Below, in pieces: positions 1 to 64,000 of a stretch of DNA of 64,000 nt (position 1 is its first letter; each line of letters begins with the position of its first letter). The stretch lies in NCBI RefSeq assembly GCF_006539345.1, contig NZ_BJMV01000012.1, positions 1-64,000 of the forward strand, read 5' to 3'. The notes under the pieces were generated by a model. That model ran no database searches. It was not told the origin of the DNA and worked only from the letters and a program-made list of their open reading frames with translations. The stretch is from Acetobacter peroxydans. GTDB taxonomy: Bacteria > Pseudomonadota > Alphaproteobacteria > Acetobacterales > Acetobacteraceae. The translations under genes were made by a program, and so were the position numbers.

Positions 1-36
1 CCCCAGAAAACCGCCAAAAATACCCTAACATCATGA

Positions 37-1002
37 TCATAAAGCTGATTCGCGGAACCAGGAGACGAACTGCGCGATTCCCTTTTCCAGCGTTGTGGAG
101 GGTTCCCAGCCTGTCAGGGCCCGGATGGCGCGGATATCCGCCCAGGTTTTTTCCACATCCGCGCCCGGCCGGGGCTGAAGCGTGATCTGGGCCGCGCGGC
201 CGAGGTTCTGCTCCAGCAGGCTGACCAGATGCCGCACTGATTCGGGACGGTCGTTGCCGACATTGAGAATCCGAGGCTGGTCCGGTGCGGGCGGATGCCC
301 GAACACCGCCAGCACCGCGCGGGTGACATCGTCAATATAGGTGAAATCACGCGCAAGGGCGTCGCCCTCGTAGAGTGTCACCGGCTGACCGGCCATGATC
401 GCGCGGGCAAAGCTGTAATAGGCCATGTCTGGCCTGCCCCACGGGCCATAGACCGTAAAGAACCGCAGTCCTGTCTGGGGCAGGCCATACAGATGGCTAT
501 AGGCAACCGAGGCCAGCTCGGCACTGCGCTTTGTCACGGCGTAGAATGAGCCGGGCCGATCCACCGCATCTGACTCGGAAAACGGCAGGCGCGTATTCCC
601 GCCGTAGACCGAGGAGGACGACGCATAAACCAAATGGTCCAGCCGGCGCAGCCTGCGGGCAAACTCCAGCACCGCCACATGGCCGCAGACATTCGTGCCC
701 GCAAACACGTAAGGGTCTGTCAGGGAGTACCGCACGCCCGCCTGCGCCGCCATGTGAAAGATGCCGCGGATGTCAGGCTCAGCCTGCCGCAGGGCTTCGA
801 GCGCCTCGGGGTTGCTGACATCAAGCTGATGAAAAGAAAATCCAGGCTGCTGGTACAGCCGGGCCAGCCGGGCCTGTTTGAGAGCCGGGCTGTAATAGCT
901 GTTCAGGTTATCGAGCCCGACAACACGCTCGCCCCGCGCCAGCAGCGCCTGGGCGACATGCGCCCCCACAAACCCGGCCGCGCCGGTTACCAAGAGTACC
1001 AC
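37..1002 (-). CDS. NAD-dependent epimerase/dehydratase, UDP-glucuronate 4-epimerase-like
   Basis: A short-chain dehydrogenase/reductase of the extended type, 321 residues. The N-terminus carries the Rossmann glycine motif TGAAGFVG, and the catalytic tyrosine and lysine sit in YAVTK, preceded by a serine-rich ASSSSVYG stretch. These features, with the LRFFTVYGPWGRPDMA segment, are typical of enzymes that interconvert UDP-glucuronate and UDP-galacturonate for surface polysaccharides. The start is a GTG; no earlier in-frame ATG fits the Rossmann motif, which must lie at the extreme N-terminus. It stands alone, 73 bases from the next gene. The substrate is inferred from family resemblance; another UDP-sugar is possible. 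Confidence 0.85.
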   Translation of the reverse strand: MVLLVTGAAGFVGAHVAQALLARGERVVGLDNLNSYYSPALKQARLARLYQQPGFSFHQLDVSNPEALEALRQAEPDIRGIFHMAAQAGVRYSLTDPYVFAGTNVCGHVAVLEFARRLRRLDHLVYASSSSVYGGNTRLPFSESDAVDRPGSFYAVTKRSAELASVAYSHLYGLPQTGLRFFTVYGPWGRPDMAYYSFARAIMAGQPVTLYEGDALARDFTYIDDVTRAVLAVFGHPPAPDQPRILNVGNDRPESVRHLVSLLEQNLGRAAQITLQPRPGADVEKTWADIRAIRALTGWEPSTTLEKGIAQFVSWFRESAL

Positions 1003-1075
1003 GTTTACTGCCCCAGATCATGCGCGCCATGCCCTGCGACCGGACCAGCCCGGCCGCTGATGCTGTCCGAGCGCC

Positions 1076-1636
1076 TTATGGCGCAGGATGCGCCGCCCCC
1101 GTGGCATGGCTCGTGTCCTCACCCGCCAGCGCGGACGATACCACCTTGTCTCCCACGGTAATGCCCAGTTTTGCCGTCAGCCCACCAGCCAGTTCCAGCG
1201 TGGCCAGCACAGGGCCGTGGCTGCTGATATAAGCGAGACTGTACGGCACCGCGTTTTCGACAATGGAGGCAATCCGCCCGTCGGTGCCGATAAAGACTAT
1301 GTCCAGCGGTACGGCAGTGTTCTGCATCCACATATCGCTCTGCCGCGGCGTCTTCCATGAGAACAACATGCCGCCATCTTCAGGCACGGCGGTACGGAAC
1401 ATTTCGCCCACCTGCTGCTGACGCGGCGTGCGCGCCACTTCCACCGAAAACACATGCGTTCCAGAGGCCGAAACAATACTCAGGCTTTCCTTGGGCAGCA
1501 CGGGCTGAGCCTGTGTCGGCTCGCCCATCAGCGGCGCCTCCGCACCGGCCGCGCCATCCTGCGCCCGAACGATCGCCATGGGTACCGCCTGCGCCACACA
1601 TGCGGCCATCAGAGCCGCCAACACTTTGTAGTTCAC
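1076..1636 (-). CDS. Exported DUF192 family protein
   Basis: A 186-residue protein with an N-terminal signal-peptide-like segment (LAALMAACVAQAVPMAI, then AQDG). The DUF192 core follows, with the typical pattern VEVARTPRQQQVGEMF, then DMWMQNTAVPLDIVFI and a C-terminal VLATLELAGG segment. The family is widespread and its biochemical role is unknown. The start is GTG, supported by an AAGG-containing purine stretch just upstream. It lies 21 bases downstream of the metallo-hydrolase gene on the same strand, so the two may be cotranscribed. Family membership is fairly secure; function is not known. Confidence 0.8.
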   Translation of the reverse strand: MNYKVLAALMAACVAQAVPMAIVRAQDGAAGAEAPLMGEPTQAQPVLPKESLSIVSASGTHVFSVEVARTPRQQQVGEMFRTAVPEDGGMLFSWKTPRQSDMWMQNTAVPLDIVFIGTDGRIASIVENAVPYSLAYISSHGPVLATLELAGGLTAKLGITVGDKVVSSALAGEDTSHATGAAHPAP

Positions 1637-1657
1637 GTTACCTTACTCTCCCCAGCC

Positions 1658-2356
1658 TCAGCCTCGCAGAAATGGATTGCCCGCCGCCTCTGTATCCAGC
1701 GTGGTCAGGCCGCCATGGCCAGGCACGACCGTGATATCGGCATGATGATCCGCGCTGCCGGACTCCCGGGTCAGTGGCAGCAGTTTTTCCTTGATGGAAC
1801 GGATAAGCAGCGGGCCGTCACCATAGGCGAAATCCGTCCGCCCTACCGTGCCGCGAAACAGCACGTCGCCCACAAAGGCGAAGCGCCCCACTTTGTCCAC
1901 AAACGCCACATGACCGGGCGTATGCCCCGGCACATGCAGCACGTGCAGGCGGCAGCCAGCGTATTCCAGCACCTCGCCCTCCTGCGCAAAACGGTCAACC
2001 GAGGCGTTCTCCAGATCCTCAAGCCCAAAATGCCGGGCCTGATCGGCAATGGAATCAAGCAGGAAGGCATCGCGCTCATCGGGGCCGATCACCACTGGCG
2101 GCGGGGCCGCGCGCTCGACCAGCCCGCGGCGCAGAGCCGCAACGCCGCCCGCGTGATCCAGATGCCCGTGCGTAATCAGAATGGCCTCAACCACAAGATC
2201 GTGCCCATCAATAAAAGACAGGAGCGTGTCGGCATCCCCGCCGGGGTCCACCACAATGGCCCGCCGGGTTTCGGGGTTCCATAGAATGGAACAATGCTGC
2301 CTGAAGGGCGTAACCGGGATGATGTTCAACTGCATACCGGGATAGGCCACATGCAT
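1658..2356 (-). CDS. MBL-fold metallo-hydrolase (glyoxalase II-like)
   Basis: A 232-residue metallo-beta-lactamase-fold hydrolase. The metal-binding signature THGHLDHAGG lies near residue 65, with further ligands in HVPGHTPGHVAF, FVGDVLF and the C-terminal PGHG. The N-terminus, NIIPVTPFRQHCSI, matches the YcbL/GloB-type subfamily that hydrolyses thioesters such as S-lactoylglutathione. I chose the ATG at 2356 because an AAGGAGA sits about ten bases upstream. A GTG at 2365 lies too close to that site, and an ATG at 2335 is also possible. The exact substrate is inferred. Confidence 0.85.
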   Translation of the reverse strand: MHVAYPGMQLNIIPVTPFRQHCSILWNPETRRAIVVDPGGDADTLLSFIDGHDLVVEAILITHGHLDHAGGVAALRRGLVERAAPPPVVIGPDERDAFLLDSIADQARHFGLEDLENASVDRFAQEGEVLEYAGCRLHVLHVPGHTPGHVAFVDKVGRFAFVGDVLFRGTVGRTDFAYGDGPLLIRSIKEKLLPLTRESGSADHHADITVVPGHGGLTTLDTEAAGNPFLRG

Positions 2357-2436
2357 GGGCTTCACTCTCCTTAGACCATCCGGGGCCGGTTGCTCTGTTT
2401 TGCCCCGTCTCTTCAGGCAATGGCACGAATGCGGGC

Positions 2437-2483
2437 AAAAAAAAACTGCCGGCGCAGCGGAAAACCCCGCGCGACCGGCAGTT
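2437..2483 (-). terminator. Rho-independent terminator of the host-attachment gene
   Basis: A nine-base-pair stem (AACTGCCGG at 2444-2452 with CCGGCAGTT at 2475-2483) is followed, in minus-strand direction, by a run of T residues. It lies just downstream of the minus-strand gene ending at 2528. Confidence 0.75.
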
Positions 2484-2527
2484 CAGATAAAGCGTGGGGC
2501 GTTTTAGCCGCCCCGGTCGGGCCAGCC

Positions 2528-2944
2528 TTAGCCCGGCAGCACCCAGCCCGTGGCCGGAATATCGAAATGATCACGGATGTCATGCGCGGGGATATTGATG
2601 AGATCCTTCGACAGCACCTTGATAACGCGTGCCGCAGCAGGCGCGCTCAGATGCTCGCGGATTTCATGCAGGATATGTGCCGGGGCGGCCAGCACAAACC
2701 CGGCCACGTTGGCCCCGTCATGCGCCACCTGCGCGTTCATGTGCTCGGCCACGCTGCGGGCAAACGCATCCTTGCGCGTATCAGATGGTGACGCGCCTGC
2801 GGGCATCTGGCCCGGCGTGCCCGTATGGTCATGGCTGTCAGATACCTGCACATCGTGCATGGAACCCTGATGATCGTGCAGAAAACGGACTTTACCCCCA
2901 TCTGCAACGACATACACAACCTGACCGTCTCTAGCTTCCGTCAT
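2528..2944 (-). CDS. Host attachment protein family (Host_attach-like)
   Basis: A small cytosolic-looking protein of 138 residues. The core (VVYVVADGGKVRFL near the start, then KDAFARSVAEHMN, FVLAAPAHILHEIREHL and VIKVLSKDLINIPAHDIRDHF) resembles proteins annotated as required for attachment to host cells, with homology to archaeal release-factor-like folds. I used the ATG at 2944 because the upstream extension to 3076 is low quality and overlaps the divergent xdhC start. A GGAAG lies just upstream of this ATG. It is monocistronic with its own terminator. The molecular role is uncertain; the family name reflects plant-associated bacteria. Confidence 0.7.
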   Translation of the reverse strand: MTEARDGQVVYVVADGGKVRFLHDHQGSMHDVQVSDSHDHTGTPGQMPAGASPSDTRKDAFARSVAEHMNAQVAHDGANVAGFVLAAPAHILHEIREHLSAPAAARVIKVLSKDLINIPAHDIRDHFDIPATGWVLPG

Positions 2945-3074
2945 GAACTTCCAGTCCCTGTTCCTGTTAAGCGCGACAGACAACTCCGGCTGACCGTGCG
3001 CGCAGGGGAGCCCCCACCCGGACGATACGCTGCTTTGTGGGCAGTCTGTCCGCCCGATGATATAGGGTGGACAC

Positions 3075-4199
3075 ATGACAGTTACACCCCCCCACCCCCC
3101 GGAAGAGATTCAAAAAAGCGCGCGACATCCGCTGGATCATGCCCTGCACTGGGTGCGTGAGGGGCAGGCCGTGGCCATTGCCACGGTAACCGGCACATGG
3201 GGCAGCTCGCCCCGCCCGGCAGGAAGCTGCATGGTCATGGCGGTCAATGGCCGGGTGGAAGGCTCGGTCAGCGGCGGGTGCGTGGAGGCGGATGTCATGC
3301 ACAACGCCCTGCGGATCATGGGGGGCGATCCCCCGCAAGTGCTGGATTACGGCGTTAGCAGCGCGCGGGCATGGGAGGTGGGGCTGGCCTGCGGCGGCCG
3401 CCTCGAGGTGCTGGTGGAAGCCGTGCGCAGCCCCGCCTGCCCCGTTGGCACCTGGCCGCTGGACACTCTGGAGCACGCGTGCGCGCTCATGGCCGCCCGG
3501 CGCCCCGCCGTGCTGCTCCGCACGCTGGATGCGGCACACCATCACATATTGGCGACCCGGCCCGAAGGCGGGCTGGAAGAGCCCCCGCACGACACGGCCC
3601 TCGGCCACGCCGCCCTACACGCCCTTAGGACCGGGCGCGGGCTGCTCACCCCCGACAGCGCGGGGCAGACCTGGTTCGTGCAACCGCTGCTGCCTCCGCC
3701 GCGCCTGCTAATTGTAGGGGCTGTGCATATTGCCCAGCATCTGGCGCGGCTGGCAGCCCTTACGGGGTTTGACCCCGTTGTGGTGGATCCGCGCGAAGCT
3801 CTGGCCACGCCCGAGCGTTTTCCCGGCCTCGTGCCCGGCCAGACCCTGATACCCGAATGGCCGGACGAAGCCCTGCCCGCTCTGGGGATCGATTCCACCA
3901 CGGCCCTTGTCACCCTGACCCACGATGCCAAGCTGGATGACCCCACGCTGGAAACCGCGCTGGGCAGCCCGGCCTTCTATATTGGTGCGCTGGGTTCGCG
4001 CAAAACGCAGGCAAGCCGGATCGAACGTCTGCGGCAGCTTGGCTACACGCCCGAGGCACTGGCCCGTATCCGCGGCCCGGTGGGGCTTGCTATCGGCGCT
4101 GTCGGCGCGGAGGAAATCGCCCTGTCCATTCTGGCCGATATTGTCGCGGTGCGGCGCAACGGCCCGCTGGCAACCCGGCGCGGCTGGGACAGCCCGTAA
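3075..4199 (+). CDS. XdhC/CoxI family molybdoenzyme maturation protein
   Basis: A 374-residue member of the XdhC/CoxI family, which delivers the sulfurated molybdenum cofactor to xanthine dehydrogenase-type enzymes. The N-terminal domain shows the typical GSSPRPAGSCMVM segment and GSVSGGCVE. The C-terminal half has a Rossmann-like LLIVGAVHIAQHLARLA motif followed by VVVDPR, and GALGSRKTQASR near the end. The stop overlaps the next start (TAATG), so the downstream nucleotidyltransferase is translationally coupled. XdhC plus a MobA-like partner usually accompanies a molybdenum hydroxylase, but no such enzyme is present in this window. Confidence 0.9.
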   Translation: MTVTPPHPPEEIQKSARHPLDHALHWVREGQAVAIATVTGTWGSSPRPAGSCMVMAVNGRVEGSVSGGCVEADVMHNALRIMGGDPPQVLDYGVSSARAWEVGLACGGRLEVLVEAVRSPACPVGTWPLDTLEHACALMAARRPAVLLRTLDAAHHHILATRPEGGLEEPPHDTALGHAALHALRTGRGLLTPDSAGQTWFVQPLLPPPRLLIVGAVHIAQHLARLAALTGFDPVVVDPREALATPERFPGLVPGQTLIPEWPDEALPALGIDSTTALVTLTHDAKLDDPTLETALGSPAFYIGALGSRKTQASRIERLRQLGYTPEALARIRGPVGLAIGAVGAEEIALSILADIVAVRRNGPLATRRGWDSP

Positions 4200-4918
4200 T
4201 GTCCAACATCCCCACCCACCCCATGCTTGCCGGCACGCTGGCCATTATTCTGGCGGCGGGGCGCTCAAGCCGCACGGCCCCGGCGCACAAGCTGCTGGCG
4301 TGCGATGCCTCAGGCCAGCCCATGCTGCTGCGCACGCTGGAAGCCGTGCTGGCCAGCGCGGTGGAGGAAGTGCTCGTGCTCCTGCCTCCAGAACGCCCCG
4401 ACCTGGCGGCCCTGCTGCACCCACTGCTGGAAAGCCCGGCCAACACGCCCGCGCCGTCAGGCCCCGTAGCCTCAGGCGGCAGGCAACCGGTGCGACGGCT
4501 GCGCATGACCTGCGTACGCCAGCCGGAACTCGGGTTATCCCGCTCGCTCCATACCGGCGTGCGCGCCGCCATACGCCGGCGCGCGAGCAGCCTGCTGGTC
4601 TGTCTGGGAGATATGCCGCTGGTCAGCCCAGCCCTGCTGGACACGCTGCTGCACACCCAGCGCGCCACCAATGCCCCCGCCGTTGCCCCAGACAGGCACG
4701 GCCAGCCGGGCAACCCCGTGCTGTGGAGCGCTCAGTGCTACGACAGGCTGCTGGGCGTGCAGGGCGATCAGGGCGGGCGGGCCATCCTGCGCGACCTCGG
4801 TTCCGCTGTGCGGCTGGTTCCCGCCCCCGCCGCCATGCTGGAAGATTTCGACACCCCCGAGCGGCTGTCGGCCTTCGCCCATATGAATGCCAATAGCCCC
4901 ACACTGCCCCGGCCCTGA
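4199..4918 (+). CDS. MobA-like NTP transferase (molybdenum cofactor nucleotidyltransferase)
   Basis: A 239-residue nucleotidyltransferase of the MobA/MocA type. The N-terminal nucleotide-binding motif is AIILAAGRSSR, and the metal/substrate loop is CLGDMPLVSP. It likely converts molybdopterin to a cytosine or adenine dinucleotide form used by hydroxylases. The gene overlaps the XdhC stop by one base, which indicates coupled translation and a shared maturation role. Which nucleotide it attaches cannot be told from sequence alone. It is somewhat longer than typical MocA because of a proline- and alanine-rich insert around residues 75-100. Confidence 0.85.
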   Translation: MSNIPTHPMLAGTLAIILAAGRSSRTAPAHKLLACDASGQPMLLRTLEAVLASAVEEVLVLLPPERPDLAALLHPLLESPANTPAPSGPVASGGRQPVRRLRMTCVRQPELGLSRSLHTGVRAAIRRRASSLLVCLGDMPLVSPALLDTLLHTQRATNAPAVAPDRHGQPGNPVLWSAQCYDRLLGVQGDQGGRAILRDLGSAVRLVPAPAAMLEDFDTPERLSAFAHMNANSPTLPRP

Positions 4919-5138
4919 ACACGGCAGCACCTGCCGGGCCGCGCTGTCTTTTTACCCCGTAACGAACTTCAGGCAGTTGACCGCACGCCCCGGCGGGCCA
5001 AAAACTAGCGCAGGGCCAGCCCCACCCGGCGCAGGGCCGGGCGGTATGCCCCCAGACACCGGCCCGCCAGACACAGGCCGCCCCCTAACCGGGCGGGTGG
5101 GAATGGCGGTTCTTTTTTGCAGGAAAGAGTTTCCCCTT

Positions 5139-5489
5139 ATGAGCAAGATTCTCCGCACCAACGCGAACCCCATCCTGTCCGCTGCGGTGGAATACCACGG
5201 TTTTGTCTTTACCCAGGGCGTGGTGGCCCGGAACCTCGATCTGGACATGGAAGGCCAGACCAAGGACGTGCTGGAACAGATCGACGCCCTGCTGGAACAG
5301 CATGGCACCGACAACACGCGCCTGCTTCAGGCCCAGATCTGGCTGAAAGACATCAACGACCGCGAAACCCTGAACAAGCTGTGGAGCGCCTGGCTGCCCG
5401 AAGGTGGCGCTCCGGCGCGCGCCTGCGTGCAGGGCATTCTGGCTGACCCGCGGATGCTGGTCGAAATCATGCTGATCACCACCAAATAA
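5139..5489 (+). CDS. RidA/YjgF family protein
   Basis: A 116-residue RidA-superfamily protein. Family members are trimeric and often deaminate reactive enamine or imine intermediates released by PLP enzymes. The arginine expected for catalysis is in PARACVQ, and the conserved glutamate lies in LVEIMLI at the C-terminus. The ATG at 5139 is preceded by a strong AGGAAAGAG ribosome binding site. Upstream in-frame sequence from 4887 is low-complexity proline and glycine and is probably not translated. The closest subfamily appears to be the YjgH/RidA-like group; the exact substrate is not known. Confidence 0.85.
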   Translation: MSKILRTNANPILSAAVEYHGFVFTQGVVARNLDLDMEGQTKDVLEQIDALLEQHGTDNTRLLQAQIWLKDINDRETLNKLWSAWLPEGGAPARACVQGILADPRMLVEIMLITTK

Positions 5490-5581
5490 GCATCTGATCG
5501 GCCATACCTGGCAGGACAGCCCCCACAGAAAAGCGGGGCGCCCTGCCGGGCGATCAGGGTCGGCCCTGTGCTGACTGCTTC

Positions 5582-5610
5582 CGGGGCAGGGACCACCTGC
5601 CCCGTTTTTT
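5582..5610 (+). terminator. Rho-independent terminator after the RidA-like gene
   Basis: CGGGGCAGG at 5582-5590 pairs with CCTGCCCCG at 5596-5604 and is followed directly by six T residues. It lies about 90 bases beyond the stop codon of the RidA-like gene. Confidence 0.85.
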
Positions 5611-5611
5611 G

Positions 5612-5957
5612 TTCATCCGACACAGTGTGGCAAAAAGGCACCGCGTCGCTGCTGCGTTGTATCAGCGACACAGTTGGCCCGAATCATATGCCCCTGTGCG
5701 GCCTGTCATTTTTTCATCATTTGTGAAGGGTTTGTTCTCCCAAAAGGGCGAAATAAAACAGATTTAGACGGATTTGTGACATAATGTAGGAATATATTCC
5801 TATTTTTATCTTTTAAATGGGGTCGAAATGTCAAACTGCATTTTTTGTGTTTTTGCTACGCAATGAGAGCTTGCCTGATCTGCGTCAGCCCTTATAGGTG
5901 GAACTACCTTGTAATCAGACGCACTTAAGAGCGCACGGAAAATCTAAGGTGGAACCC
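5612..5957 (+). promoter_or_regulatory. AT-rich promoter region of the CHAP gene with a perfect 16-bp palindrome
   Basis: This gap of about 345 bases is clearly more AT-rich than its neighbours and carries no credible gene. At 5787-5802 it holds the perfect palindrome TAGGAATATATTCCTA, just downstream of a TTGTGACA stretch that could be a -35 element. The palindrome is probably a transcription factor site or overlaps the promoter. The regulator is not known. The ribosome binding site AAGGTGG of the downstream gene is at 5946-5952. Confidence 0.4.
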
Positions 5958-6653
5958 ATGCGGAATGGACAGCCAAAGACCTTGAAACTGAAACTGGCTG
6001 TTGTGTCGTTCTGTTCTGCGGTTATGTCCTTTTCCGGCGTGGCAAAGGCCGCCACGCACAAGGCCCACACTCATCATACCACTCTGGCCGCCAACCACGG
6101 CCACGCCAGTGCGCATCATGGTATCCGCCGGGTGGCCAGCCGCCACCATGGCGGGGGTGGGCATGTGATCCAGTGCGTGGCCTATGCCAAGTCCGCTTCC
6201 GAAGTGGCGCTGAGCGGCAACGCCCGCGACTGGTGGCATAATGCCGCCGGCGTGTATGAGCGCGGTCAGGCTCCGGAAGCCGGAAGCGTTCTGAACTTCC
6301 GCAGCACGCGCCGTATGCCGCTGGGTCATGTGGCCGTGGTGCGCAACGTGGTGGATAGCCGCACCATCGTTATTGACCAGTCGCACTGGGCGCAGGCCGG
6401 TGTAAGCCACAATGTGTCGGTAATCGACGTTTCCGCCAACAACGATTGGTCGGCGGTACGCGTGGCGCTCGACCACAATGGCGGCACCTACGGTTCCATC
6501 TATCCTACTTACGGCTTCATCTATCCCCGTTCGCCGGGGGCAGCGCCCACCACGCAGGTGGCCAGCAACGCGTCACAGAACCCGCGTGATGCGGTCATGG
6601 CGGCATGGGCCAAGAAGACGGGTGCCACCACACAGGTTGCGCAGGCCCGCTAA
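5958..6653 (+). CDS. Secreted CHAP-domain peptidoglycan hydrolase-like protein
   Basis: A 231-residue exported protein. A signal peptide (KLKLAVVSFCSAVMSFSGVAKA) precedes a histidine-rich linker of about 35 residues. A CHAP-type amidase/endopeptidase domain follows: the catalytic cysteine is in VIQCVAYAKS and the histidine in MPLGHVAVV, followed by IVIDQSHW. CHAP enzymes cut peptide or amide bonds in peptidoglycan. I chose the ATG at 5958 because AAGGTGG is positioned five bases upstream; a GTG at 5898 would put the signal peptide too far in. The gene has its own promoter region and terminator. The histidine-rich linker may bind metals, but that is speculation. Confidence 0.85.
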   Translation: MRNGQPKTLKLKLAVVSFCSAVMSFSGVAKAATHKAHTHHTTLAANHGHASAHHGIRRVASRHHGGGGHVIQCVAYAKSASEVALSGNARDWWHNAAGVYERGQAPEAGSVLNFRSTRRMPLGHVAVVRNVVDSRTIVIDQSHWAQAGVSHNVSVIDVSANNDWSAVRVALDHNGGTYGSIYPTYGFIYPRSPGAAPTTQVASNASQNPRDAVMAAWAKKTGATTQVAQAR

Positions 6654-6694
6654 AACCAGAAGCCCAGGCTGCCTCTACAGCCTGACTGAAACAG

Positions 6695-6736
6695 AAAAAA
6701 GCCTGCCTCTTCTTATTAAAAGAGGCAGGCTTTTTT
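6695..6736. terminator. Bidirectional terminator between the CHAP gene and gcvP
   Basis: A long perfect stem (GCCTGCCTCTT at 6701-6711 and AAGAGGCAGGC at 6720-6730, with a short AT-rich loop) is flanked by six A residues on the left and six T residues on the right. It can terminate both convergent transcripts. Confidence 0.85.
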
Positions 6737-6842
6737 GTTGTACCGGTCAATCCTTGACCGCAAGCCGCAAACCCGTGGTGTTCCCCCGGCCCCCTCTGGC
6801 AGAAAGCGCCAAAGAGAACCGGGAGAAAACCGTCGCTGGCCT

Positions 6843-9767
6843 TCAGCCCTGTTCAGCCCACGCGCCCATATCCGGGCAGGAGCAGATCAGGTTGCGGTCG
6901 CCATACGCATTGTCGATACGGCCCACAGGCGGCCAGTATTTGGCATCCGCCCGCACGCCGGGGGGGAAGCACGCCTGCTGGCGGGTGTAGGGGCGCGCCC
7001 AAGCCGTGACCGTCAGCGCTTCGCCCGTATGCGGGGCATGGCGCAGCACGGAGTGTTCCACCTCGACATCACCCCGTTCGATGGCCCGTACTTCCTCGCG
7101 GATGGCCAGCATCGCATTACAGAAGCGGTCAAGCTCGGCCAGATTTTCCGATTCCGTGGGTTCCACCATCAGCGTACCCGCCACCGGGAAACTGACCGTG
7201 GGCGCATGGAAACCAAAATCCACCAGCCGCTTGGCAATATCGTCCACGGTTACGCCCGTCGCATCCTTGATAGGCCGCAGATCGAGAATACATTCGTGCG
7301 CCACGCGACCCTGCGCGCCGCGATACAGCACCGGATAGGCCTGACCCAGACGGGTGGCGATGTAATTGGCGTTGAGAATGGCAACCTGCGTAGCGCGCGC
7401 CAGACCCGCATCGCCCATCAGGCGGATATAGGCCCAGGAAATCGGCAGGATGGAAGCCGACCCGAAGGGGGCAGCACTCACCACCATGGCGGCATCGGTC
7501 TCCTGCGGGTTGCCGGGCAGGTAGGGCGCCAGATGGGCGCGCACGCCAATCGGCCCCATGCCCGGCCCGCCGCCGCCATGCGGGATGCAGAAAGTCTTGT
7601 GCAGGTTGAAATGGCTGACATCGCCGCCGTAATCCGCCGGACGGGCCAACCCGACCTGCGCGTTCATGTTCGCGCCGTCCACATAGACCTGCCCGCCTGC
7701 CTCGTGCACCAGATCGCACACAAGGCGCATGTTTTCTTCAAACACGCCATGAGTGGAGGGGTAGGTGATCATGACGGCGGCCAGTTCGGCTGCGTGGGCC
7801 TGCACTTTCTCGCGCATGTCGGCCAGATCAATATTGCCCTGCGCATCGCAGCGCACCACCACCACCTTCATGCCCGCCATCTGGGCAGAAGCCGGGTTGG
7901 TGCCATGGGCCGATGCGGGAATGAGGCAGACAGTCCGCCCGCCCTCGCCCCGCGCGTGGTGATAGGCGCGAATGGCCAGCAGCCCGGCATATTCACCCTG
8001 CGCGCCCGAGTTAGGCTGGAAGGACACCGCGTCATAACCGCTGATCTGGCACAGCCAGCGCTCCAGGTCCGCAATCAGAATCCGGTAGCCCGCCGCCTGA
8101 TCAGCCGGGGCATAGGGGTGCAGGTTCGAAAAACCGGGCCATGTGATCGGCAGCATTTCCACCGTGGCGTTCAGCTTCATGGTGCATGAACCCAGCGGAA
8201 TCATGGTGCGGTCGAGCGCAAGGTCCTTGTCGGACAGGCGGCGCAGGTAGCGCAGCATGTCCGTCTCGGAACGCAGGGAGTTGAAAATGGCCTGCTTCAT
8301 GAAAGCAGACTGCCGCACCAGCACGTCCGGCAGGGCGCTAGCAGGGGCCGCGAGTTCCAACGCCACAGCCCGCACGCGCGCGGCATCGGCACAGAAGACC
8401 GACCACACCGCCCGCACGGTTTCAGGGGTTGTGGTCTCATCGAGGCTGATACCAAGGCGGCCCTTGCCCGCATCGCGCAGGTTCAGCCCCAGCGTACGGG
8501 CACGCGCCAGCAGGTCGGGCGCATCGTCACCCGCTTCGATGCTCAGCGTATCGAAAAACGCCTGATCCACCACTGCAACACCCAGCGCCCGCAGACCAGC
8601 CGCCAGAGTAACAGTCAGCCCGTGCACACGCCGCGCGATGGCGCGCAGACCTTCCGGCCCGTGATAGGTAGCGTAAAGCCCGGCAATAACCGCCAGCAGA
8701 ACCTGCGCGGTGCAGATGTTGGACGTCGCCTTTTCGCGCCGGATATGCTGCTCGCGCGTTTGCAGCGCCAGACGGTAGGCGGGCTGGCCCGCGCTATCCA
8801 CCGACACGCCGACAAGACGGCCCGGCATACTGCGCTTGTAGGCATCGCGCACCGCCATGTAAGCGGCGTGCGGCCCGCCATACCCCATGGGCACGCCAAA
8901 ACGCTGGGTGGAGCCAATGGCGATATCCGCCCCCAGTTCACCCGGAGAAACCAGCAGCGTCAGCGCCAGCGGGTCGGCCGCCATGACAGCAATGGCCCCG
9001 GCCTCATGCAGCGCGCCAATAACCGCGCGGGGGTCGGCCACGCGGCCGGACGAGCCGGGATATTGCACCAGCGCGCCGAACACATCGGCCGCACGCAGGT
9101 CTTTCGCGGCGTTCCCGACAACAATGGAAAAGCCCATCGGTTCGGCGCGGGTTTTCAGCACGGCGATGGTCTGGGGGTGGCAGTCTTCATCCACAAAGAA
9201 TCGGGTGGAGCCACTTTTTGCCACCCGGTGGGCCAGCGCCATGGCCTCGGCCGCCGCCGTCGCCTCGTCCAGCAGGGAGGCGTTGGCGATATCAAGCCCG
9301 GTCAGTTCCGTAACCATGGTCTGGAAATTCAGCAGCGCCTCAAGACGCCCCTGGCTGATTTCGGGCTGGTAGGGCGTATAGGCCGTGTACCACGCCGGGT
9401 TTTCCAACACGTTGCGCTGGATGACCGCAGGCAGAACCGTGCCGTAGTACCCCTGCCCGATCAGCGATGTCATGACCGTATTGCGCGCGGCAATCGCGCT
9501 CAGGCGGGCCAGTACCTCGGTTTCGCTCCAGCCCGGCCCGATGCCCATCGCGCCATCCAGACGGATATCGGCCGGCAGGGTCTGCGCGGCCAGTGTCTCG
9601 AGCGAGTCCGCTCCCACGCTACGCAGCATGGTTTCCACATCATGGCCTGCGGGGCCGATATGGCGCGCCTGAAACGCACCGTCGGCCTCGGCCAGCCCGG
9701 CAAAGGCGGCCAGCGCCTGATCCGGCCCGAACGGCCTGTTGTCTGATGTAAAATCACCTGAAAGCAT
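6843..9767 (-). CDS. gcvP: Glycine dehydrogenase (decarboxylating), glycine cleavage P protein
   Basis: A 974-residue PLP enzyme, the usual length for the single-chain P protein. It decarboxylates glycine and passes the aminomethyl group to lipoylated GcvH. The PLP lysine is in [14 protein letters not shown] near residue 720. The C-terminal half also carries [15 protein letters not shown], and the N-terminal half [12 protein letters not shown]. It is the last gene of gcvT-gcvH-gcvP, 51 bases after gcvH, with an AGGA ribosome binding site. Expression should be controlled by the glycine riboswitch upstream of gcvT. All expected motifs are present. Confidence 0.97.
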
Positions 9768-9818
9768 GGGAGTATCCTGAACGGGCTGGAAAGCGGGAGC
9801 GAAATGTCAGGCTGAAGC

Positions 9819-10184
9819 CTAGCCGAGGAACGCCGTGTAAGCGGCTGCATCCATCAGCCCGGAAAGCTGCTCGGGCGCGCTCAGGCGGAAACGGAAAATC
9901 CAGCCTTCGCCTTCGGGGTCGGCGCTGATGCGCGAGGCATCGTCCACCACGGCCGGGTTGGCGTCCAGCACTTCGCCATCGACCGGCGCGTAAATGTCCG
10001 AAGCCGCCTTGACGGATTCGACCACAGCCGCCGTTTCCCCTGCCTTCACGACAGTGCCCGCCGGACGGGCTTCGGCAAACACCAGTTCGCCCAGTTCGTT
10101 GGCAGCGTGGCGGGTAATGCCCACAACCGCGCTGTCACCCTCGATACGCAGCCACTCATGTTCTTTGGTATAATAAAGGCTCAT
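9819..10184 (-). CDS. gcvH: Glycine cleavage H protein
   Basis: A 121-residue lipoyl carrier protein. The lipoylated lysine is in VESVKAASDIYAP, and the N-terminus, SLYYTKEHEWLR, is the family hallmark. I used the ATG at 10184. In-frame sequence up to 10412 overlaps the end of gcvT and does not resemble GcvH. It shuttles the methylamine group between GcvP and GcvT. It lies 67 bases after gcvT. Confidence 0.97.
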   Translation of the reverse strand: MSLYYTKEHEWLRIEGDSAVVGITRHAANELGELVFAEARPAGTVVKAGETAAVVESVKAASDIYAPVDGEVLDANPAVVDDASRISADPEGEGWIFRFRLSAPEQLSGLMDAAAYTAFLG

Positions 10185-10251
10185 CTGATTTCTCCTGATC
10201 GGCGTCCGGCAAGGACGCCCTGAAAAACTGAAAAAAGGGCTAACCGGGGCC

Positions 10252-11397
10252 TTAGCCAGCCGTACGCCTGAAGCCGGCCGGCACAAAAGGCAGCGCCTGC
10301 ACCGTGCAGGGCACGGCGCGGCCACGCAGCTCGGCGGCCACAGCCTGACCCGGCTGGGCCAGCGCCGTGCTGACATACCCCATGGCCACCGGCGCATCGA
10401 CCGTGGGGCCAAACCCGCCCGAGGTCACTTTGCCCACGGGACTGGCCAGCGTGGCATCAGCAAACAGGCCAGCCCCACCGCGCACGGGGGCGCGGCCTTC
10501 GGGCAGCAGGCCCACGCGGCGGCGGGCGGTGCCTTCGCTCAACTGGGCCAGAATGATTTCCGCACCGGGGAAACCCCCCGCACGCACGCCACCGGCACGG
10601 CGGCTTTTCTGGATCGACCATTCCAGCGCGGCTTCGACAGGGGTGGTGGTTTCATCAATATCCGCGCCGTACAGGCACAGACCGGCTTCAAGCCGCAGGC
10701 TGTCACGCGCGCCAAGCCCGATAGGGGCCACGCCGGGCTGCGCCAGCAGGGTGCGGGCCAGAGCTTCCGCCTGGGCAGCGGGAACGGAAATTTCAAACCC
10801 GTCCTCGCCCGTATAGCCTGAACGCGACACCACGCAGGCCGCCCCGGCAATATCAAGGGTGCGCACGTCCATGAACAGCATGTCCGCCACGGCAGGGGCC
10901 AGAGCTGCCAGCACCTGCCCGGCCAACGGCCCCTGCAGGGCCAGAAGGGCGCGGTCTTCCAGCACGTCGAGCGTGCAGGTATCGGAAAGATGGGCGCGCA
11001 TATGGGCAATATCCGCCGCCTTGCACGCGGCGTTGATCACCACCAGCAGGTCATCACCCAGCCGGGTCACCATCAGGTCATCCAGAATACCGCCCTGCGC
11101 ATTGGTAAACTGCGTGTAACGCTGCCGCCCTGAGGCCAGCCCCGCGATATCGGCGGGCACAAGCTGTTCCAGCGCCAGAGCCGCATCGCGCACCGCGCCG
11201 GAGCGCGCGCGCAGGCGCACCTGCCCCATGTGAGAAACATCAAACAGCCCGGCCTGCGTGCGGGTATGGCGATGCTCGGCCATGATGCCCTCGGCATATT
11301 GCAGAGGCATGGCATAGCCCGCGAACGGCACCATGCGGGCACCCAAGGCCGTATGCAGGGAAAAAAGAGGGGTATGAAGAAGTGATTCGGTACTCAT
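10252..11397 (-). CDS. gcvT: Aminomethyltransferase, glycine cleavage T protein
   Basis: A 381-residue folate-dependent aminomethyltransferase. It takes the methylamine group from GcvH, releases ammonia and forms methylenetetrahydrofolate. Characteristic segments include GARMVPFAGYAMPLQY, AGLFDVSHMGQ and RSGYTGEDGFEI. The ATG at 11397 has an AAGGG eight bases upstream; a GTG two codons earlier is less likely. It is the first gene of the operon and follows a tandem glycine riboswitch. Confidence 0.96.
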   Translation of the reverse strand: MSTESLLHTPLFSLHTALGARMVPFAGYAMPLQYAEGIMAEHRHTRTQAGLFDVSHMGQVRLRARSGAVRDAALALEQLVPADIAGLASGRQRYTQFTNAQGGILDDLMVTRLGDDLLVVINAACKAADIAHMRAHLSDTCTLDVLEDRALLALQGPLAGQVLAALAPAVADMLFMDVRTLDIAGAACVVSRSGYTGEDGFEISVPAAQAEALARTLLAQPGVAPIGLGARDSLRLEAGLCLYGADIDETTTPVEAALEWSIQKSRRAGGVRAGGFPGAEIILAQLSEGTARRRVGLLPEGRAPVRGGAGLFADATLASPVGKVTSGGFGPTVDAPVAMGYVSTALAQPGQAVAAELRGRAVPCTVQALPFVPAGFRRTAG

Positions 11398-11420
11398 GCA
11401 CACTACCCTTGCGCGTTACG

Positions 11421-11436
11421 AAAAAGGCCATGCCTT
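11421..11436 (-). terminator. Possible riboswitch expression-platform hairpin before gcvT
   Basis: In minus-strand direction, AAGGC, a three-base loop and GCCTT are followed by a short T run. It lies between the riboswitch and the gcvT ribosome binding site. It could be the terminator that glycine binding relieves. The stem is only five base pairs, so this is tentative. Confidence 0.35.
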
Positions 11437-11479
11437 CCTTGCGCGGGGGTGCAAAGGGGCCTGGACCGCAAACCGTCCG

Positions 11480-11643
11480 TTGCCCCTTCTGTGCCTTGTG
11501 CCTGAGATCGCTATCCCGTCGGCGGACGCCTCGGGGGCGTCTCTCTCCAGAAGTTCTAGTGCGCAGGGTCCTTTTGCCTGAGAGTTTCCGGGGCGGTTGC
11601 TCCTTCGGCGCCAGCTCGTGGCTGGGCTCTCCCTCTGCGCGGC
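11480..11643 (-). promoter_or_regulatory. Tandem glycine riboswitch
   Basis: The minus-strand leader of gcvT contains both aptamers of the classical glycine riboswitch. Aptamer 1 shows GGGAGAGCCC, CCGAAGGAGCAA and CTCTCAGGCAAAAGGACC. After a short linker, aptamer 2 shows GGAGAGAGACGCC, GCCGACGGGATAGCGA and TCTCAGGCACAAGGCA. The conserved bulges and order match the Rfam glycine motif as I know it. It is expected to switch on gcvTHP when glycine is high. Confidence 0.93.
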
Positions 11644-11700
11644 GTGATTGGTGACATCATTTTAACGACAAGTCAATCACGCCCCGCAAGGCGGAGAGTG

Positions 11701-12570
11701 TCAGGCTTTTCCTGCCGGAAGATGCCGTGCGATATACGGCGGCAGGTTAAAAGATCCGACATGGATTTCGGGCGTCCAGTACTGGGTTTTACCCTCCAGA
11801 CCGGCAGCCTGCGCGCGGGCGCGCACGGTCTGCACATCCTGCCCGGCAAGGCTGACCTTGGAAGCAATACCCAGTGTCATGAACCCGCCCACATAGGTCG
11901 GCACCGCCGCGACATAGGCGGACACATGCGGGAAAAACTTCGCCCGGCGCAGGCTGGTGTCGTGCAGCTCATCCGCCTGCATGAACGGCACGCCGCACTG
12001 GTTGACGATCAGCCCCTGCGCGCTAAGCACGCGGGCACACTGTTCATAGAAGGAATCCGTGAACAGAACCTCGCCCACACCGATGGGGTCCGTGCTGTCG
12101 ACGATGATCACGTCAAACGCGGCATCCGGCGCGCGGGCCACGTAATCGATGCCATCCCCTACGATGACTTCGGCACGCGGGTTCGTCCAGGCGTCCTGCG
12201 CGATGGAGGGCAGGTGTTCCTTGGACAGCTCGATCACCGCGCCGTCGATTTCCACCATCACGGCCTTTTCCACGCCGGGGTGTTCGAGCACACGACGCAG
12301 CACGCCACCATCGCCCGCGCCAATAATCAGGACCCGGCGCGGGTCAGGATGGCTGAACAGCGGCACGTGCGTCAGCATTTCCTGATAAACGAACTCGTCG
12401 CGTTCGGTAATCTGCACCACGCCATCGAGCATCAGCACCCGACCGTGGGAATCGCTTTCAAAAACAACGATATCCTGAAACGGACTGCGCACGCGCGCCA
12501 GTTCACGCACCACGCGGAACCGCTGCCCCCAGTTGTCGTACAGGGTTTCCTCAATCCATGTTTCAGCCAT
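11701..12570 (-). CDS. speE: Spermidine synthase (polyamine aminopropyltransferase)
   Basis: A 289-residue aminopropyltransferase that joins putrescine with decarboxylated S-adenosylmethionine. The nucleoside-binding glycine motif is IIGAGDGG, and the catalytic aspartate is in VDSTDPIG. The N-terminal WIEETLYDNWGQRF is typical. I chose the ATG at 12570, where GAGG lies five bases upstream. It lies downstream of speD on the same strand, but a strong terminator separates them, so it may have its own promoter or depend on readthrough. Confidence 0.95.
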   Translation of the reverse strand: MAETWIEETLYDNWGQRFRVVRELARVRSPFQDIVVFESDSHGRVLMLDGVVQITERDEFVYQEMLTHVPLFSHPDPRRVLIIGAGDGGVLRRVLEHPGVEKAVMVEIDGAVIELSKEHLPSIAQDAWTNPRAEVIVGDGIDYVARAPDAAFDVIIVDSTDPIGVGEVLFTDSFYEQCARVLSAQGLIVNQCGVPFMQADELHDTSLRRAKFFPHVSAYVAAVPTYVGGFMTLGIASKVSLAGQDVQTVRARAQAAGLEGKTQYWTPEIHVGSFNLPPYIARHLPAGKA

Positions 12571-12661
12571 ATGCGCCTCATCCGGTTGCATGACGGCCAC
12601 CCCTGCGCCTGCGCGCGCTGCGGGGTTCAGGGCCCGTCAGAAAAACAGACAGAAAATAAAC

Positions 12662-12722
12662 AAAAAAAACCGGCAGGATACGCCACCGGCCCCATCGGGC
12701 GGGCAAGGCATATCCTGCCGGT
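12662..12722 (-). terminator. Terminator between speD and speE
   Basis: A twelve-base-pair perfect stem (ACCGGCAGGATA at 12669-12680 and TATCCTGCCGGT at 12711-12722) is followed in minus-strand direction by eight T residues. It follows the speD stop and should limit readthrough into speE. Confidence 0.85.
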
Positions 12723-12740
12723 GTCAGGCATTCGCCAGAC

Positions 12741-13211
12741 TTATTTTTTCACCACGCGACCGCGGCGTTCCTCATTGACTTCCAGACGCTTGGCCTGGAA
12801 CAGCCGCTGCATGACCGGCACCGCCAGGTGCGGATCACAGGCGCCACACATGAAAATATCCACGGCGGCAAAATTGCGCTCGGGCCATGTGTGAATGGAA
12901 ATGTGGCTTTCCGCCAGCACAACAACACCCGACACGCCGCCATTGGGCGTGAAATGGTGAAAATGGCTGTGCAGGATCGTAGCGCCAGCCGTTACTGCGG
13001 CTTCGCACAGGGTCTGGTCGATCTTTGCCGGATCATCCAGATTTGTGGCGCCCCACAGGTCAACAAGCAGGTGCGTACCTGCGAACTTCTCGCCGTTCTT
13101 TTCGACGAAGTAATCTTTGCGTTCTTCGTCTTCAGACGAGACCGGAACAGAAAATGCCTGGTTATTGCTCGGGTGTTCCGAGACCATCCCCAGTTGAGCA
13201 AGTGCGTTCAT
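12741..13211 (-). CDS. speD: S-adenosylmethionine decarboxylase proenzyme, class 1B
   Basis: A 156-residue proenzyme that self-cleaves to form a pyruvoyl cofactor and supplies decarboxylated SAM to SpeE. The cleavage-site serine is in AESHISIHTWPE, followed by FMCGACDP, as in the small bacterial and archaeal class. I used the ATG at 13211, which starts MNALAQLG; the upstream extension does not resemble the family. It is followed directly by a terminator and then speE, so the spermidine pathway from putrescine is complete here. Confidence 0.94.
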   Translation of the reverse strand: MNALAQLGMVSEHPSNNQAFSVPVSSEDEERKDYFVEKNGEKFAGTHLLVDLWGATNLDDPAKIDQTLCEAAVTAGATILHSHFHHFTPNGGVSGVVVLAESHISIHTWPERNFAAVDIFMCGACDPHLAVPVMQRLFQAKRLEVNEERRGRVVKK

Positions 13212-13333
13212 TGACGTACCCCCAAACCAGTAGACAGCCTGTTGGGCAAAATTGCCCCCTTGGGCCAAGAGCGCGCTAACTAGGCGGTTATACCCCGCAT
13301 TGCAAGCATTAAATCAGGCCATTAACCGTTTTT

Positions 13334-16300
13334 TCACAAACCAGAAGGCAGGATCGCACGCGTGCCAACCCATGCGCGCAGGCGGGTCAGCGTGTCGGCA
13401 TCCCGCGCGGCGACCGCATCCTGCGCAAGACGCCGGGCCAGCGCCACCTGATCGGGCGTCAGCGCGCCTTCGGCGGGCAGGGCACGGCTGGCCAGACGCC
13501 CCAGCACCAGAACGGCCTGCGCCCATTGCCGCTGCTGCTCGTAAATACGCCCGCGCAGCAACAGCCCGTCATCCGATTCGTCCGTCGCCAGCAGGTGCAG
13601 GGCCTGTTCCGCCTGCCCTCCGGCCAGCGCCATAAGCGCGTTATCGTACCGAAGGCGGTCTGGCATATCCGCCGGGAAATCGGCTGGCATACCAAAGGAA
13701 AAACCAGCCGGAGCAGCGCGTTGCAATGCCTGCACCGCCACAGGCCCCTGCCCCGCCTCAAGGGCGGCGCGGGCCAGAAGCTCCGCCCTGTCGGCCCGCG
13801 TGGCGGGGGTGATGGACAGGAACTCCGCCTGAGCCAGAACCGGCACCGCCTGCGCGGGCCGGCCTGCCCGCACCAGTGCTGCGCCATACCCGGCCAGCAG
13901 CTTGGCCGTGGCGGCATCATATGGCAGCCGGTCCATAGACGCGCCCGCAAGCGCCAGAGCCGTATCGCCCGGTGCAAAACCCACCCGCGCGGGAGGCGCG
14001 CTTTCCGCAGGGGAATCCTGCGGCACGACGCCAAAAACCAGCCCATAGAGCACCTGCCGCCAGACTTCAGCCAGACTGTCCTGCGGGGTGGCCTCTCCTG
14101 CCGTCAGCCCGGACAGCACCGAGGCCGCAACCTGCGCCTGCCCCGCCAACACCAGCGCCTGTGCATAACCCAGCCGCGCCGCCGCACGAGGCAGCGCGGG
14201 CAGGCCGGACGATGGTGCAGAGACGTTCTGACCCGTCGCACCGGCATGGACATTGCGAGCGGCCATCAGAGGCTCGTACGCGCTGACCGCCTCAGCCGGG
14301 CTGATCTGGCCCAGTCCAAGCCGCAGGCCGATCAGTTCCACCGCAGCCCAGTCAGCATTCGGCCCACCGCCGGTGCGCAGCGTATCCAACGCCATGAGGG
14401 CGGCATCCGTCTGGCCCTGGCGGGCATCCAGCAACGCACGGGCAAGGGCATGAGCACTGTCCTCCGGCGGCGCATCACGCAGGGCGGCGCGCAGAATGGC
14501 CAGCGTTTCGGGGGCGCCATACCGCGCGACATAGGCCGCCACGCGCGGGGCGAGCCTGTCACGCACAGGGGCCGGATACTGGCTGAGCCGCGCGTACTGC
14601 CGGGCCAGCAGAACGGCGGTACGCCCGCTGTCGGCCCCGGTCATCATCTCATACAGCGCCCGCCACAGGGCCAGATCCGGCCCGAAGCGGATATCCGCAT
14701 CAGCCAGCAGAGCCGCCTCGGCTGGCTCTCCCGCCAGCAGCGCCGCACAGGCCCGCAACACCATGGCCGAATCCCGCGCAGTCCCGCCAGCATGGAGGGC
14801 TGGCGGCTCTCCCGCCCGACTCCCCTGCTCGGCCACACCATCGGGCACACCACCCAGGGCGGAGGAGGAAGGCATATCCCGCAGGAGCAGCCAGCTTTGC
14901 CGAGCATCGCCCGCCGCAAAAGCGGCTCTGGCCGCCGCCACCCGTACCGGCCACGGCACGACGGCTCCGCCCGGCCGGGCCTCACCCGCCTGCGCGCCAT
15001 GCCTGCCGCCCGTATGCCTGCCGGTATGCGCGTCCGCGTGTTTGCCTGTGTGTTTGCCTGTGTGTCTGCCGTCATGCGGCTTGCCAGGATGCCGGGCAGT
15101 ATGCCCGCTGGCTTTTTCACCCGCATCATCACGGATACCGCCTTCCGTCCGGCCGCTGGCTTTCAGGGCGGCGCGGGCTGCCTGCCACCGCTGCGCCAGC
15201 AGGGAGGCGGGCTCATCACGCAGTCCAAGCCACTCCCAGTCACGCCCATGCGCGGCGGCTCCATGTATGAGCCCGGACGCCGCCGCGTCATCCTGCGTCA
15301 GGCCGACAGGCAGCGCCACGGGCGCTACAGATTCGATCACGGGGCCATACTCTGTCGGGCGCAGGGTCACGCGTGACGAATCCGCCATAACCGCCAGCCC
15401 CTGCCATGAAGGCCGTACGCGATACCCCACCGCCACCGCCGCCTGCCTGACCGGGCCAGTCAGCCGCGTAGACAGAGCCACAAAAACCGTGCCCCCGGAG
15501 GCCGGGTCCGGCAGCGACAGAACAGGGCCACGCCCCACCCCCGTAAACAGCACGGAACCGGGAAGCCGCACCGCCCCCGGCCCGCTGACCGACACGGCAG
15601 GACGGGAAACCGGAGCAGGCGGAGCGCCCGCCACCCCCTGCGGCTCTGTCGGGCAGCCCCCCGCCAGACACACCCGCCAGCCCGCGCTGTCATGCACGAA
15701 CCCTATGGGGGGCAGCGCCTGCGCCTTTGGCGCATCAGCAGCGCCATCCGACCCATGCCCCACAGGCAGCGGCACCCGAATAACCGTAGCGCCTGCAAGG
15801 GCCACCACCTGCATGGCGGCCAGTGGATTCGTCTGCCCTGCTGCGGCAGGTGCGCCTGCGGGCGGTTCTGTCGCCCCCGCCAGCGGATGATCCACCACCA
15901 GAACCAGATCTCCACCGGAGCGGAAGGCCGCAAGCCCGGTTGCGGCATTGCCGGGCAGAACCAGTTCCCGCCCGTTATCCCGTATGGCGACAGCCTGCAG
16001 GACAACCGGGGGCGCTGGCGGCAGCGGGGACGACGCCACCGCCACACTGGGAGCCGTGGCCACATGCGGCCCTGCTGTCGGCTCAGGAAACGGCTCTGGG
16101 GTTGATGTCTTGAGGGACTCGGCCAACCCGATAGCCCGAGCCGACTCCTCCCGTCCGGGCTCTGACGTGGCCGCCGCAGAAGGGCCGGAGGACGCTGCCG
16201 CCTCGGAGGCGCTCTCGGCATCCGGCGCAGGCATCGCGCCCACTCCGCCCGCCTCAGCCGCCGGGTCGGGAGCCGATTCCGTGGCGGGGGCGGCTTCATC

Positions 16301-16696
16301 AGGCGTGATTTCAGCCGAAGGCTGGGACTGATACTGAAACCGCGACTGCCCCGGAGACTGAAACAACCTGCCTTCCGTCTCCGGCACCGTGCCCCCCGGC
16401 TGGCTGGCTGTCGCCGCGCCCTGCCCCTCGGCTGGCGGTGTGGTAGCGGCCGTGCCCGCGCGTTGGGCTTCCTGCATGGCGTCTTCAGAAAAAACGATGC
16501 CGCCTTCCTCTTCCGCCGTTTCAGCCCGGCCGGGCGGAGCCAGACAGGCCAGCCAGAGCGCTGGCGCAAGCAGCACAAAGTGCCCGGTCCGAGACCACGC
16601 CACACCACCCCGCGTGACCGCCCCGCCCAGATTTGCCGCCTGCCTGCTCCTGCCGCCTGTTTTCACGCTTTTTCTTACTCCCTCGCCCGCGCACAC
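13334..16696 (-). CDS. Large secreted TPR-like protein with low-complexity N-terminal half
   Basis: An unusually long protein of up to 1120 residues that I do not recognise by name. A hydrophobic signal segment (FVLLAPALWLACLAPPGRAE) lies about 40 residues in, so the true start may be one of the later GTG codons. Residues of roughly 60-200 are rich in Ala, Pro, Ser and Glu. A histidine-rich stretch with repeated HTGKH and HTGRH lies near residues 540-570. The C-terminal 450 residues are alanine-rich helical repeats resembling TPRs. The likely place is the periplasm or cell surface, as a scaffold. There is no operon partner. Confidence 0.7.
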   Translation of the reverse strand: MCAGEGVRKSVKTGGRSRQAANLGGAVTRGGVAWSRTGHFVLLAPALWLACLAPPGRAETAEEEGGIVFSEDAMQEAQRAGTAATTPPAEGQGAATASQPGGTVPETEGRLFQSPGQSRFQYQSQPSAEITPDEAAPATESAPDPAAEAGGVGAMPAPDAESASEAAASSGPSAAATSEPGREESARAIGLAESLKTSTPEPFPEPTAGPHVATAPSVAVASSPLPPAPPVVLQAVAIRDNGRELVLPGNAATGLAAFRSGGDLVLVVDHPLAGATEPPAGAPAAAGQTNPLAAMQVVALAGATVIRVPLPVGHGSDGAADAPKAQALPPIGFVHDSAGWRVCLAGGCPTEPQGVAGAPPAPVSRPAVSVSGPGAVRLPGSVLFTGVGRGPVLSLPDPASGGTVFVALSTRLTGPVRQAAVAVGYRVRPSWQGLAVMADSSRVTLRPTEYGPVIESVAPVALPVGLTQDDAAASGLIHGAAAHGRDWEWLGLRDEPASLLAQRWQAARAALKASGRTEGGIRDDAGEKASGHTARHPGKPHDGRHTGKHTGKHADAHTGRHTGGRHGAQAGEARPGGAVVPWPVRVAAARAAFAAGDARQSWLLLRDMPSSSALGGVPDGVAEQGSRAGEPPALHAGGTARDSAMVLRACAALLAGEPAEAALLADADIRFGPDLALWRALYEMMTGADSGRTAVLLARQYARLSQYPAPVRDRLAPRVAAYVARYGAPETLAILRAALRDAPPEDSAHALARALLDARQGQTDAALMALDTLRTGGGPNADWAAVELIGLRLGLGQISPAEAVSAYEPLMAARNVHAGATGQNVSAPSSGLPALPRAAARLGYAQALVLAGQAQVAASVLSGLTAGEATPQDSLAEVWRQVLYGLVFGVVPQDSPAESAPPARVGFAPGDTALALAGASMDRLPYDAATAKLLAGYGAALVRAGRPAQAVPVLAQAEFLSITPATRADRAELLARAALEAGQGPVAVQALQRAAPAGFSFGMPADFPADMPDRLRYDNALMALAGGQAEQALHLLATDESDDGLLLRGRIYEQQRQWAQAVLVLGRLASRALPAEGALTPDQVALARRLAQDAVAARDADTLTRLRAWVGTRAILPSGL

Positions 16697-16822
16697 CCTG
16701 CCCGAGCACGTTCCCTGTGCGCTGCTCGCCGCCTTTGCGCTCGGACTGCCAGAAAGAACCTCTTATAAAAAGGGTGTCCAAACCCGGCCGAGCCCATTAC
16801 ACTCGACCAATAGAACACACCC

Positions 16823-16887
16823 GACAGGCCGGACTGTACCGAGCTTCCCGTCGGGCTCCGTGAAGGGTACCAGCCGAGCGGCCTGTC
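16823..16887 (+). ncRNA. Candidate structured leader RNA upstream of the HAD phosphatase gene
   Basis: A perfect nine-base-pair outer stem (GACAGGCCG at 16823-16831 with CGGCCTGTC at 16879-16887) encloses a second stem (GTACC at 16836-16840 with GGTAC at 16866-16870) and an apical CCCG/CGGG pairing. No T run follows, so it is not a simple terminator. It lies about 100 bases before the GTG start at 16989. It could be a leader structure or a small RNA. I do not match it to a known riboswitch. Confidence 0.35.
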
Positions 16888-16988
16888 ACCATAGGACAGT
16901 TCGCAAACCGGCAACACCCTGCCCACAGGCTGGATCAGATGATCTGGCGCAGCATAACGGGCAACCACTGCAATAGAAGGGGGACATT

Positions 16989-17687
16989 GTGTCCAATACG
17001 GAAAAACCACAATCCCTGCCGATATTTGGGGTTATTTTTGACATGGACGGCCTGCTGCTCGACAGCGAGACTCTGGCCATGGATGCACTGGTGGCGGCGG
17101 GCCACGAACTCGGCTACGACATGCCCGCCACCTTCTGCCGCCGTATGATTGGCGTGCCAGCGGACGGATGCGAGAAACTCGTGCGCGACACCTATGGGGA
17201 CGAATTTCCGCTACGCCGCTTCTTCGACCTGCAGGAAAAACACCTGCGTTCTTTTGTCGATAACGACAAGCTCGTGCTCAAGAACGGCGTTACGCCGCTG
17301 ATCGCCCTACTGGACGAACTGCGCCTGCCACGCGCCATCGCCACGTCATCCAGCCGCCTGCGTGCGCACCACCACCTTAAACTTGTCGGTCTCGACAAGC
17401 ATTTTCCCTTTATCGTTACCCGCGAAGATGTGGAGAACGGCAAACCCCACCCCGAACCCTACCTGAAAGCGGCGCATCTGATTGGCGTCGAGCCGCGTTT
17501 CTGCCTTGCGTTGGAGGATTCACACTCAGGCGCGCGGGCCGCCATAGCGGCGGGTATGCGCGTGATCATTGTGCCCGACCTGCTCGAACCCACGGAAGAC
17601 GTGAAGGAAAACGCTCTGGCCATTGTCAACGAACTGACAGCCGTGCAACCCTATATCCGTCAAGCGGCAGGGATGCCCATCGCCTGA
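16989..17687 (+). CDS. HAD family phosphatase/phosphomutase-like hydrolase
   Basis: A 232-residue haloacid-dehalogenase superfamily protein. Motif I is FDMDGLLLDSE with both catalytic aspartates; motif II serines are in ATSSSR; motif III is GKPHPEPYLKA; motif IV is LALEDSHSGARAA. The cap domain lies between motifs I and II, as in beta-phosphoglucomutase and phosphoglycolate phosphatase relatives. The start is GTG with AAGGGGG about five bases upstream. The substrate is probably a small sugar phosphate, but sequence does not decide which. Confidence 0.88.
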   Translation: MSNTEKPQSLPIFGVIFDMDGLLLDSETLAMDALVAAGHELGYDMPATFCRRMIGVPADGCEKLVRDTYGDEFPLRRFFDLQEKHLRSFVDNDKLVLKNGVTPLIALLDELRLPRAIATSSSRLRAHHHLKLVGLDKHFPFIVTREDVENGKPHPEPYLKAAHLIGVEPRFCLALEDSHSGARAAIAAGMRVIIVPDLLEPTEDVKENALAIVNELTAVQPYIRQAAGMPIA

Positions 17688-17759
17688 GCCCCTTTTCTGG
17701 TATGCCGCCGGCTCCGCAGGCGGTACACTGCCCCTGCCCGTATGGAGCGTGAAACAGGC

Positions 17760-18725
17760 ATGATTTTCCTGCACTCCGGTTTCAGAACCGCCAGCACATG
17801 GGTGTGGTCACGGTTCCGGGCCAATACGGGCACGCTCAGCTATTACGAAGTCTTCAACGAACGGCTGGAAGACCTGACGCTCCAGACCGCACTGGCGCTG
17901 AACGGCCAGATCTGGCATTCGAAACATCCGCCAGTGAAAAACTATTTTGAGGAATTCATTCCCCTCATCCAGAACGGAAGAGGCATTTTCCTCTATCAGA
18001 AGAGCATGTCCTCGGACTGGTTCATCCCGCAGGGGGGGATGGGCGGCACGCTCCGGCAGGAGGAATTCCTCTACTGCCAGCTTCTTATGAAATATGCTGA
18101 GCAGATAGGAAAGGTTCCCGTCCTGTCGGCCACGCGCAGTCTGGGGCGCGTACCCGCCCTCAGCCGCGCCATACCGGGCACGCATGTGCTGATCTACCGC
18201 AACCTGTTCAAACAGTGGTGTTCGTTTACAGAACAAGGTGAGATCGGCAACCCGTATTTTCTTAAAACCATCAGCCTGCAACTCCAGGCCCAAAGCGCGC
18301 CGCCGGAGTTTGCCGCCATCCTTGCGGAATTCCCCCCGGCTTCAGCCAACGCGCGGGATGAAAATCTGTTTGTCTGCTTTGTTCTGTTACATCTCTACCT
18401 GTACAGCCGCGCGCGCCCGGCGTGTGATCTGGTCATGGACATTGCCGCCATGGCCACAGACCCGGCCTGCACCTCCGCGCTGGAACAGCAGGTTCTTGCC
18501 CGGCACGGACTGAGCGTCGATCTTTCAGGCGCAACGGATGGCATGATGTTCTGCCAGATCGACCCCGCCGCTCATGACCGGCTGCACCGCCTGATTGACG
18601 AACGCGGGCGCGCACTGCTCAACAGCGCCGAAACCGCGCAGGGCCGGGATTTCGGTCTGGAGGTGCTGGAAACGTTCCTGACAAGCTACGCCGCCTACAC
18701 CCATGACGCGCTGACCACCGCCTGA
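17760..18725 (+). CDS. Sulfotransferase-like P-loop protein
   Basis: A 321-residue protein of uncertain family. The N-terminus, MIFLHSGFRTASTWVWSRF, resembles the 5'-phosphosulfate-binding loop of sulfotransferases, where a serine- and threonine-containing loop precedes an aromatic residue. A central VLSATRSLGRVPALSRAIPGTHVLIYRN segment could contain the 3'-phosphate-binding arginine. I prefer the ATG at 17760 to the one at 17742 because the motif then starts the protein. It follows the HAD gene by about 70 bases and is convergent with the dehydrogenase gene. It may act in capsule or lipopolysaccharide modification, which is inference. Confidence 0.55.
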   Translation: MIFLHSGFRTASTWVWSRFRANTGTLSYYEVFNERLEDLTLQTALALNGQIWHSKHPPVKNYFEEFIPLIQNGRGIFLYQKSMSSDWFIPQGGMGGTLRQEEFLYCQLLMKYAEQIGKVPVLSATRSLGRVPALSRAIPGTHVLIYRNLFKQWCSFTEQGEIGNPYFLKTISLQLQAQSAPPEFAAILAEFPPASANARDENLFVCFVLLHLYLYSRARPACDLVMDIAAMATDPACTSALEQQVLARHGLSVDLSGATDGMMFCQIDPAAHDRLHRLIDERGRALLNSAETAQGRDFGLEVLETFLTSYAAYTHDALTTA

Positions 18726-18729
18726 AAAA

Positions 18730-20241
18730 TCAGCAGGCCACCAAAGGCTGCATGACATGATTCTGGCGGGCCAGTTCCGCCAGAACGGCTGTGGCGGGCG
18801 CGCTTTCAAACCTGTCGAGCAGGCTTGCAATCGCCGCGACCTGACTTTCGTGCCGGGGCAGAGCTGGCCCTGCTATCTCCTCCCGCGCGAGAATAGCCGC
18901 GACAAGCGCCTGATGGTCGCCCCGCCATGTTGCGCACAGGCGCACCAGCGTATCCGAGCGCGGGTCAACCGGCACAAACCGCAGGACCTCGCGCTCATGC
19001 AGGATGAACCAGCGTATCCAGCTTGCAATCACCAAATGCGCACCCGCGACTGAAACCCCAGCCTCCAGATTGGCGCGCATGGGCCGCAGCACCCGCGTGA
19101 CCAGCTTGGCTGAACCATTACGCCCCACACGCTCCACTCTGTGCGCAATGGCCGCGTTACGAAAACGCCGCATCAACTCAAAAGCGTATTCATCCAGCTC
19201 GGCCTCGTCCAAGGTCACGTCCGCCCCCTGCTCCAACCGCATGAAGCGCGCGGCCAGCGCCCCCAGCGCCGGATCGGACGCGGCGGCAGCAACGGTATCC
19301 AGCCCCGCCAGCGCCCCGGCATAGGCCAGCAGCATATGCGTGCCATTGAGCATCTGTAGCTTGGCGCGTTCGAACACAGCTACATCGGGCACAAAGCGGG
19401 TGCCCGTATGGGCCTCCCACCGGGGACGATCACCCTCAAAACGACCGATAATCCACTGAAACCACGGCTCGGCTGAAACCGGCGCCCCATCCGACAGGCC
19501 GCCCAGCAGCCTGCGCGCATCATCACGGTCGGTCGCGGTGGGGGCGGGCACGATCCGATCCACCATGCTATCGGGAAACTGCACAGAAGCGCCAATCCAC
19601 TCGGCCAGTGCGTCATTCCCCCGCAGGGAGGCAAAGTCCATAACGGCCTGCCGCAAAGTCTGTCCGTTTTCGCTCAGGTTATCGCAGCACAGGATAACAG
19701 GCGGCACCCCGCCCCGCTTGCGCACAAGGGCCAGCCCACGCGCCAGAATACCCAGAGCCGTGCGCGGCCGGGCCGCCGCAAGGTCGGAACGGATGGCCTC
19801 GGCCCGTGAATCAAGCCGCCCCTGCGCCGTCAGGTAATAGCCACTGGCGGTGACTGTCAGGGTGACGATACGCGTCTGCGGGTCGGCAATCCGCTCCGTC
19901 AGACCGGCATCCCTGGCGCGGGCAAAAACGGTATTGGTAATCGAGGCCATAACGGCCACCGCCGTCCTGCGCGGGCCCCGTGTCAGCAGGGCGTACAGAT
20001 TATCCTGCCGGCCCAGCGCCTGCGCCAGATCAGGCTTGCGCATGGTGGCCGAAACAATGCCCCAGCCCAGTCCTTCGCGCCCCATGGCCCCAATGGCCGC
20101 CTGTGTGGCAGCAACCTGATGCGCGCGATGGAAATTACCGCACCCCAGATGCACAATACCGGGCCGCAGATGCGCAGGATCGAACTCCGGCAGGGAGACC
20201 GTGTCCTGAACGCGTGAAAGGGTGTGGCGGCAAAGCTGCAT
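18730..20241 (-). CDS. Mannitol dehydrogenase family oxidoreductase (fructuronate reductase/mannitol 2-dehydrogenase-like)
   Basis: A 503-residue member of the polyol long-chain dehydrogenase family. The N-terminal nucleotide-binding region reads IVHLGCGNFHRAHQ. The active-site signature AKLQMLNGTHMLLAYAG contains the catalytic lysine and the conserved Asn and His. Members oxidise mannitol, arabinitol or sorbitol, or reduce fructuronate or tagaturonate, with NAD(P). The ATG has a strong AAGGAGG eight bases upstream. The upstream region holds two inverted repeats that may be operator sites. Acetic acid bacteria use such enzymes in polyol metabolism; the precise substrate is not decided. Confidence 0.88.
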   Translation of the reverse strand: MQLCRHTLSRVQDTVSLPEFDPAHLRPGIVHLGCGNFHRAHQVAATQAAIGAMGREGLGWGIVSATMRKPDLAQALGRQDNLYALLTRGPRRTAVAVMASITNTVFARARDAGLTERIADPQTRIVTLTVTASGYYLTAQGRLDSRAEAIRSDLAAARPRTALGILARGLALVRKRGGVPPVILCCDNLSENGQTLRQAVMDFASLRGNDALAEWIGASVQFPDSMVDRIVPAPTATDRDDARRLLGGLSDGAPVSAEPWFQWIIGRFEGDRPRWEAHTGTRFVPDVAVFERAKLQMLNGTHMLLAYAGALAGLDTVAAAASDPALGALAARFMRLEQGADVTLDEAELDEYAFELMRRFRNAAIAHRVERVGRNGSAKLVTRVLRPMRANLEAGVSVAGAHLVIASWIRWFILHEREVLRFVPVDPRSDTLVRLCATWRGDHQALVAAILAREEIAGPALPRHESQVAAIASLLDRFESAPATAVLAELARQNHVMQPLVAC

Positions 20242-20814
20242 GGCGGTCTGCCTCCTTTATGTTTGCCGCGCGGGATACACACCCAAAACCCGGAGCCAGT
20301 CAGCCTCAGGCAGCGCACGGTGGAGATAAGGCACAGATGGGCATTCATGAAATAAAGAATTTCATGAGTAATTCACGCCACATCACCGTTAATTCATTAA
20401 AAGCGTGAATGAATAGACCACTCAAGTCAAGGAAAAAATTCCCCGACATTATGAAATTGACGCCGAACGACCTTAATACGCAAACAAGATCATCATCATT
20501 AAACGCGACGTTTTTATTTGTTTTTATTTAATACACAATATTATTGGGTCAGTTATATTTTATAATTACACAAATATTGTCGGGATAGAAGAAAAGATGA
20601 AACATGGGCAATGTGGGAACCGCCAGTTAACGCGACTCCCCAAACGGTAAGACGCCACCACAAGATTTGCGGCACGCACTATCGGAGATTTTCTGGTGGC
20701 ATAAAAATGGCGCAAAATGACCGAACATTTCCGCCAAGCCGGAGCTACGGCACAAGAGACTACGTGATCACCACCCAGCAGGGATAATGAAGACGAAAAT
20801 TTCCACGCGCCTGA
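20242..20814. promoter_or_regulatory. AT-rich intergenic region with two inverted repeats
   Basis: This gap of about 570 bases carries no convincing gene. Close to the dehydrogenase start it has two clear palindromic sites. CATGAAAT and ATTTCATG (20346-20353 and 20359-20366) have a five-base spacer, and ATTCACGC and GCGTGAAT lie at 20371-20378 and 20403-20410. The first has the shape of a dimeric repressor operator. The middle, about 20430-20600, is very AT-rich. GCCACCA and TGGTGGC at 20654 and 20694 form a weaker long-loop repeat. Confidence 0.45.
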
Positions 20815-22581
20815 TCAGCAGACGTGCAGGGCGTTGATTTCCCGCAGACGGGGCACATCGCGCAGGGTCGGCTCGGGGCGGCCGAACAGATAGCCCTGAG
20901 CATGGGTGCAGCCATCTGCCTGAATACGCTGGCGCTGCTGGGGTGTTTCCACCCCCTCCGCCACGGTCGCAACCCGCAGCGTCACGCCCAGTTGCGCCAG
21001 AGCACGCACAATGGCCGCACAGTCCGAGCGCCTGTCTCCATCCTGCACGAAGGAGCCGTCTATCTTGATCCGGTCGAACGGAAAGGCCCGCAGATGCGCC
21101 AGAGAAGAGAAACCCGTGCCAAAATCATCCAGACTGATCCCCACCCCCATATCCCGCAGGGCCTGTAGATCGCGCAGGGCCTCGTTCCCGCCGGACATCA
21201 GGGCGGTTTCGGTCACTTCCACGCTCAGGCGCGTAGCTGGCAGCCCGCTGGCCGCCAGCGCCATGGCCACCGCTCCGGGCAGACGCCCCTGCCCCACGCT
21301 GGATGCCGAAATATTGACCGCAACACTGGCCTCGTCGGTCCATGCGGCGGCATCCCGGCAGGCGGCGTGCAGCACGAAGGAGTCCAGCTCGTAAACAAGC
21401 CCGGCCTCTTCAGCCACCGGAATGAAATCCTTGGGAGGAATCCACCCGCGCGAGGAATCATGCCAGCGCATCAGCGCCTCACGCGAGACAACCCGGCCGG
21501 ATGTCAGGTCCACAATCGGTTGATAGAACACAAACAGATCGCGCGAATGGGCAAAGGCATCACGCAGCATACGCTCAAGCCGCGCCCGCATGATCAGGCT
21601 ATCTTCCATCTGGGGCAGGAAAACCCGCGCCATGTTCTTGCCGCCTGCCTTGGCGGCGTACAGCGCCATATCCGCGCGTGACAGCAACTGGCTCGACTGT
21701 GTGCCGTGATCGGGCGAAAACGCGATACCGATTGAAGCGCCCATCTGGTGCTGATGCCCGGTTGGCAACACAAAAGGATTTTCAAACGCATCAATAAGAC
21801 GCCCGGCCAGCAGCCCCACCTGCTCCATTGTGGCGTCCTGCACAATCACGGCGAATTCATCTCCGCCCAGACGGGCCAGAAACACCCCCGCTTTGCGGCA
21901 GATCGTCCCCAGAACCTCGGCCACATGCGTCAGCATGAGATCGCCCGTGGCGTGACCATATGTGTCGTTAACCATCTTGAAACCATCAAGATCGACAAAC
22001 ATCATCGCAGATTGGTGGGTTTTATCTTCAGCATCCATACCCGCCAGAACGGTTTCAAGCCGTTCCATAAAGGCCGCGCGGTTATGCAGGCCGGTCAAAA
22101 TATCGTAATTGGCCAGACGAAAGACATGTTCCTCCGCTCGCACCTGCGCTGTCACCAAAGACCATGTCAGCATAGGACCGTAATCAAGCCCATTGGGGCC
22201 GAACACGCGCGAGACTGACAGATCCAGGATTTCAGGCCCAAGGTGAATCCGCGCACGGTGCGGCGGCATGGCCGCATCCATCAGCAGGGCGCGCTGACAG
22301 GCGGGATTTTTATGAAAGACATCGACATTCACGCCAAGAAGGCTGTCAGCCTCCACGGGAATCAGATCGCTTATCTTTTCAAGAATTTCACGGGACGTCT
22401 GATTGTAATAGGAAATACAAAGCGTTTTTGGATCAAGAAGCATAACCCCAACGGGTATCTGATCCAGCATCCGCAAAAGCTGGGTGCGCGACATGGTGAC
22501 AGTCTGCACGGCCATCTGCGGCTCCGGCCAATCGGAAAAAGAGCACCCCTGCTGTTGCGAGGCCAGAGACTCTGCTTTCAT
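20815..22581 (-). CDS. PAS-GGDEF-EAL cyclic-di-GMP signalling protein
   Basis: A 588-residue cytosolic signalling protein. An N-terminal PAS-like segment (QLLRMLDQIPVGVMLLDP) is followed by a GGDEF domain with an intact RLGGDEF motif near residue 238 and an EAL domain beginning at REALMRW near residue 367. The EAL catalytic residues look intact: VNIS, EVTET, DDFGTGFSS, KIDGSFV, AEGVET and AQGYLF. No RxxD inhibitory site precedes GGDEF. It could both make and break c-di-GMP. Similar PAS-GGDEF-EAL proteins tune cellulose synthesis in acetic acid bacteria, but nothing here ties it to that role. Confidence 0.93.
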   Translation of the reverse strand: MKAESLASQQQGCSFSDWPEPQMAVQTVTMSRTQLLRMLDQIPVGVMLLDPKTLCISYYNQTSREILEKISDLIPVEADSLLGVNVDVFHKNPACQRALLMDAAMPPHRARIHLGPEILDLSVSRVFGPNGLDYGPMLTWSLVTAQVRAEEHVFRLANYDILTGLHNRAAFMERLETVLAGMDAEDKTHQSAMMFVDLDGFKMVNDTYGHATGDLMLTHVAEVLGTICRKAGVFLARLGGDEFAVIVQDATMEQVGLLAGRLIDAFENPFVLPTGHQHQMGASIGIAFSPDHGTQSSQLLSRADMALYAAKAGGKNMARVFLPQMEDSLIMRARLERMLRDAFAHSRDLFVFYQPIVDLTSGRVVSREALMRWHDSSRGWIPPKDFIPVAEEAGLVYELDSFVLHAACRDAAAWTDEASVAVNISASSVGQGRLPGAVAMALAASGLPATRLSVEVTETALMSGGNEALRDLQALRDMGVGISLDDFGTGFSSLAHLRAFPFDRIKIDGSFVQDGDRRSDCAAIVRALAQLGVTLRVATVAEGVETPQQRQRIQADGCTHAQGYLFGRPEPTLRDVPRLREINALHVC

Positions 22582-22760
22582 ACGCCTTGATGCCTTAACC
22601 GTTTACGTTCCGGTTTCGCAACCGTAACAGAAACGGTGTGGCACCGGCTAGATAATGTTACAGCACTTTATGGCACGCCTGAACCCGCTTTCCTACGTTT
22701 TTCGTGAAACGCGTGTCATGCCACGCCGGTGAGCCTGCCAGCCTTGTTGTATCTGCTCTC

Positions 22761-23087
22761 TCAGGCGCGGTGCGGAGCCAGCACGATAACCGCCGCCCCC
22801 GCTATACACAGCATGGCGCCCGCCATATCCCACCGGTCTGGCCACACCCCTTCAACCAGCCACATCCACAGACAGGACGCCGCCACGTAAATACCGCCAT
22901 ACGCGGCAAAGGCCCGGCCAGCCGCATCCACCTGCACCAGTGTCAGCAGGCTGGCAAAGGCCACAAGTAACAGCCCGCCTGGCGCCAGCCACAACGGCGA
23001 GCGCCCCAGCCGTACCCACGCCCAGAAGCTGAAACAACCGGCGATTTCACAAACCGCCGCCACACAATAAATCAGAACCATGCTCAT
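22761..23087 (-). CDS. YnfA/UPF0060 family small multidrug-resistance-like membrane protein
   Basis: A 108-residue integral membrane protein with four predicted helices, matching the YnfA family of small-multidrug-resistance-like proteins. Conserved features include the [12 protein letters not shown] start, the [16 protein letters not shown] segment and the final [14 protein letters not shown] helix. It is the last chromosomal gene before the prophage and probably works as a homodimer in the inner membrane. Its ribosome binding site is weak, and a second in-frame ATG lies two codons in. Confidence 0.9.
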
Positions 23088-23164
23088 ACGCAGGCACTAT
23101 AGCGCCCGCGCCAGCCATCAGGACAAGCAAAAACCCATCCCCGGCGATCAGGCCAATTTCAAAA

Positions 23165-23959
23165 TCAAACATCGCAATTCAGAAACGCCGCATTCTGCGC
23201 GCGCAGGGCGTCCAGGTCGGGGCCGGTGGGGTAAAGCCCGCTAGCCAGCGCAAGCTGCGGCCAGACGAGACCATGCGCCTCCATAATCCGGCTTTTAAGC
23301 CATCCCCATGTGGCCTTCTGGATCGTGCCCCATGTCAGCAGGCCCAGCGTGTCGGTGTCCGCAAGGCCGGTATAGCTCCAGCCCAGCAGGCAATGTCCCC
23401 CGGCACTCCCCGGCGTGGTGTCGCCATAGGCGCTGTTGTCGGGCACCAGCACGCAGGCACCGTTGGTGGCCTCGATCTGGTTCATGTCCGACTGCGCAAG
23501 CCGCACGCCCAGATAGACCGCCCCCATGCCCGCCATCACAAGTGCGAGCGCGTTGCGGTCCTGCGGGTCCGCACTGCCCCAGAGCGGAAAGTAGTCGCCG
23601 CTTTCAAGCTGCACGCCAATGCGCGCGGCATAGGCCAGCACATCCACCTCCACGCCGCCCTGATCAGTGGCGGGCTGGCCCGGCCTGTAGCCCGTGCTTT
23701 CAGCATAGAAGCGGATGGCATCATCCGTATCTGCCCGCACCTGCCAGCCGCCAAGAGCGGCCACGGCCCGCATGTGGTTGAGCAGCCCCACCGCCGTGCA
23801 GTCGCCCAGCGTATCGTTCCCGAACATCCGCGCGCCGGGGGTGATGAGAGACCGATCCAGCACCGCCGGAGCCCGGCGGGCCATCATGCTCAGGCCCAAA
23901 AGCCGGGGCTGGCTCGGCAGAACCTTCGCGGGCAGGCAGCCGAGGGCGCGGCCGGTCAT
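23165..23959 (-). CDS. Prophage papain-like (C1-type) cysteine peptidase-like protein
   Basis: A 264-residue protein at the far end of the lysis module. It shows a papain-like pattern: a cysteine in GNDTLGDCTAVGLLNHM, a histidine in GSAGGHCLLGWSY, and LTWGTIQKATWGWLK where papains have the Asn-Ser-Trp-Gly motif. The asparagine itself is replaced, so activity is uncertain. I used the ATG at 23959, which overlaps the stop of the preceding micro-ORF (ATGA). There is no signal peptide. Its role could be lysis, host protein cleavage or superinfection control; I infer only the fold. Confidence 0.6.
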   Translation of the reverse strand: MTGRALGCLPAKVLPSQPRLLGLSMMARRAPAVLDRSLITPGARMFGNDTLGDCTAVGLLNHMRAVAALGGWQVRADTDDAIRFYAESTGYRPGQPATDQGGVEVDVLAYAARIGVQLESGDYFPLWGSADPQDRNALALVMAGMGAVYLGVRLAQSDMNQIEATNGACVLVPDNSAYGDTTPGSAGGHCLLGWSYTGLADTDTLGLLTWGTIQKATWGWLKSRIMEAHGLVWPQLALASGLYPTGPDLDALRAQNAAFLNCDV

Positions 23960-24048
23960 AGATGCCACGCCCGGACATAGAGAAGGCCGCACCACACGAT
24001 CGCGCTGCCGGCTGCAATCAGCCATGCGATGTAAAGGTCGCGCATCAT
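23956..24048 (-). CDS. Thirty-residue membrane micro-protein in the lysis cassette
   Basis: A 30-codon ORF starting with two ATGs and encoding one hydrophobic segment: residues LYIAWLIAAGSAIVWCGLLYV, then RAWHL. Its start overlaps the stop of the Tat lipoprotein gene by ATGA, and its stop overlaps the start of the next gene by ATGA. A GGGGGT purine stretch lies just upstream. Coupling on both sides argues that it is translated. A small single-helix protein next to a lipoprotein in a lysis cassette could be a spanin-like, pinholin-like or membrane accessory component, but the function is unknown. Confidence 0.6.
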   Translation of the reverse strand: MMRDLYIAWLIAAGSAIVWCGLLYVRAWHL

Positions 24049-24650
24049 ACCCCCAGCGCCTTAAGCGCCTGCGCCTCGGTCATACCCGTAGCGGGCACGG
24101 GCGCGCCGACCAGCACCATGTCACGGGTCAGGCGCGTGCGTGTGCCGACAGGCGCTTTCGCGTCCGGTACGCCCAGCAGGGCCTTGAACACGCTGATCAG
24201 CGTGGCCAGCGCGTTGTATGCCGTCCTGGCATTGGAAAGGACGGAAGAGGACAGAGCCGCGCCAGACCCGGAAAGAGCGCTCTCGATGGCGGCGGCCAGC
24301 GTGTCGAGATCGGACAGGATGCTGTCCACGCGGGTTTTCCACGTCGCATCGTTGTAGCTGATGGTCAGCGTTGAACCGGCTGCACTGGAGAACGCGGACA
24401 GCGCGCCAGACAGGGCTGTTTCCGCCGCCGTAATAGCCAGCGCATACGGAGCCAGCGCCGGGAAGGAAGACAGAAAGCTGGTGACGGTCGCAGCGGCGTT
24501 CAGCCCGGCCTGACCGTAATTCTTCACCTTGGTTACGTCGAGCGTGATCGTGGTCACGCCATTGGTGGTGGTAACGGTGCAGGCGGTCAGCGCCGTTGCG
24601 CCGACCAGCGCGGCCGAACGCAGGAAGCTGCGACGGGAGAGCGTGCTCAT
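24045..24650 (-). CDS. Prophage lipoprotein with twin-arginine signal
   Basis: A 201-residue predicted lipoprotein. The N-terminus SRRSFLRSAALVGATALTAC combines a twin-arginine motif with a lipobox ending at the cysteine. This suggests Tat export followed by lipidation. The rest is rich in Ala, Ser, Thr and Leu, with helical character. It lies between the degenerate holin copy and the micro-ORF and overlaps both by ATGA-type junctions. In this position an outer-membrane spanin (o-spanin) role is possible but unproven. I do not recognise a named family. Confidence 0.7.
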   Translation of the reverse strand: MSTLSRRSFLRSAALVGATALTACTVTTTNGVTTITLDVTKVKNYGQAGLNAAATVTSFLSSFPALAPYALAITAAETALSGALSAFSSAAGSTLTISYNDATWKTRVDSILSDLDTLAAAIESALSGSGAALSSSVLSNARTAYNALATLISVFKALLGVPDAKAPVGTRTRLTRDMVLVGAPVPATGMTEAQALKALGV

Positions 24651-24955
24651 TTCGTAATGTCCTTGAGAGTGGTTACAGCAGAACCGGGGCCAGCGACCGG
24701 GACAGGTACGGCAAGGCCAGATGTTGCGGTGCCAGCACGCAGCACCGTCGCCGCGTTGCAGGCATATTTCCAGTTAAGGGGGGAGGAATTCAGGACGCGA
24801 TACAGCATCCAGAGCTTGCCCGTCTGATTGGCGGGCAGCAGTCGCACCGGCAAACGCGGAACAGACGATGCCCGCCCAACCCGCCTAGGGCTGCGGCAGG
24901 GCCAGAAAGAGAACTACGAAGAAGGCACGCTGACAACGCCCGCGATTGTCAGCCC
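24647..24955 (-). pseudogene. Degenerate second copy of the holin-like gene
   Basis: The C-terminal part encodes NQTGKLWMLYRVLN...LNWKY, nearly the same as residues in the intact gene at 25584-25958, and both end in a similar K-D-x-T-K. DNA similarity continues upstream to about 24955, but the copy lacks about two dozen bases and its frame is broken. The stop overlaps the lipoprotein start, as in the intact copy. It is therefore a decayed duplication rather than a separate gene. A GTG could express a 68-residue fragment. Confidence 0.7.
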
Positions 24956-24985
24956 TTGATGCTGAATAGGCTCTTAAGAGCCATT

Positions 24986-25423
24986 TCACGGCATGTCAGA
25001 TACTGCGTCACGGAGTTGCTTGGCACGTCTGTTGTTGAGCTCTGCCACACACGCCAAGCGGCCTATTTCGAGGGCGTTGCCAATGGCACTCCCTCCAAGG
25101 GCCACTATGACAGCGCAGTGCTCTTGACGATATTTGGCAAAGGCTCTTCCTGATGCAACAAGCTTCGCCTTGGTCTGCTTGATATACTGCGCCTCCTGAT
25201 CCCATCGGGACAGCCTGATGTTAACCTGTTTTTCGGCCTGTTCGAGCGTCTTTTGACTTTCGCGCGCTTTTGTCGCCAGACAATCCCGCATCCCGGACTC
25301 TGAATAGGCACTACATTCTTCCCGAAGCGCGTATTCGCTTAGAATGGAGTCATCTGCACCCGTGCCAGCAAACGCGTGCGTGGAGAAAACCAGACCAAAA
25401 CAGATCAGCATCATTTTGCGCAT
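24986..25423 (-). CDS. LprI/DUF1311-like exported protein (lysozyme inhibitor-like)
   Basis: A 145-residue protein with a signal peptide (MRKMMLICFGLVFSTHAFA). The mature part has the DUF1311/LprI pattern: EECSAYSESGMRDCLATKARES, then KYRQEHCA and RLACVAELNNRRAKQL, with spaced cysteines. LprI-family proteins in other bacteria inhibit lysozyme. I used the ATG at 25423. The gene sits between two copies of the holin-like region, has lower GC than its surroundings and looks like an inserted cargo (moron) gene. A phage gene of this kind might protect the host wall, or tune lysis; that is inference. Confidence 0.7.
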   Translation of the reverse strand: MRKMMLICFGLVFSTHAFAGTGADDSILSEYALREECSAYSESGMRDCLATKARESQKTLEQAEKQVNIRLSRWDQEAQYIKQTKAKLVASGRAFAKYRQEHCAVIVALGGSAIGNALEIGRLACVAELNNRRAKQLRDAVSDMP

Positions 25424-25512
25424 AAAGCCGCCATTGTCGTGCTGAGCAATCCACGCCGTAGAGACATCCTGTCGGCCTGTAATCACTCGTTGGGCAGAGA
25501 GCTTCTGATACT

Positions 25513-25587
25513 TCAAGCCCTGATCTGAGCGCAACACCATGGCGGTCGGGCGATTACTGCGGCGCACAACAGGACGGGTAGTTTCAT
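25513..25587 (-). pseudogene. Remnant start of a signal-peptide gene coupled to the holin stop
   Basis: A 24-codon ORF whose ATG overlaps the stop of the intact holin-like gene (ATGA). It begins MKLPVLLCAAVIA, like a lipoprotein signal, and then runs into a stop. The same holin-then-lipoprotein arrangement, with the same overlap, exists at 24650. This is probably the stub of a second lipoprotein gene truncated by the LprI insertion. Confidence 0.45.
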
Positions 25588-25958
25588 TTTGTGGTGTCCT
25601 TGGGAGTGGAGATAGCAGCACCGGAGCCTGTAGGCGAGGCCTCCGGGCCGGGTGCGGGGGATGCTATCGAACTAGCCCGCAGGCTAGCCGCTGCGTTGGC
25701 GGCATATTTCCAGTTCAGGGCGAGGAAGTTCAGGGCACGGTACAGCATCCAGAGCTTGCCGGTCTGGTTGGCGGGCAACGGGATCTGGGTTGCCGCAAGC
25801 CCGGCCCCGGCAAACACGGCGCAGGCGATGCCCGCCCATGCGGCATAAGGCTGCGGCAGGGCCAACAGGAGGGCGAGAGGGGAAAGCCCGCTGACAACGG
25901 CAGAGGTCGTCTGCGCCGCGGCGCGGGGAGCGGTAGTGGGGTTTGGCGTATCAGCCAT
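25584..25958 (-). CDS. Holin-like phage membrane protein
   Basis: A 124-residue protein. A hydrophobic stretch from GLSPLALLLALPQPY to AAWAGIACAVFAGAGL likely forms two membrane helices. It is followed by a polar region with NQTGKLWMLYRALN and a Ser/Pro-rich tail. It sits directly downstream of the SleB-like endolysin, so a holin role is likely. I used the ATG at 25958, preceded by GGAGAAGGA. A decayed duplicate of the C-terminal part lies at 24647-24955. I do not recognise a named holin family. Confidence 0.6.
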   Translation of the reverse strand: MADTPNPTTAPRAAAQTTSAVVSGLSPLALLLALPQPYAAWAGIACAVFAGAGLAATQIPLPANQTGKLWMLYRALNFLALNWKYAANAAASLRASSIASPAPGPEASPTGSGAAISTPKDTTK

Positions 25959-25962
25959 GGGG

Positions 25963-26397
25963 TTATCCTTCTCCAGAAGGCCCCACGCGGTAAAACGCAT
26001 GGTGGCCAATCGTGCAGCGATAGAGGCGGGGAGCAACCCATGCAGGCGCGTGTGAAAGACGCGTGTCATAATAGCTGTCCGCCCCGCGGGTAATGTCGAT
26101 CAGGGTGCCGGCCACAAGGCGCTGGGCCAGCGCAAGGGCAGTCTGGAACTGCGGGTCGGTAGCGGTCACGGTCAGCAGCAGCGCACGGTTGGGGTCGTTG
26201 GTGTTCCAGCACGAGAACTGCCACGGATGCAGGAACACACTGCAAATATCGCGCCCCCACCATGCCGGGCGGGCGACCCTGTTCATGCCCGCGCATAGCA
26301 CGGCCTGCATACCGGCAGCCCCCTCGCCGCGCGCCTCGCCCCACGCGGTGCGAGCCGCAACCTGAAGCGGGTCAGTGAGCGGAAAGGTTTGCGGCAT
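25963..26397 (-). CDS. Phage endolysin, SleB/CwlJ-type cell wall hydrolase
   Basis: A 144-residue cell wall hydrolase of the Hydrolase_2 (SleB-like) family. Family motifs are present: ARTAWGEARGEGAAGMQAV with the catalytic glutamate, then the region of CAGMNRV, CSVFLHPWQFSCW and a C-terminal HHAFYR. SleB relatives are lytic transglycosylases. There is no signal peptide, which fits a holin-dependent endolysin. The ATG at 26397 has GGGAGGG eight bases upstream and overlaps the end of the next gene by 26 bases. Confidence 0.88.
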   Translation of the reverse strand: MPQTFPLTDPLQVAARTAWGEARGEGAAGMQAVLCAGMNRVARPAWWGRDICSVFLHPWQFSCWNTNDPNRALLLTVTATDPQFQTALALAQRLVAGTLIDITRGADSYYDTRLSHAPAWVAPRLYRCTIGHHAFYRVGPSGEG

Positions 26398-26839
26398 TGT
26401 CCGGCCCTCCCTGCGCCATGTCCCACGGCTCGCGCAGATGCAGCCAGTGAACCCAGATAGTGCTGGCCACTTCCTGATCCGACAGCAGGGTTGAGCCCGC
26501 CGCCGCACTCACCGTGCAGAGGAGGCCAATGACCACCGCCAGTTTTCGCCACCGGCGCAGGCTGTCCTCGGCCAGTTCGTTCTGGCGTTTCTGTGCGCCG
26601 GTGTGTTCGGCCAACTGCTGGGTCAGGGCGGTCAGGGTATTGCGGGTGTCGGCCGCTTCCACCGCGCGGTTGCGCTCGCGCTCCTGCCCCTGCGCCTCGA
26701 TGGAGATCAGGCGCTCCATCATGGCAGACTGGCCGGATTTGAGCGTGTCCACGTCATCCTCCAGCCCGTCCAGACGGCGGGCGTGGCTGTCCACGATCAC
26801 GCGCAGGTCTTCTTCAGCCGCGCACTGCGTTTCATTCAT
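26372..26839 (-). CDS. Coiled-coil membrane protein of the prophage lysis module
   Basis: A 155-residue protein. Residues 10-95 are charged and heptad-like (coiled coil), with one membrane segment near residues 100-120 (LAVVIGLLCTVSAAAGSTLL). The topology resembles phage DUF-type holin accessory proteins in which a coiled coil precedes a C-terminal helix. It is the first gene of the lysis cassette, downstream of a terminator and overlapping the endolysin start. The function is inferred from position; it is not a close match to a named family that I know. Confidence 0.65.
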   Translation of the reverse strand: MNETQCAAEEDLRVIVDSHARRLDGLEDDVDTLKSGQSAMMERLISIEAQGQERERNRAVEAADTRNTLTALTQQLAEHTGAQKRQNELAEDSLRRWRKLAVVIGLLCTVSAAAGSTLLSDQEVASTIWVHWLHLREPWDMAQGGPDNAANLSAH

Positions 26840-26853
26840 TGTTTCATCCGGGC

Positions 26854-26878
26854 AAAAAAAATCCGCCTCAGAAGGCGG
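26854..26878 (-). terminator. Terminator between tail fibre and lysis genes
   Basis: CCGCC at 26863-26867 pairs with GGCGG at 26874-26878, and eight T residues follow in minus-strand direction. It separates the tail-fibre accessory gene from the lysis cassette. Confidence 0.7.
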
Positions 26879-26910
26879 CGTTCAGAAGACAGGCTGCACC
26901 ATGGCCGCGC

Positions 26911-27267
26911 TCAGGTGGCGGGCTCGGTCGGCAGCGCCGTGCTGGTGGTATCGGTGCCGCCGGCAATGGCCATCAGCGCCTTGAGATACGTCACCCACGC
27001 ATCGGGTGTGGCCTCGTTCAACATAGTGTATGTATTATTCACATACGTTCTGGCTGAAGCCAGCGCCGTCGTCGCCTGATCTTTCAGCGGAATGACCAGA
27101 GCAGGAGGCGTGTAAGCCACGACGGCCCCGTTTTCCAGCGTGTAGGTCGAGCCACAGCCTTCATACTGTTCCTGCGTGCACTCCACAGCCCCTGCGGGAA
27201 TATCCCCCGACAGGCAGATACCGGGGGCCACGATGCCATCCACCAGCAAAAGGTAATATTTAAGCAT
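26911..27267 (-). CDS. Putative tail fibre accessory/assembly protein
   Basis: A 118-residue protein directly downstream of the tail fibre gene, overlapping it by eight bases. It begins MLKYYLLLVDGIV and has a Tyr/Gly-rich middle with three cysteines and a helical C-terminal half. Short genes in this position often encode fibre assembly chaperones or capping proteins. No named family is evident, so the role is inferred from position alone. Confidence 0.55.
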   Translation of the reverse strand: MLKYYLLLVDGIVAPGICLSGDIPAGAVECTQEQYEGCGSTYTLENGAVVAYTPPALVIPLKDQATTALASARTYVNNTYTMLNEATPDAWVTYLKALMAIAGGTDTTSTALPTEPAT

Positions 27268-28576
27268 TGTAGACGATCACCCCTGTTGAATTCAGGTAGT
27301 TCGTTGCTGATGTGCCGGCGTACACGATTGACGCGTTGATGGTAACAGCCGCCCCAGCCGCGAAGGTTATAACGAACGACCCCACAAGCATGTCCTCTGG
27401 AGAGTTAAAACCACCGCCAAGCGATAGATATCCAGTGCCGGAAACCGAAGAGGAGCTGACTTTGTGCGCCCCACTGTTCGCGGAATTGATATCCAGTTTG
27501 AGAAACCCGGCATGGGCCGCCGTAAACGACAAAGACCCTGAAACACCTGTGGCATTGGGGTTGGAACTGTTCATAATGGCCGCCTGCGGCATGTCAGAGA
27601 GAAACGCGACGTTTCCCGTGCTGGTGTACAGCCGCCCGTTACCACCATTCAGCGCGAACCACTGCATAGCGTTACCGCCACTATCCAGGAGGTGCGTAAC
27701 GGCATTCAGGCCCGACAATCTGCCGGACGTATAATATTCAGGCCATGTGTAAAGGGAACCGGCGCCCTCTGCATCCGCTATGGAAACCTTGTATCCGGCG
27801 GCAACAACAAGATCATCCGCGAAATTCTGAGTGCCTGACCACGAATTCCCGCCCGCAAGGTTTGCCTTCTGGGCTTCTGCCCCCTCGGCGCGCGTGGTTT
27901 CGTTCGCGATGGCCTGAGCGAGAGTCGTATCCGCGCTGGAACGTGCGGCAGCCTCGCTCGCAAGGCCGCTCAGAGTGGCAAAGCTGCCATTCACCCACGT
28001 CCTGTCGGCCAGAACGACCGGCGCATATGCGCCCGCGCTGTTCTTATAGTTCATCCAGGCGTAGCCGAGGTCTGTCCGATACCCGAAATAGGCCGCGCCT
28101 AGGTTGTTCGTATCTGAAAACAGCGTTGAACTGACAAACTGTCCGGTAGCCCATGCCTGCGTGGCGTAGCCGTCGAACAGGCTTTTCCATTTCGCGCCCG
28201 CTGCCCCCGGCACGGTGGTATTGGCATCCGCCGTGGAAACCCAGAACGCGCCCGCTGCCGAACCCGCGACAATGGCCCCAGCCGGATACCCGCCAATACC
28301 CGCCGCAAACGTGGCGTCAAACGGGCCGAAATACCCCGCCTGCAGCACCTGCACGGCACTGGACAGCAGATTGAGAAAACCGTTCATGTCCGCGCCGCGC
28401 GGCGGTTCGCCCCCGGCGGAGCGGGCAATGAATGTTTCAGGCGGGAAGGCCAGCGCAATGGAGGCCGTGCCGTCTCCCGCTGTGCCCTGCGTTGCGGGGA
28501 TTGTGGCGATATTGCCGGTCGCTGCTGATGCACCAATCAGCGTATCAAACAGCCTGCGGTTATCAGTGCTTTTCAT
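27260..28576 (-). CDS. Prophage tail fibre protein
   Basis: A 438-residue protein rich in Gly, Ala, Ser, Thr and Asn. The N-terminal 120 residues (with RGADMNGFLNLLSSAVQVLQAGYF) resemble baseplate-attachment parts of short fibres. A coiled region around EAAARSSADTTLAQAIANETTRAEG is followed by a beta-rich C-terminal receptor domain. It follows the DUF2612 tail protein with an ATGA-type junction. It should define host range; the receptor is unknown. Confidence 0.8.
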   Translation of the reverse strand: MKSTDNRRLFDTLIGASAATGNIATIPATQGTAGDGTASIALAFPPETFIARSAGGEPPRGADMNGFLNLLSSAVQVLQAGYFGPFDATFAAGIGGYPAGAIVAGSAAGAFWVSTADANTTVPGAAGAKWKSLFDGYATQAWATGQFVSSTLFSDTNNLGAAYFGYRTDLGYAWMNYKNSAGAYAPVVLADRTWVNGSFATLSGLASEAAARSSADTTLAQAIANETTRAEGAEAQKANLAGGNSWSGTQNFADDLVVAAGYKVSIADAEGAGSLYTWPEYYTSGRLSGLNAVTHLLDSGGNAMQWFALNGGNGRLYTSTGNVAFLSDMPQAAIMNSSNPNATGVSGSLSFTAAHAGFLKLDINSANSGAHKVSSSSVSGTGYLSLGGGFNSPEDMLVGSFVITFAAGAAVTINASIVYAGTSATNYLNSTGVIVYNA

Positions 28577-29151
28577 CAGGAAGTCGCCTCAATGGAATAG
28601 GAAACGCCCACACCCGCCGGGCACGGCAGCACGCCGCTATTCTGGATAATGCTGACCTGCACATCCGTCGGAATAAATTTGAAAACATAGGTCATGGTCA
28701 TGTCACCATTGTCCCGTACATACGCATCGCCCTGACCGGCAAACAGCGTGGTCAGGATCGTGTTGAGGGAAAGGATGGAGCCATCCGAGATATTGGCCAG
28801 CGCGCGGGCATAGATAAGCTGGCGGTAACCATCATCCGACAGGCGGTAATTACTGGTGGCATCCTTGCCACTGTACCACGGCGCTTGATCGAAGCCCTCT
28901 TCCGTCAGATCGTTCGCTTCGCGCCAGCCGAGATAATCAACCGATGCGATGCTCAGAACCCGCGAAACCCCGACAATGCGGCCCCATACATCCAGCCCGT
29001 ATCCCTGCGCGGTCTTCACGTTCCATACAAGGGCATACCACTGGTCTATCAGGCTGGCGGGGTCGAGCGCCTGATTCCACGCGTCAATAATGCTGCATAG
29101 CGCCGGGCTGTTCGCATATTGCGACAGGATAGTTTGCTGGATGTTGTCCAT
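28576..29151 (-). CDS. DUF2612 family phage tail protein
   Basis: A 191-residue tail protein matching the DUF2612 pattern: QYANSPALCSIIDAWNQALDP near the start, then GYGLDVWGRIVGVSR and SDDGYRQLIYARALANISDGS. Such proteins sit between the gpJ-like baseplate protein and fibres in contractile phages and probably occupy the gpI-like position. Start and stop overlap those of its neighbours, so translation is coupled. Confidence 0.8.
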   Translation of the reverse strand: MDNIQQTILSQYANSPALCSIIDAWNQALDPASLIDQWYALVWNVKTAQGYGLDVWGRIVGVSRVLSIASVDYLGWREANDLTEEGFDQAPWYSGKDATSNYRLSDDGYRQLIYARALANISDGSILSLNTILTTLFAGQGDAYVRDNGDMTMTYVFKFIPTDVQVSIIQNSGVLPCPAGVGVSYSIEATS

Positions 29152-30374
29152 CAGGCAACCGTCACTGTAATGGCGGCCGTATCGAGCGTGGGGATCTGGT
29201 TGATATTGAGAGCCGCCGTAAACCCCGTGGGGCCAGCCGTCGTGCCGACCGTGATTTCAACAATCTTCGCCCATGTGCCCAATGCCGCCACCGCCGCGTA
29301 ATAGGCGCTGGCATAGACCGTGCCACCGATAATTCCGGCATCTCCCCCATCGGCCTCGAACGCAGCGAGAATGGCCGCCTGAATCTGCGTGGCCGCCGTG
29401 GACGGCACGGATGATCCCGCCTTGATTGTCACCCCGAAATACAAGGGCGTGGCCGTAGCGCGCGTGAATGACACCGCGTAGGACGGCGCGGTCTGATAGG
29501 CGCTGTTGGGGTCTGTGACCGTGACCGTCGTGGTGCCTGTATAAGCAGAGCCTGGTGGTTTTTTGGACAGGATAGCCAGCGCCACGGCTTCATCCGTGCC
29601 ACCGCTCACGCAGACATACAGGCTGTGGGCCGCAAGACTGACGCCGCCCGTGGTGACGGCAGCAGCGGTGCCATTATCGGCCACGTAAACAGCCACAACC
29701 CCCTCCACCGCGCTGACAGCCCCGGCAATGGCGTTGAGAGAGCCCACACTGTTGCCCGCGACAGATGCCGCCCGGCGCGTCTCGAACGCAGCCCGGCCCT
29801 CCTCATCCGAGCCTGTCACGCCTGCTGCCGGATTGGTGATGGATGTAAGCCCGGTTACAGACTGGTACAGGCTGATGCTATTGGCCGCGCAGTCGATGGC
29901 CCCGAGCGTGGTGCAGGAGAACGTGCCCGTGGCGGTGCCCGTGGCGTCGAGCGTTATGGCCCCGTCCGCCGCGTAGGTGTATCCACCAGCATCCTGCACC
30001 AGTGTGCCAGCAGGCACCACAACGCCCGCTGCCCCCGTGCAGACCCCCGTAACGACCGTAGCCGTAGCCCCCTTGCGGCTCATGAAATAGATATTGCCAA
30101 TGGCATCCTGCAACCGTCCGAAGGCGCGCTCCGGGTCAACCCCGTTGAGAATGGCAAGGAACTGGTCATACGCATCGCCCAGGGCCGCCGTGAAGGACAT
30201 AGCCAACTGGCCCTGTGGAGTAGACAGGTCGGTGTTGAGATTGCCCCCCATGGCCGCGTTAAGGTCAGCCAGCGCGCCGGTGAGAATGTCGCTCTCCGCC
30301 GGAGCCACAAACCCCGCATCCGTAAAAGAAGGCGATGGAACCGAGGTGGTTCCCGTACTGCTAGAATCCGGCAC
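29151..30374 (-). CDS. Baseplate J/gp47-family protein
   Basis: A 407-residue baseplate wedge protein of the gpJ/Mu gp47 family. Recognisable segments are the N-terminal ILTGALADLNAAMGGNLNTDLSTPQGQLA and YDQFLAILNGVDPERAFGRLQDAIGNIYF, then a long beta-rich body. It overlaps the upstream gp46-like gene by 14 bases. It helps build the baseplate ring to which fibres attach. Confidence 0.9.
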   Translation of the reverse strand: MPDSSSTGTTSVPSPSFTDAGFVAPAESDILTGALADLNAAMGGNLNTDLSTPQGQLAMSFTAALGDAYDQFLAILNGVDPERAFGRLQDAIGNIYFMSRKGATATVVTGVCTGAAGVVVPAGTLVQDAGGYTYAADGAITLDATGTATGTFSCTTLGAIDCAANSISLYQSVTGLTSITNPAAGVTGSDEEGRAAFETRRAASVAGNSVGSLNAIAGAVSAVEGVVAVYVADNGTAAAVTTGGVSLAAHSLYVCVSGGTDEAVALAILSKKPPGSAYTGTTTVTVTDPNSAYQTAPSYAVSFTRATATPLYFGVTIKAGSSVPSTAATQIQAAILAAFEADGGDAGIIGGTVYASAYYAAVAALGTWAKIVEITVGTTAGPTGFTAALNINQIPTLDTAAITVTVA

Positions 30375-30714
30375 TCTGCGTTATTCCATCGGTTGTGGTG
30401 ACGAGAATGGCTCCTGAAAGCCTGCGATCCACCCCAAGGGCGGTAATGATACACCGGGCCGAGGCAACGCCGGGCACGGCCTGCGCAACCGCCTCCGCCT
30501 GCGCGCGGAAAACCGATGCGGATTGTGAAATACCCAGAATATTCTGCCTGTACGGCAAACCTGTACTGGTATTGTACCAGCACTCACCCGCAAAGACCCG
30601 GACAGCACAGGACACATCCTGCACGACAGCATAAGGTGCCGTGGCAAGAGCAAGATTGCCGCCTGAATCCAGCGCCAGGTCCCATGTGGACCTGTCCAGA
30701 AGCAGCGTTGACAT
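30361..30714 (-). CDS. Gp46-like baseplate protein
   Basis: A 117-residue baseplate component. The N-terminus (LLLDRSTWDLALDSGGNLALA) and the ECWYNTSTGLPYRQNILG segment match Mu gp46 and related gpW-like proteins. It directly precedes and overlaps the gpJ-like gene, the standard order. I used the ATG at 30714, since the nine codons before it do not fit. Confidence 0.82.
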   Translation of the reverse strand: MSTLLLDRSTWDLALDSGGNLALATAPYAVVQDVSCAVRVFAGECWYNTSTGLPYRQNILGISQSASVFRAQAEAVAQAVPGVASARCIITALGVDRRLSGAILVTTTDGITQSAGF

Positions 30715-30805
30715 GGTGTGGATTGTCTCCCAAACGCCCAAGGCGTTGTGTTTTATCCAGGCTCAGGTCCCTGGTTTTACCCTGGCTCCCGGACAGGCCC
30801 TGGAA

Positions 30806-31153
30806 TCACTCCAGGCGTTTAGAAATAAGAAATGTTGTAACATCAGACATAGAACATTCTTCATAAGAAGATTCACTTGACGTTATAACTTCAAACACAT
30901 GCTTCCCATCATTGGAAAAATAAGTAATGTCGTATATTTCTTTAAAAATACCGTTTGGTAGAGCTTGGTAAGCCAAAAGGGCAACCTTTGTTGCCACTTC
31001 ATTTACATGACTTGGATCAGTAATTCCTGCGTTCTTCAGGCTCATAAGAGCCATAGTTTTTGGCCAATGCTCACAAGCCGGTGGAGATTGAGCATAAGAG
31101 AAATCTGTGAATACAAAAAAATAAGAAATGAGAAACAAGTATAAATATTTCAT
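30806..31153 (-). CDS. AT-rich exported hypothetical protein (moron)
   Basis: A 115-residue protein with a clear signal peptide (YLYLFLISYFFVFTDFSYA). The mature part contains ACEHWPKTMALMSLKNAG and a C-terminal FEVITSSESSYEECSMSD region with two further cysteines. Its base composition is far more AT-rich than the flanking baseplate genes, which it separates. With the transposase remnant beside it, this looks like acquired cargo. I do not recognise a family; a periplasmic effect on the lysogen is plausible. Confidence 0.7.
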   Translation of the reverse strand: MKYLYLFLISYFFVFTDFSYAQSPPACEHWPKTMALMSLKNAGITDPSHVNEVATKVALLAYQALPNGIFKEIYDITYFSNDGKHVFEVITSSESSYEECSMSDVTTFLISKRLE

Positions 31154-31487
31154 CGTGACACCGTTATAAGATGATCGTTGCTGCTCCAGATCCGCTGTCG
31201 CGAATCAAGTTTCACGATAATGCACCCTTTTGAGGCGCTTTCTGAACAAAGGCCGGACAGGACGTGACCCAATATAAGCCACAGCATCCAGCGGCTCCAA
31301 AAACCTGAAACATCTCTCACGGATCAATCTATTCCGTCAGTCACAATGCTGATTTTCTGCTTGAAATGGCCCTTTAAACGGTAGAAATTCTTTCTTTAGG
31401 GAGCCCGCCTCAGCATCGCCATCCAGCGCAACCCCCGCGTAGGGGTGATCTGCTGCCGGATTTGCATCTACAAATCCAAACCTGACA
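31154..31487. other. Non-coding segment between moron and transposase remnant
   Basis: About 330 bases without a credible gene. The composition is mixed and falls between the AT-rich moron and the GC-rich phage genes. It probably derives from the decayed insertion element, but I could not identify terminal inverted repeats. Confidence 0.35.
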
Positions 31488-31682
31488 TTGAGATTAGGCA
31501 GGACAACCAAGATTGAATCAAGGGATCTTCAGTCAAAAGGCACCCCGAAAGCGCATGGCCCGTATAAGACATTATACAACCGCATCATCCGGTGGAGCCG
31601 CCTGGGTGTTTTTGACAGAATTTTCGTCGCCCTGACGGAGTGGGCTTGCCGTTCTAAGCGCCTGAAGATTGACGAAGAGTAA
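31488..31682 (+). pseudogene. Remnant of an IS5-family transposase
   Basis: A 64-codon plus-strand fragment, opposite to the phage genes. The middle reads YKTLYNRIIRWSRLGVFDR and then IFVALTEWA, which matches the well-known region of IS5/IS427-group ORFA (KTLYNRFVRWSRLGVF type). The catalytic DDE part is missing and no inverted repeats were recognised. It is therefore a decayed insertion inside the baseplate module. Confidence 0.72.
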
Positions 31683-31774
31683 CAACGCGCTATGACAGGC
31701 GCGCTCATAGTTCCATGTCCGCAATCCACATCGCAGCGAGCTTCATTTTCTACCTCAAGGAATGAGTCTTGCGC

Positions 31775-32431
31775 CTATTCTGGAGCGCCTGTTTTTCCGC
31801 TTCCGCTCATGACGCCGGTATGGGTGTGCGTCTCCAGGCTGATGCTGCCTGCCTGCATATCGCCCGTGGCGGATACGGCCCCGCGAACCGTTACATCACA
31901 GTCAATGACGCAGGCTGCGGCATCGACAACAAACCGGCCCGTAGTGCTGACATGCACATCCCCCCCAACCCAGCCGATATACTCCTTTGGCGCGGCGTTC
32001 AGCAGGCCGCCAAGGTAGAGGGCATCGGCCATGTCATGCTGGCGGAATGATCCGGGAGCGGCTGCATCGCGCGTGGTCTTGACGGTGGAAATATCGCGCC
32101 CGCAGATGATGATAAGCCCAATATCCCCCACCGCCGGGTCGCACAGGAATGCCCGCGCGCCGCCCTGCAGGCGGATATAGGGCACGTTGTAGAGAATACC
32201 GTGTGGTACGGTGCGGCCCGCGCCATCCTGCTGGTGCACCATGGGCTGCACGTCCACAAACCCCACCGGGTTCAGGCCCTCGCCATGCACCGCCACCACA
32301 CGAACGGGCAGGTTGGCGCCCATCATGGATAAAAGACGCCGGATTACGGCGTTCATGGCATTGAAGTCGCTCGCGCTGTCCTCTGGCCGCTGCGTGCCAA
32401 TCAGCCTATTGTGCAAAGCCCTGCCCGGCAA
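31775..32431 (-). CDS. Baseplate assembly protein V (gpV/Mu gp45-like spike)
   Basis: A 218-residue spike protein. The N-terminal OB-like region reads MMGANLPVRVVAVHGEGLNPVGFVDVQPMV, and the C-terminus has the typical THTHTGVMSGSGKTGAPE, a metal-binding spike tip motif. The start is probably the TTG at 32431, which has AAGG seven bases upstream and overlaps the hub gene. The moron and the transposase remnant separate it from the gp46-like gene, an unusual break in an otherwise tight operon. Confidence 0.82.
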   Translation of the reverse strand: MPGRALHNRLIGTQRPEDSASDFNAMNAVIRRLLSMMGANLPVRVVAVHGEGLNPVGFVDVQPMVHQQDGAGRTVPHGILYNVPYIRLQGGARAFLCDPAVGDIGLIIICGRDISTVKTTRDAAAPGSFRQHDMADALYLGGLLNAAPKEYIGWVGGDVHVSTTGRFVVDAAACVIDCDVTVRGAVSATGDMQAGSISLETHTHTGVMSGSGKTGAPE

Positions 32432-33347
32432 GGTCTGGCCTTGCCGCCTCTATCAGAGTAAACCACGGCCCCTGCGTGCGCCCGCTTTGCAGCCTGTGCT
32501 GCACGCTCTGCACCACCCACAACCCGGTTGCCGGGAGAGCAACCCCCTGCGCGGACGAGCCGGTGCCCTGCAAGCTGATGGTATCACGAAAACCGATGCC
32601 CGGATTAAACAGCATCCGCAGACCCACGCCGTACTGGCTATAGGCGGGATAACCTATCAGCCCCGTGGCGACAGAAACCGGCACAGCAGCGGACCGTGCC
32701 GCTTCCATGGAAAAAGGCCAGATACACAAACGCCCCATGCCGATATGGTAGCTAACCCCGCCAGCGCGGGCGCAGGCATCTATCTGCTCGGTGGCAGCCC
32801 CCTTGTAATACACCCCGCCCCTGAGCACGGTTTGCACGCCGTTATTGACAAAACCTAGCCCGGCCTTGGCCGCAATCGCTGCCATGATGGTGGCCACCGG
32901 CGCATCGCGCCCGAAGGACGTCGGGCTGACTGGCAGGGCAGCGGGCAGGGCGATGGAATGCGCCTGCACCACAAACACCGCATCGGGCGTGGTTTCGTAT
33001 TCCACGAACGCCTCGACAATGCCGCCTGAAAAAATCACCGGCCGGGCGGCCTCGGCCCCTCCGGCCATGACAGTCACGCTGTTGCGGCCCTGTGCCACCA
33101 CACCCACCTGTGCGGCGGAAAGCCGGTTAACCAGTGTTGGCGGCATCCCCTCTATCCGCAGGGTACACACCATGCCGGTTTCCAGCCCAGTGCTGAGCAC
33201 CTGACACGCCACGCGGTAATCGCTGAGCGTTACGGTTTCCGCGCCGGCGCCGGCACCCACCCCCTGCGAGGGATCAGGCGCGAAGGTGAACGCCACATCA
33301 ATCCGCCGCGCCGCCAGCGCGGTATCGGCCCCTGCGCTGTCAGACAT
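32406..33347 (-). CDS. Baseplate hub protein (gpD/gp44-like)
   Basis: A 313-residue protein in the hub position, immediately before the spike gene. The segments RRIDVAFTF, TLSDYRVACQVLSTGLETGMVC and RSVTV-like RNSVTVMAGG resemble hub proteins that hold the spike. The ATG at 33347 has a strong GAGGAGGGG upstream; the longer frame to 33578 is the shadow of the previous gene. It overlaps that gene by eight bases. Confidence 0.75.
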   Translation of the reverse strand: MSDSAGADTALAARRIDVAFTFAPDPSQGVGAGAGAETVTLSDYRVACQVLSTGLETGMVCTLRIEGMPPTLVNRLSAAQVGVVAQGRNSVTVMAGGAEAARPVIFSGGIVEAFVEYETTPDAVFVVQAHSIALPAALPVSPTSFGRDAPVATIMAAIAAKAGLGFVNNGVQTVLRGGVYYKGAATEQIDACARAGGVSYHIGMGRLCIWPFSMEAARSAAVPVSVATGLIGYPAYSQYGVGLRMLFNPGIGFRDTISLQGTGSSAQGVALPATGLWVVQSVQHRLQSGRTQGPWFTLIEAARPDLAGQGFAQ

Positions 33348-33645
33348 TGCGCCCCTCCTCGTAAACAAGCACGAAGCGCCCGGCCAGCCCGGTGTAATCC
33401 GGGTCGTCCGTGCCCTCGGTATCAACAAAGGCAAAATCGCCCGGCAGGCCGTAACAGGCCTTGCGCACAAGCCAGGTCCGATCCTGACACAGCACCCCCA
33501 GCAGGCAGGCCGCGCCATCGCACCACAGCGAGGCAAACAGCCCGGTGCCGCGCTGCTGCAACACCAGACGAATGACATGCCCAGAAAGCGGTACGCTCAG
33601 GCTCTGATACGCCACCGCGTTGAGCGGAATGGAAACAGCCGCCAT
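33340..33645 (-). CDS. Baseplate plug-like protein
   Basis: A 101-residue protein beginning with a beta-rich IPLNAVAYQSLSVPLSGHVIRL, followed by a GLFASLWCDG segment and a C-terminal GLAGRFVLVYEEG. This is the pattern of small proteins annotated as phage baseplate plug, in the usual place before the hub gene. It overlaps both neighbours by a few bases, so translation is coupled. Confidence 0.7.
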   Translation of the reverse strand: MAAVSIPLNAVAYQSLSVPLSGHVIRLVLQQRGTGLFASLWCDGAACLLGVLCQDRTWLVRKACYGLPGDFAFVDTEGTDDPDYTGLAGRFVLVYEEGRNV

Positions 33646-34367
33646 CAGAACAGCGCCGCCGTATCCAGCGTGGATTCAGCCGCCTGCACCGCCCCACCGG
33701 ACTGCATGGCCTGCCCGGCGGGCGCGGCCGTGCCGGGGCTTGTTGTGGTGTCGAGCCGGATTTCCTGCAACGTGATCCCGGCCCAGAGCAACGTCACGCC
33801 ATGCTGGGCCTCGCGCCGCAGGCTGTAACTCTGCACATTCACGTTGGAATAGGTGACTTCCGGCGTGACCACACTGTACAGATTCAGATCATCCACGAGC
33901 GATTCAAGTGTTTGCAGGAATCCACGCCGCATCAGCATATCGGCTGACGGGCCGACCAGCCCCGTGGCCGCCAGCAGGCTTTCCAGCACGCCGCTCCCTC
34001 CGGCTGCTGCGCCAAACACCGGGCCTGAGCCATCGCACAGCATTTCCACCCTGTACTGACTGGGCTGGCGCACCTTGTTATAGGACAGAAACGCCCCCTG
34101 CTCCTGAGGCGCATCGCAAACATAACTGAACGCCTGCACATCCAGCGCCCGTACGCGCCCCGATGTCAGCACCGGCTGGTTATCGGCCGTAAAGATACCC
34201 CACTGGGCATCTGCCAGCATGATACGCGTATCATCCAGCATGGACGCCAGAACCGTGGAGGCCGAAGCCGCAACACCTGCCGTAGAGGACTGCCCCAGCA
34301 ATCCGGGCACCCCGAGCGCCACGGGAATATCCCACGCGGCGGGCAGGGACACCAAATTCATCGCCAT
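33645..34367 (-). CDS. Prophage tail protein between tape measure and plug
   Basis: A 240-residue protein in the position of a LysM-less tail or distal-tail protein. It contains LDVQAFSYVCDAPQEQGAFLSYNKVRQP and a C-terminal SYSLRREAQHGVTLLWAGI segment. The start is one of GTG 34373, ATG 34367 or ATG 34361; I favour 34367 because GAAAG lies nine bases upstream. It is probably a tail-tube or baseplate connector, but I cannot name a family. Confidence 0.6.
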   Translation of the reverse strand: MAMNLVSLPAAWDIPVALGVPGLLGQSSTAGVAASASTVLASMLDDTRIMLADAQWGIFTADNQPVLTSGRVRALDVQAFSYVCDAPQEQGAFLSYNKVRQPSQYRVEMLCDGSGPVFGAAAGGSGVLESLLAATGLVGPSADMLMRRGFLQTLESLVDDLNLYSVVTPEVTYSNVNVQSYSLRREAQHGVTLLWAGITLQEIRLDTTTSPGTAAPAGQAMQSGGAVQAAESTLDTAALF

Positions 34368-34408
34368 GGCCACATACTTTCATCAATCAGAATAACAGGG
34401 GCAGGCTG

Positions 34409-35656
34409 CTATCTCATGCCCATATTGGCGTACCGCGCCTGCGCCTTGAGACTGGACACGCTTCGCGCGCCCTCCGCGCTCAGGGACGAAAATGCCTTGC
34501 GTTCAGAGCGCGTATCCGAAAATGCTTCACGTCCAGCAACGGGATTGCGCCGCTGTTCGGATACAACGGGTGCCAGGGCGGTTCGGGTCATGGCCGCCTG
34601 CACCGCCGTGTTCATGCCACTGACATAAGCTCTGTTCCCCTGCGAGGGCAGAGCCATCGGGTCAAACTGACCCGCGCCCGATGCCGCTGCTGCCCACGGA
34701 GCAGAAAAGCCGATCTGCCCATCAGGCCCGAACCCGTACGGCCCCTCCGGCCTGCCAGCGGCACCCGCCTGCGGGGCCAGCGCATAGGGCAGTCTCGCAC
34801 ACAGAACCGCAAGCGCGAGCGTGTCCGCCATAGGCCCCGCACCCGCGCCGGACAGCACCTGCATAACGCGCCCCATCCCTATAGTAACGCCCCACGCCTG
34901 CGGCCCGCTGACACCCGCGCTACTCAGGCCGGGCCAGAACCCGCCACGCCCGCCCGCCAGACCATTTCGGACTCCCCGACGACGGACAGACAGAACACCT
35001 GCCGAAAGACCAGACAGAGCGCCAGACAGAGCACCCGACCGAGCGCCGGATACGATGCCGGGCAACGCGCGGGGGACAGTGCCGCTCTGGCCACCATGCA
35101 GGCTCCAGCCTCCCCCTTCGTCCTCCGAATAAGCCGCCGCAAGGGCGGATGGCCTACCGCCCAGCCGGATGGATCGCCGCACGCCTAGCGTCGCCGGAGC
35201 CTCTGCCCACGGCAGAATATCCGCCGCCATAAGCCCGCTCTGCCGTGCCATGACCCCTGCCGCGACCACCTGCGCCCGCCGGGCCGTATCCACCCGCCTT
35301 ACCGCCCGCGCCGCGGCAAGGCCCGGCCATACGCCCCCGCCAGACTGACCGAGCCTGCGCCCGGACACGCCCTGCCTCAACCGCAAAGCCCCGCCCTCGG
35401 CCATGGGGGATACTCCGCCATCCGCGCCAGACGACAAACCCTCACCCTCCGTCCGGTACAGGGCCTGCCGCACCACAGGCGCCGATACGCCCGGCACCGC
35501 CGCACCCCCCATACCACCAGAAGGCCCGGCCCCACCGCCGTGCATAACCCGCCGGGCACGCCTGAAAATATCCAGCAGTTGCCATGCAAGATCGGCAGAA
35601 CCCCATGCCGGGCCGGGCTGGATCATGCCCGGCGAGCTGTCATATGCCAGTGCCAT
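34409..35656 (-). CDS. Putative tape measure protein
   Basis: A 415-residue protein rich in Gly, Ala, Arg and Ser. It lies between the tail chaperone and the baseplate genes, where the tape measure gene is expected. It has no evident membrane helices or peptidase domain, and the centre is low-complexity with GALSG-like repeats. It is short for a tape measure and would predict a tail of about 60 nm. The assignment rests on position. The start at 35656 lies three bases after the small frameshift ORF. Confidence 0.55.
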   Translation of the reverse strand: MALAYDSSPGMIQPGPAWGSADLAWQLLDIFRRARRVMHGGGAGPSGGMGGAAVPGVSAPVVRQALYRTEGEGLSSGADGGVSPMAEGGALRLRQGVSGRRLGQSGGGVWPGLAAARAVRRVDTARRAQVVAAGVMARQSGLMAADILPWAEAPATLGVRRSIRLGGRPSALAAAYSEDEGGGWSLHGGQSGTVPRALPGIVSGARSGALSGALSGLSAGVLSVRRRGVRNGLAGGRGGFWPGLSSAGVSGPQAWGVTIGMGRVMQVLSGAGAGPMADTLALAVLCARLPYALAPQAGAAGRPEGPYGFGPDGQIGFSAPWAAAASGAGQFDPMALPSQGNRAYVSGMNTAVQAAMTRTALAPVVSEQRRNPVAGREAFSDTRSERKAFSSLSAEGARSVSSLKAQARYANMGMR

Positions 35657-35659
35657 CGC

Positions 35660-35794
35660 TCAGCGGTTCCATCGCCTGATCAGCGCCATTTCAAGAAGCA
35701 TCTCAAAATCTTCGCTGTCATAAAGGGTTTGCAGATCGTTCAGGCTTGCCAGCCCTTCCGAGACAACCAGCGCCAGTCTTTCGCTTACATTCAC
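35660..35794 (-). CDS. Small tail-chaperone extension ORF (GT-like)
   Basis: A 44-codon ORF that overlaps the end of the chaperone gene by GTGA and ends EMLLEMALIRRWNR. Its position and ending resemble the short second chaperone ORF that in many phages is read by frameshifting. It could be made independently from the GTG at 35794. However, its frame is open further back to the slippery site at 35866-35872, giving a chaperone fusion of about 197 residues. Confidence 0.65.
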   Translation of the reverse strand: MNVSERLALVVSEGLASLNDLQTLYDSEDFEMLLEMALIRRWNR

Positions 35795-36252
35795 GCACCG
35801 GGCGGCGGGCTGTCCTTCTCCCCGCCCGCCTGCGCGGGAGGGGAGAACAACAGGCCGACGCCCCTGAAAAAATCCACATGCAGGGCGAAGGCTTCCTTCT
35901 GGAGCCAGCCCACGGTGGGAATTTCCTCGATGTCGCTTTCATGCAAGGGGCGGCGCAGGACGGGATTTGCCGGGTCTGGCTGCACGCTGACACAGCGCAT
36001 CAGCCGCTCCAGCAGACTGTCCATCCGCTCGGATTCCATGGCGGCAAACAGGCCGATGCCCGCCGCCGCCAGCCCCGCCAGCCCATCCTCCGGGGTAATA
36101 TCCGTCAGGTCGGCGCCGCACTGCAGGGCAGCCTGCAAACAGTGCCGGCCCCATCTGTCCGCCTCGAAGGCGGACATACGGGTAATGACAAAACGCTTGT
36201 TATGATCAGCGCCTTCCATCGGCACGCTCAGCGTGACTTCACGCACCGCCAT
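35791..36252 (-). CDS. Tail assembly chaperone (gpG-like)
   Basis: A 153-residue protein in the slot between tail tube and tape measure. It starts AVREVTLSVP and contains ITRMSAFEADRWGRHCLQAAL, as in tail assembly chaperones of contractile phages. The start overlaps the tube stop by ATGA. Codons 127-129 (GAT TTT TTC) contain a -1 slippery heptamer. The zero-frame tail after it is a low-complexity PPAQAGGEKDSPPPGA stretch. Confidence 0.72.
   Translation of the reverse strand: MAVREVTLSVPMEGADHNKRFVITRMSAFEADRWGRHCLQAALQCGADLTDITPEDGLAGLAAAGIGLFAAMESERMDSLLERLMRCVSVQPDPANPVLRRPLHESDIEEIPTVGWLQKEAFALHVDFFRGVGLLFSPPAQAGGEKDSPPPGA
35818..35872 (-). promoter_or_regulatory. Candidate -1 programmed ribosomal frameshift signal
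   Basis: The heptamer T TTT TTC lies at 35872-35866 in phase with the chaperone frame. A hairpin follows: CTCCCC at 35845-35840 pairs with GGGGAG at 35823-35818, extended inside by CCCGC with GCGGG around a four-base loop, one mismatch in total. The -1 frame has no stop from the heptamer to 35660. The 20-base spacer is longer than the usual 5-9. Confidence 0.6.
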
Positions 36253-36686
36253 CAGACACCTGCCGGCCAGACAGACTGCCACCGGATGGCAAAGCTACGC
36301 GGGTGCAGCACCCGCCCGGCAGACGGCGCAACAGCCATCGCACGCAGCACGCCGTTGACCATGGTATAGCGCCGCCCGGTGCCCGTGAGCGTCAGCTCAC
36401 CCCCCAGCCGGAACAGGGCGCGCGCCGTCTGCTGGGCCGCCATAATGGCCTCGAACACCAGAACGCTTTCGCTCCCGGCCGAAAAATGGATGACCTGATC
36501 AACCGGAGCAGGCGTCCAGCCCGTGTTGAGATAGCCATCCACCGACATTTCGGTTTCAGCGCAGTTCTGCTCCGCCGTATCCCATGCCTGATCAGCCGCA
36601 AAGTTCTGAAGCGTGATAGGCGCGTTGTACAGCCCCGCCACGGTAATGGTAAAAACGGCATTAGCCGCCGTAATATCGTACGCCAT
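36252..36686 (-). CDS. Tail tube protein
   Basis: A 144-residue protein directly after the sheath gene, the usual place for the tube protein. It begins AYDITAANAVFTITV and contains VDGYLNTGW and a FEAIMAAQQTARALFRLGGELTL region typical of phage tube proteins of the DUF3277-like group. The ATG at 36686 lies two bases from the sheath stop; the in-frame sequence before it is the antisense-like shadow of the sheath. Confidence 0.72.
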   Translation of the reverse strand: MAYDITAANAVFTITVAGLYNAPITLQNFAADQAWDTAEQNCAETEMSVDGYLNTGWTPAPVDQVIHFSAGSESVLVFEAIMAAQQTARALFRLGGELTLTGTGRRYTMVNGVLRAMAVAPSAGRVLHPRSFAIRWQSVWPAGV

Positions 36687-36688
36687 GC

Positions 36689-38080
36689 TTACTGCACCTC
36701 GACACTGCTGAGCTGAATGGCCTGCACGCTCTGCCCATCGGCGTACCACAGCCGCGCGGGCGGCGTTGTGCGGGCCACACGGTAGGAGGCCGCCGCCGTG
36801 GACACACCAGGCTGGAAATACCACCCCTGCGCGGCAACCGCGTCCGCAGCCGCCGCAACCCCCGCTGCATTGGCGATCTGCTGTTTCTGCGCGGTTGTCA
36901 GGCTGACACCGGGCTGGATGGCCCCAAAGGCCAGCGCGCTGCTGATCGTGTCCTGCACGGCGGCTTTTACGAGGGTATCGCCCTCGGTATTGTACGGAAT
37001 CTGCCCGGTATTGAGCAGGAGTGTCACCAGAGCCTCTGTCAGGCTGGCGTTAAGCCAGATCTGGTTGACAAAACTGTCCGCCCAGGCAAACCGGCCCGAC
37101 ACGCTGCCCGGTCGCATGAAAGAGAACAGGCTGCTGCCGCTGGCGTAACTGCCATAAAAATTATAGCCGTTTGCAATCAGGGTGGCGGCACTTGTGCCAT
37201 CCGTAACGGCAGGACTGACCAGCCCCGACGCATCCTGAATGAAGGCCAGCGTCTGCCGCCCCGCCCGCGTGCCGAAGGAGAGCGAGGCCATCCATCCCAG
37301 ACACAGCGCCGCGCTGACAGCCCCGCCATACACCGCCGACACGCCTTCGATCGCCTGCTGCGCCAGCCATACGCCGAAGGCAGTGGTGCTGTTCTGGGTC
37401 ACGGCCTGCGGGTCTGTATCCCACAGAACGGCCCATACGGTGCTGTTCTGTGTGCCAACCCACGTGGCCAGAGCCTTTTTTTCCTCCAGAGCGGGTTCAA
37501 AAGCCGGGGCAAAACCGTTCCAGACCCCGCTGGCCCGGCGCAGGGTGTCCATGCGCGTGGATGGGGCATCGAGGCTGGCAGCCTCCAGCGTTACGGTCGG
37601 GGCCTGTGTGTAGCCCGTGCCGCCGTCGGTTACGGTAATGCCCGTCACGACCCCGCCCGAGACCGTGGCCGTCGCCGTGGCCCCCGTGCCACCACCGCCC
37701 GAAAAGGTGACGCTCGGGGCGGTCTCGTAGCCGCTGCCGCCCTGCGCCACCGCAATGGCCGAGACAGCGCCGCCGGACACGCTGGCCGTGGCCTCGGCCC
37801 CCGAAGCGGCAGGCGCGTAACCGCCAAACATCAGGCTGGCGGGCGTCAGAACCGCCGTGTCATACCCGGCGAAGTAAACCTGCGCCATGGCGTATTCGCT
37901 CGAACCCGTGCCGAACGCCGTCCCGACATCCGCAGCGCTGCTGTAGCTCAGCACGGTGCCCGCGGGTACGATAGCGGTCTGCTGTGTCAGCACCAGCCCG
38001 GTCAGCCCGTTCAGTCCGCCACCCGCCACCAGTACGCCCGGCGTAACCTGCACAATTGAAGAAATGGGAATGCCTGCCAT
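36689..38080 (-). CDS. Tail sheath protein, DUF3383 family
   Basis: A 463-residue contractile sheath subunit. The N-terminus [14 protein letters not shown] and the [12 protein letters not shown] segment match DUF3383 proteins, and the C-terminus carries [18 protein letters not shown]. The ATG at 38080 has AGGAG seven bases upstream. Residues near 105-170 hold two copies of a glycine-rich motif ([17 protein letters not shown] and [14 protein letters not shown]), probably a surface-exposed insert. Confidence 0.85.
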
Positions 38081-38084
38081 GGTT

Positions 38085-38678
38085 TTACTCCTGTGGCGGG
38101 TAAGCTGCATCGGTCCCGATCGTCAGAACCGGCAGAGTTGTTGCAAAATCCTGCGGAATACTCAGGATAAATGTGACCTGCGCCAGAAGCGTTATCTCCC
38201 AGCAGTCTTCGTACTGATGTTCGGCGGTCGCAAAGCCGCTCTGGTGCGCGCCCTGCACGTCCAGCGGGGACAGGGCCAGCCCCTGCGCGGAGAGGAAGTC
38301 CGCCGCCTGCATGTCCCGCCACAGGGCAATGACACGCTGCGCCATATCCCCCGCCCCTGGCCCGAACAGACGCACCAGCACGCTCAGTTGCGTGGGCATG
38401 GTCAGGTCGCGCGTGGTGGCGGTGTAGCGCCACCCCCCGCTGGACAGGCGCTCGCGCCCGGCCAGTGTGAGCGTTGCAAAGGGAGGCAGAGGAGGCGCCA
38501 CCCGGTTGGACTGCCCGGCCACAACCCCCACCCCGGCGGGCAGCACCGCCAGCAGCCAGGCGCGCAGGGCCGCACACACCGCGCTTTCGGACGGGCTTTC
38601 CACCACGCCACCCCCTGTGGGTGCGGACACTGTTACAGACTGGCCGGAAGCTGCCGTGTCACCACCACCTTCACCCAT
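38085..38678 (-). CDS. Phage neck terminator-like protein
   Basis: A 197-residue protein before the sheath gene. The arrangement [15 protein letters not shown]...[17 protein letters not shown] and the later [17 protein letters not shown] follow the pattern of neck terminator proteins (LIC_12616-like) in myophages. It overlaps the preceding gene by 46 bases. It likely caps the tail or joins it to the head. Confidence 0.7.
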
Positions 38679-39034
38679 TCGCTCTCTCCCGAGGCATCGG
38701 CCCCCCAGTCTTCCACCGAGCGGGTCACGAGCCAGTCAGACCCGGAAAATTCCAGAATATCGCCGCCTGTCTGCGAGGAACGGCTGAGGGCGCGCACGGC
38801 GGCATTGACGTACACCACCCGCAGGTCAGCCTGCTGGTCGAGCCCTTCCACCAGTTGCAGGTCTTGCGGGCCGGGCGGCTGCACCATGATCTGCACCGGC
38901 ATGGCGGTATAAAGCGGCGTCACGCTGCCATCGGCATTGACCGTGCTGCCGGTGCTGACATGCAGAACCGCAGCCTGCGGCGGGCTGGCCTGCGCACAGA
39001 GCGGGCCGGCCAGCAGGAAAAGGTTCAGCCCCAT
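38633..39034 (-). CDS. Phage head-tail joining hypothetical protein
   Basis: A 133-residue protein in the connector region between the DUF4054 and neck genes. It contains [21 protein letters not shown] and [19 protein letters not shown], a beta-rich pattern seen in head completion or connector proteins of DUF3383-type phages. The ATG at 39034 overlaps the end of the DUF4054 gene by ten bases. Confidence 0.6.
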
Positions 39035-39471
39035 GGCGGTCTCCTTCGGCGCATATCCGGCACATAACGCGCCTGACGCAGCCCCCGCGTAGCCGCCCAG
39101 AAGGCCGCGCCATAGGAGGTCTGGGCAAACCACGCCGCCCGCTCGTCCAGTGTGGCGTAAGCGGTGCTGACCGTAACGCTCCCCTGCGTGGCCGAGGCCA
39201 CACGCCCGACCAGCCCCGCCTGTCCACCCTGCCCCTGCGGCAGCTCCAGTGTTGCGATATGCGCCACCAGCAGCCCCAGCAGCACGGCCCGGCGCGCCAG
39301 ATCGCGCACAGGGCCTGCGGGCGTATTAGCCAGATACAGGGTTGCCTGATCAAAACAGGCCTGAGCCTGATCCTGCGTCACGGCCTGCGCCAGCACGGGG
39401 TAGCGCACGGCCCAGGTGGCATAATCAAACGCCACCACGGCCGCCGCGCCCTCCGGCGTGGCCGCCGCCAT
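39025..39471 (-). CDS. DUF4054 family head-tail connector protein
   Basis: A 148-residue protein matching DUF4054: [35 protein letters not shown], then a helix ending [13 protein letters not shown], and [26 protein letters not shown] at the end. This family fills the gp6-like adaptor position. Its start overlaps the stop of the preceding gene by one base. Confidence 0.85.
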
Positions 39472-39911
39472 CAGCCGGGGTCCGCGTGGGCGGGGGTAAC
39501 CCCCGGCAGGGCGTTAGGGTCCAGCCCTTCCAGTCCCGTGCGCTCGCTGGCGCACTCCGCCAGCCGCGCTTCTGCATCCGCCGCGCGGGCCTGCGCGAAA
39601 ATCAGCCCGTTCTTCAGCGGCAGATAGCCGGGATTCTGCGCCACCCATGCCTCCCAGAAGGCCGCATCCACCTGCGTGCACCCCGCAAGACCCAGCAGGC
39701 GGTTATCACGGGCATGAAAGCGGGCATCGCGCCGCGCCCCGGCCAGGCGCACACTGGCGCGCGGCACCGGCGGCGCCATGACAGGCGAGGCAGAACCCGC
39801 ACGGGCGCGCAGGTCTTCGGGGTCATACAGGTCCAGCACCAGCCCCGAGGGCAGGCGGCAGACAACCGTAAGCGTTTCCGCCCCCCGGGCGGATGAAACA
39901 GCATGAGCCAT
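39471..39911 (-). CDS. Prophage structural-region hypothetical protein
   Basis: A 146-residue protein between the capsid and DUF4054 genes. It contains [17 protein letters not shown], and [25 protein letters not shown] in the middle, which is typical of small phage proteins of unknown role in this position. It ends with low-complexity Ala/Glu-rich residues. The conserved synteny suggests a head-associated or connector function. Confidence 0.6.
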
Positions 39912-39971
39912 CAGGAATACAGTCCGTTCTGTTAAAAGGATTTCGCAGGCATACCGGCCAGACGGAGCGGC

Positions 39972-41033
39972 TCAGATCCCGGCCATGGTCACGCAGGCAT
40001 GGGGGTAAAACCAGATGGTGCCCCACGTGCCCTGCGATTTCTTCTGGCGGAAATTGGAAGAATACTGTTCGACCACATGGGCGCGCAGTTTTTCCGTAAA
40101 GGCCGTGGTGACGCTGCGCTGGCCTTCGATCTCCGTTGCAAAAAGCTGCATGAGCGTGGTGGCCGCCTGCCCGCCCGCCAGAGCCGTGCCTGCTTCGGGC
40201 AGGGTTTCCACCACCAGGTTGGGCAGGTTCTTTTTCAGCAGGTCCGCCAGCGAAACCTGATACTGGTTGGTATAGAGCAGGCACTGCTGCCGCTCGGTGG
40301 GGATAACCAGCGTCATCGGGCTTTCCAGCGTCAGGTTGCCGCCAAGCTGGGTGCTGAGCACGCCAAAAGCCTTGAGAATATCGGCATAGACCTGAACCGG
40401 GTCGGCAATATCCGCCCAGGTATTGCCCTGCGCGGCACTGCCAGAAGGCGCAACCTTGGCCACAGGAGCAATAGCGGCGGGCAGGGAAGGATCATTCAGC
40501 GCGCCGAACAGCTCCATACCAGCAAGGCCAAACAGGTTGATGGCGTTGGCGTTCTTGTTCAGAACCGAGATACTGGCAAGATTTTTCTGGTTTACCCAGT
40601 CAATCCGCGCCGCGCCCATGCGCTCCACCTCGCGCTCGCCCCAGCGTGTCCATGTCTGGAAATGAAAGGACTGACGCGGCACCCAGTTGGCATTGCCATC
40701 CGCCGTACCGCTGGCGCTGTAGTCATCATAGGCCGAGGCATAGCCAGACAGTTCCACCACCGGGAACTGCGCCGTGTCCGTTGTCCAGTCGCCCTTTTTC
40801 GCGCTGCCGTAAATGGCCTCGGAACGGGTGGGCGTCACCAGCGCGCGGATGATCACCGGGTCGGTATAGGTCGTGAACAGCGCGGGCACCGCGCTGTTGG
40901 GCGCGGTGGTGGGCGTATAGGCCGGCAGGTCCGCATCCATGGCCATTTCAGAAAAATAGCCCCGCACACCGGCAAGATGAATACCCCAGTCCCGTGCGAG
41001 GGTCTGGGCATCGTTTCTGAAAATATCGCGCAT
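39972..41033 (-). CDS. Major capsid protein, DUF2184 family
   Basis: A 353-residue capsid subunit of the DUF2184 type. It begins MRDIFRNDAQTLARDWGIHLAGVRGYFSE and contains FHFQTWTRWGEREVERMGAA in the first half. The ATG at 41033 is right; the longer frame to 41336 is a shadow of the cement protein gene. Codons 131-141 are matched by the oldest CRISPR spacer at the end of this window, with only wobble-position differences. Confidence 0.82.
   Translation of the reverse strand: MRDIFRNDAQTLARDWGIHLAGVRGYFSEMAMDADLPAYTPTTAPNSAVPALFTTYTDPVIIRALVTPTRSEAIYGSAKKGDWTTDTAQFPVVELSGYASAYDDYSASGTADGNANWVPRQSFHFQTWTRWGEREVERMGAARIDWVNQKNLASISVLNKNANAINLFGLAGMELFGALNDPSLPAAIAPVAKVAPSGSAAQGNTWADIADPVQVYADILKAFGVLSTQLGGNLTLESPMTLVIPTERQQCLLYTNQYQVSLADLLKKNLPNLVVETLPEAGTALAGGQAATTLMQLFATEIEGQRSVTTAFTEKLRAHVVEQYSSNFRQKKSQGTWGTIWFYPHACVTMAGI
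40612..40643 (-). other. Protospacer matched by CRISPR spacer 1
   Basis: These 32 bases match the spacer at 63732-63763 at 30 positions. The mismatches are at plus-strand offsets 3 and 9, which are crRNA positions 30 and 24 and codon third positions in the capsid gene. The flank on the PAM side reads CGC on the minus strand (40646-40644). Confidence 0.9.
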
Positions 41034-41038
41034 TGCGG

Positions 41039-41542
41039 TCAGTTTCCTGAATTTGTGGCCGCGAGCGGGCCAGACAGAATAATGGGCGAGCCCGCAGCCC
41101 CGCCGCGCGCCACCACCCAGCCTGTTTCCACCGTGCCGGTGGGGGCGGCCCCGGCAGCGCCGGTGCTGATAGCCCCTGTGGCCAGTGCGGCATAAACCGC
41201 CTGCCCGCTGGTGGCCTGCGTGGTGGAAAGGGCGAACACATCGCCCCCTTCGGCCAGAGCCAGCATGAACCCTTCGGGCACAGTCATGCTGGCTTCCTGC
41301 AGATACTGTGTCAGCATGCCCTGCTGGGTGCGGCACACAAAGCCGCCGGGCGTGCCCGTGCCGGTGTTGAGCACGCTCACCCCATCGGCCTGCACCCAGC
41401 CAAAGGCCGCAACCGTGACCCCGCCTACCCCTGCGCGAAAGCCGTCAGGCCCCGCGACTTTGAACCGACGGGGATTGTCCGTGGCCCACGCACCGGGAAA
41501 ACCGGCGGGCCAGCCGTAATTAACGGAATTCGGAAAAGACAT
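41039..41542 (-). CDS. Capsid cement protein (gp24-like)
   Basis: A 167-residue head-decoration protein. It begins SFPNSVNYGWPAGFPGAWA and contains the glycine-rich GPDGFRAGVGGVTVAAFGW, as in structural cement proteins of DUF2184-type phages. It lies directly before the capsid gene with only five bases between them. It should stabilise the shell. Confidence 0.75.
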   Translation of the reverse strand: MSFPNSVNYGWPAGFPGAWATDNPRRFKVAGPDGFRAGVGGVTVAAFGWVQADGVSVLNTGTGTPGGFVCRTQQGMLTQYLQEASMTVPEGFMLALAEGGDVFALSTTQATSGQAVYAALATGAISTGAAGAAPTGTVETGWVVARGGAAGSPIILSGPLAATNSGN

Positions 41543-41554
41543 GTCCTGCTCTCC

Positions 41555-42913
41555 TTAAAACTTGCGCGGTGCGCGCAGGCCGTACCGGGCGGAGAAATCC
41601 CCGCTCCCCGCGCCGTCCTGCGCCCCTGTTGATGAACCCGCAAAACCGCCCGTGCCCGCGCGCGCCGCCACCAGCGCGCGCAGTCCGGCCATGTTCACGC
41701 CGTCGGTCTGCACGCCACATTCCCGCAGGGCGTAGCGCAGGATGTCTTCGGCACTGTCCATGCCCAGCACGTCGCCCACCAGCGGGCGCACCATGACCAG
41801 CGCGGCACTGACATCGCGCTGGCGCTGACGCTCAGCCACAAGGGCGGCATCCACCGCCCTGCGCACGGTGCTGTCCTGCGCCATGCCCTGTGCCGAGGCC
41901 TGCATGGCCCCCTCCGCGCCGGTATCGGTGCAGGAACGGTCGGCGGTGGCTGCGCCTTCCGGCCCGGCCAGATACGGGGCAAGCCAAGCAGCCAGCGCCT
42001 GCGGCCCCGCCGTCATGTCCAGCACGCCGGATGCCAGGGCAGCGCCCATCTGCGCAAAAAGCTCGGCGGCGCTGCACACTCCGGCCTCCGGCTCGACGCC
42101 CGCTTTGCCCGAAGCCTGCGCCCCAGCACCCGCTGATACGCCAGCAGCGGACAGGCCCGACGCCTGCGCGCCCGTGGCAGAAGCACCCGCAGCAGCCCCC
42201 GGCAAGCCAGCCCCGGCCTGCCCGGAGCGTTCACCCACAGGCCCGCTCCGCGCCGGGTCGGTCTGCCCGGCGTCGCTCCGGTCGATACCCGCCCCCGGAC
42301 GGGACGGCCCGCGCGATGGAGAAAATGCCATTCCATGTTCCTTTGGTTGTGCGTCCGCCACCAGCACGTCCGGCCCGGCGCGCCCCGCGCGCACAAGAGC
42401 GACGTGGTTGCCGCGGATCTGTGTCATGCGCCCATCGTACGGCTGGCCCTGCCAGACCCCCGGTTCCATCACCGGCACGTAGCGATAGGCACACGAAAGT
42501 TCACGCTGTTCTCCCGAGCGCACGCCTTCGATGGCCTGCGCGTTCCAGAGCACCAGCGCATTGGTCAGATACGGGTCGGTAAACCGCGCATCCGTGCCGG
42601 TTGCCCCCACCACCAGATCGGGCCGGGGGGTCTGGGCCGTGACATGCACATGCTCGGCCAGAACCGGAATACTGTTGAAACTGTCAGCCGCCTTTTCAAG
42701 CTCTTCGGGTGCGCGCAACAGGCGGTAGGCCTGATCAGGCACCAGCCCCAGTGCCTCCGCCCCCGGAATTTCACGCCCGAAATAACGGTTGACCGCCGCC
42801 TTGCTAATGGGTGTCACGGCCACGCGCAGGCGGCCATCCTCGTCCATCAACCGGACAGACCCTGCCCGGTCATAGGCCAGACACAGGGCAGGGTTCATGT
42901 GTTGTCCTGTCAT
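41555..42913 (-). CDS. DUF2213 family prohead protease/scaffold protein
   Basis: A 452-residue protein. The N-terminal 200 residues match DUF2213: [33 protein letters not shown] and [13 protein letters not shown], then [13 protein letters not shown]. This family supplies the capsid maturation protease. The rest is low-complexity Ala/Gly-rich sequence and a helical C-terminus, probably the scaffold. The start overlaps the portal stop by ATGA. Confidence 0.82.
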
Positions 42914-44553
42914 GACGATGCCTTTTGCACAGCGGGAGCCGCCGGACCGGGCGCGGCAGGGCGCAGGCCCAGCGTGCGGTACAGACTGGTGCCGTCCGCC
43001 GCCTCACGCGCGCGCGCTTCCGCCGGGGTAATCTTGCCGGAACGGATGTTGATTTCGTCCATATCGGCTTTCTGCCGTTCCACGGCGGCACTTTCCTGTT
43101 CGGACATCTGCCACAGCGGCACGAACTCGAACTCCAGCGCGGGATCGATCCACCCCCACAGATCAAGCTGCACCACCCGCAGGAGCGCGCGCAGAACCGG
43201 GGCCATATGCGCCTGCTGAAAAGCCGCTATCTCATCGTAAAAAACCCGGATTTCCCCTTCCGATGAGGCATTGAGCCCCTGAGGCTGCAACCCGAACAGC
43301 TTGACCAGCGGAATACCCGGCACCGCCGCCATGAATTCCTGCGCCTGCGCCTGAAGGTCTGACAATCCGGTCAGAGACGCCGTGCTGATGGAGAAATCCT
43401 CCGTCTCGCGGTCGAGCACAAACGTGCCGTTGCTGCTCTGCCAGGCGCTCATGGCGGCAAGACGCGCGCTAACACCTTCGGCATCAATTTCCGGCGCGCC
43501 GCCAGGGTCTGCCATGCCGCCCGCCATGTCGGTGCGCAGAACACGGGTAGCGTAATTGCCGATCATGTCCGACACGGCCTGCCGTGTGCGCAGGAAATTC
43601 TGCACCGAGGCTTCAAGCATCTGCGGCAGGGCCAGCCCGCCAAAGTTATAGGCGGGCTTGAGCAGGTCGGGCACTTCGTAAGGCACCATGCTCAGCAGCC
43701 GGGTCGCGTGCACCTGCGTGCCCTGCACCCACCAGCCTGTGGGCCGGTAATAATCAGCCGCCAGCGGATTGAGCGCATTGTACTCGGCTGGTGTTGTCCA
43801 GACCGGGTCGATCAGGCTCAGCCGTTCAAGCTGGCCGCGCCCCACGCCGTGGCTGGTCAGCCGCAGCGGCAGGGCCTCGCTTCCCGCCGTAGCTTTCAGC
43901 CCGATCCAGACATGCCCCATGCCGTAGCCCAGCGCCTGCGCCACCAGACGGCGCATGAGGTCGCGCACTTCCAGCCGGGCAAAGGCCTGCTCCACCGCGC
44001 GCAGGCGCACGGCAGCGTCACGCGGGTAAGCCTGCGGGGGAACGGCCTGCGTATCCTGCGGCAACCCGCCTTGCGTATCTGCCTGCATGTTTTCGGGCGT
44101 AGTGCCCGGCAGGCCTTCTCCCTGCGGCCCGACGATGCGCAGACGTATCCACTCCCGCGTGGCTTCACGCGCGATGATTTCAACCGGCTTGCGGAACTCC
44201 GCACGCAGCATCATGGCCGCGAGCGTTGGGTATCCCCTGAATGTCAGACCTTCGGCCAGAAGGCCGTTACCCCACGCGAGCCCGCCACCGGCATGATCCC
44301 ATACGGCGGAGGCCATACTGTCCTGCGCCAGAACCGCCCCCGCGCCCCGGACACTGGACGGCGGCTGATACGGCGCAAACAGCGCCGCCGCCGCATCCAT
44401 GCCCGGCGCACCCGCCACCGCACGCCACCGCTCCTGACGCGCCTTTCCCGGGGCATGGTCACGCGCCTGTGCGGCAACGGCCTGATCCTGCGGCTCCGGC
44501 GGGGGTGCAGATCTGCGCCACGCCGTGATGCGACGCCAAAAACCCTTTGTCAT
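42910..44553 (-). CDS. Phage portal protein (DUF1073-type)
   Basis: A 547-residue portal protein. The middle contains [22 protein letters not shown], the pattern of a conserved portal segment, followed by a loop and [26 protein letters not shown]. The C-terminal part has [35 protein letters not shown]. Databases sometimes label such proteins as anti-CBASS Acb1 family because of a shared domain; I see only portal features here. It forms the dodecameric DNA channel. Confidence 0.85.
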
Positions 44554-44555
44554 GC

Positions 44556-45821
44556 TCAGTCCATTTTCATGATCTGGCGCACCGTTCCTGCCGTAAAGCG
44601 AGGCAGGGTGCGCCGGTTATGAATAAGCCCGTCCAACGCGTAGCGCAGGGCATCCATCCAGTGATTATTGGTGTCCTCCACAACAGGCAGGACATCTTCC
44701 GTGGCCGGATCGACCCGGTAGGCATAACTGTGGAACTCGGCCACAACGCGCGTGCAGCGCGGGTGAACCACAATGCGGCGGAAGGCCCGCAGGCGGGCAA
44801 TGCCGTCCTCCACACTGCCAGGCCATTTCCGGGCCGCCGTTATTCTGAAACCGTGCCTGCGCGCCAGAAAACTGATTGTCTCGGGCCGCGCGCCATCCGC
44901 CCGCCAGGGCCACTGGCGCGCGCCCGGCACCGTGTCCAGCACCGCGGGAATAGCATCAAGCTCTATACCCACGCCCCCGGCCTCGTAATCGACATACAGC
45001 ACATCCTGCGCCACCCAGCAGCGCAGGGCCGCCAGAGGGTCTTTTGAAAAACCCCAGTCAACACCGTAATAGGGGCGAATATCGTCCGGCGTGGAAAACG
45101 CCCGCACCTCCACCATGCCGGAAAAGACCAGTGCATCGGAGCGGGTGCGGTAAGCCCCTTCCCACACATGGGCGTAGTCATCCGGGCGGGCGGCGGCATC
45201 CGCCTCACGCTCACGCGGCAGAGCACCTTCAGCAAACCACGGATTATCGGCCCAGTTGGCCCGCACGGCCACAAGATCAGGCCGCTCGCTTCCCGCCCCC
45301 CGGAAGAACTGATCCACTGGGTCATGTTCAAAAACCGGGTTCCAGCTTGCCCATATTTCCGAATCCTTTTTGCGCAGGGTAGGACGCAGCAGGCGCCAGC
45401 TCTGGGCGGAGAGGTTCTGGGCCTCTTCCACCCATGCTCGATCGAACCCTTCAAGCGATTTGATGCTGTCAGCCGTATGGCTGTGCATTCCCTGAAAAAT
45501 GATGAGACCATCACCCGGTGTCCGAATGGCGCGGTCCTGCACATCGAACCACGGTTCCAGCCCGTAGCGGGTAATCTTGTCCAGAATCAGCCTCCGTGAT
45601 GACTGCTCCATGGATTTCTGTACCTCGCGGATACACACGCTCCGGTGCCCCGGCAGGCGCAGGTGCTCCTCCACCACGCATTCGCCAAAGAAATGCGACT
45701 TGCCGGAACCACGGCCGCCATAGGCCCCCTTGTAGCGGCACGGCCCCAGCAGCGGGGCAAAGACCCGTGCGGTCGGCATATCCAGCGCGCGCAAAGCGCG
45801 TTGCAGCCGCCGGTCTTTCAT
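44556..45821 (-). CDS. Terminase large subunit
   Basis: A 421-residue packaging motor. The Walker A motif GGRGSGKS is at about residues 35-42. A Walker B-like FDRAWVEEAQNLS follows, and the nuclease aspartate is in YYGVDWGFSKDPLAALR. The C-terminal DALRYALDGLI resembles other PBSX-type terminases. Its start overlaps the small subunit stop by ATGA. Confidence 0.93.
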   Translation of the reverse strand: MKDRRLQRALRALDMPTARVFAPLLGPCRYKGAYGGRGSGKSHFFGECVVEEHLRLPGHRSVCIREVQKSMEQSSRRLILDKITRYGLEPWFDVQDRAIRTPGDGLIIFQGMHSHTADSIKSLEGFDRAWVEEAQNLSAQSWRLLRPTLRKKDSEIWASWNPVFEHDPVDQFFRGAGSERPDLVAVRANWADNPWFAEGALPREREADAAARPDDYAHVWEGAYRTRSDALVFSGMVEVRAFSTPDDIRPYYGVDWGFSKDPLAALRCWVAQDVLYVDYEAGGVGIELDAIPAVLDTVPGARQWPWRADGARPETISFLARRHGFRITAARKWPGSVEDGIARLRAFRRIVVHPRCTRVVAEFHSYAYRVDPATEDVLPVVEDTNNHWMDALRYALDGLIHNRRTLPRFTAGTVRQIMKMD

Positions 45822-46327
45822 GAGGGCTGGTCTGGCGGGTCGATAATTACGCGCCGTACCACAGCCGGGCGCTCAGGCCGCGCGTCGCTCTCTTCCGCCT
45901 TCTCGCCATATCGGGCGGGAGCGCGGCGGGCCATGAGCCATTTGAGCGTATCAATACGCAGGCGCATGGCCGCCGTGTCCTCTCCCTTGATGGTTTCAAG
46001 TTCCTTGATCAGCCTGTCTTCGAAGGCTTCCGCCGCCAGCATCCGCGCACGGGCAAAACCCGCCGCCCGCGCGCCGCTGCCCCGCACATGGCGGCGCAGC
46101 ACATGCCAGCCCGGCATATCCGGCCGCTCCGCGATCTCGCGCAGGCTGCATCCTTCTTCCGTCAGGCTGAGCACCAGCCGCCATTGCGCGGCCGACAGCG
46201 GTGGGTCAGGCGTGCAGGCTTTCGCGCTGTAGGGTGGCGTGTGCCCGCGCGGATCGCTGGCCGGGCTGCTCTCTGGCGCGCTCCCGCCGGGCGGACTGTC
46301 CGGCCCGGCCATATCCTGTTCCGTCAT
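45818..46327 (-). CDS. Terminase small subunit
   Basis: A 169-residue DNA-recognition subunit. A helix-turn-helix lies in LTEEGCSLREIAERPDMPGWHVLRRHV, and the ending KWLMARRAPARYGEKAEE is typical. The ATG at 46327 follows from the domain; the longer frame to 46903 is not coding-like. The first 50 residues are polar and disordered. It overlaps the hypothetical ORF 46206-46775. Confidence 0.8.
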   Translation of the reverse strand: MTEQDMAGPDSPPGGSAPESSPASDPRGHTPPYSAKACTPDPPLSAAQWRLVLSLTEEGCSLREIAERPDMPGWHVLRRHVRGSGARAAGFARARMLAAEAFEDRLIKELETIKGEDTAAMRLRIDTLKWLMARRAPARYGEKAEESDARPERPAVVRRVIIDPPDQPS

Positions 46328-46775
46328 GCTCTGCCCATTCCTGTCCTGTCCGGCAGAAAACACGTAGCCCGCCGCCGCGCAGGGGCGGCTCAGCCTGAGC
46401 GTGCCATGCAACGATACCCCCATGCGGCGCAGAGGCACGCGGGCCAGGCCGGACAGCGCCGGACTGTTCGGCTGCCTGAAAGGTGTTTTCGCGCTCAAGC
46501 ATGGAAAGAATACGTCGCATGGCTTCAGCGGGCATCCGCCCCTCCGCCTGCAACGCACCGCTATGCACACGCCCGACGCAGCGCACGCGCTGATCCGGCC
46601 TGATACCGGCCTCCGCACTGTCGCACAGAGAGAGCGATACATCCGCCCTATGGCGTGTATTTTCCGATTCCGGCACAAGAAAACACAGGATGGCGTGGTC
46701 CTGTCGTACGCCGACGCATACGGCCATGTTGCGCCCAAGGCGCACAATGTCCGAACATTTAACTGTCTGTAGCAT
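46206..46775 (-). CDS. Hypothetical prophage ORF before terminase
   Basis: A frame of up to 189 residues starting MLQTVKCSDIVRLGRNMA and containing HAILCFLVPES. The first two thirds look protein-like; the last part overlaps the terminase small-subunit gene in another frame and may not be real sequence. It fills the gap between the terminator at 46821 and the terminase genes. It could be a small regulator, but this is uncertain. Confidence 0.35.
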   Translation of the reverse strand: MLQTVKCSDIVRLGRNMAVCVGVRQDHAILCFLVPESENTRHRADVSLSLCDSAEAGIRPDQRVRCVGRVHSGALQAEGRMPAEAMRRILSMLERENTFQAAEQSGAVRPGPRASAPHGGIVAWHAQAEPPLRGGGLRVFCRTGQEWAEHDGTGYGRAGQSARRERAREQPGQRSARAHATLQRESLHA

Positions 46776-46820
46776 GTTGTTTCCGAGAATACGCCAGACC
46801 GGCCGCAGGCATCCGGGCAT

Positions 46821-46844
46821 AAAAAAAGCCGCCCGAAGGCGGCT
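46821..46844 (-). terminator. Terminator between replication and packaging modules
   Basis: AGCCGCC at 46827-46833, loop CGAA and GGCGGCT at 46838-46844 are followed in minus-strand direction by seven T residues. It separates the early and late transcription units of the prophage. Confidence 0.85.
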
Positions 46845-46912
46845 GGCTGGCGCAGAAATTCCAATGTAAGAAAATACCTATCAAGCCCGCGCGCGGATGG
46901 CAAGATGTTTTT

Positions 46913-47350
46913 TCAAAATTCCTTTTTATAGGAAGATTTTTCAGACGCATGCCGCTGCCGTGCCGTGGCATAGAAAGACTCAAGCTGCTCCAGCACCATA
47001 GCGCACTGAGCCGAGACCTTCAGCCGCGCGCGCGCCTCGGACAGATGCGGGAACAGGATTTTTCCCATCTGGGAAAAAGACAGTTCACGCACCATCATCA
47101 GGCACAGGCGCACCTCGCCACAGCCGCCCAGAGCGGCGCGTACATCCGTCAGTCTGGCAGAGGCCCGCCCCCGCACCAGTTGCCAGGACACGGCATCATG
47201 CCGGGTGGTGGATTCCGCCTGCGGCGCGGGCGCGCAGTCCGCCACGCCTTCACGCGCGAACATCCAGTCGCGGTACCAGCGTTCGGCGGCGTTGGCGGCG
47301 TCCTGCCCGATATCGCCCGCATTCAATAGCGCCTGCACGGTGGTAAGCAC
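46913..47350 (-). CDS. DUF6456-like prophage protein, 5' end probably frameshifted
   Basis: A 145-residue frame opening with VLTTVQALLNAGDIGQDAANAAERWYRDW, then GGCGEVRLCLMMVRELSFSQMG and a helical ending, like DUF6456-type proteins with an HTH-like core. The natural start seems missing: a GTG at 47350 is the first codon here. A frame beginning at the ATG at 47456 encodes GPTPERLAR, a usual opening of this family, and meets this frame by a single-base shift near 47390. That ATG is 12 bases after the preceding gene. The gene may be broken or the sequence shifted. Confidence 0.6.
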   Translation of the reverse strand: MLTTVQALLNAGDIGQDAANAAERWYRDWMFAREGVADCAPAPQAESTTRHDAVSWQLVRGRASARLTDVRAALGGCGEVRLCLMMVRELSFSQMGKILFPHLSEARARLKVSAQCAMVLEQLESFYATARQRHASEKSSYKKEF

Positions 47351-47467
47351 CCGCAGCGGCGCGCCGCCCGTAAAAGACGGAGCGCGCTAGACGCTCGGGC
47401 GTCGGGCCAAGCGGCACGCCAGAACGCGCGCCAGAAATGGAGGATGATGTTGTCATAGGCGGCATCG

Positions 47468-48022
47468 TTATTCTCTGTTCTCATGATTGCTTGAAAGACC
47501 GGGGCGGGCGTCATGCCATGCCGCTTCACGCAGGGCATGACGCTGGCGCGCACGGGCGCGGCGGTCCACGTCGGCCAGAAGCAGCCCCAGCCGGGCCGCC
47601 AGACAGCGCGCGGGCGCACTGCGCACCTGCAAAAACGCCACCAGTTCGGCCACTGATGGAAAAAACCGGAACTGCCGCAGCGCCTCACGCTCCACAGCCC
47701 CTTCCCACACCAGAGCGGGCAACGGCGCGCAGGCCAGCCGCAAGGCGGCACAACGCAGCTCAAACGCCGCGCCCGGCAACGGATTGGCCACACCCGCATT
47801 CACGATTTCCGCGAGGTCGCGCAGATGTGCCCGCAACGTGGCTTCGGGCAAGGGGCGCAGGGCATGGTCCAGCCGGGCCAGCAGGGCACGCGCTTCCGGC
47901 ACAATGCTGTCCGGCGGCGCAAACCCGCCGGGACGGAAACACGCCAGTTCCCGCGCGAGATCAGGCCCCGGCCCGCAGGCCTGCCCACCCAGCCAGACAG
48001 GTTGCAGGAAAGATGCCTCCAT
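47468..48022 (-). CDS. Hypothetical prophage replication-region protein
   Basis: A 184-residue Ala/Arg/Leu-rich protein with no recognised family. It contains LDHALRPLPEATLRAHLRDLAEIVNAG and VAELVAFLQVRSAPARCLA, suggesting a mainly helical protein. Its start overlaps the stop of the DUF1376 gene by TGATG, so the two are coupled, and a role in replication or DNA binding is inferred from position. Confidence 0.65.
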   Translation of the reverse strand: MEASFLQPVWLGGQACGPGPDLARELACFRPGGFAPPDSIVPEARALLARLDHALRPLPEATLRAHLRDLAEIVNAGVANPLPGAAFELRCAALRLACAPLPALVWEGAVEREALRQFRFFPSVAELVAFLQVRSAPARCLAARLGLLLADVDRRARARQRHALREAAWHDARPGLSSNHENRE

Positions 48023-48864
48023 CACCCTGCCCCCGCTCCGCGCCTAAGCAGCCGCATGGCCTGTTCTTCCAGCGGGTGCGATGGCCGGGCAGACCGCAGG
48101 CCACCTCCGGCCTGCTCGCGCCTGCACCAATTGCGCCATGTGGCACCCCAGTCTGCCTTACGCCCACGCGCGCCGGGCACCGCCAGCCAGTAATCCCGAA
48201 AGCGCTCCGCCACCCCCTGCGGGTCCAGCCCAAGCGTGCTGGCAAAAGCCTGCAACGTGGCGTCTGGCTGCCACGCGGGCGAAAGCCTTGCCCCACGCAG
48301 GCCCGCAATATCCGGCTGCGGACTCTCCCTTGTACTGTCTGCTGTACTCTCCCTTGTACTCTCCCTTGCATATGCCGCGGCACCGTCGGACGCGGCGACC
48401 GCCGAGGTTCGATCCGTAGACTCCTGCGGGTGCCAGCGGCGGTTGGCCCGCGCACGCTGCGCCTGCCGGGCTTTCCAGGCATGGTTGGCTTTTTCCGCCA
48501 GAACGGGATGATACAGGCGGCCATCCGTGCAGATGACCCATCCATGCAGGGCCATGGCGCGCATAACGGGCCACCCCGCTCCCGCGCCAGACAGATGCGC
48601 CAACACTCGCTCATGGTCTGGCAGGCTGCCCGCGGGCACCTGCTGCCATGCCTTGCACCACAGTGCCACGGCGCATTTGAACTCATCGCCCGTGCTCAGG
48701 GCGAACAGATCGCTGTCCAGCAGCCGCACCGTGTCGAGCGGCATGAAGGGCAGACCCCGCAGGTCAGAATCCGGTGGCGTCAGAGGAGCGGGAGCCGATA
48801 GCGGGCAGGCAGGCGAAGGCCGCGCAGGATCGGACGGCGGTTTACAGGCGGGATGGTCGGTCAT
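48022..48864 (-). CDS. DUF1376-domain prophage replication protein
   Basis: A 280-residue protein. The DUF1376 domain covers about residues 35-130: LPFMPLDTVRLLDSDLFALSTGDEFKCAVALWCKAWQQVPAGSLPDHERVLA, then GWVICTDGRLYHPVLAEKA. A central repetitive STRESTADSTRES linker leads to a C-terminal domain with ADWGATWRNWCRRE. Such proteins act in phage replication initiation. It is the first gene leftward from the repressor and has AAGG eight bases before its start. Confidence 0.82.
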   Translation of the reverse strand: MTDHPACKPPSDPARPSPACPLSAPAPLTPPDSDLRGLPFMPLDTVRLLDSDLFALSTGDEFKCAVALWCKAWQQVPAGSLPDHERVLAHLSGAGAGWPVMRAMALHGWVICTDGRLYHPVLAEKANHAWKARQAQRARANRRWHPQESTDRTSAVAASDGAAAYARESTRESTADSTRESPQPDIAGLRGARLSPAWQPDATLQAFASTLGLDPQGVAERFRDYWLAVPGARGRKADWGATWRNWCRREQAGGGLRSARPSHPLEEQAMRLLRRGAGAG

Positions 48865-48916
48865 TGCGGGCCTTGCGGTTACGAGCCGGCCACCCCGGCG
48901 GGGCGGCGTCAGTCTT

Positions 48917-48933
48917 GTGCGTCAAATACGCAC
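48917..48933. promoter_or_regulatory. Putative repressor operator in the divergent control region
   Basis: GTGCGT and ACGCAC flank a five-base centre in a perfect palindrome between the divergent repressor and DUF1376 genes. A related half-site pair, CGCAC and GTGCG, is at about 48976-48991. The position suits an operator for the S24 repressor. Confidence 0.55.
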
Positions 48934-49012
48934 GGAATGTGCCCTCAACCCGCACAAGGATCAAGCGTTTTTTCCGCACTGACACGTGCGCCGTTTTCAC
49001 ACACAATACCGC

Positions 49013-49873
49013 ATGACCAGAATTCGCATCACGGACAGGCTGAAGGCCCTGCGCGAACGTGCGGGTTATACAATCCGCGATTTCGCGCGCGCACTGGGGT
49101 ATGGAGACAAGTTCTCCTCCTACCGCACGTATGAGACCTCCTACAAAAAGGAGGAACTGCCGCTCGCCATGGTCAAGCTCATGGTGCCGCTGCTGACGGG
49201 CCGGGGGGAGCCGCCCATTACCACGGCCGAAGTCTGGAATCTGGCGGGACTGACCACGGGGGAGGCCGTGCTGGGCATGAACCTTGGCCAGCATGGGCGC
49301 ACCGACCCCGCCCAGATAAACGGATTCGCGGACAGGCAGCCACAGCGGCAGCCCGGCTTCCCACGCGGCATGACCGGCAGCCTGCCTGAAGCCCCCGCGG
49401 CTACAACGCAGGAAGATGAGCCCGCGCGCTCCTCGCTCCGGCAGGTCAGCATTCCGGAGTACGATGTCCTGACCTCCGCCGGGCCGGGCAGTGTGCCCGT
49501 GCTCTGCGCGCCACAGGACGGATTAAAGCCGATCGAACACTGGAGCCTGCCGCGCGGCTATATCAGCGCCTTTTCTGAATCGCCGGAAGCACTGGCTATT
49601 ATCCGCGTAGCGGGCGACAGCATGGAACCTGATTATCAGGCGGGAGACCGCGTGCTGGTGGATACGGCTCATCACACGCCCTCGCCGCCGGGGGTTTATG
49701 TACTGTGGGACGGATTCGGCCTTGTGCTCAAGCGGCTCGAACTCCTGCCCGGCATGGAAGAACCCCGCCGCGTGCGGATCATGAGCATCAATCCCGCCTA
49801 TTCCACCTATGAGCTGACGCTGGATGAAATCAGCATCAACGGCCGGGTTGTGGGCAAATGGACATGGAAATAG
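49013..49873 (+). CDS. Prophage CI-like repressor, S24 peptidase family
   Basis: A 286-residue repressor. The N-terminus is an HTH region (DRLKALRERAGYTIRDFARALGYGDKFSSYRTYE). The C-terminal S24 domain holds the catalytic serine in VAGDSMEPDYQAGD and the lysine in LVLKRLE; the self-cleavage linker contains LTSAGPG. I used the ATG at 49013. Activated by RecA on DNA damage, it would cut itself and trigger induction. It is the only large plus-strand gene of the prophage. Confidence 0.92.
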   Translation: MTRIRITDRLKALRERAGYTIRDFARALGYGDKFSSYRTYETSYKKEELPLAMVKLMVPLLTGRGEPPITTAEVWNLAGLTTGEAVLGMNLGQHGRTDPAQINGFADRQPQRQPGFPRGMTGSLPEAPAATTQEDEPARSSLRQVSIPEYDVLTSAGPGSVPVLCAPQDGLKPIEHWSLPRGYISAFSESPEALAIIRVAGDSMEPDYQAGDRVLVDTAHHTPSPPGVYVLWDGFGLVLKRLELLPGMEEPRRVRIMSINPAYSTYELTLDEISINGRVVGKWTWK

Positions 49874-49913
49874 GCACACGCCACAGACGGCGGATCTTTT
49901 AGTCTTGCACGTT

Positions 49914-49930
49914 GTGCGTTTTTGCCGCAC
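49914..49930. promoter_or_regulatory. Second operator-like inverted repeat after the repressor gene
   Basis: GTGCG and CGCAC with a seven-base centre, preceded by AGTCTTG as at the first operator (48911-48917). It lies between the repressor and the next plus-strand gene and probably binds the same protein. Confidence 0.45.
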
Positions 49931-49970
49931 ACACTCCCCACGGTTCCAGCGCCAGGGAGGGACAAACCGC

Positions 49971-50243
49971 ATGACCGGACACCTTGCCCGCCCCTACGCC
50001 GCCGCTGTGGCCGACGGACTGTTCAGCCTTGCTACCCTGCCGCCGCTTCTGGCCAGCGAAATCGACCGCTACGAGCGCGCCATTCTGGCCCTGCAGGCCG
50101 CGCATGACGCTCTGGACTGGCCACTCTTTACCGATGCGCCGCTGGCCGCCATGCAGGCCACCTTCTGCGACGACAATATTGGCGAGCTGGTACAGGCTGT
50201 CCGTGACCTGCACGCACGGTACTCGGCCACTACGGGGTACTGA
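49971..50243 (+). CDS. Small hypothetical prophage protein next to the repressor
   Basis: A 90-residue protein with no recognised family. It starts MTGHLARPYAAAVADGLFSLATLPPLLASEIDRYERAI, appears helical, and has an acidic C-terminus (CDDNIGELVQAVRDL). GGGAGG lies about ten bases before the ATG. It lies just beyond the operator-like repeat after the repressor, so it is probably expressed from a lysogeny-linked promoter. Immunity, superinfection exclusion or anti-defence roles are possible. Confidence 0.65.
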   Translation: MTGHLARPYAAAVADGLFSLATLPPLLASEIDRYERAILALQAAHDALDWPLFTDAPLAAMQATFCDDNIGELVQAVRDLHARYSATTGY

Positions 50244-50460
50244 AAGAGACAACCCGCGCGCGCAAAACCGATCCTGCAATGAAAATGGACTCCTGAGAAT
50301 TTTTATGTTCCGTTAATATTTCTTACACGGGCGACGATTAACCTTCACAGGTCCGGCTTGCTTATCCGGCTTGTCAATCTTCAGACTCTTATTATTTTCA
50401 ATGCCCTGAACGTGCCCTACAAAGCATGAAACACGACCCTCCATGATCCAAGGATCGACC

Positions 50461-50973
50461 ATGACCAAAACCTCCGCAAAACTCGGCGTTCTGCTGGCCT
50501 CAGCCCTTTCCCTGGCGGCCTGCGCCACCCCCGGCGAAGAAAACCGGGCAGATACCTATACCGCCGCGCAGGTCAACCAGCGCCAGCTTGCGAAGGTTGT
50601 GACCATTCTGGCCGTCCTGCCCGCCAAGGTGCAGGTCAGCAACGAGCGCAACCGCCAGACCGCCCAGATCGTTGGCGGTATTCTTGGCGCGGGTCTGGGG
50701 GCCGGGCTGGGCGCGGGCGTAGGCGGCTCGGCCGGGCTGGGGGCGCTGGGTGGCGTTGGCGGTGCCGCCGCCGGTGTGGGGGCGGGCTCTCTCGTGCCCG
50801 GCAAGACACTGGTGGAGGGCGTGTCCCTGACCTATGAGCAGAACAACCAGACCTTCAACTCCGCACAGGTCGGGCGCGCCTGCGAGTTTGCACCTGGTCG
50901 CGCCATCATGGTTGAATCCGCACCGGGCGAAACACGCATCCAGCCCAACCATGCCTGCCCGCCCACCCGGTAA
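50461..50973 (+). CDS. Outer membrane lipoprotein with glycine-zipper segment
   Basis: A 170-residue lipoprotein. The signal VLLASALSLAACATPG contains the lipobox ending at the first cysteine. The centre has a long glycine-zipper stretch (GGILGAGLGAGLGAGVGG and on), as in SlyB/OmpA-associated proteins. The ATG at 50461 has AAGGA upstream. It is the first chromosomal gene after the prophage and is followed by a DUF5384-like gene in the same direction. Confidence 0.8.
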   Translation: MTKTSAKLGVLLASALSLAACATPGEENRADTYTAAQVNQRQLAKVVTILAVLPAKVQVSNERNRQTAQIVGGILGAGLGAGLGAGVGGSAGLGALGGVGGAAAGVGAGSLVPGKTLVEGVSLTYEQNNQTFNSAQVGRACEFAPGRAIMVESAPGETRIQPNHACPPTR

Positions 50974-50994
50974 ACACCGCAAGGGATGATCGTC

Positions 50995-51540
50995 ATGAAA
51001 CATGTTGTGCGGGCCGCCCTGCTGCTGCCCTTGATTCTTCCCGCCATTGCGTCCGGCCCCGTGCAGGCGCAGTCGCTGACAGATCAGATCAACGCCGTGG
51101 ATGAGGCCCAGCAACGTAACACGTATCAGGCGCTTCAGGCCCAGGCGCAGGCGGAAGCCGCCGCACGGGCGCAGGCTCAGGCGCAGGCACGCGCCCAGGC
51201 TGCCCGTCAGGCCGCACAGGCACGCGCCGCTGCCGAGGAACGGGCCCGCAAGGACGCCCGTCAGGCGCGCGACGATGCCTACGAAGACAAGCTGCGCGCC
51301 CTTGAGCTGGAAGATCGCGCGCTGGATGTTCAGTCGAAGAAAACGCAGGTCTCGCGTGAGAACGACATGATCGACAGCAAGCTCAACCAGCAGAAGGCCC
51401 AGACCGACCTGACCCAGTCGGAAGCGGATGCAAACCGCGCCGTGTCATCTGGCGCGAAAACCATGCTGGAAAAGGAAGGCAACGCCGCCGAGCTGCATGG
51501 TCAGGCGGCTGTCAAAAAAGAGTCCGGCTGGTTCCACTAG
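50995..51540 (+). CDS. DUF5384-like exported coiled-coil protein
   Basis: A 181-residue protein with a signal peptide (LLLPLILPAIASGPVQAQ). A long Ala/Gln/Arg-rich coiled coil (AQAQAEAAARAQAQAQAR) follows, then RARKDARQARDDAYEDKLRALELEDRALDVQSKK and QTDLTQSEADANRAVSSGAK, as in DUF5384 proteins. The ATG at 50995 has AAGGGA upstream. It is likely cotranscribed with the lipoprotein gene, and may form an envelope complex with it. Function unknown. Confidence 0.78.
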   Translation: MKHVVRAALLLPLILPAIASGPVQAQSLTDQINAVDEAQQRNTYQALQAQAQAEAAARAQAQAQARAQAARQAAQARAAAEERARKDARQARDDAYEDKLRALELEDRALDVQSKKTQVSRENDMIDSKLNQQKAQTDLTQSEADANRAVSSGAKTMLEKEGNAAELHGQAAVKKESGWFH

Positions 51541-51545
51541 CCCCC

Positions 51546-51604
51546 GTGCCCCGCTTTGGGGCACGATATGTTCCCGGCCGACGTGTTCGGCACCCGGCCG
51601 GGAA
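51546..51604. terminator. Two convergent hairpins between DUF5384-like and MCP genes
   Basis: GTGCCCC/GGGGCAC (51546-51552 and 51558-51564) and TTCCCGGCCG/CGGCCGGGAA (51571-51580 and 51595-51604) are perfect stems between convergent genes. Neither has a good T run, so termination is likely but not typical. Confidence 0.45.
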
Positions 51605-51610
51605 TAATCC

Positions 51611-52288
51611 CTACTGCTCGATTTTGCGCAGATGGGCGATATCGTCCTCGACCTTGCGGATAAGCTGCGCCTGCTGTTGCGACATTTCCTCGACCGAGTT
51701 CATCACTTCGTTGATCTGCTCGAAGGATGCGAACATGTTGCCGATACGGGTAAAGATTTCGCCGTAGTTATCGCGCGCTTCGGCCAGCTTTTTTTCCGAC
51801 TCTCCAATATGCTGGCCCAGCACGCCGGTTGAAGTCTTGACCCCCGCCAGTGCCTGCGAACTCTTGCCCAGACTGTCCTTGGTATGCTGGGCAAGAACGC
51901 GCACTTCGCTGGCAATTACGGCAAAGCCCTTGCCCTGCTCGCCCACCCGTGCCGCCTCGACCGCCGCATTCAGTGACAGGATGTTGGTCTGGAGCGAAAT
52001 TTTCTCCAGAATGGTCACGATATCGAACAGTTCCTTGGTTTTGTGCACAACGTTCTGGAACTCTTCCTCCAGCACGCCTTTCTGATCATCATTGGCCATG
52101 CTCTGCATACGCGCATGGAGTTCCGCGCGGACACTCTCCATGGTGGCGCGTACCGCTTCGGTCTGCTTCACCATCTGTTCGAGCTCAAGGCTGCTCTGTG
52201 CTGTGCGGCGGATGAAGTCCACCATGCGCTCGATCAAACCCTTGCGGATATCGTTAAGGATTTTCTGCTGGTTAAGGCGCGTCTGCAA
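51611..52288 (-). CDS. Soluble methyl-accepting chemotaxis signalling domain (split from FIST gene)
   Basis: A 225-residue soluble MCP output module. The hairpin tip is [40 protein letters not shown], which contacts CheA and CheW. No membrane segment or sensor is present in this frame. The only early start is TTG at 52288, without a clear ribosome binding site. The frame is the same as the upstream FIST gene and separated from it by one TAG at 52295-52297. It is probably the second half of a split FIST-MCP receptor. Confidence 0.75.
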
Positions 52289-52294
52289 AAAATA

Positions 52295-53593
52295 CTATGA
52301 GCACCGGCCATAATAGATAGGGAAAAAGTCTATAAATTCATCCTGGAAAACCTGCCCCTCCTCCAGCCGGAAAAACACCGCTGCGGTCAGGGTCTGGTTC
52401 ATGTTGATGCCAAAGAACTCGCCAAAGCACGAGAAACCGGCTGCAGGTACCGGCCACATGCCATCAAGCTCACGCAGATGATTGGCATTGTTCAGGCGCC
52501 GCAGGATACAGTCGTTCAGAATAGCACCCACAGGCTGCGGCTTGTTGCGTAGGAACGTGCGCAGGTCAGAGCGGGTAGTTTCGTTAAAGTCCTTCGATTT
52601 CAGAAGAAAAAGCTCATCACCGACATTGATATCGGCATAGAACGACACCACGCCCTGCTCAACATCAATCCCTGAAACGGAGCGAATGTACAGCTCCCCC
52701 TCGATGGACAACGCGAATGTGTAATCTTCCAGTGCCTCAAGGACTTTTTCCTTCCGGCACGACATCAGCGCCGCAAGGGTATCAAGGATATTGACGACCG
52801 TAACGCTCTGCCGGTCCAGCACGGAACGTACCAGACGGCTGCCAGCATCGGCCTCCGTGACAATGAAGGAGCGACCGGTATTGACGAAATTCTGTGTCTT
52901 GAAAATGCTGAATGCAAAATCGGGAGCAAGCTTGATAAACGCCAGCACCGCATGGTTGCGCACCACGCGCCTGCCGTCAAACAGGGCTGTCTCGCGGAAA
53001 TCAAGCATGCCGCCGGAAGAGCCGCCAATAAACGTACAGGGAAAGATCTCGGCCTTATAAAGCGCCTCGGCAAAATAGTTTTCCGCTTTCGCCAGCCCAT
53101 CTATCAGGGTGATGGCCAGCGTATTCTGCGGATTGATGACAAACGGCAGGGCAACGCGCGAGAGTTGGGCCTGTATCTGCTCGACCCGCACGTCCGCCGG
53201 TGCGCCGGAGGATGCACCTTCGCCCAGCGCGATGGTGTGGACGGACACAGCCTCGACCATCTCGGGGCTGAAAAGCTGGATAACCACATCATCCCACGAT
53301 GAGCGGGTGTCGTTATAAAGCGGCTCGCGCGTGGGGCCACCCTGTGTGCAGAGTTCGCCCGCCGTCATGGTCGCGATCAGCGTGGTCCGTCCTGCCAGGC
53401 GCTGGAGCGCGCTGACTGTGGCCTGAAAATCGTTATGGGGCGAGATATAGGCCATAGCGAGCCGCGCAGGCTGGCCGGAAAAGTAAAAGCTGTCTTCTGT
53501 TACATGCTGGAGGCGCGCATTGGTTCTGATAACTCGAACCGGATCGCTGCTCTGGACAGGCAGTGCGGCTAGATCAGAAATCGTTTCCATCAT
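52295..53593 (-). CDS. FIST-domain sensory protein, C-terminally truncated by amber codon
   Basis: A 432-residue FIST_N/FIST_C sensor. Family features include QATVSALQRLAGRTTLIATMTAGELCT, FPCTFIGGSSGGMLDF and a C-terminal ECFGEF-like GFSCFGEFFGINMNQTL. FIST domains bind small ligands such as amino acids. It ends in TAG, and the same frame continues into an MCP module, as in full-length homologues of about 660 residues. It overlaps no other gene and has AAGAGA upstream. Confidence 0.82.
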   Translation of the reverse strand: MMETISDLAALPVQSSDPVRVIRTNARLQHVTEDSFYFSGQPARLAMAYISPHNDFQATVSALQRLAGRTTLIATMTAGELCTQGGPTREPLYNDTRSSWDDVVIQLFSPEMVEAVSVHTIALGEGASSGAPADVRVEQIQAQLSRVALPFVINPQNTLAITLIDGLAKAENYFAEALYKAEIFPCTFIGGSSGGMLDFRETALFDGRRVVRNHAVLAFIKLAPDFAFSIFKTQNFVNTGRSFIVTEADAGSRLVRSVLDRQSVTVVNILDTLAALMSCRKEKVLEALEDYTFALSIEGELYIRSVSGIDVEQGVVSFYADINVGDELFLLKSKDFNETTRSDLRTFLRNKPQPVGAILNDCILRRLNNANHLRELDGMWPVPAAGFSCFGEFFGINMNQTLTAAVFFRLEEGQVFQDEFIDFFPIYYGRCS

Positions 53594-53836
53594 GATGAAT
53601 TATCTCTTCAGACGAGGATGTAGGCCCACGGCCAGAAAACGCACCCTGTCCGTTAATAATTCAATAATTATGGCCAATCTGCTTGTCCAGCAGGTTAGAG
53701 AAGCATAACTGCCGCTGACAGATATGTGATGGAAACATGAGAGTTATACGGAACATGGCGGCATTTTCTCCCGCCGCCTGCCCCGGACAGGCCCTGACTG
53801 CCTGCCGTTTGCAACCCTTCCGACGGAACTGCAGTA

Positions 53837-54964
53837 TTATAGATCGCCCGTGCAGGAGGCTTTGACCGCCTCAATGATACGGTCCTGTGTCTGCTCATCC
53901 AGATAGGGGTGCATGGGCAGGCTGATAACATCCTGCGCCAGCACGTTACTGACCGGCAGCCCGGCCTTGGGCACGGGAAAGCCCCGGTAGCCGGTCTGCT
54001 CATGCAGCGGGGTTGCATAATAAATGGCCGTCGGCACACCCAGCCGCTTCATGTTTTCGGCAAAGGCGTTCCGGTGTTTGACCCGCACCGTGTACTGCGC
54101 CCACACGGACACCAGCCCCTGCGGCACAGACGGCGTTTTCACCACCCCTGCCAACCCTTGGGCGTAGCGTTCGGCAACACGGTTGCGCGCGGCGATTTCT
54201 TCTTCAAAAATCGCCAGCTTTTCACTCAGGATTGCGGCCTGGAGCGTATCCAGCCGGCTGTTCACCCCGATCCGCACATTGTCATACCGGTCTTTGCCTG
54301 TGCCATGGACGGCCAGCGAGCGGATCAGGGCTGCTTTTTCCGCATTGTCAGTCAGGATCGCGCCGCCATCGCCGTAGCAGCCAAGCGGTTTGGCGGGGAA
54401 GAAGCTCGTGGTCGTGTAGTCGCCCAGCGTGCCACTGCGGCGGCCATGATACGAACACCCGAAACCCTGTGCGGAATCGGCAATAACAGTCAGCCCGTAC
54501 TGGCGGGCCACGGGTACGAGCGCATCATAATCGGCTGACAGGCCGAACAGATCGACCGGAATAACCGCACGCGGCTTCAGGCCCTTGTGCAGCGCGGTCT
54601 GCACCGCGGCTTCGAGGCTTTGCGGGTCCATATTGAAGGTGTCTTCCCGCACATCCACAAAAACCGGGGTCGCGCCCAGGAACGGCACCACCTCGGCGGT
54701 GGCGACAAAGGTGAAGGACGGCACGAACACCGCATCCCCCGGCCCGATATCCTCCGCCATCAGCACGAGCATCAGCGCATCGGTGCCGTTGGCGCAGCCA
54801 ATCGCGTGCTGTGCCCCCGAAAACGCGGCAAGCTGCTCCTCAAAGGCCCGGACCTCCGGCCCGTTAATGAAACCGCAATGGCCGAGCACCCGCTCAATGG
54901 CGGTTGTAATACGATCTCCCAGAACGCGTTTCTGGGCAGCAAGATCAATGAAGGCGATGGACAT
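53837..54964 (-). CDS. DegT/DnrJ/EryC1/StrS sugar aminotransferase family protein
   Basis: A 375-residue PLP-dependent aminotransferase that acts on nucleotide-linked keto sugars. The PLP lysine is in TTSFFPAKPLGCYGDGG near residue 185, and the family motif GCANGTDALML lies near residue 58. ADSAQGFGCSYHGRR is typical. It works on surface-polysaccharide sugars such as 3-amino or 4-amino hexoses; the precise sugar is not decided. It is a single gene, far from other sugar genes. Confidence 0.9.
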   Translation of the reverse strand: MSIAFIDLAAQKRVLGDRITTAIERVLGHCGFINGPEVRAFEEQLAAFSGAQHAIGCANGTDALMLVLMAEDIGPGDAVFVPSFTFVATAEVVPFLGATPVFVDVREDTFNMDPQSLEAAVQTALHKGLKPRAVIPVDLFGLSADYDALVPVARQYGLTVIADSAQGFGCSYHGRRSGTLGDYTTTSFFPAKPLGCYGDGGAILTDNAEKAALIRSLAVHGTGKDRYDNVRIGVNSRLDTLQAAILSEKLAIFEEEIAARNRVAERYAQGLAGVVKTPSVPQGLVSVWAQYTVRVKHRNAFAENMKRLGVPTAIYYATPLHEQTGYRGFPVPKAGLPVSNVLAQDVISLPMHPYLDEQTQDRIIEAVKASCTGDL

Positions 54965-55177
54965 CGGTGGGTCTCACGCAAAATCGGGTTGGGTTCGCGC
55001 TTCAATTCATACCGGCTCCCCGCCACAAGGCAAATCCGACATGGGCGGGGCAGCCCCGCGCAAAGGAAAGCCTGACGGCGCGCGGGGTGGGGCCGGCGGG
55101 CTACGGGCCGTCAGACCCCGCTCAGTCCATGCCGCAGGATCAGGCTGAGGCCCCGCGTACGGGCCATGACAGAGGGA

Positions 55178-55561
55178 CTACGAGCCGCTGCTGTTTTTCA
55201 GCGTCGCGTCGTGGTTTTTCATTCTGCGCTGGATATCCGCCAGCTCCGCCGCATAGGCGTCCTTTACATCGGCCACGGCCTTGCGTACCGGCTCTTTAGG
55301 GTGCTTCTGACATTCATCCCGAATAGCCTTGGAAAGGCCGATCGTGATCTGATCAGGCTGCCGGGATTCCTGCATTTTATTGCCCGAATACCCGCCGTGC
55401 TCGGAGTTCAGGTAATCAATGCAGGTCGCCCCGGAATTTTTCGTCGTTTTGCTGGTCAAGGCCGTGTAATCACCGTCCTCCTCATTATCCTGCGCCAGCG
55501 CAGGAGAGGCCGCCATGGCAACAAAACAGCCAGCCATCAGCAGAATCCGCTTCGCGTTCAT
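55178..55561 (-). CDS. Exported HdeA/HdeB-like small protein
   Basis: A 127-residue protein with signal peptide MNAKRILLMAGCFVAMAASPALA. The mature part contains two cysteines in an HdeA-like arrangement: ATCIDYLNSEHGGY, and IRDECQKHPKEPVRKAV about 30 residues later. HdeA and HdeB are acid-activated periplasmic chaperones with one such disulfide. The similarity is weak and the C-terminus extends beyond HdeA. I used the ATG at 55561. It is divergent from the oxalate operon, and an acid-stress role would suit an acetic acid bacterium. Confidence 0.5.
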   Translation of the reverse strand: MNAKRILLMAGCFVAMAASPALAQDNEEDGDYTALTSKTTKNSGATCIDYLNSEHGGYSGNKMQESRQPDQITIGLSKAIRDECQKHPKEPVRKAVADVKDAYAAELADIQRRMKNHDATLKNSSGS

Positions 55562-55863
55562 ATTGTCCGCCCTTTCTGTCCGGCCTGCGTAGTCAGACCC
55601 CATGCTCGCCTGAACTGCATGTCCGCTTCCACGAAAACAGGCATTTACTCTGTTCACACCGAGTAAGAAAGATTTTTTATAAATCGATCAAATTTTTGAA
55701 TAAAACCTTTGATTTTCTCAACACAGTATCAACCTTCTGTATGGCAGGCTACCGGAGACGATCTTAAACATAAAATTAATTGAAAAATTGATCTATCTCA
55801 TCGGCATTGGAAAAATGTTGTCCCTTAGTCGTACAAACCAATAATGCTTCAGGAGAAATCGCC
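55562..55863 (+). promoter_or_regulatory. AT-rich divergent promoter region of the oxalate operon
   Basis: A 300-base region with no gene, lying between the HdeA-like gene and frc. It is strongly AT-rich between about 55665 and 55800, with several T- and A-rich blocks that probably contain both promoters. The frc ribosome binding site AGGAG lies near 55850. I see no long palindrome. Confidence 0.45.
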
Positions 55864-57114
55864 GTGACACTCCCCCTCGAAGGAATCAAGGTAATCGATT
55901 TTACAGGCGTGCAGGCCGGGCCAGCCTGCACACAGATGCTCGCCTGGTTCGGGGCGGATGTCCTGAAGATTGAACTGCCCGGCAAGGGAGATGTCACCAG
56001 AAGTCAGTTACGAGATATCCCCGGAAAAGACGGGTTATATTTCACGATGCTGAATTCAAATAAACGATCGCTCGAATTGAATACAAAGACGCCTGAAGGA
56101 AAGGAAATTCTGACAAAACTCCTGAAAGGCGCAGATATTTTTGTTGAAAACTTCGCGCCGGGCTCGCTGGAGCGTATGGGCTTCGGGTGGGATCAGATAC
56201 AGGCCATTAATCCCCGGCTTATTTATGGTACGATCAAGGGATTTCCAGAAGACTCGCCGTATAGTGATCTCAAGACCTATGAAGATATTGCCCAGTGCGC
56301 GGGCGGCGCGGCCTCCACAACAGGGCTGATCGAAGGCTCGCCGTTGATGTCCGCAGCCGCTCTGGGGGATTCCAACACCGGAATGCATCTGCTGATCGGC
56401 CTGCTGGCGGCTCTGCTCCATCGTGAAAAAACCGGAAAAGGGCAGCGGGTTTACATGTCCATGCAGGACGCGGTGCTCAACCTTGTTCGCGTCAAGATCC
56501 GTGACCAGCAGCGCCTTGAGCGGACAGGAGAACTGACAGAATATCCCCAGTACCCGCATAAGCCTTTTGGGGATACCGTTCCGCGTGGTGAAAATGCCTC
56601 TGGCTCCGGCGTGCCGGGCTGGATGATGAAATGCAAAAACTGGAAGACAGACCCTAACGACTACGTCTACGTGATTTTCCAGCCTTGGGGCTGGGAGAAT
56701 GTGTGCAACGTCATCGGCAAGCCGGAATGGATTACAGACCCCAATTTTGCAACGCCTGACGCCCGTATCCCGCACCTGTTCGACGTTTATAACGCCATGG
56801 AAGCGTGGACGATCGACAAAGACAAGCATGAGGTGGTCGAGATACTGCGCAAGCTGGAAATCCCCTGCGGCCCGGTGCTGACCACGAAAGAAATCCTGCA
56901 CGACGAATCCCTCCGCGCGAATGGCTCGATTGTTCCTGTCGAGCATAAAGACCGTGGCCTTTACTATACAGTCGGCTGCCCCCCGAAGTTTTCGGCCTTC
57001 ACGCCGGAAATTAAGGCATCCCCCCTGCTGGGCGAGCATAACGCCGAGGTTCTGACGGAGCTGGGATACAGCGCAGCGGACATCGCCGCACTGAAAGAAA
57101 AAGGCGTCATCTGA
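55864..57114 (+). CDS. frc: Formyl-CoA:oxalate CoA-transferase
   Basis: A 416-residue class III CoA-transferase, the same length as the E. coli and Oxalobacter enzymes. It moves CoA from formyl-CoA to oxalate. Sequence resemblance is close throughout: [24 protein letters not shown] at the start, AGGAASTTG, and [29 protein letters not shown], which includes the catalytic aspartate. The start is a GTG with AGGAG nine bases upstream. It heads the operon frc-oxc-CoA-transferase-DUF1275. Confidence 0.96.
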
Positions 57115-57177
57115 AAGAAGCTGATCCGGTCGCGGTTAGCCGCTGCGACCGGGCTTCCTGCATCCATGGAGGGGATA

Positions 57178-58887
57178 ATGAGCGAAACGCAGACAGATGC
57201 GGCGCTGACAGACGGATTCAATCTTGTTGTTGACGCATTAAAGCTGAACGGGATTACCGAAATTTACGGTGTGGCCGGTATTCCTGTCACAGACCTGATG
57301 CGTCTGGCACAGGAAAAGGGCATCCATTACTTCGGCTTCCGGCATGAGACCTCTGCCGGACATGCGGCAGCCATTTCGGGCTATCTGCGCCAGTGGCCCG
57401 GTATCTGCATGACCGTGTCTGCTCCCGGCTTTCTCAACGGCATGGTTGCGCTGGCCAATGCGACCACCAACGGCTTCCCGATGATCCTGATTTCGGGCTC
57501 TTCTGACCGCGCCATCGTGGATTTGCAGCAGGGTGACTACGAAGAACTGGATCAGATGAATGCGGCAAAGCCATTTGCCAAAGCCGCTTATCGGATCGAG
57601 CGGGTGGAGGATATCGGCATAGGGGTGGCCCGGGCCATCCGCGCGGCCCTCTCCGGCCGTCCGGGCGGGGTCTATCTTGACCTGCCCGCCGCCATTCTGC
57701 CGGCCGTCATGGATGCCGGAAAAGGCGCTGCCTCGCTGATACAGGTTGTTGATCCCGCGCCAGCCAGTATCCCGGCGGATAGCGCCGTTACCCGCGCCCT
57801 TGCGCTGCTGGCGCAGGCTAAACGCCCTCTGGTTATTCTCGGCAAAGGCGCATCTTACGCGCGGATTGAGAAGGATATCCGGCAGTTCCTTGAAACAACC
57901 GCCATTCCTTTTCTGCCCATGTCCATGGCCAAGGGGCTGATGCCCGACACGCATCCGCAATCGGCGGCGACCGCGCGTTCCAAAGTATTGGCCGAAGCCG
58001 ATGTGGTGGTGCTGGTTGGCGCGCGCCTGAACTGGCTGCTGGGGCATGGAAAGCCCCCGCAATGGGCGGCGGATGGACAGTTTATCCAGCTTGATATTGA
58101 TCCGGTTGAAATTGACAGCAACCGGAAGATCGAGGCCCCTGTGGTCGGCGATATCGCCTCTTCCGTCAGGCGGCTGCTTGAGGGGCTTTCCGCAACGCCT
58201 GTAAAGGCCCCGCAGGACTGGATTGACAGCATTGAGGCGCACAAGGCCGAGAATGCAAAGAAAATGGCGGCCCGCCTTGCCGCCCGCCCGGTTCCGCTTA
58301 ATTTTTTCGCAGCACTTGGGGCGGTCAGCCGGGTCGTGCAGGATCACCCGGAGGCCTATATTGTGTCCGAAGGCGCCAATACGCTTGATGTCGGCCGCAA
58401 TCTGATTGACATGACGTTGCCGCGCCACCGGCTTGATGTCGGGACATGGGGTGTCATGGGTATAGGCATGGGGTTTGCGATTGCGGCCGCCGTGACCCAG
58501 CAGGCCCCCGTTATCGCTGTGGAAGGCGACAGTGCGTTTGGTTTTTCCGGCATGGAGATCGAAACAATCTGCCGCTACAACCTGCCGGTTACTGTCGTGA
58601 TCATGAATAATGGCGGCATCTACCGTGGAGATGATGTCAATCGCTCCGGCGATGGAGAGCCCGGCGTTACCACACTGTCCGCTGCTGCGCGCTATGACAG
58701 GATGATGGAGGCCTTTGGCGGCAAGGGCTACGCTGTCACGACCTCTGAAGACCTGGAATCCGCACTGCGCGAAGCCGTCGCCAGCCGCAAGCCCGCGCTG
58801 ATCAATGTCGCGATTGATATTCATGTCGGCACTGAAAGCGGACATCTGAAAAAGCTCAATCCGGGTGCCGCGCAGGCAGCGAAGTAA
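57178..58887 (+). CDS. oxc: Oxalyl-CoA decarboxylase
   Basis: A 569-residue thiamine diphosphate enzyme that turns oxalyl-CoA into formyl-CoA and CO2. The ThDP/Mg site is GDSAFGFSGMEIETICRYNLPVTVVIMNNGGIYRGD. N-terminal segments IYGVAGIPVTDLMR and HETSAGHAAAISGYL carry the conserved glutamate region. The ATG at 57178 has GGAGGGG upstream. It follows frc by 63 bases, so oxalate is converted to formate with the CoA recycled. Decarboxylation consumes a proton, which aids acid tolerance. Confidence 0.97.
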   Translation: MSETQTDAALTDGFNLVVDALKLNGITEIYGVAGIPVTDLMRLAQEKGIHYFGFRHETSAGHAAAISGYLRQWPGICMTVSAPGFLNGMVALANATTNGFPMILISGSSDRAIVDLQQGDYEELDQMNAAKPFAKAAYRIERVEDIGIGVARAIRAALSGRPGGVYLDLPAAILPAVMDAGKGAASLIQVVDPAPASIPADSAVTRALALLAQAKRPLVILGKGASYARIEKDIRQFLETTAIPFLPMSMAKGLMPDTHPQSAATARSKVLAEADVVVLVGARLNWLLGHGKPPQWAADGQFIQLDIDPVEIDSNRKIEAPVVGDIASSVRRLLEGLSATPVKAPQDWIDSIEAHKAENAKKMAARLAARPVPLNFFAALGAVSRVVQDHPEAYIVSEGANTLDVGRNLIDMTLPRHRLDVGTWGVMGIGMGFAIAAAVTQQAPVIAVEGDSAFGFSGMEIETICRYNLPVTVVIMNNGGIYRGDDVNRSGDGEPGVTTLSAAARYDRMMEAFGGKGYAVTTSEDLESALREAVASRKPALINVAIDIHVGTESGHLKKLNPGAAQAAK

Positions 58888-58902
58888 TTCGGGAACGTCA
58901 GT

Positions 58903-60066
58903 ATGATGACAACAGCAGATAACAGCCCTCTCGACCGGCCACAGGGGCCGCTGGCAGGGATAACCGTCATTGACCTGACGCACGTGATCAACGGCCCCTT
59001 TGCAACGGCCATTCTTGCAGACATGGGCGCACGGGTTATCAAGGTTGAACCCCCGCAGGGAGATGATACGCGCCGCAACGGGCCGTATCTGGGCGAAAAG
59101 TCGCTGTATTTTGCCTGCGTCAACCGTGGGAAGGAAAGCGTTGCCCTGAACCTGAAAGACGATGCGGATCGCACCATTTTTATCAATATGGTGCGTAAGG
59201 CGGATGTCGTGGTCGAGAACTATCGTCCCGGCGTGATGGATCGCCTTGGTTTTTCCTTTCCTGAACTGCAAAAGATCAATCCACGCATCATCTATGCCGC
59301 GTCATCAGGCTTTGGACATTCAGGGCCGCTAACCCTCAACCCGGCCTATGATACGATTATTCAGGGCATGAGCGGGCTGATGGAAGCAACCGGCTTTCCT
59401 GATGGCCCGGCAACGCGCGTTGGCACATCGGTTTCTGATATTGCGGCGGGCCTGTATCTTTATGCGGGCATTGTAACCGCCCTGTATGACCGGGAGCGCA
59501 CCGGACACGGCGCGCAGGTCGATATTGCCATGTTCGATGCGACGCTCGCTTTCCTTGAACATCCCTTCATGGGGTGGGCGGCAACGGGCAAGGCCCCGCC
59601 GCGTATCGGCAACCGCCATCCGTCCATGACGCCGTTTGATACATTTGCCGCCAAGGACAGGCCCTTTGTCCTGTGCTGCGGTAATGACCATCTGTTTGGC
59701 ATTCTATGTCATACGATCGGGCTGCCAGAACTGATACAGGACCCGCGCTTTGTCACCAATGTTTTGCGCACGCAGAACAACAGCGCCCTGAAAACAGAAC
59801 TGGAGGCGGTTTTTTCTGCCCGCACGGCGGATGACTGGATACAGGAACTGGATGCGGCGGGGCTGCCTGTTGGCCCGCTGCTGGACATTGCCGAAGCCAC
59901 CGCCCTGCCGCAAACCGCGGCCCGCAAGATGGTGGTGACGGCAGGCGGCCTGAAAATGCCGGGCAATCCAATCAAGCTTTCATCCTACCCTGATTGCGAC
60001 ACAAGGCCAGCCGCACCTGAACTCAATGAGCACGGAGCCGCGTTACGTCAGGAGTTCTCGTCATGA
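58903..60066 (+). CDS. uctC: YfdE/UctC-like CoA-transferase (acetyl-CoA:oxalate CoA-transferase)
   Basis: A 387-residue CaiB/BaiF class III CoA-transferase. It begins LAGITVIDLTHVINGPFATAILADMGA and includes the catalytic aspartate in VGTSVSDIAAGLYLYAGIVTALYDRERTG. In Acetobacter aceti the homologue UctC uses acetyl-CoA and oxalate, which would prime the oxalyl-CoA cycle. It lies 15 bases after oxc and overlaps the DUF1275 gene by ATGA. The symbol is by context and resemblance. Confidence 0.82.
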   Translation: MMTTADNSPLDRPQGPLAGITVIDLTHVINGPFATAILADMGARVIKVEPPQGDDTRRNGPYLGEKSLYFACVNRGKESVALNLKDDADRTIFINMVRKADVVVENYRPGVMDRLGFSFPELQKINPRIIYAASSGFGHSGPLTLNPAYDTIIQGMSGLMEATGFPDGPATRVGTSVSDIAAGLYLYAGIVTALYDRERTGHGAQVDIAMFDATLAFLEHPFMGWAATGKAPPRIGNRHPSMTPFDTFAAKDRPFVLCCGNDHLFGILCHTIGLPELIQDPRFVTNVLRTQNNSALKTELEAVFSARTADDWIQELDAAGLPVGPLLDIAEATALPQTAARKMVVTAGGLKMPGNPIKLSSYPDCDTRPAAPELNEHGAALRQEFSS

Positions 60067-60740
60067 CGCAACAGGCGGACACCACGCCTCCTGTTTCGCT
60101 TAAAAACGAGCTGATCCGCCTGATGTGCGTCACCATGGCCTGTTCGGTTACAGAGGTTGTGTGTTATGGCGACGCCGCGCATGTTTACGCGGGTATCATG
60201 ACCGGCAACACTGTCCAGCTTGGCTGGGCGTTGTCGGCCGGTCAGTATGCCAAGGCGCTGCCCATCGCCATTGCCTTGGGTTCGTTCTTCATCGGCTGTG
60301 TGGTTGCCAGTTTTTTCCGTGTTCAACTCAGGCCGTTACGGCGTGTTTACTGGTTGATGGCCAGCCTGCTGACGATGGCCTCGTTCATTCGCTTCCATAT
60401 GCCATTGCATCTTTTTGTAGAACTGCCGCTTCTGGCGTTCACCATGGCTTTGCAGGGCGAGGGCCTGTCGCAATTTGCCGGGGTAAAATTGCAAACCGTT
60501 GTAGTGACAAACAATCTTGTCAAATTTGCAAAAGCCCTAACCGAACGGTACATAAACCCCGGTGCCGATCCGTCAAACATACCGTCACGCGCTGATGTTC
60601 TTGTGCCGGGCGTGTGCTGGTGTACGTTCTTTACCGGGGCGGGGCTCGGCGCCCTGTTGTCCCTTCATCACGCATACCCGCTGATCGTACCAATTATTCT
60701 TTTACTATTCCTGGGGGCCTCAGAGCGCGCTGGCGCATAA
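60063..60740 (+). CDS. DUF1275 (YoaK-like) membrane protein coupled to the oxalate operon
   Basis: A 225-residue integral membrane protein with about six helices. The family signature is YAGIMTGNTVQLGWAL near the N-terminus, and QFAGVKLQTVVVTNNLVKFAKAL is the counterpart second repeat. The start overlaps the stop of the CoA-transferase gene by ATGA, so translation is coupled. No oxalate/formate antiporter gene is present nearby. This gene could supply transport, but DUF1275 function is unknown. Confidence 0.85.
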   Translation: MTQQADTTPPVSLKNELIRLMCVTMACSVTEVVCYGDAAHVYAGIMTGNTVQLGWALSAGQYAKALPIAIALGSFFIGCVVASFFRVQLRPLRRVYWLMASLLTMASFIRFHMPLHLFVELPLLAFTMALQGEGLSQFAGVKLQTVVVTNNLVKFAKALTERYINPGADPSNIPSRADVLVPGVCWCTFFTGAGLGALLSLHHAYPLIVPIILLLFLGASERAGA

Positions 60741-60771
60741 GGGCGCTTACAGGAGGGATATCCGTAAAACT

Positions 60772-62517
60772 TCAGATTAAACCATATTGCTTCAGCAGGT
60801 CGTCAATCTCTGTTCCTTCTGTCAGACGGTGCAGCAAACCCGCCGCAGGGACTTTCTTACCGTCTCGCAGCTCTAGCGCCGCCTGCAACAGCATACGGAT
60901 ATCAAATATCCCGCCGGACACCTCCGGCACTGCGCGCTCAACGCCACAGAGCGTATAAACTGCCTCCATGGCCGTGCGGACTGAGTATTCCGTGGTAAAG
61001 ACCGTATCGCGGGGGGTTTCCGCAAACTGCCCCAGAAAGGCGAGATTAACGCTGCCTTCTGGCACCACCTTCGGGCGGTCGCCCGGTGCGCGCGGCATGA
61101 ACTGCGCCGTAATAAAGGGCATCATGCAGGGGCGCGTGAGTGCACCTGTGGCCGCCATGTCGTCAATCTGATCGGCTGGCACGCCCATATGAAACAGCCA
61201 TTCGCGGGTGATTTCCTCACCCGTGCAGTCCTGCATGGGCTTCTTCACATAGTCGCCGGGCACATCACTAAACAGGCCGTACAGCCATGCCACCATCTGG
61301 CCTTGCGGCTGCCCCTTGAAATGCGGCTGCCGACTGACAACCCAGCTCATCAGCCAGGCGGAATCCTGTATTGTTACGGGGCCGCCGGTGATAATGCGGC
61401 CCGAGAAAGGATCACGCCCCGTAATCCGCTCCACAAGGGCGGGAATACGCGCGTCCAGCGTCGTGACCGTTGCCGACAGCCAGCGGGATTTTTGTGTATC
61501 GCTGCAGAACACATCTGGTCGTCCGAAGGCCGGGCTTTGCGCGGCGATATTACGCCAGAGCTGCCATATGCTTCCCTCCCCAATCGTTGTGTCGATCGGC
61601 GCGGGCGTATGCTGGTCGCCCCAGCGGGAATTTTCCACCATGGAGCCGTTGGTAACGAAAACCAGTGCGTCCGGCCCGACATCCACCCCTGCGGCGCTGC
61701 CATTTTCCACCCAGTGGAGGCGGGTTGCCCGTTTTTGCTCGCCCCCGGTGGCAACAACAACATTTGTAACCCGCACACCATGACGGAACACGACACCCTG
61801 CGCGGCAAGCCATGTCGCCAGTGGTCGGCTTAGGGATTCCTGCTGGTTATATTTGGTGAATTTCAGCGTATGCAGGTCTTTCAGTCCGAGAATCTGATGC
61901 ACAAAGCGGGCCAGATAACGCTTCATTTCAATCGCGCTGTGCCATGTCTCAAACGCGAACATGGAGCGCCAGAACAGCCAGAAGTTCGAGCGCATGAACT
62001 CATCGGACAGGACATCCGCAATGGTCTTGCCCGCCAGTGCTTCCTCGTCCGTGAGAATGAGCGCGACAATCTCGCGCCGCGCCTTGCCCGTTAGCGTCAG
62101 GCTGTCACGGTCGGGCAGCGGCTGGCCGCGCTTGTGCAGGGCGCGTACCGGGCTGGTGGAAGGATCATCCCGGTTGACCTGCCAGACCTCGTCAAGCACC
62201 GAAGCGCCGGGCATTTCCAGCGAGGGAACGGAGCGGAACAAGTCCCATAAACACTGGAACTGCTCCTCCATTTCCCGCCCGCCACGGATAAGCCAGCCAG
62301 TCCGGGCGTTGCCTGCACCATCCAGCGCCCCGCCATCGGCCTCGGAAGCCTCAAGAAGAGTGATGTTCGACGGGGTAAGGCCCGCATCGCGGATGAGGAA
62401 AGCCGCCGCCGCCATACCCCCCAGCCCGGCGCCGACAATCCAGGCGCAGCGGTTTTTGTTACCCTGCGGCGCGGGAGGCCGGACAAAAGCCTCGAAGTTG
62501 CTGTGGGCGTATCTCAT
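60772..62517 (-). CDS. ohyA: Oleate hydratase (MCRA family)
   Basis: A 581-residue FAD-dependent fatty-acid hydratase that adds water to the cis-9 double bond of oleate. The FAD motif is WIVGAGLGGMAAAAFLIRDAG, followed by EASEADGGALDGAG and WLIRGGREMEEQFQCLWDLF, which are hallmarks of the myosin-cross-reactive-antigen family. I used the ATG at 62517, with AAGGA seven bases upstream. It is convergent with the oxalate operon and has no other partner. It may detoxify unsaturated fatty acids. Confidence 0.95.
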   Translation of the reverse strand: MRYAHSNFEAFVRPPAPQGNKNRCAWIVGAGLGGMAAAAFLIRDAGLTPSNITLLEASEADGGALDGAGNARTGWLIRGGREMEEQFQCLWDLFRSVPSLEMPGASVLDEVWQVNRDDPSTSPVRALHKRGQPLPDRDSLTLTGKARREIVALILTDEEALAGKTIADVLSDEFMRSNFWLFWRSMFAFETWHSAIEMKRYLARFVHQILGLKDLHTLKFTKYNQQESLSRPLATWLAAQGVVFRHGVRVTNVVVATGGEQKRATRLHWVENGSAAGVDVGPDALVFVTNGSMVENSRWGDQHTPAPIDTTIGEGSIWQLWRNIAAQSPAFGRPDVFCSDTQKSRWLSATVTTLDARIPALVERITGRDPFSGRIITGGPVTIQDSAWLMSWVVSRQPHFKGQPQGQMVAWLYGLFSDVPGDYVKKPMQDCTGEEITREWLFHMGVPADQIDDMAATGALTRPCMMPFITAQFMPRAPGDRPKVVPEGSVNLAFLGQFAETPRDTVFTTEYSVRTAMEAVYTLCGVERAVPEVSGGIFDIRMLLQAALELRDGKKVPAAGLLHRLTEGTEIDDLLKQYGLI

Positions 62518-62830
62518 GGCGGTGTCCTTTTCTGAACCTGTGCGGACGGCAGAATACCCGGTCGGGTCATACGGCGCGCAAGGAAAAATCCTGTCGTTGA
62601 GATGCGTCAATTTCGACAGACACGCGTAAACGGCGGCAATGACGTTCAGGTGATTGCGCGGTTTGTGCCATGGGAACCGGGGCGGAAACCGCTACAATGG
62701 CCCGGCCATCTGGCATGGCATCCTGCTTCTCTTTATGATGCTGCGGAAGCGTGATGCCACTCTGACAATCAGGAGACTGGCATGGCCTTCAACAGAACTG
62801 GCCGCAGCCAGTGGAAACGGGGGGAAACAG
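62518..62830. promoter_or_regulatory. Divergent region between ohyA and second DUF1275 gene
   Basis: About 310 bases holding both divergent promoters. An inverted repeat, CTGTCG at 62591-62596 and CGACAG at 62614-62619, may bind a regulator. An in-frame but unrelated 20-codon leader ORF begins at the ATG at 62782. Nothing else is apparent. Confidence 0.4.
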
Positions 62831-63592
62831 GTGCTTGTTCATGAGGGGGCGGAGCGCAACGCCATCATAGACAGGCGTCTGGGCTGTTCTCTGGCCGCTG
62901 TTGCGGGCGCGGTCAATGCGGCCGGGTTTCTTGCTGTCGGCTATTATTCGGCGAACATGACGGGCAATGTCTCGGCTCTGGCCAGCGGCCTGCATGAAGG
63001 CCATATGGAGCTTGTGCTCTCCTGCTGCGGCCTGATTCTGGCCTTTGTAGCCGGGGCCGTGCTTTCTGCCCTGCTTGTCAACACGGGACGGCGGCGGCAC
63101 CTGCCGTCGATCTACGCGCGGAGCATCCTTCTGGAAGCCTGCCTGCTTGGGCTTCTGGGGGGCGTGGATCTGCTGCTTTCCGCCCAGCCGCGCGGGCCGA
63201 TGCTGGCCTACGGGCTGAGCTTTCTTATGGGGCTTCAGAACGCCACGGTTACGCGCATTTCTGGAGCCCGTGTCCGCACCACCCATATGACCGGGATGCT
63301 CACCGATGTGGGGCTGGAACTGGCCGACTGGCTGGAGGCCCTCTTTCGCCCGGTCGACCCGACCCGACGCGCAGGCACGCGCGAACGGCTTGGCCTGCAC
63401 GCCGCCATTGCGCTGTCGTTCACACTGGGCGGCATTGCCGGAGCTTTTCTGTATGGCTGGTGGTCTGGTCTGTTCTTCCTGCTGATGGCCGGGCTTCTAG
63501 CGTGTCTGGCATTGCCGGGCGCGCTCTCGCGTGAACAGATACCAAACCACGAGCCAGCCCCGGCTCCGGCTACTTCCGGCCCTGAGGCCTGA
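62831..63592 (+). CDS. DUF1275 (YoaK-like) membrane protein
   Basis: A 253-residue membrane protein of the same family as the gene at 60063, with a longer, Pro/Ala-rich C-terminus. The signature is YYSANMTGNVSALA, the second repeat LSFLMGLQNATVTRISGARVRTTHMTGMLTDVG. I chose the GTG at 62831, preceded by GGGGGAAA; the longer frame from 62654 has an unconvincing N-terminus. The protein has about six helices. The substrate is unknown. It lies 110 bases before the CRISPR array. Confidence 0.82.
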   Translation: MLVHEGAERNAIIDRRLGCSLAAVAGAVNAAGFLAVGYYSANMTGNVSALASGLHEGHMELVLSCCGLILAFVAGAVLSALLVNTGRRRHLPSIYARSILLEACLLGLLGGVDLLLSAQPRGPMLAYGLSFLMGLQNATVTRISGARVRTTHMTGMLTDVGLELADWLEALFRPVDPTRRAGTRERLGLHAAIALSFTLGGIAGAFLYGWWSGLFFLLMAGLLACLALPGALSREQIPNHEPAPAPATSGPEA

Positions 63593-63702
63593 ACGACGCC
63601 AAGAAGGAAAACGCTCGTCAGCCGCGTTCCGCCGCCTCCAATAAACTGGCTGTCCTTCAGCGGGAAACACCCCGAGAATACAGAAATCGTAACCGCCACC
63701 TG

Positions 63703-64000
63703 CGATTCATCCCCGCGTGGGCGAGGAACACGCACCCATACGCTCCACCTCGCGCTCGCCCCACGGTTCATCCCCGCGCGAGCGGGGAACACGACGCCCT
63801 CTGGCCGCCCCTGCGCGAACAGATCGGTTCATCCCCGCGCGGGCGGGGAACACTTGCGTTTCCTACTGGGAAAAATACTAAATTACGGTTCATCCCCGCG
63901 CGGGCGGGGAACACCCAAGAACACGCTGCGGGCCAAGGATAGTGAACGGTTCATCCCCGCGCGGGCGGGGAACACAAACATACCACACGGGACGCAATCC
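63703..64000 (-). CRISPR. Type I-E CRISPR array, trailer end, cut by the window edge
   Basis: Five 29-base repeats start at 63703, 63764, 63825, 63886 and 63947, with four complete 32-base spacers and a fifth cut off. The minus strand reads GTGTTCCCCGCCCG then CGGGGATGAACCG, matching the type I-E consensus, so transcription runs right to left and the leader and cas genes should lie past 64000. Repeats 3-5 are identical, repeat 2 has one change and repeat 1 three, as expected for the old trailer end. Spacer 1 targets the prophage capsid gene here. Confidence 0.97.

Follow-up and report, generated by a model that had tools for sequence, protein, structure and literature searches.

Self-matching spacers in a CRISPR array beside two stumps of a type I-E cas operon in Acetobacter peroxydans

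A CRISPR array that holds a spacer against a prophage of the same genome raises the question of how the lysogen survives. Such an array lies at the end of the stretch of Acetobacter peroxydans DNA analysed here (the window), which runs from position 1 to position 64000 of contig C12, a contig of 69891 bases in a draft genome of 2.70 Mb and 29 contigs.

The array and its self-matching spacers

The following features of the array, and of the prophage that it matches, are considered.

63703 to 64000 in the window, minus strand: type I-E-like CRISPR array with 29-nt repeats and 32-nt spacers
63703 to 63731, minus strand: degenerate terminal repeat at the trailer end, with three differences from the array consensus
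63732 to 63763, minus strand (also the crRNA sense): spacer 1, the oldest remaining spacer
63793 to 63824, minus strand: spacer 2, with a match at 95103-95135 of contig C11, inside a DotO-like gene for type IV secretion/conjugation
64037 to 64106 of C12, beyond the window: leader
27260 to 46903, minus strand: prophage structural block (terminase, portal, protease, capsid, sheath, baseplate and tail fibre, from PHROGs matches)
39972 to 41033, minus strand: major capsid (major head protein) gene, with the start placed at Met 102 of a 454-aa ORF, giving 353 aa
40612 to 40643, minus strand: protospacer of spacer 1 in the capsid gene, with two mismatches (24 and 30) and the 5' flank CGC at 40644-40646 of the minus strand

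The array is composed of six repeats, starting at 63703, 63764, 63825, 63886, 63947 and 64008 (the sixth, 64008-64036, lies outside the window), and five 32-nt spacers. Its 29-nt repeat contains a palindrome of the I-E type and recurs with a period of 61 nt, and its assignment to type I-E rests on the likeness of this repeat to that of an intact I-E locus in another Acetobacter (locus L031 of genome G034). The four leader-side repeats are identical to one another. The leader is AT-rich (70 nt, 36% G+C vs 63% for the window) and homologous to the leader of the intact locus. In that relative the cas genes are followed by the leader and the array, and because its leader and cas2 end align on the high-coordinate side of the array studied here, the leader must be placed there, which makes the opposite end, with spacer 1 beside the most degenerate of the six repeats, the old one. 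A preliminary description of this DNA had oriented the array in the same way and had taken spacer 1 for the oldest one left; both points are borne out, and the opposite orientation was not found.

The alignment of spacer 1 with the capsid gene also reproduces exactly the coordinates, the identity (30 of 32) and the mismatched crRNA positions (24 and 30) of that description. Positions 1-23 are free of mismatches, leaving a near-perfect protospacer with an intact seed in the own genome, and inspection of the reading frame agrees that both differences are synonymous changes at third codon positions. The best matches of 1000 shuffled versions of spacer 1 had 8 to 13 mismatches, and the best non-self matches of 300 random 32-mers of the window had 7 to 14 (both searched over window positions 1-63680, on both strands). 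Chance is excluded, since these controls never fell below seven mismatches vs the two observed, and the self-match is confirmed as real. The capsid gene itself is identified as a major head protein by PHROG phrog_264 (E 7e-60), and its highest-identity homologues belong to named Acetobacter records; the position of its start is a judgement, some homologues aligning only from about residue 100-118 and others over the whole ORF.

The nearest site found for spacer 1 is that of A. lambici (L039), with one mismatch (position 30) and the flank CGC. IMG/VR contained no exact copy, and a degenerate version of the spacer retrieved 12 stretches, each with at least two mismatches. In 299 sampled genomes of the family, of which only eight (own included) belong to the genus, making the sample weak for the genus, nothing within one mismatch was found but the array itself. 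The preliminary description derived spacer 1 from a relative with the same capsid residues; these sequences make an origin from a related phage likely, and the exact source was not found among them.

Spacer 2 matches its site on the plasmid-like contig C11 with three mismatches (14, 18 and 20) and the 5' flank AAA. An ORF of 1062 aa without any Pfam or NCBIfam match contains the site; across the 801 bases that were compared, its DNA is 87% identical to a gene labelled dotO on plasmid pAOF1 of A. orientalis. Its neighbours include a CagX-type conjugal transfer protein, along with proteins whose matches to secretin and type IVB secretion models stay below the curated cut-offs. No IMG/VR match was obtained for spacer 2, even with its three variable positions left open. 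Spacers 3-5 had no exact match in IMG/VR and no convincing one in the own genome (best non-array E 0.94, with a query that also held the repeats).

Stumps of the cas operon and an intact relative

Beyond position 64000, where the preliminary description had proposed to look for intact cas genes, only two stumps were found, namely the end of cas2 and a truncated cas3 HD.

64107 to about 64181-64197 of C12, beyond the window: relic of the cas2 end
C12, between the two relics: 5.3 kb of unrelated DNA
69480 to 69779 of C12, beyond the window: relic of the cas3 start

An 86-aa ORF adjoining the leader has its best Cas2e match at the C-terminus (residues 59-84, model positions 71-96 of 102), where its peptide is nearly the same as the end of the 95-aa Cas2e of L031; about the last 25 codons of cas2 survive. 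The sole Cas3_HD match in the genome (C12:69563-69742) covers model positions 7-80 of 207 (74/207), and the 115-aa ORF that contains it resembles Cas3 HD models in their first part only. Both break edges are inside one contig, and the ORFs in the DNA between them include those of a methyltransferase and a radical SAM protein.

Genome-wide searches covered Cse1, Cas1, Cas7e, Cas6e and Cas3_HD, and neither Cse1, Cas1, Cas7e nor Cas6e had a match in the own genome, whose assembly is estimated to be 99.99% complete. The searches for Cas1 and Cas3_HD were positive in 9 and 7 of 14 control genomes, E. coli included, and those for Cse1, Cas7e and Cas6e in only 2 of the 14, with E. coli negative. The absence of Cse1 is informative because the same search detects it in 8 of 49 genomes of the genus, a genus-wide control that, among these three proteins, is particular to Cse1. 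As DNA, the L031 versions of Cas5e and Cas11e gave no match in the 6.3 kb beside the array.

The intact relative shows what is missing. L031 encodes Cas3e, Cas8e, Cas11e, Cas7e, Cas5e, Cas6e and Cas1e in this order, followed by a full Cas2e. Two blocks of DNA align with it, the first being 300 bp from the cas3 start (81%) and the second comprising the cas2 end, the leader and the array (77% over 382 columns), and the operon DNA between them has no match in the own locus. In L031 these blocks are about 8.2 kb apart, separated by most of Cas3e, all genes from Cas8e to Cas1e and most of Cas2e, vs 5.3 kb in the own genome. The two loci share 32-nt spacers, a repeat that differs at one position and the order cas3 ... 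cas2 - leader - array, but the own locus lacks cas8e, cas11e, cas7e, cas5e, cas6e, cas1 and most of cas3 and cas2. Both stumps remain, and the relative has the complete operon in matching order, so the loss was internal to the operon. This conservation is seen on the cas side only, as the protein flanking the trailer end (62654-63592) has no meaningful match to its counterpart beside L031.

We are highly confident that the array is what remains of a type I-E locus after the loss of its cas operon, with spacers that are powerless and a lysogen that survives for this reason. In an ancestor with a working I-E system, a related phage that shared the capsid peptide would have given rise to spacer 1, and a conjugative element to spacer 2. 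A later deletion or replacement would then have removed everything between roughly codon 100 of cas3 and the final 25 or so codons of cas2, some 8.2 kb if it had the size seen in the nearest intact relative found, and the 5.3 kb of unrelated DNA now lies in the gap, the array, the leader and the two stumps having stayed in place and order. As Cascade, the Cas3 nuclease, Cas6e and Cas1 are lacking, the spacers would direct neither cutting nor adaptation; they would be harmless, and therefore the lysogen survives. The well-kept leader and the four identical leader-side repeats would fit a recent loss. The preliminary description had seen a live conflict between spacer and lysogen, while naming absent or inactive cas genes as something that would remove it. 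With Cse1, Cas1, Cas7e and Cas6e not found and cas3 and cas2 truncated, that conflict does not hold: the paradox of autoimmunity dissolves because the cas machinery has been lost from the genome assembly, and it is resolved by anatomy, both broken ends of the operon being still in place.

The locus is a new example of a known situation, in which self-matching spacers persist in a defunct I-E relic. Lactobacillus acidophilus NCFM likewise keeps self-targeting spacers in an array whose cas cassette appears to be deleted (Stern et al. 2010, as described in PMC6990116); unlike the case described there, two operon stumps remain here, and what the spacers match is a prophage and a conjugative element. 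Within the same genus, eroded CRISPR loci with truncated or partial type I modules have been described in strains with resident prophages (PMC9379143), in a paper whose main text has no occurrence of either self-targeting or PAM. Another Acetobacter genome, negative for Cse1, contains a 77% match to the cas3 start (G021:C59:6705-6934, L073), possibly a second eroded locus.

Two further observations concern the DNA between the two stumps. At about 69387-69470 of C12 (L007:5788-5871), adjoining the truncated cas3, there are two degenerate CRISPR repeats 55 nt apart, which are possibly debris of a lost array or a mini-CRISPR like CreA. A CreA-like antitoxin guide was considered, and the stretch between the repeats had no convincing target in the six sequences scanned (8/26 mismatches at best, besides itself), so that the pair is treated as array debris. 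The replacement DNA also carries, on the minus strand, two copies of a structured element of ~160-200 nt (C12 about 65039-65259 and 69233-69404; L007:1440-1660 and 5634-5805), with folding z-scores of -3.8 and -2.5. One copy has a sub-threshold Rfam match to sRNA-Xcc1 (32.2 bits, gathering 53, E 5e-4) and there is none at gathering level; in an alignment of seven sequences, 6 of 57 pairs are kept by two-sided changes in at least one sequence, a count taken without a shuffled control. Further matches to the element occur in contig C10 of the own genome (G000:C10) and in five other Acetobacter genomes.

Flanking motifs and alternative explanations

Alternatively, the array could be still functional, served by cas genes acting in trans from a replicon missing in the assembly, and the prophage could survive because CGC is not a valid PAM. 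The good preservation of the leader and the leader-side repeats would agree with this, as would the draft state of the assembly and the existence of Acetobacter plasmids with apparent I-E arrays, and the flanks are also in its favour. CGC fits none of the type I-E classes listed in PMC8482600 (AAC, AAG, AAN, AAT, AAA, AC, AG and AWG), and both resident sites lack the AAG that is seen in some relatives. This explanation is nevertheless improbable, as Cse1, Cas7e, Cas1 and Cas6e have no match in the 2.70-Mb assembly and the operon of this very array is gone; that no cas genes lie outside the assembly either is our inference.

Among 22 distinct sites homologous to the protospacer of spacer 1 (own included; 23 sites minus a spurious one with 10 mismatches, L042:399, flank aac), the flank is CGC in 15, AAA in four, AAG in two and CAG in one, and it corresponds to the codon (Arg, Lys or Gln) directly before the capsid motif. 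With CGC outside the I-E classes of PMC8482600, the prophage would probably be a poor target even if Cascade were present. The pAOF1 site for spacer 2 has two mismatches (14 and 20) and the flank AAG, so in both self-matches the resident copy lacks AAG and some relative has it. These two cases are only suggestive of an acquisition from AAG-bearing relatives, followed by the entry of PAM variants.

Arrays of relatives were also compared with plasmids and phages. That of G011 has three exact protospacers in A. pasteurianus plasmids (10 records), with the flanks TTG, TGG and AAG, and one further site with five mismatches and the flank ACG. All four have a G adjoining the protospacer and both resident self-sites have none, a comparison of few sites and of a different repeat variant. 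The G015 and G034 arrays had no match in plasmids, and that of G011 had none in phages; the search with the G027 array gave apparently array-to-array matches only.

Plasmids of A. pasteurianus of 184-192 kb seem to carry arrays with similar I-E repeats (NC_013210.1 about 123524-124955; NZ_CP021924.1 about 170110-171447), and spacers, perhaps with cas genes, may move on plasmids in Acetobacter.

Protection of the prophage by an anti-CRISPR protein against a live system is very improbable: it has no direct support, and although 5 of 10 ORFs were unmatched in one PHROGs scan, which makes inhibitors of a novel type possible, the searches found neither Cascade nor a full Cas3 that it could inhibit, and among the 30 window ORFs scanned with PHROGs none matched a family described as anti-CRISPR. 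That spacer 1 has been kept to regulate the prophage, by crRNA pairing without cutting, is hardly credible even with a match that is complete outside positions 24 and 30, given that repression by type I-E crRNA requires Cascade and Cas6e, that Cse1, Cas7e and Cas6e were not found and that the flank is non-consensus.

Codon register of the mismatches

The preliminary description attached weight to the two mismatches falling on bases that type I-E Cascade flips out and leaves unpaired (every sixth position of the guide). The positions are right, 24 and 30 with a perfect seed, but their value as evidence for targeting is not upheld. The protospacer follows the codon frame, its third positions being 3, 6, ... 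30, and encodes the capsid motif WGEREVERMG, whose four-fold-degenerate third positions are at 6, 12, 18, 24 and 30 and whose one- or two-fold ones are at 3, 9, 15, 21 and 27. With equal weights for the synonymous alternatives, 15 of 18 are on flipped bases, and the probability that two synonymous third-position changes both do so is 0.65, vs 0.02 for two random positions of 32. Because the four-fold wobbles of the motif coincide with the flipped bases, the placement at 24 and 30 is mainly a consequence of the peptide and no special evidence for targeting. In 10 of 14 distinct Acetobacter capsid sites (own included) every mismatch is on a flipped base; over all 22 sites the count is likewise 10. 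For a protospacer in the reading frame, codon structure by itself can produce mismatches at every sixth position, and before it has been corrected for, such mismatches should not be taken to indicate targeting or escape.

A guide in such a register ignores most synonymous drift. For the guides of type I-F3 transposons, a review comments in a related way on mismatch tolerance and wobble variation (PMC11406308), and literature searches of titles and abstract openings, a weak test, gave no study of codon register in type I-E immunity among the papers listed. It is conceivable, and in our judgement unlikely, that two layers of escape succeeded each other, in which a prophage and a conjugative element would have entered as PAM variants (CGC and AAA vs AAG) before the cas genes were lost, and that selection on retained spacers possibly favoured a guide register proof against synonymous change.

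The idea that the AAG PAM, being a Lys codon, forces I-E protospacers into the codon frame was rejected, frame 0 not being consistently favoured. Over 15 prophage ORFs, coding-strand AAG occurs 44, 50 and 20 times in frames 0, 1 and 2, and CTT (AAG on the other strand) 66, 36 and 51 times; in seven ORFs of the conjugation region of C11, the corresponding counts are 42, 48 and 17 for AAG and 15, 8 and 42 for CTT.
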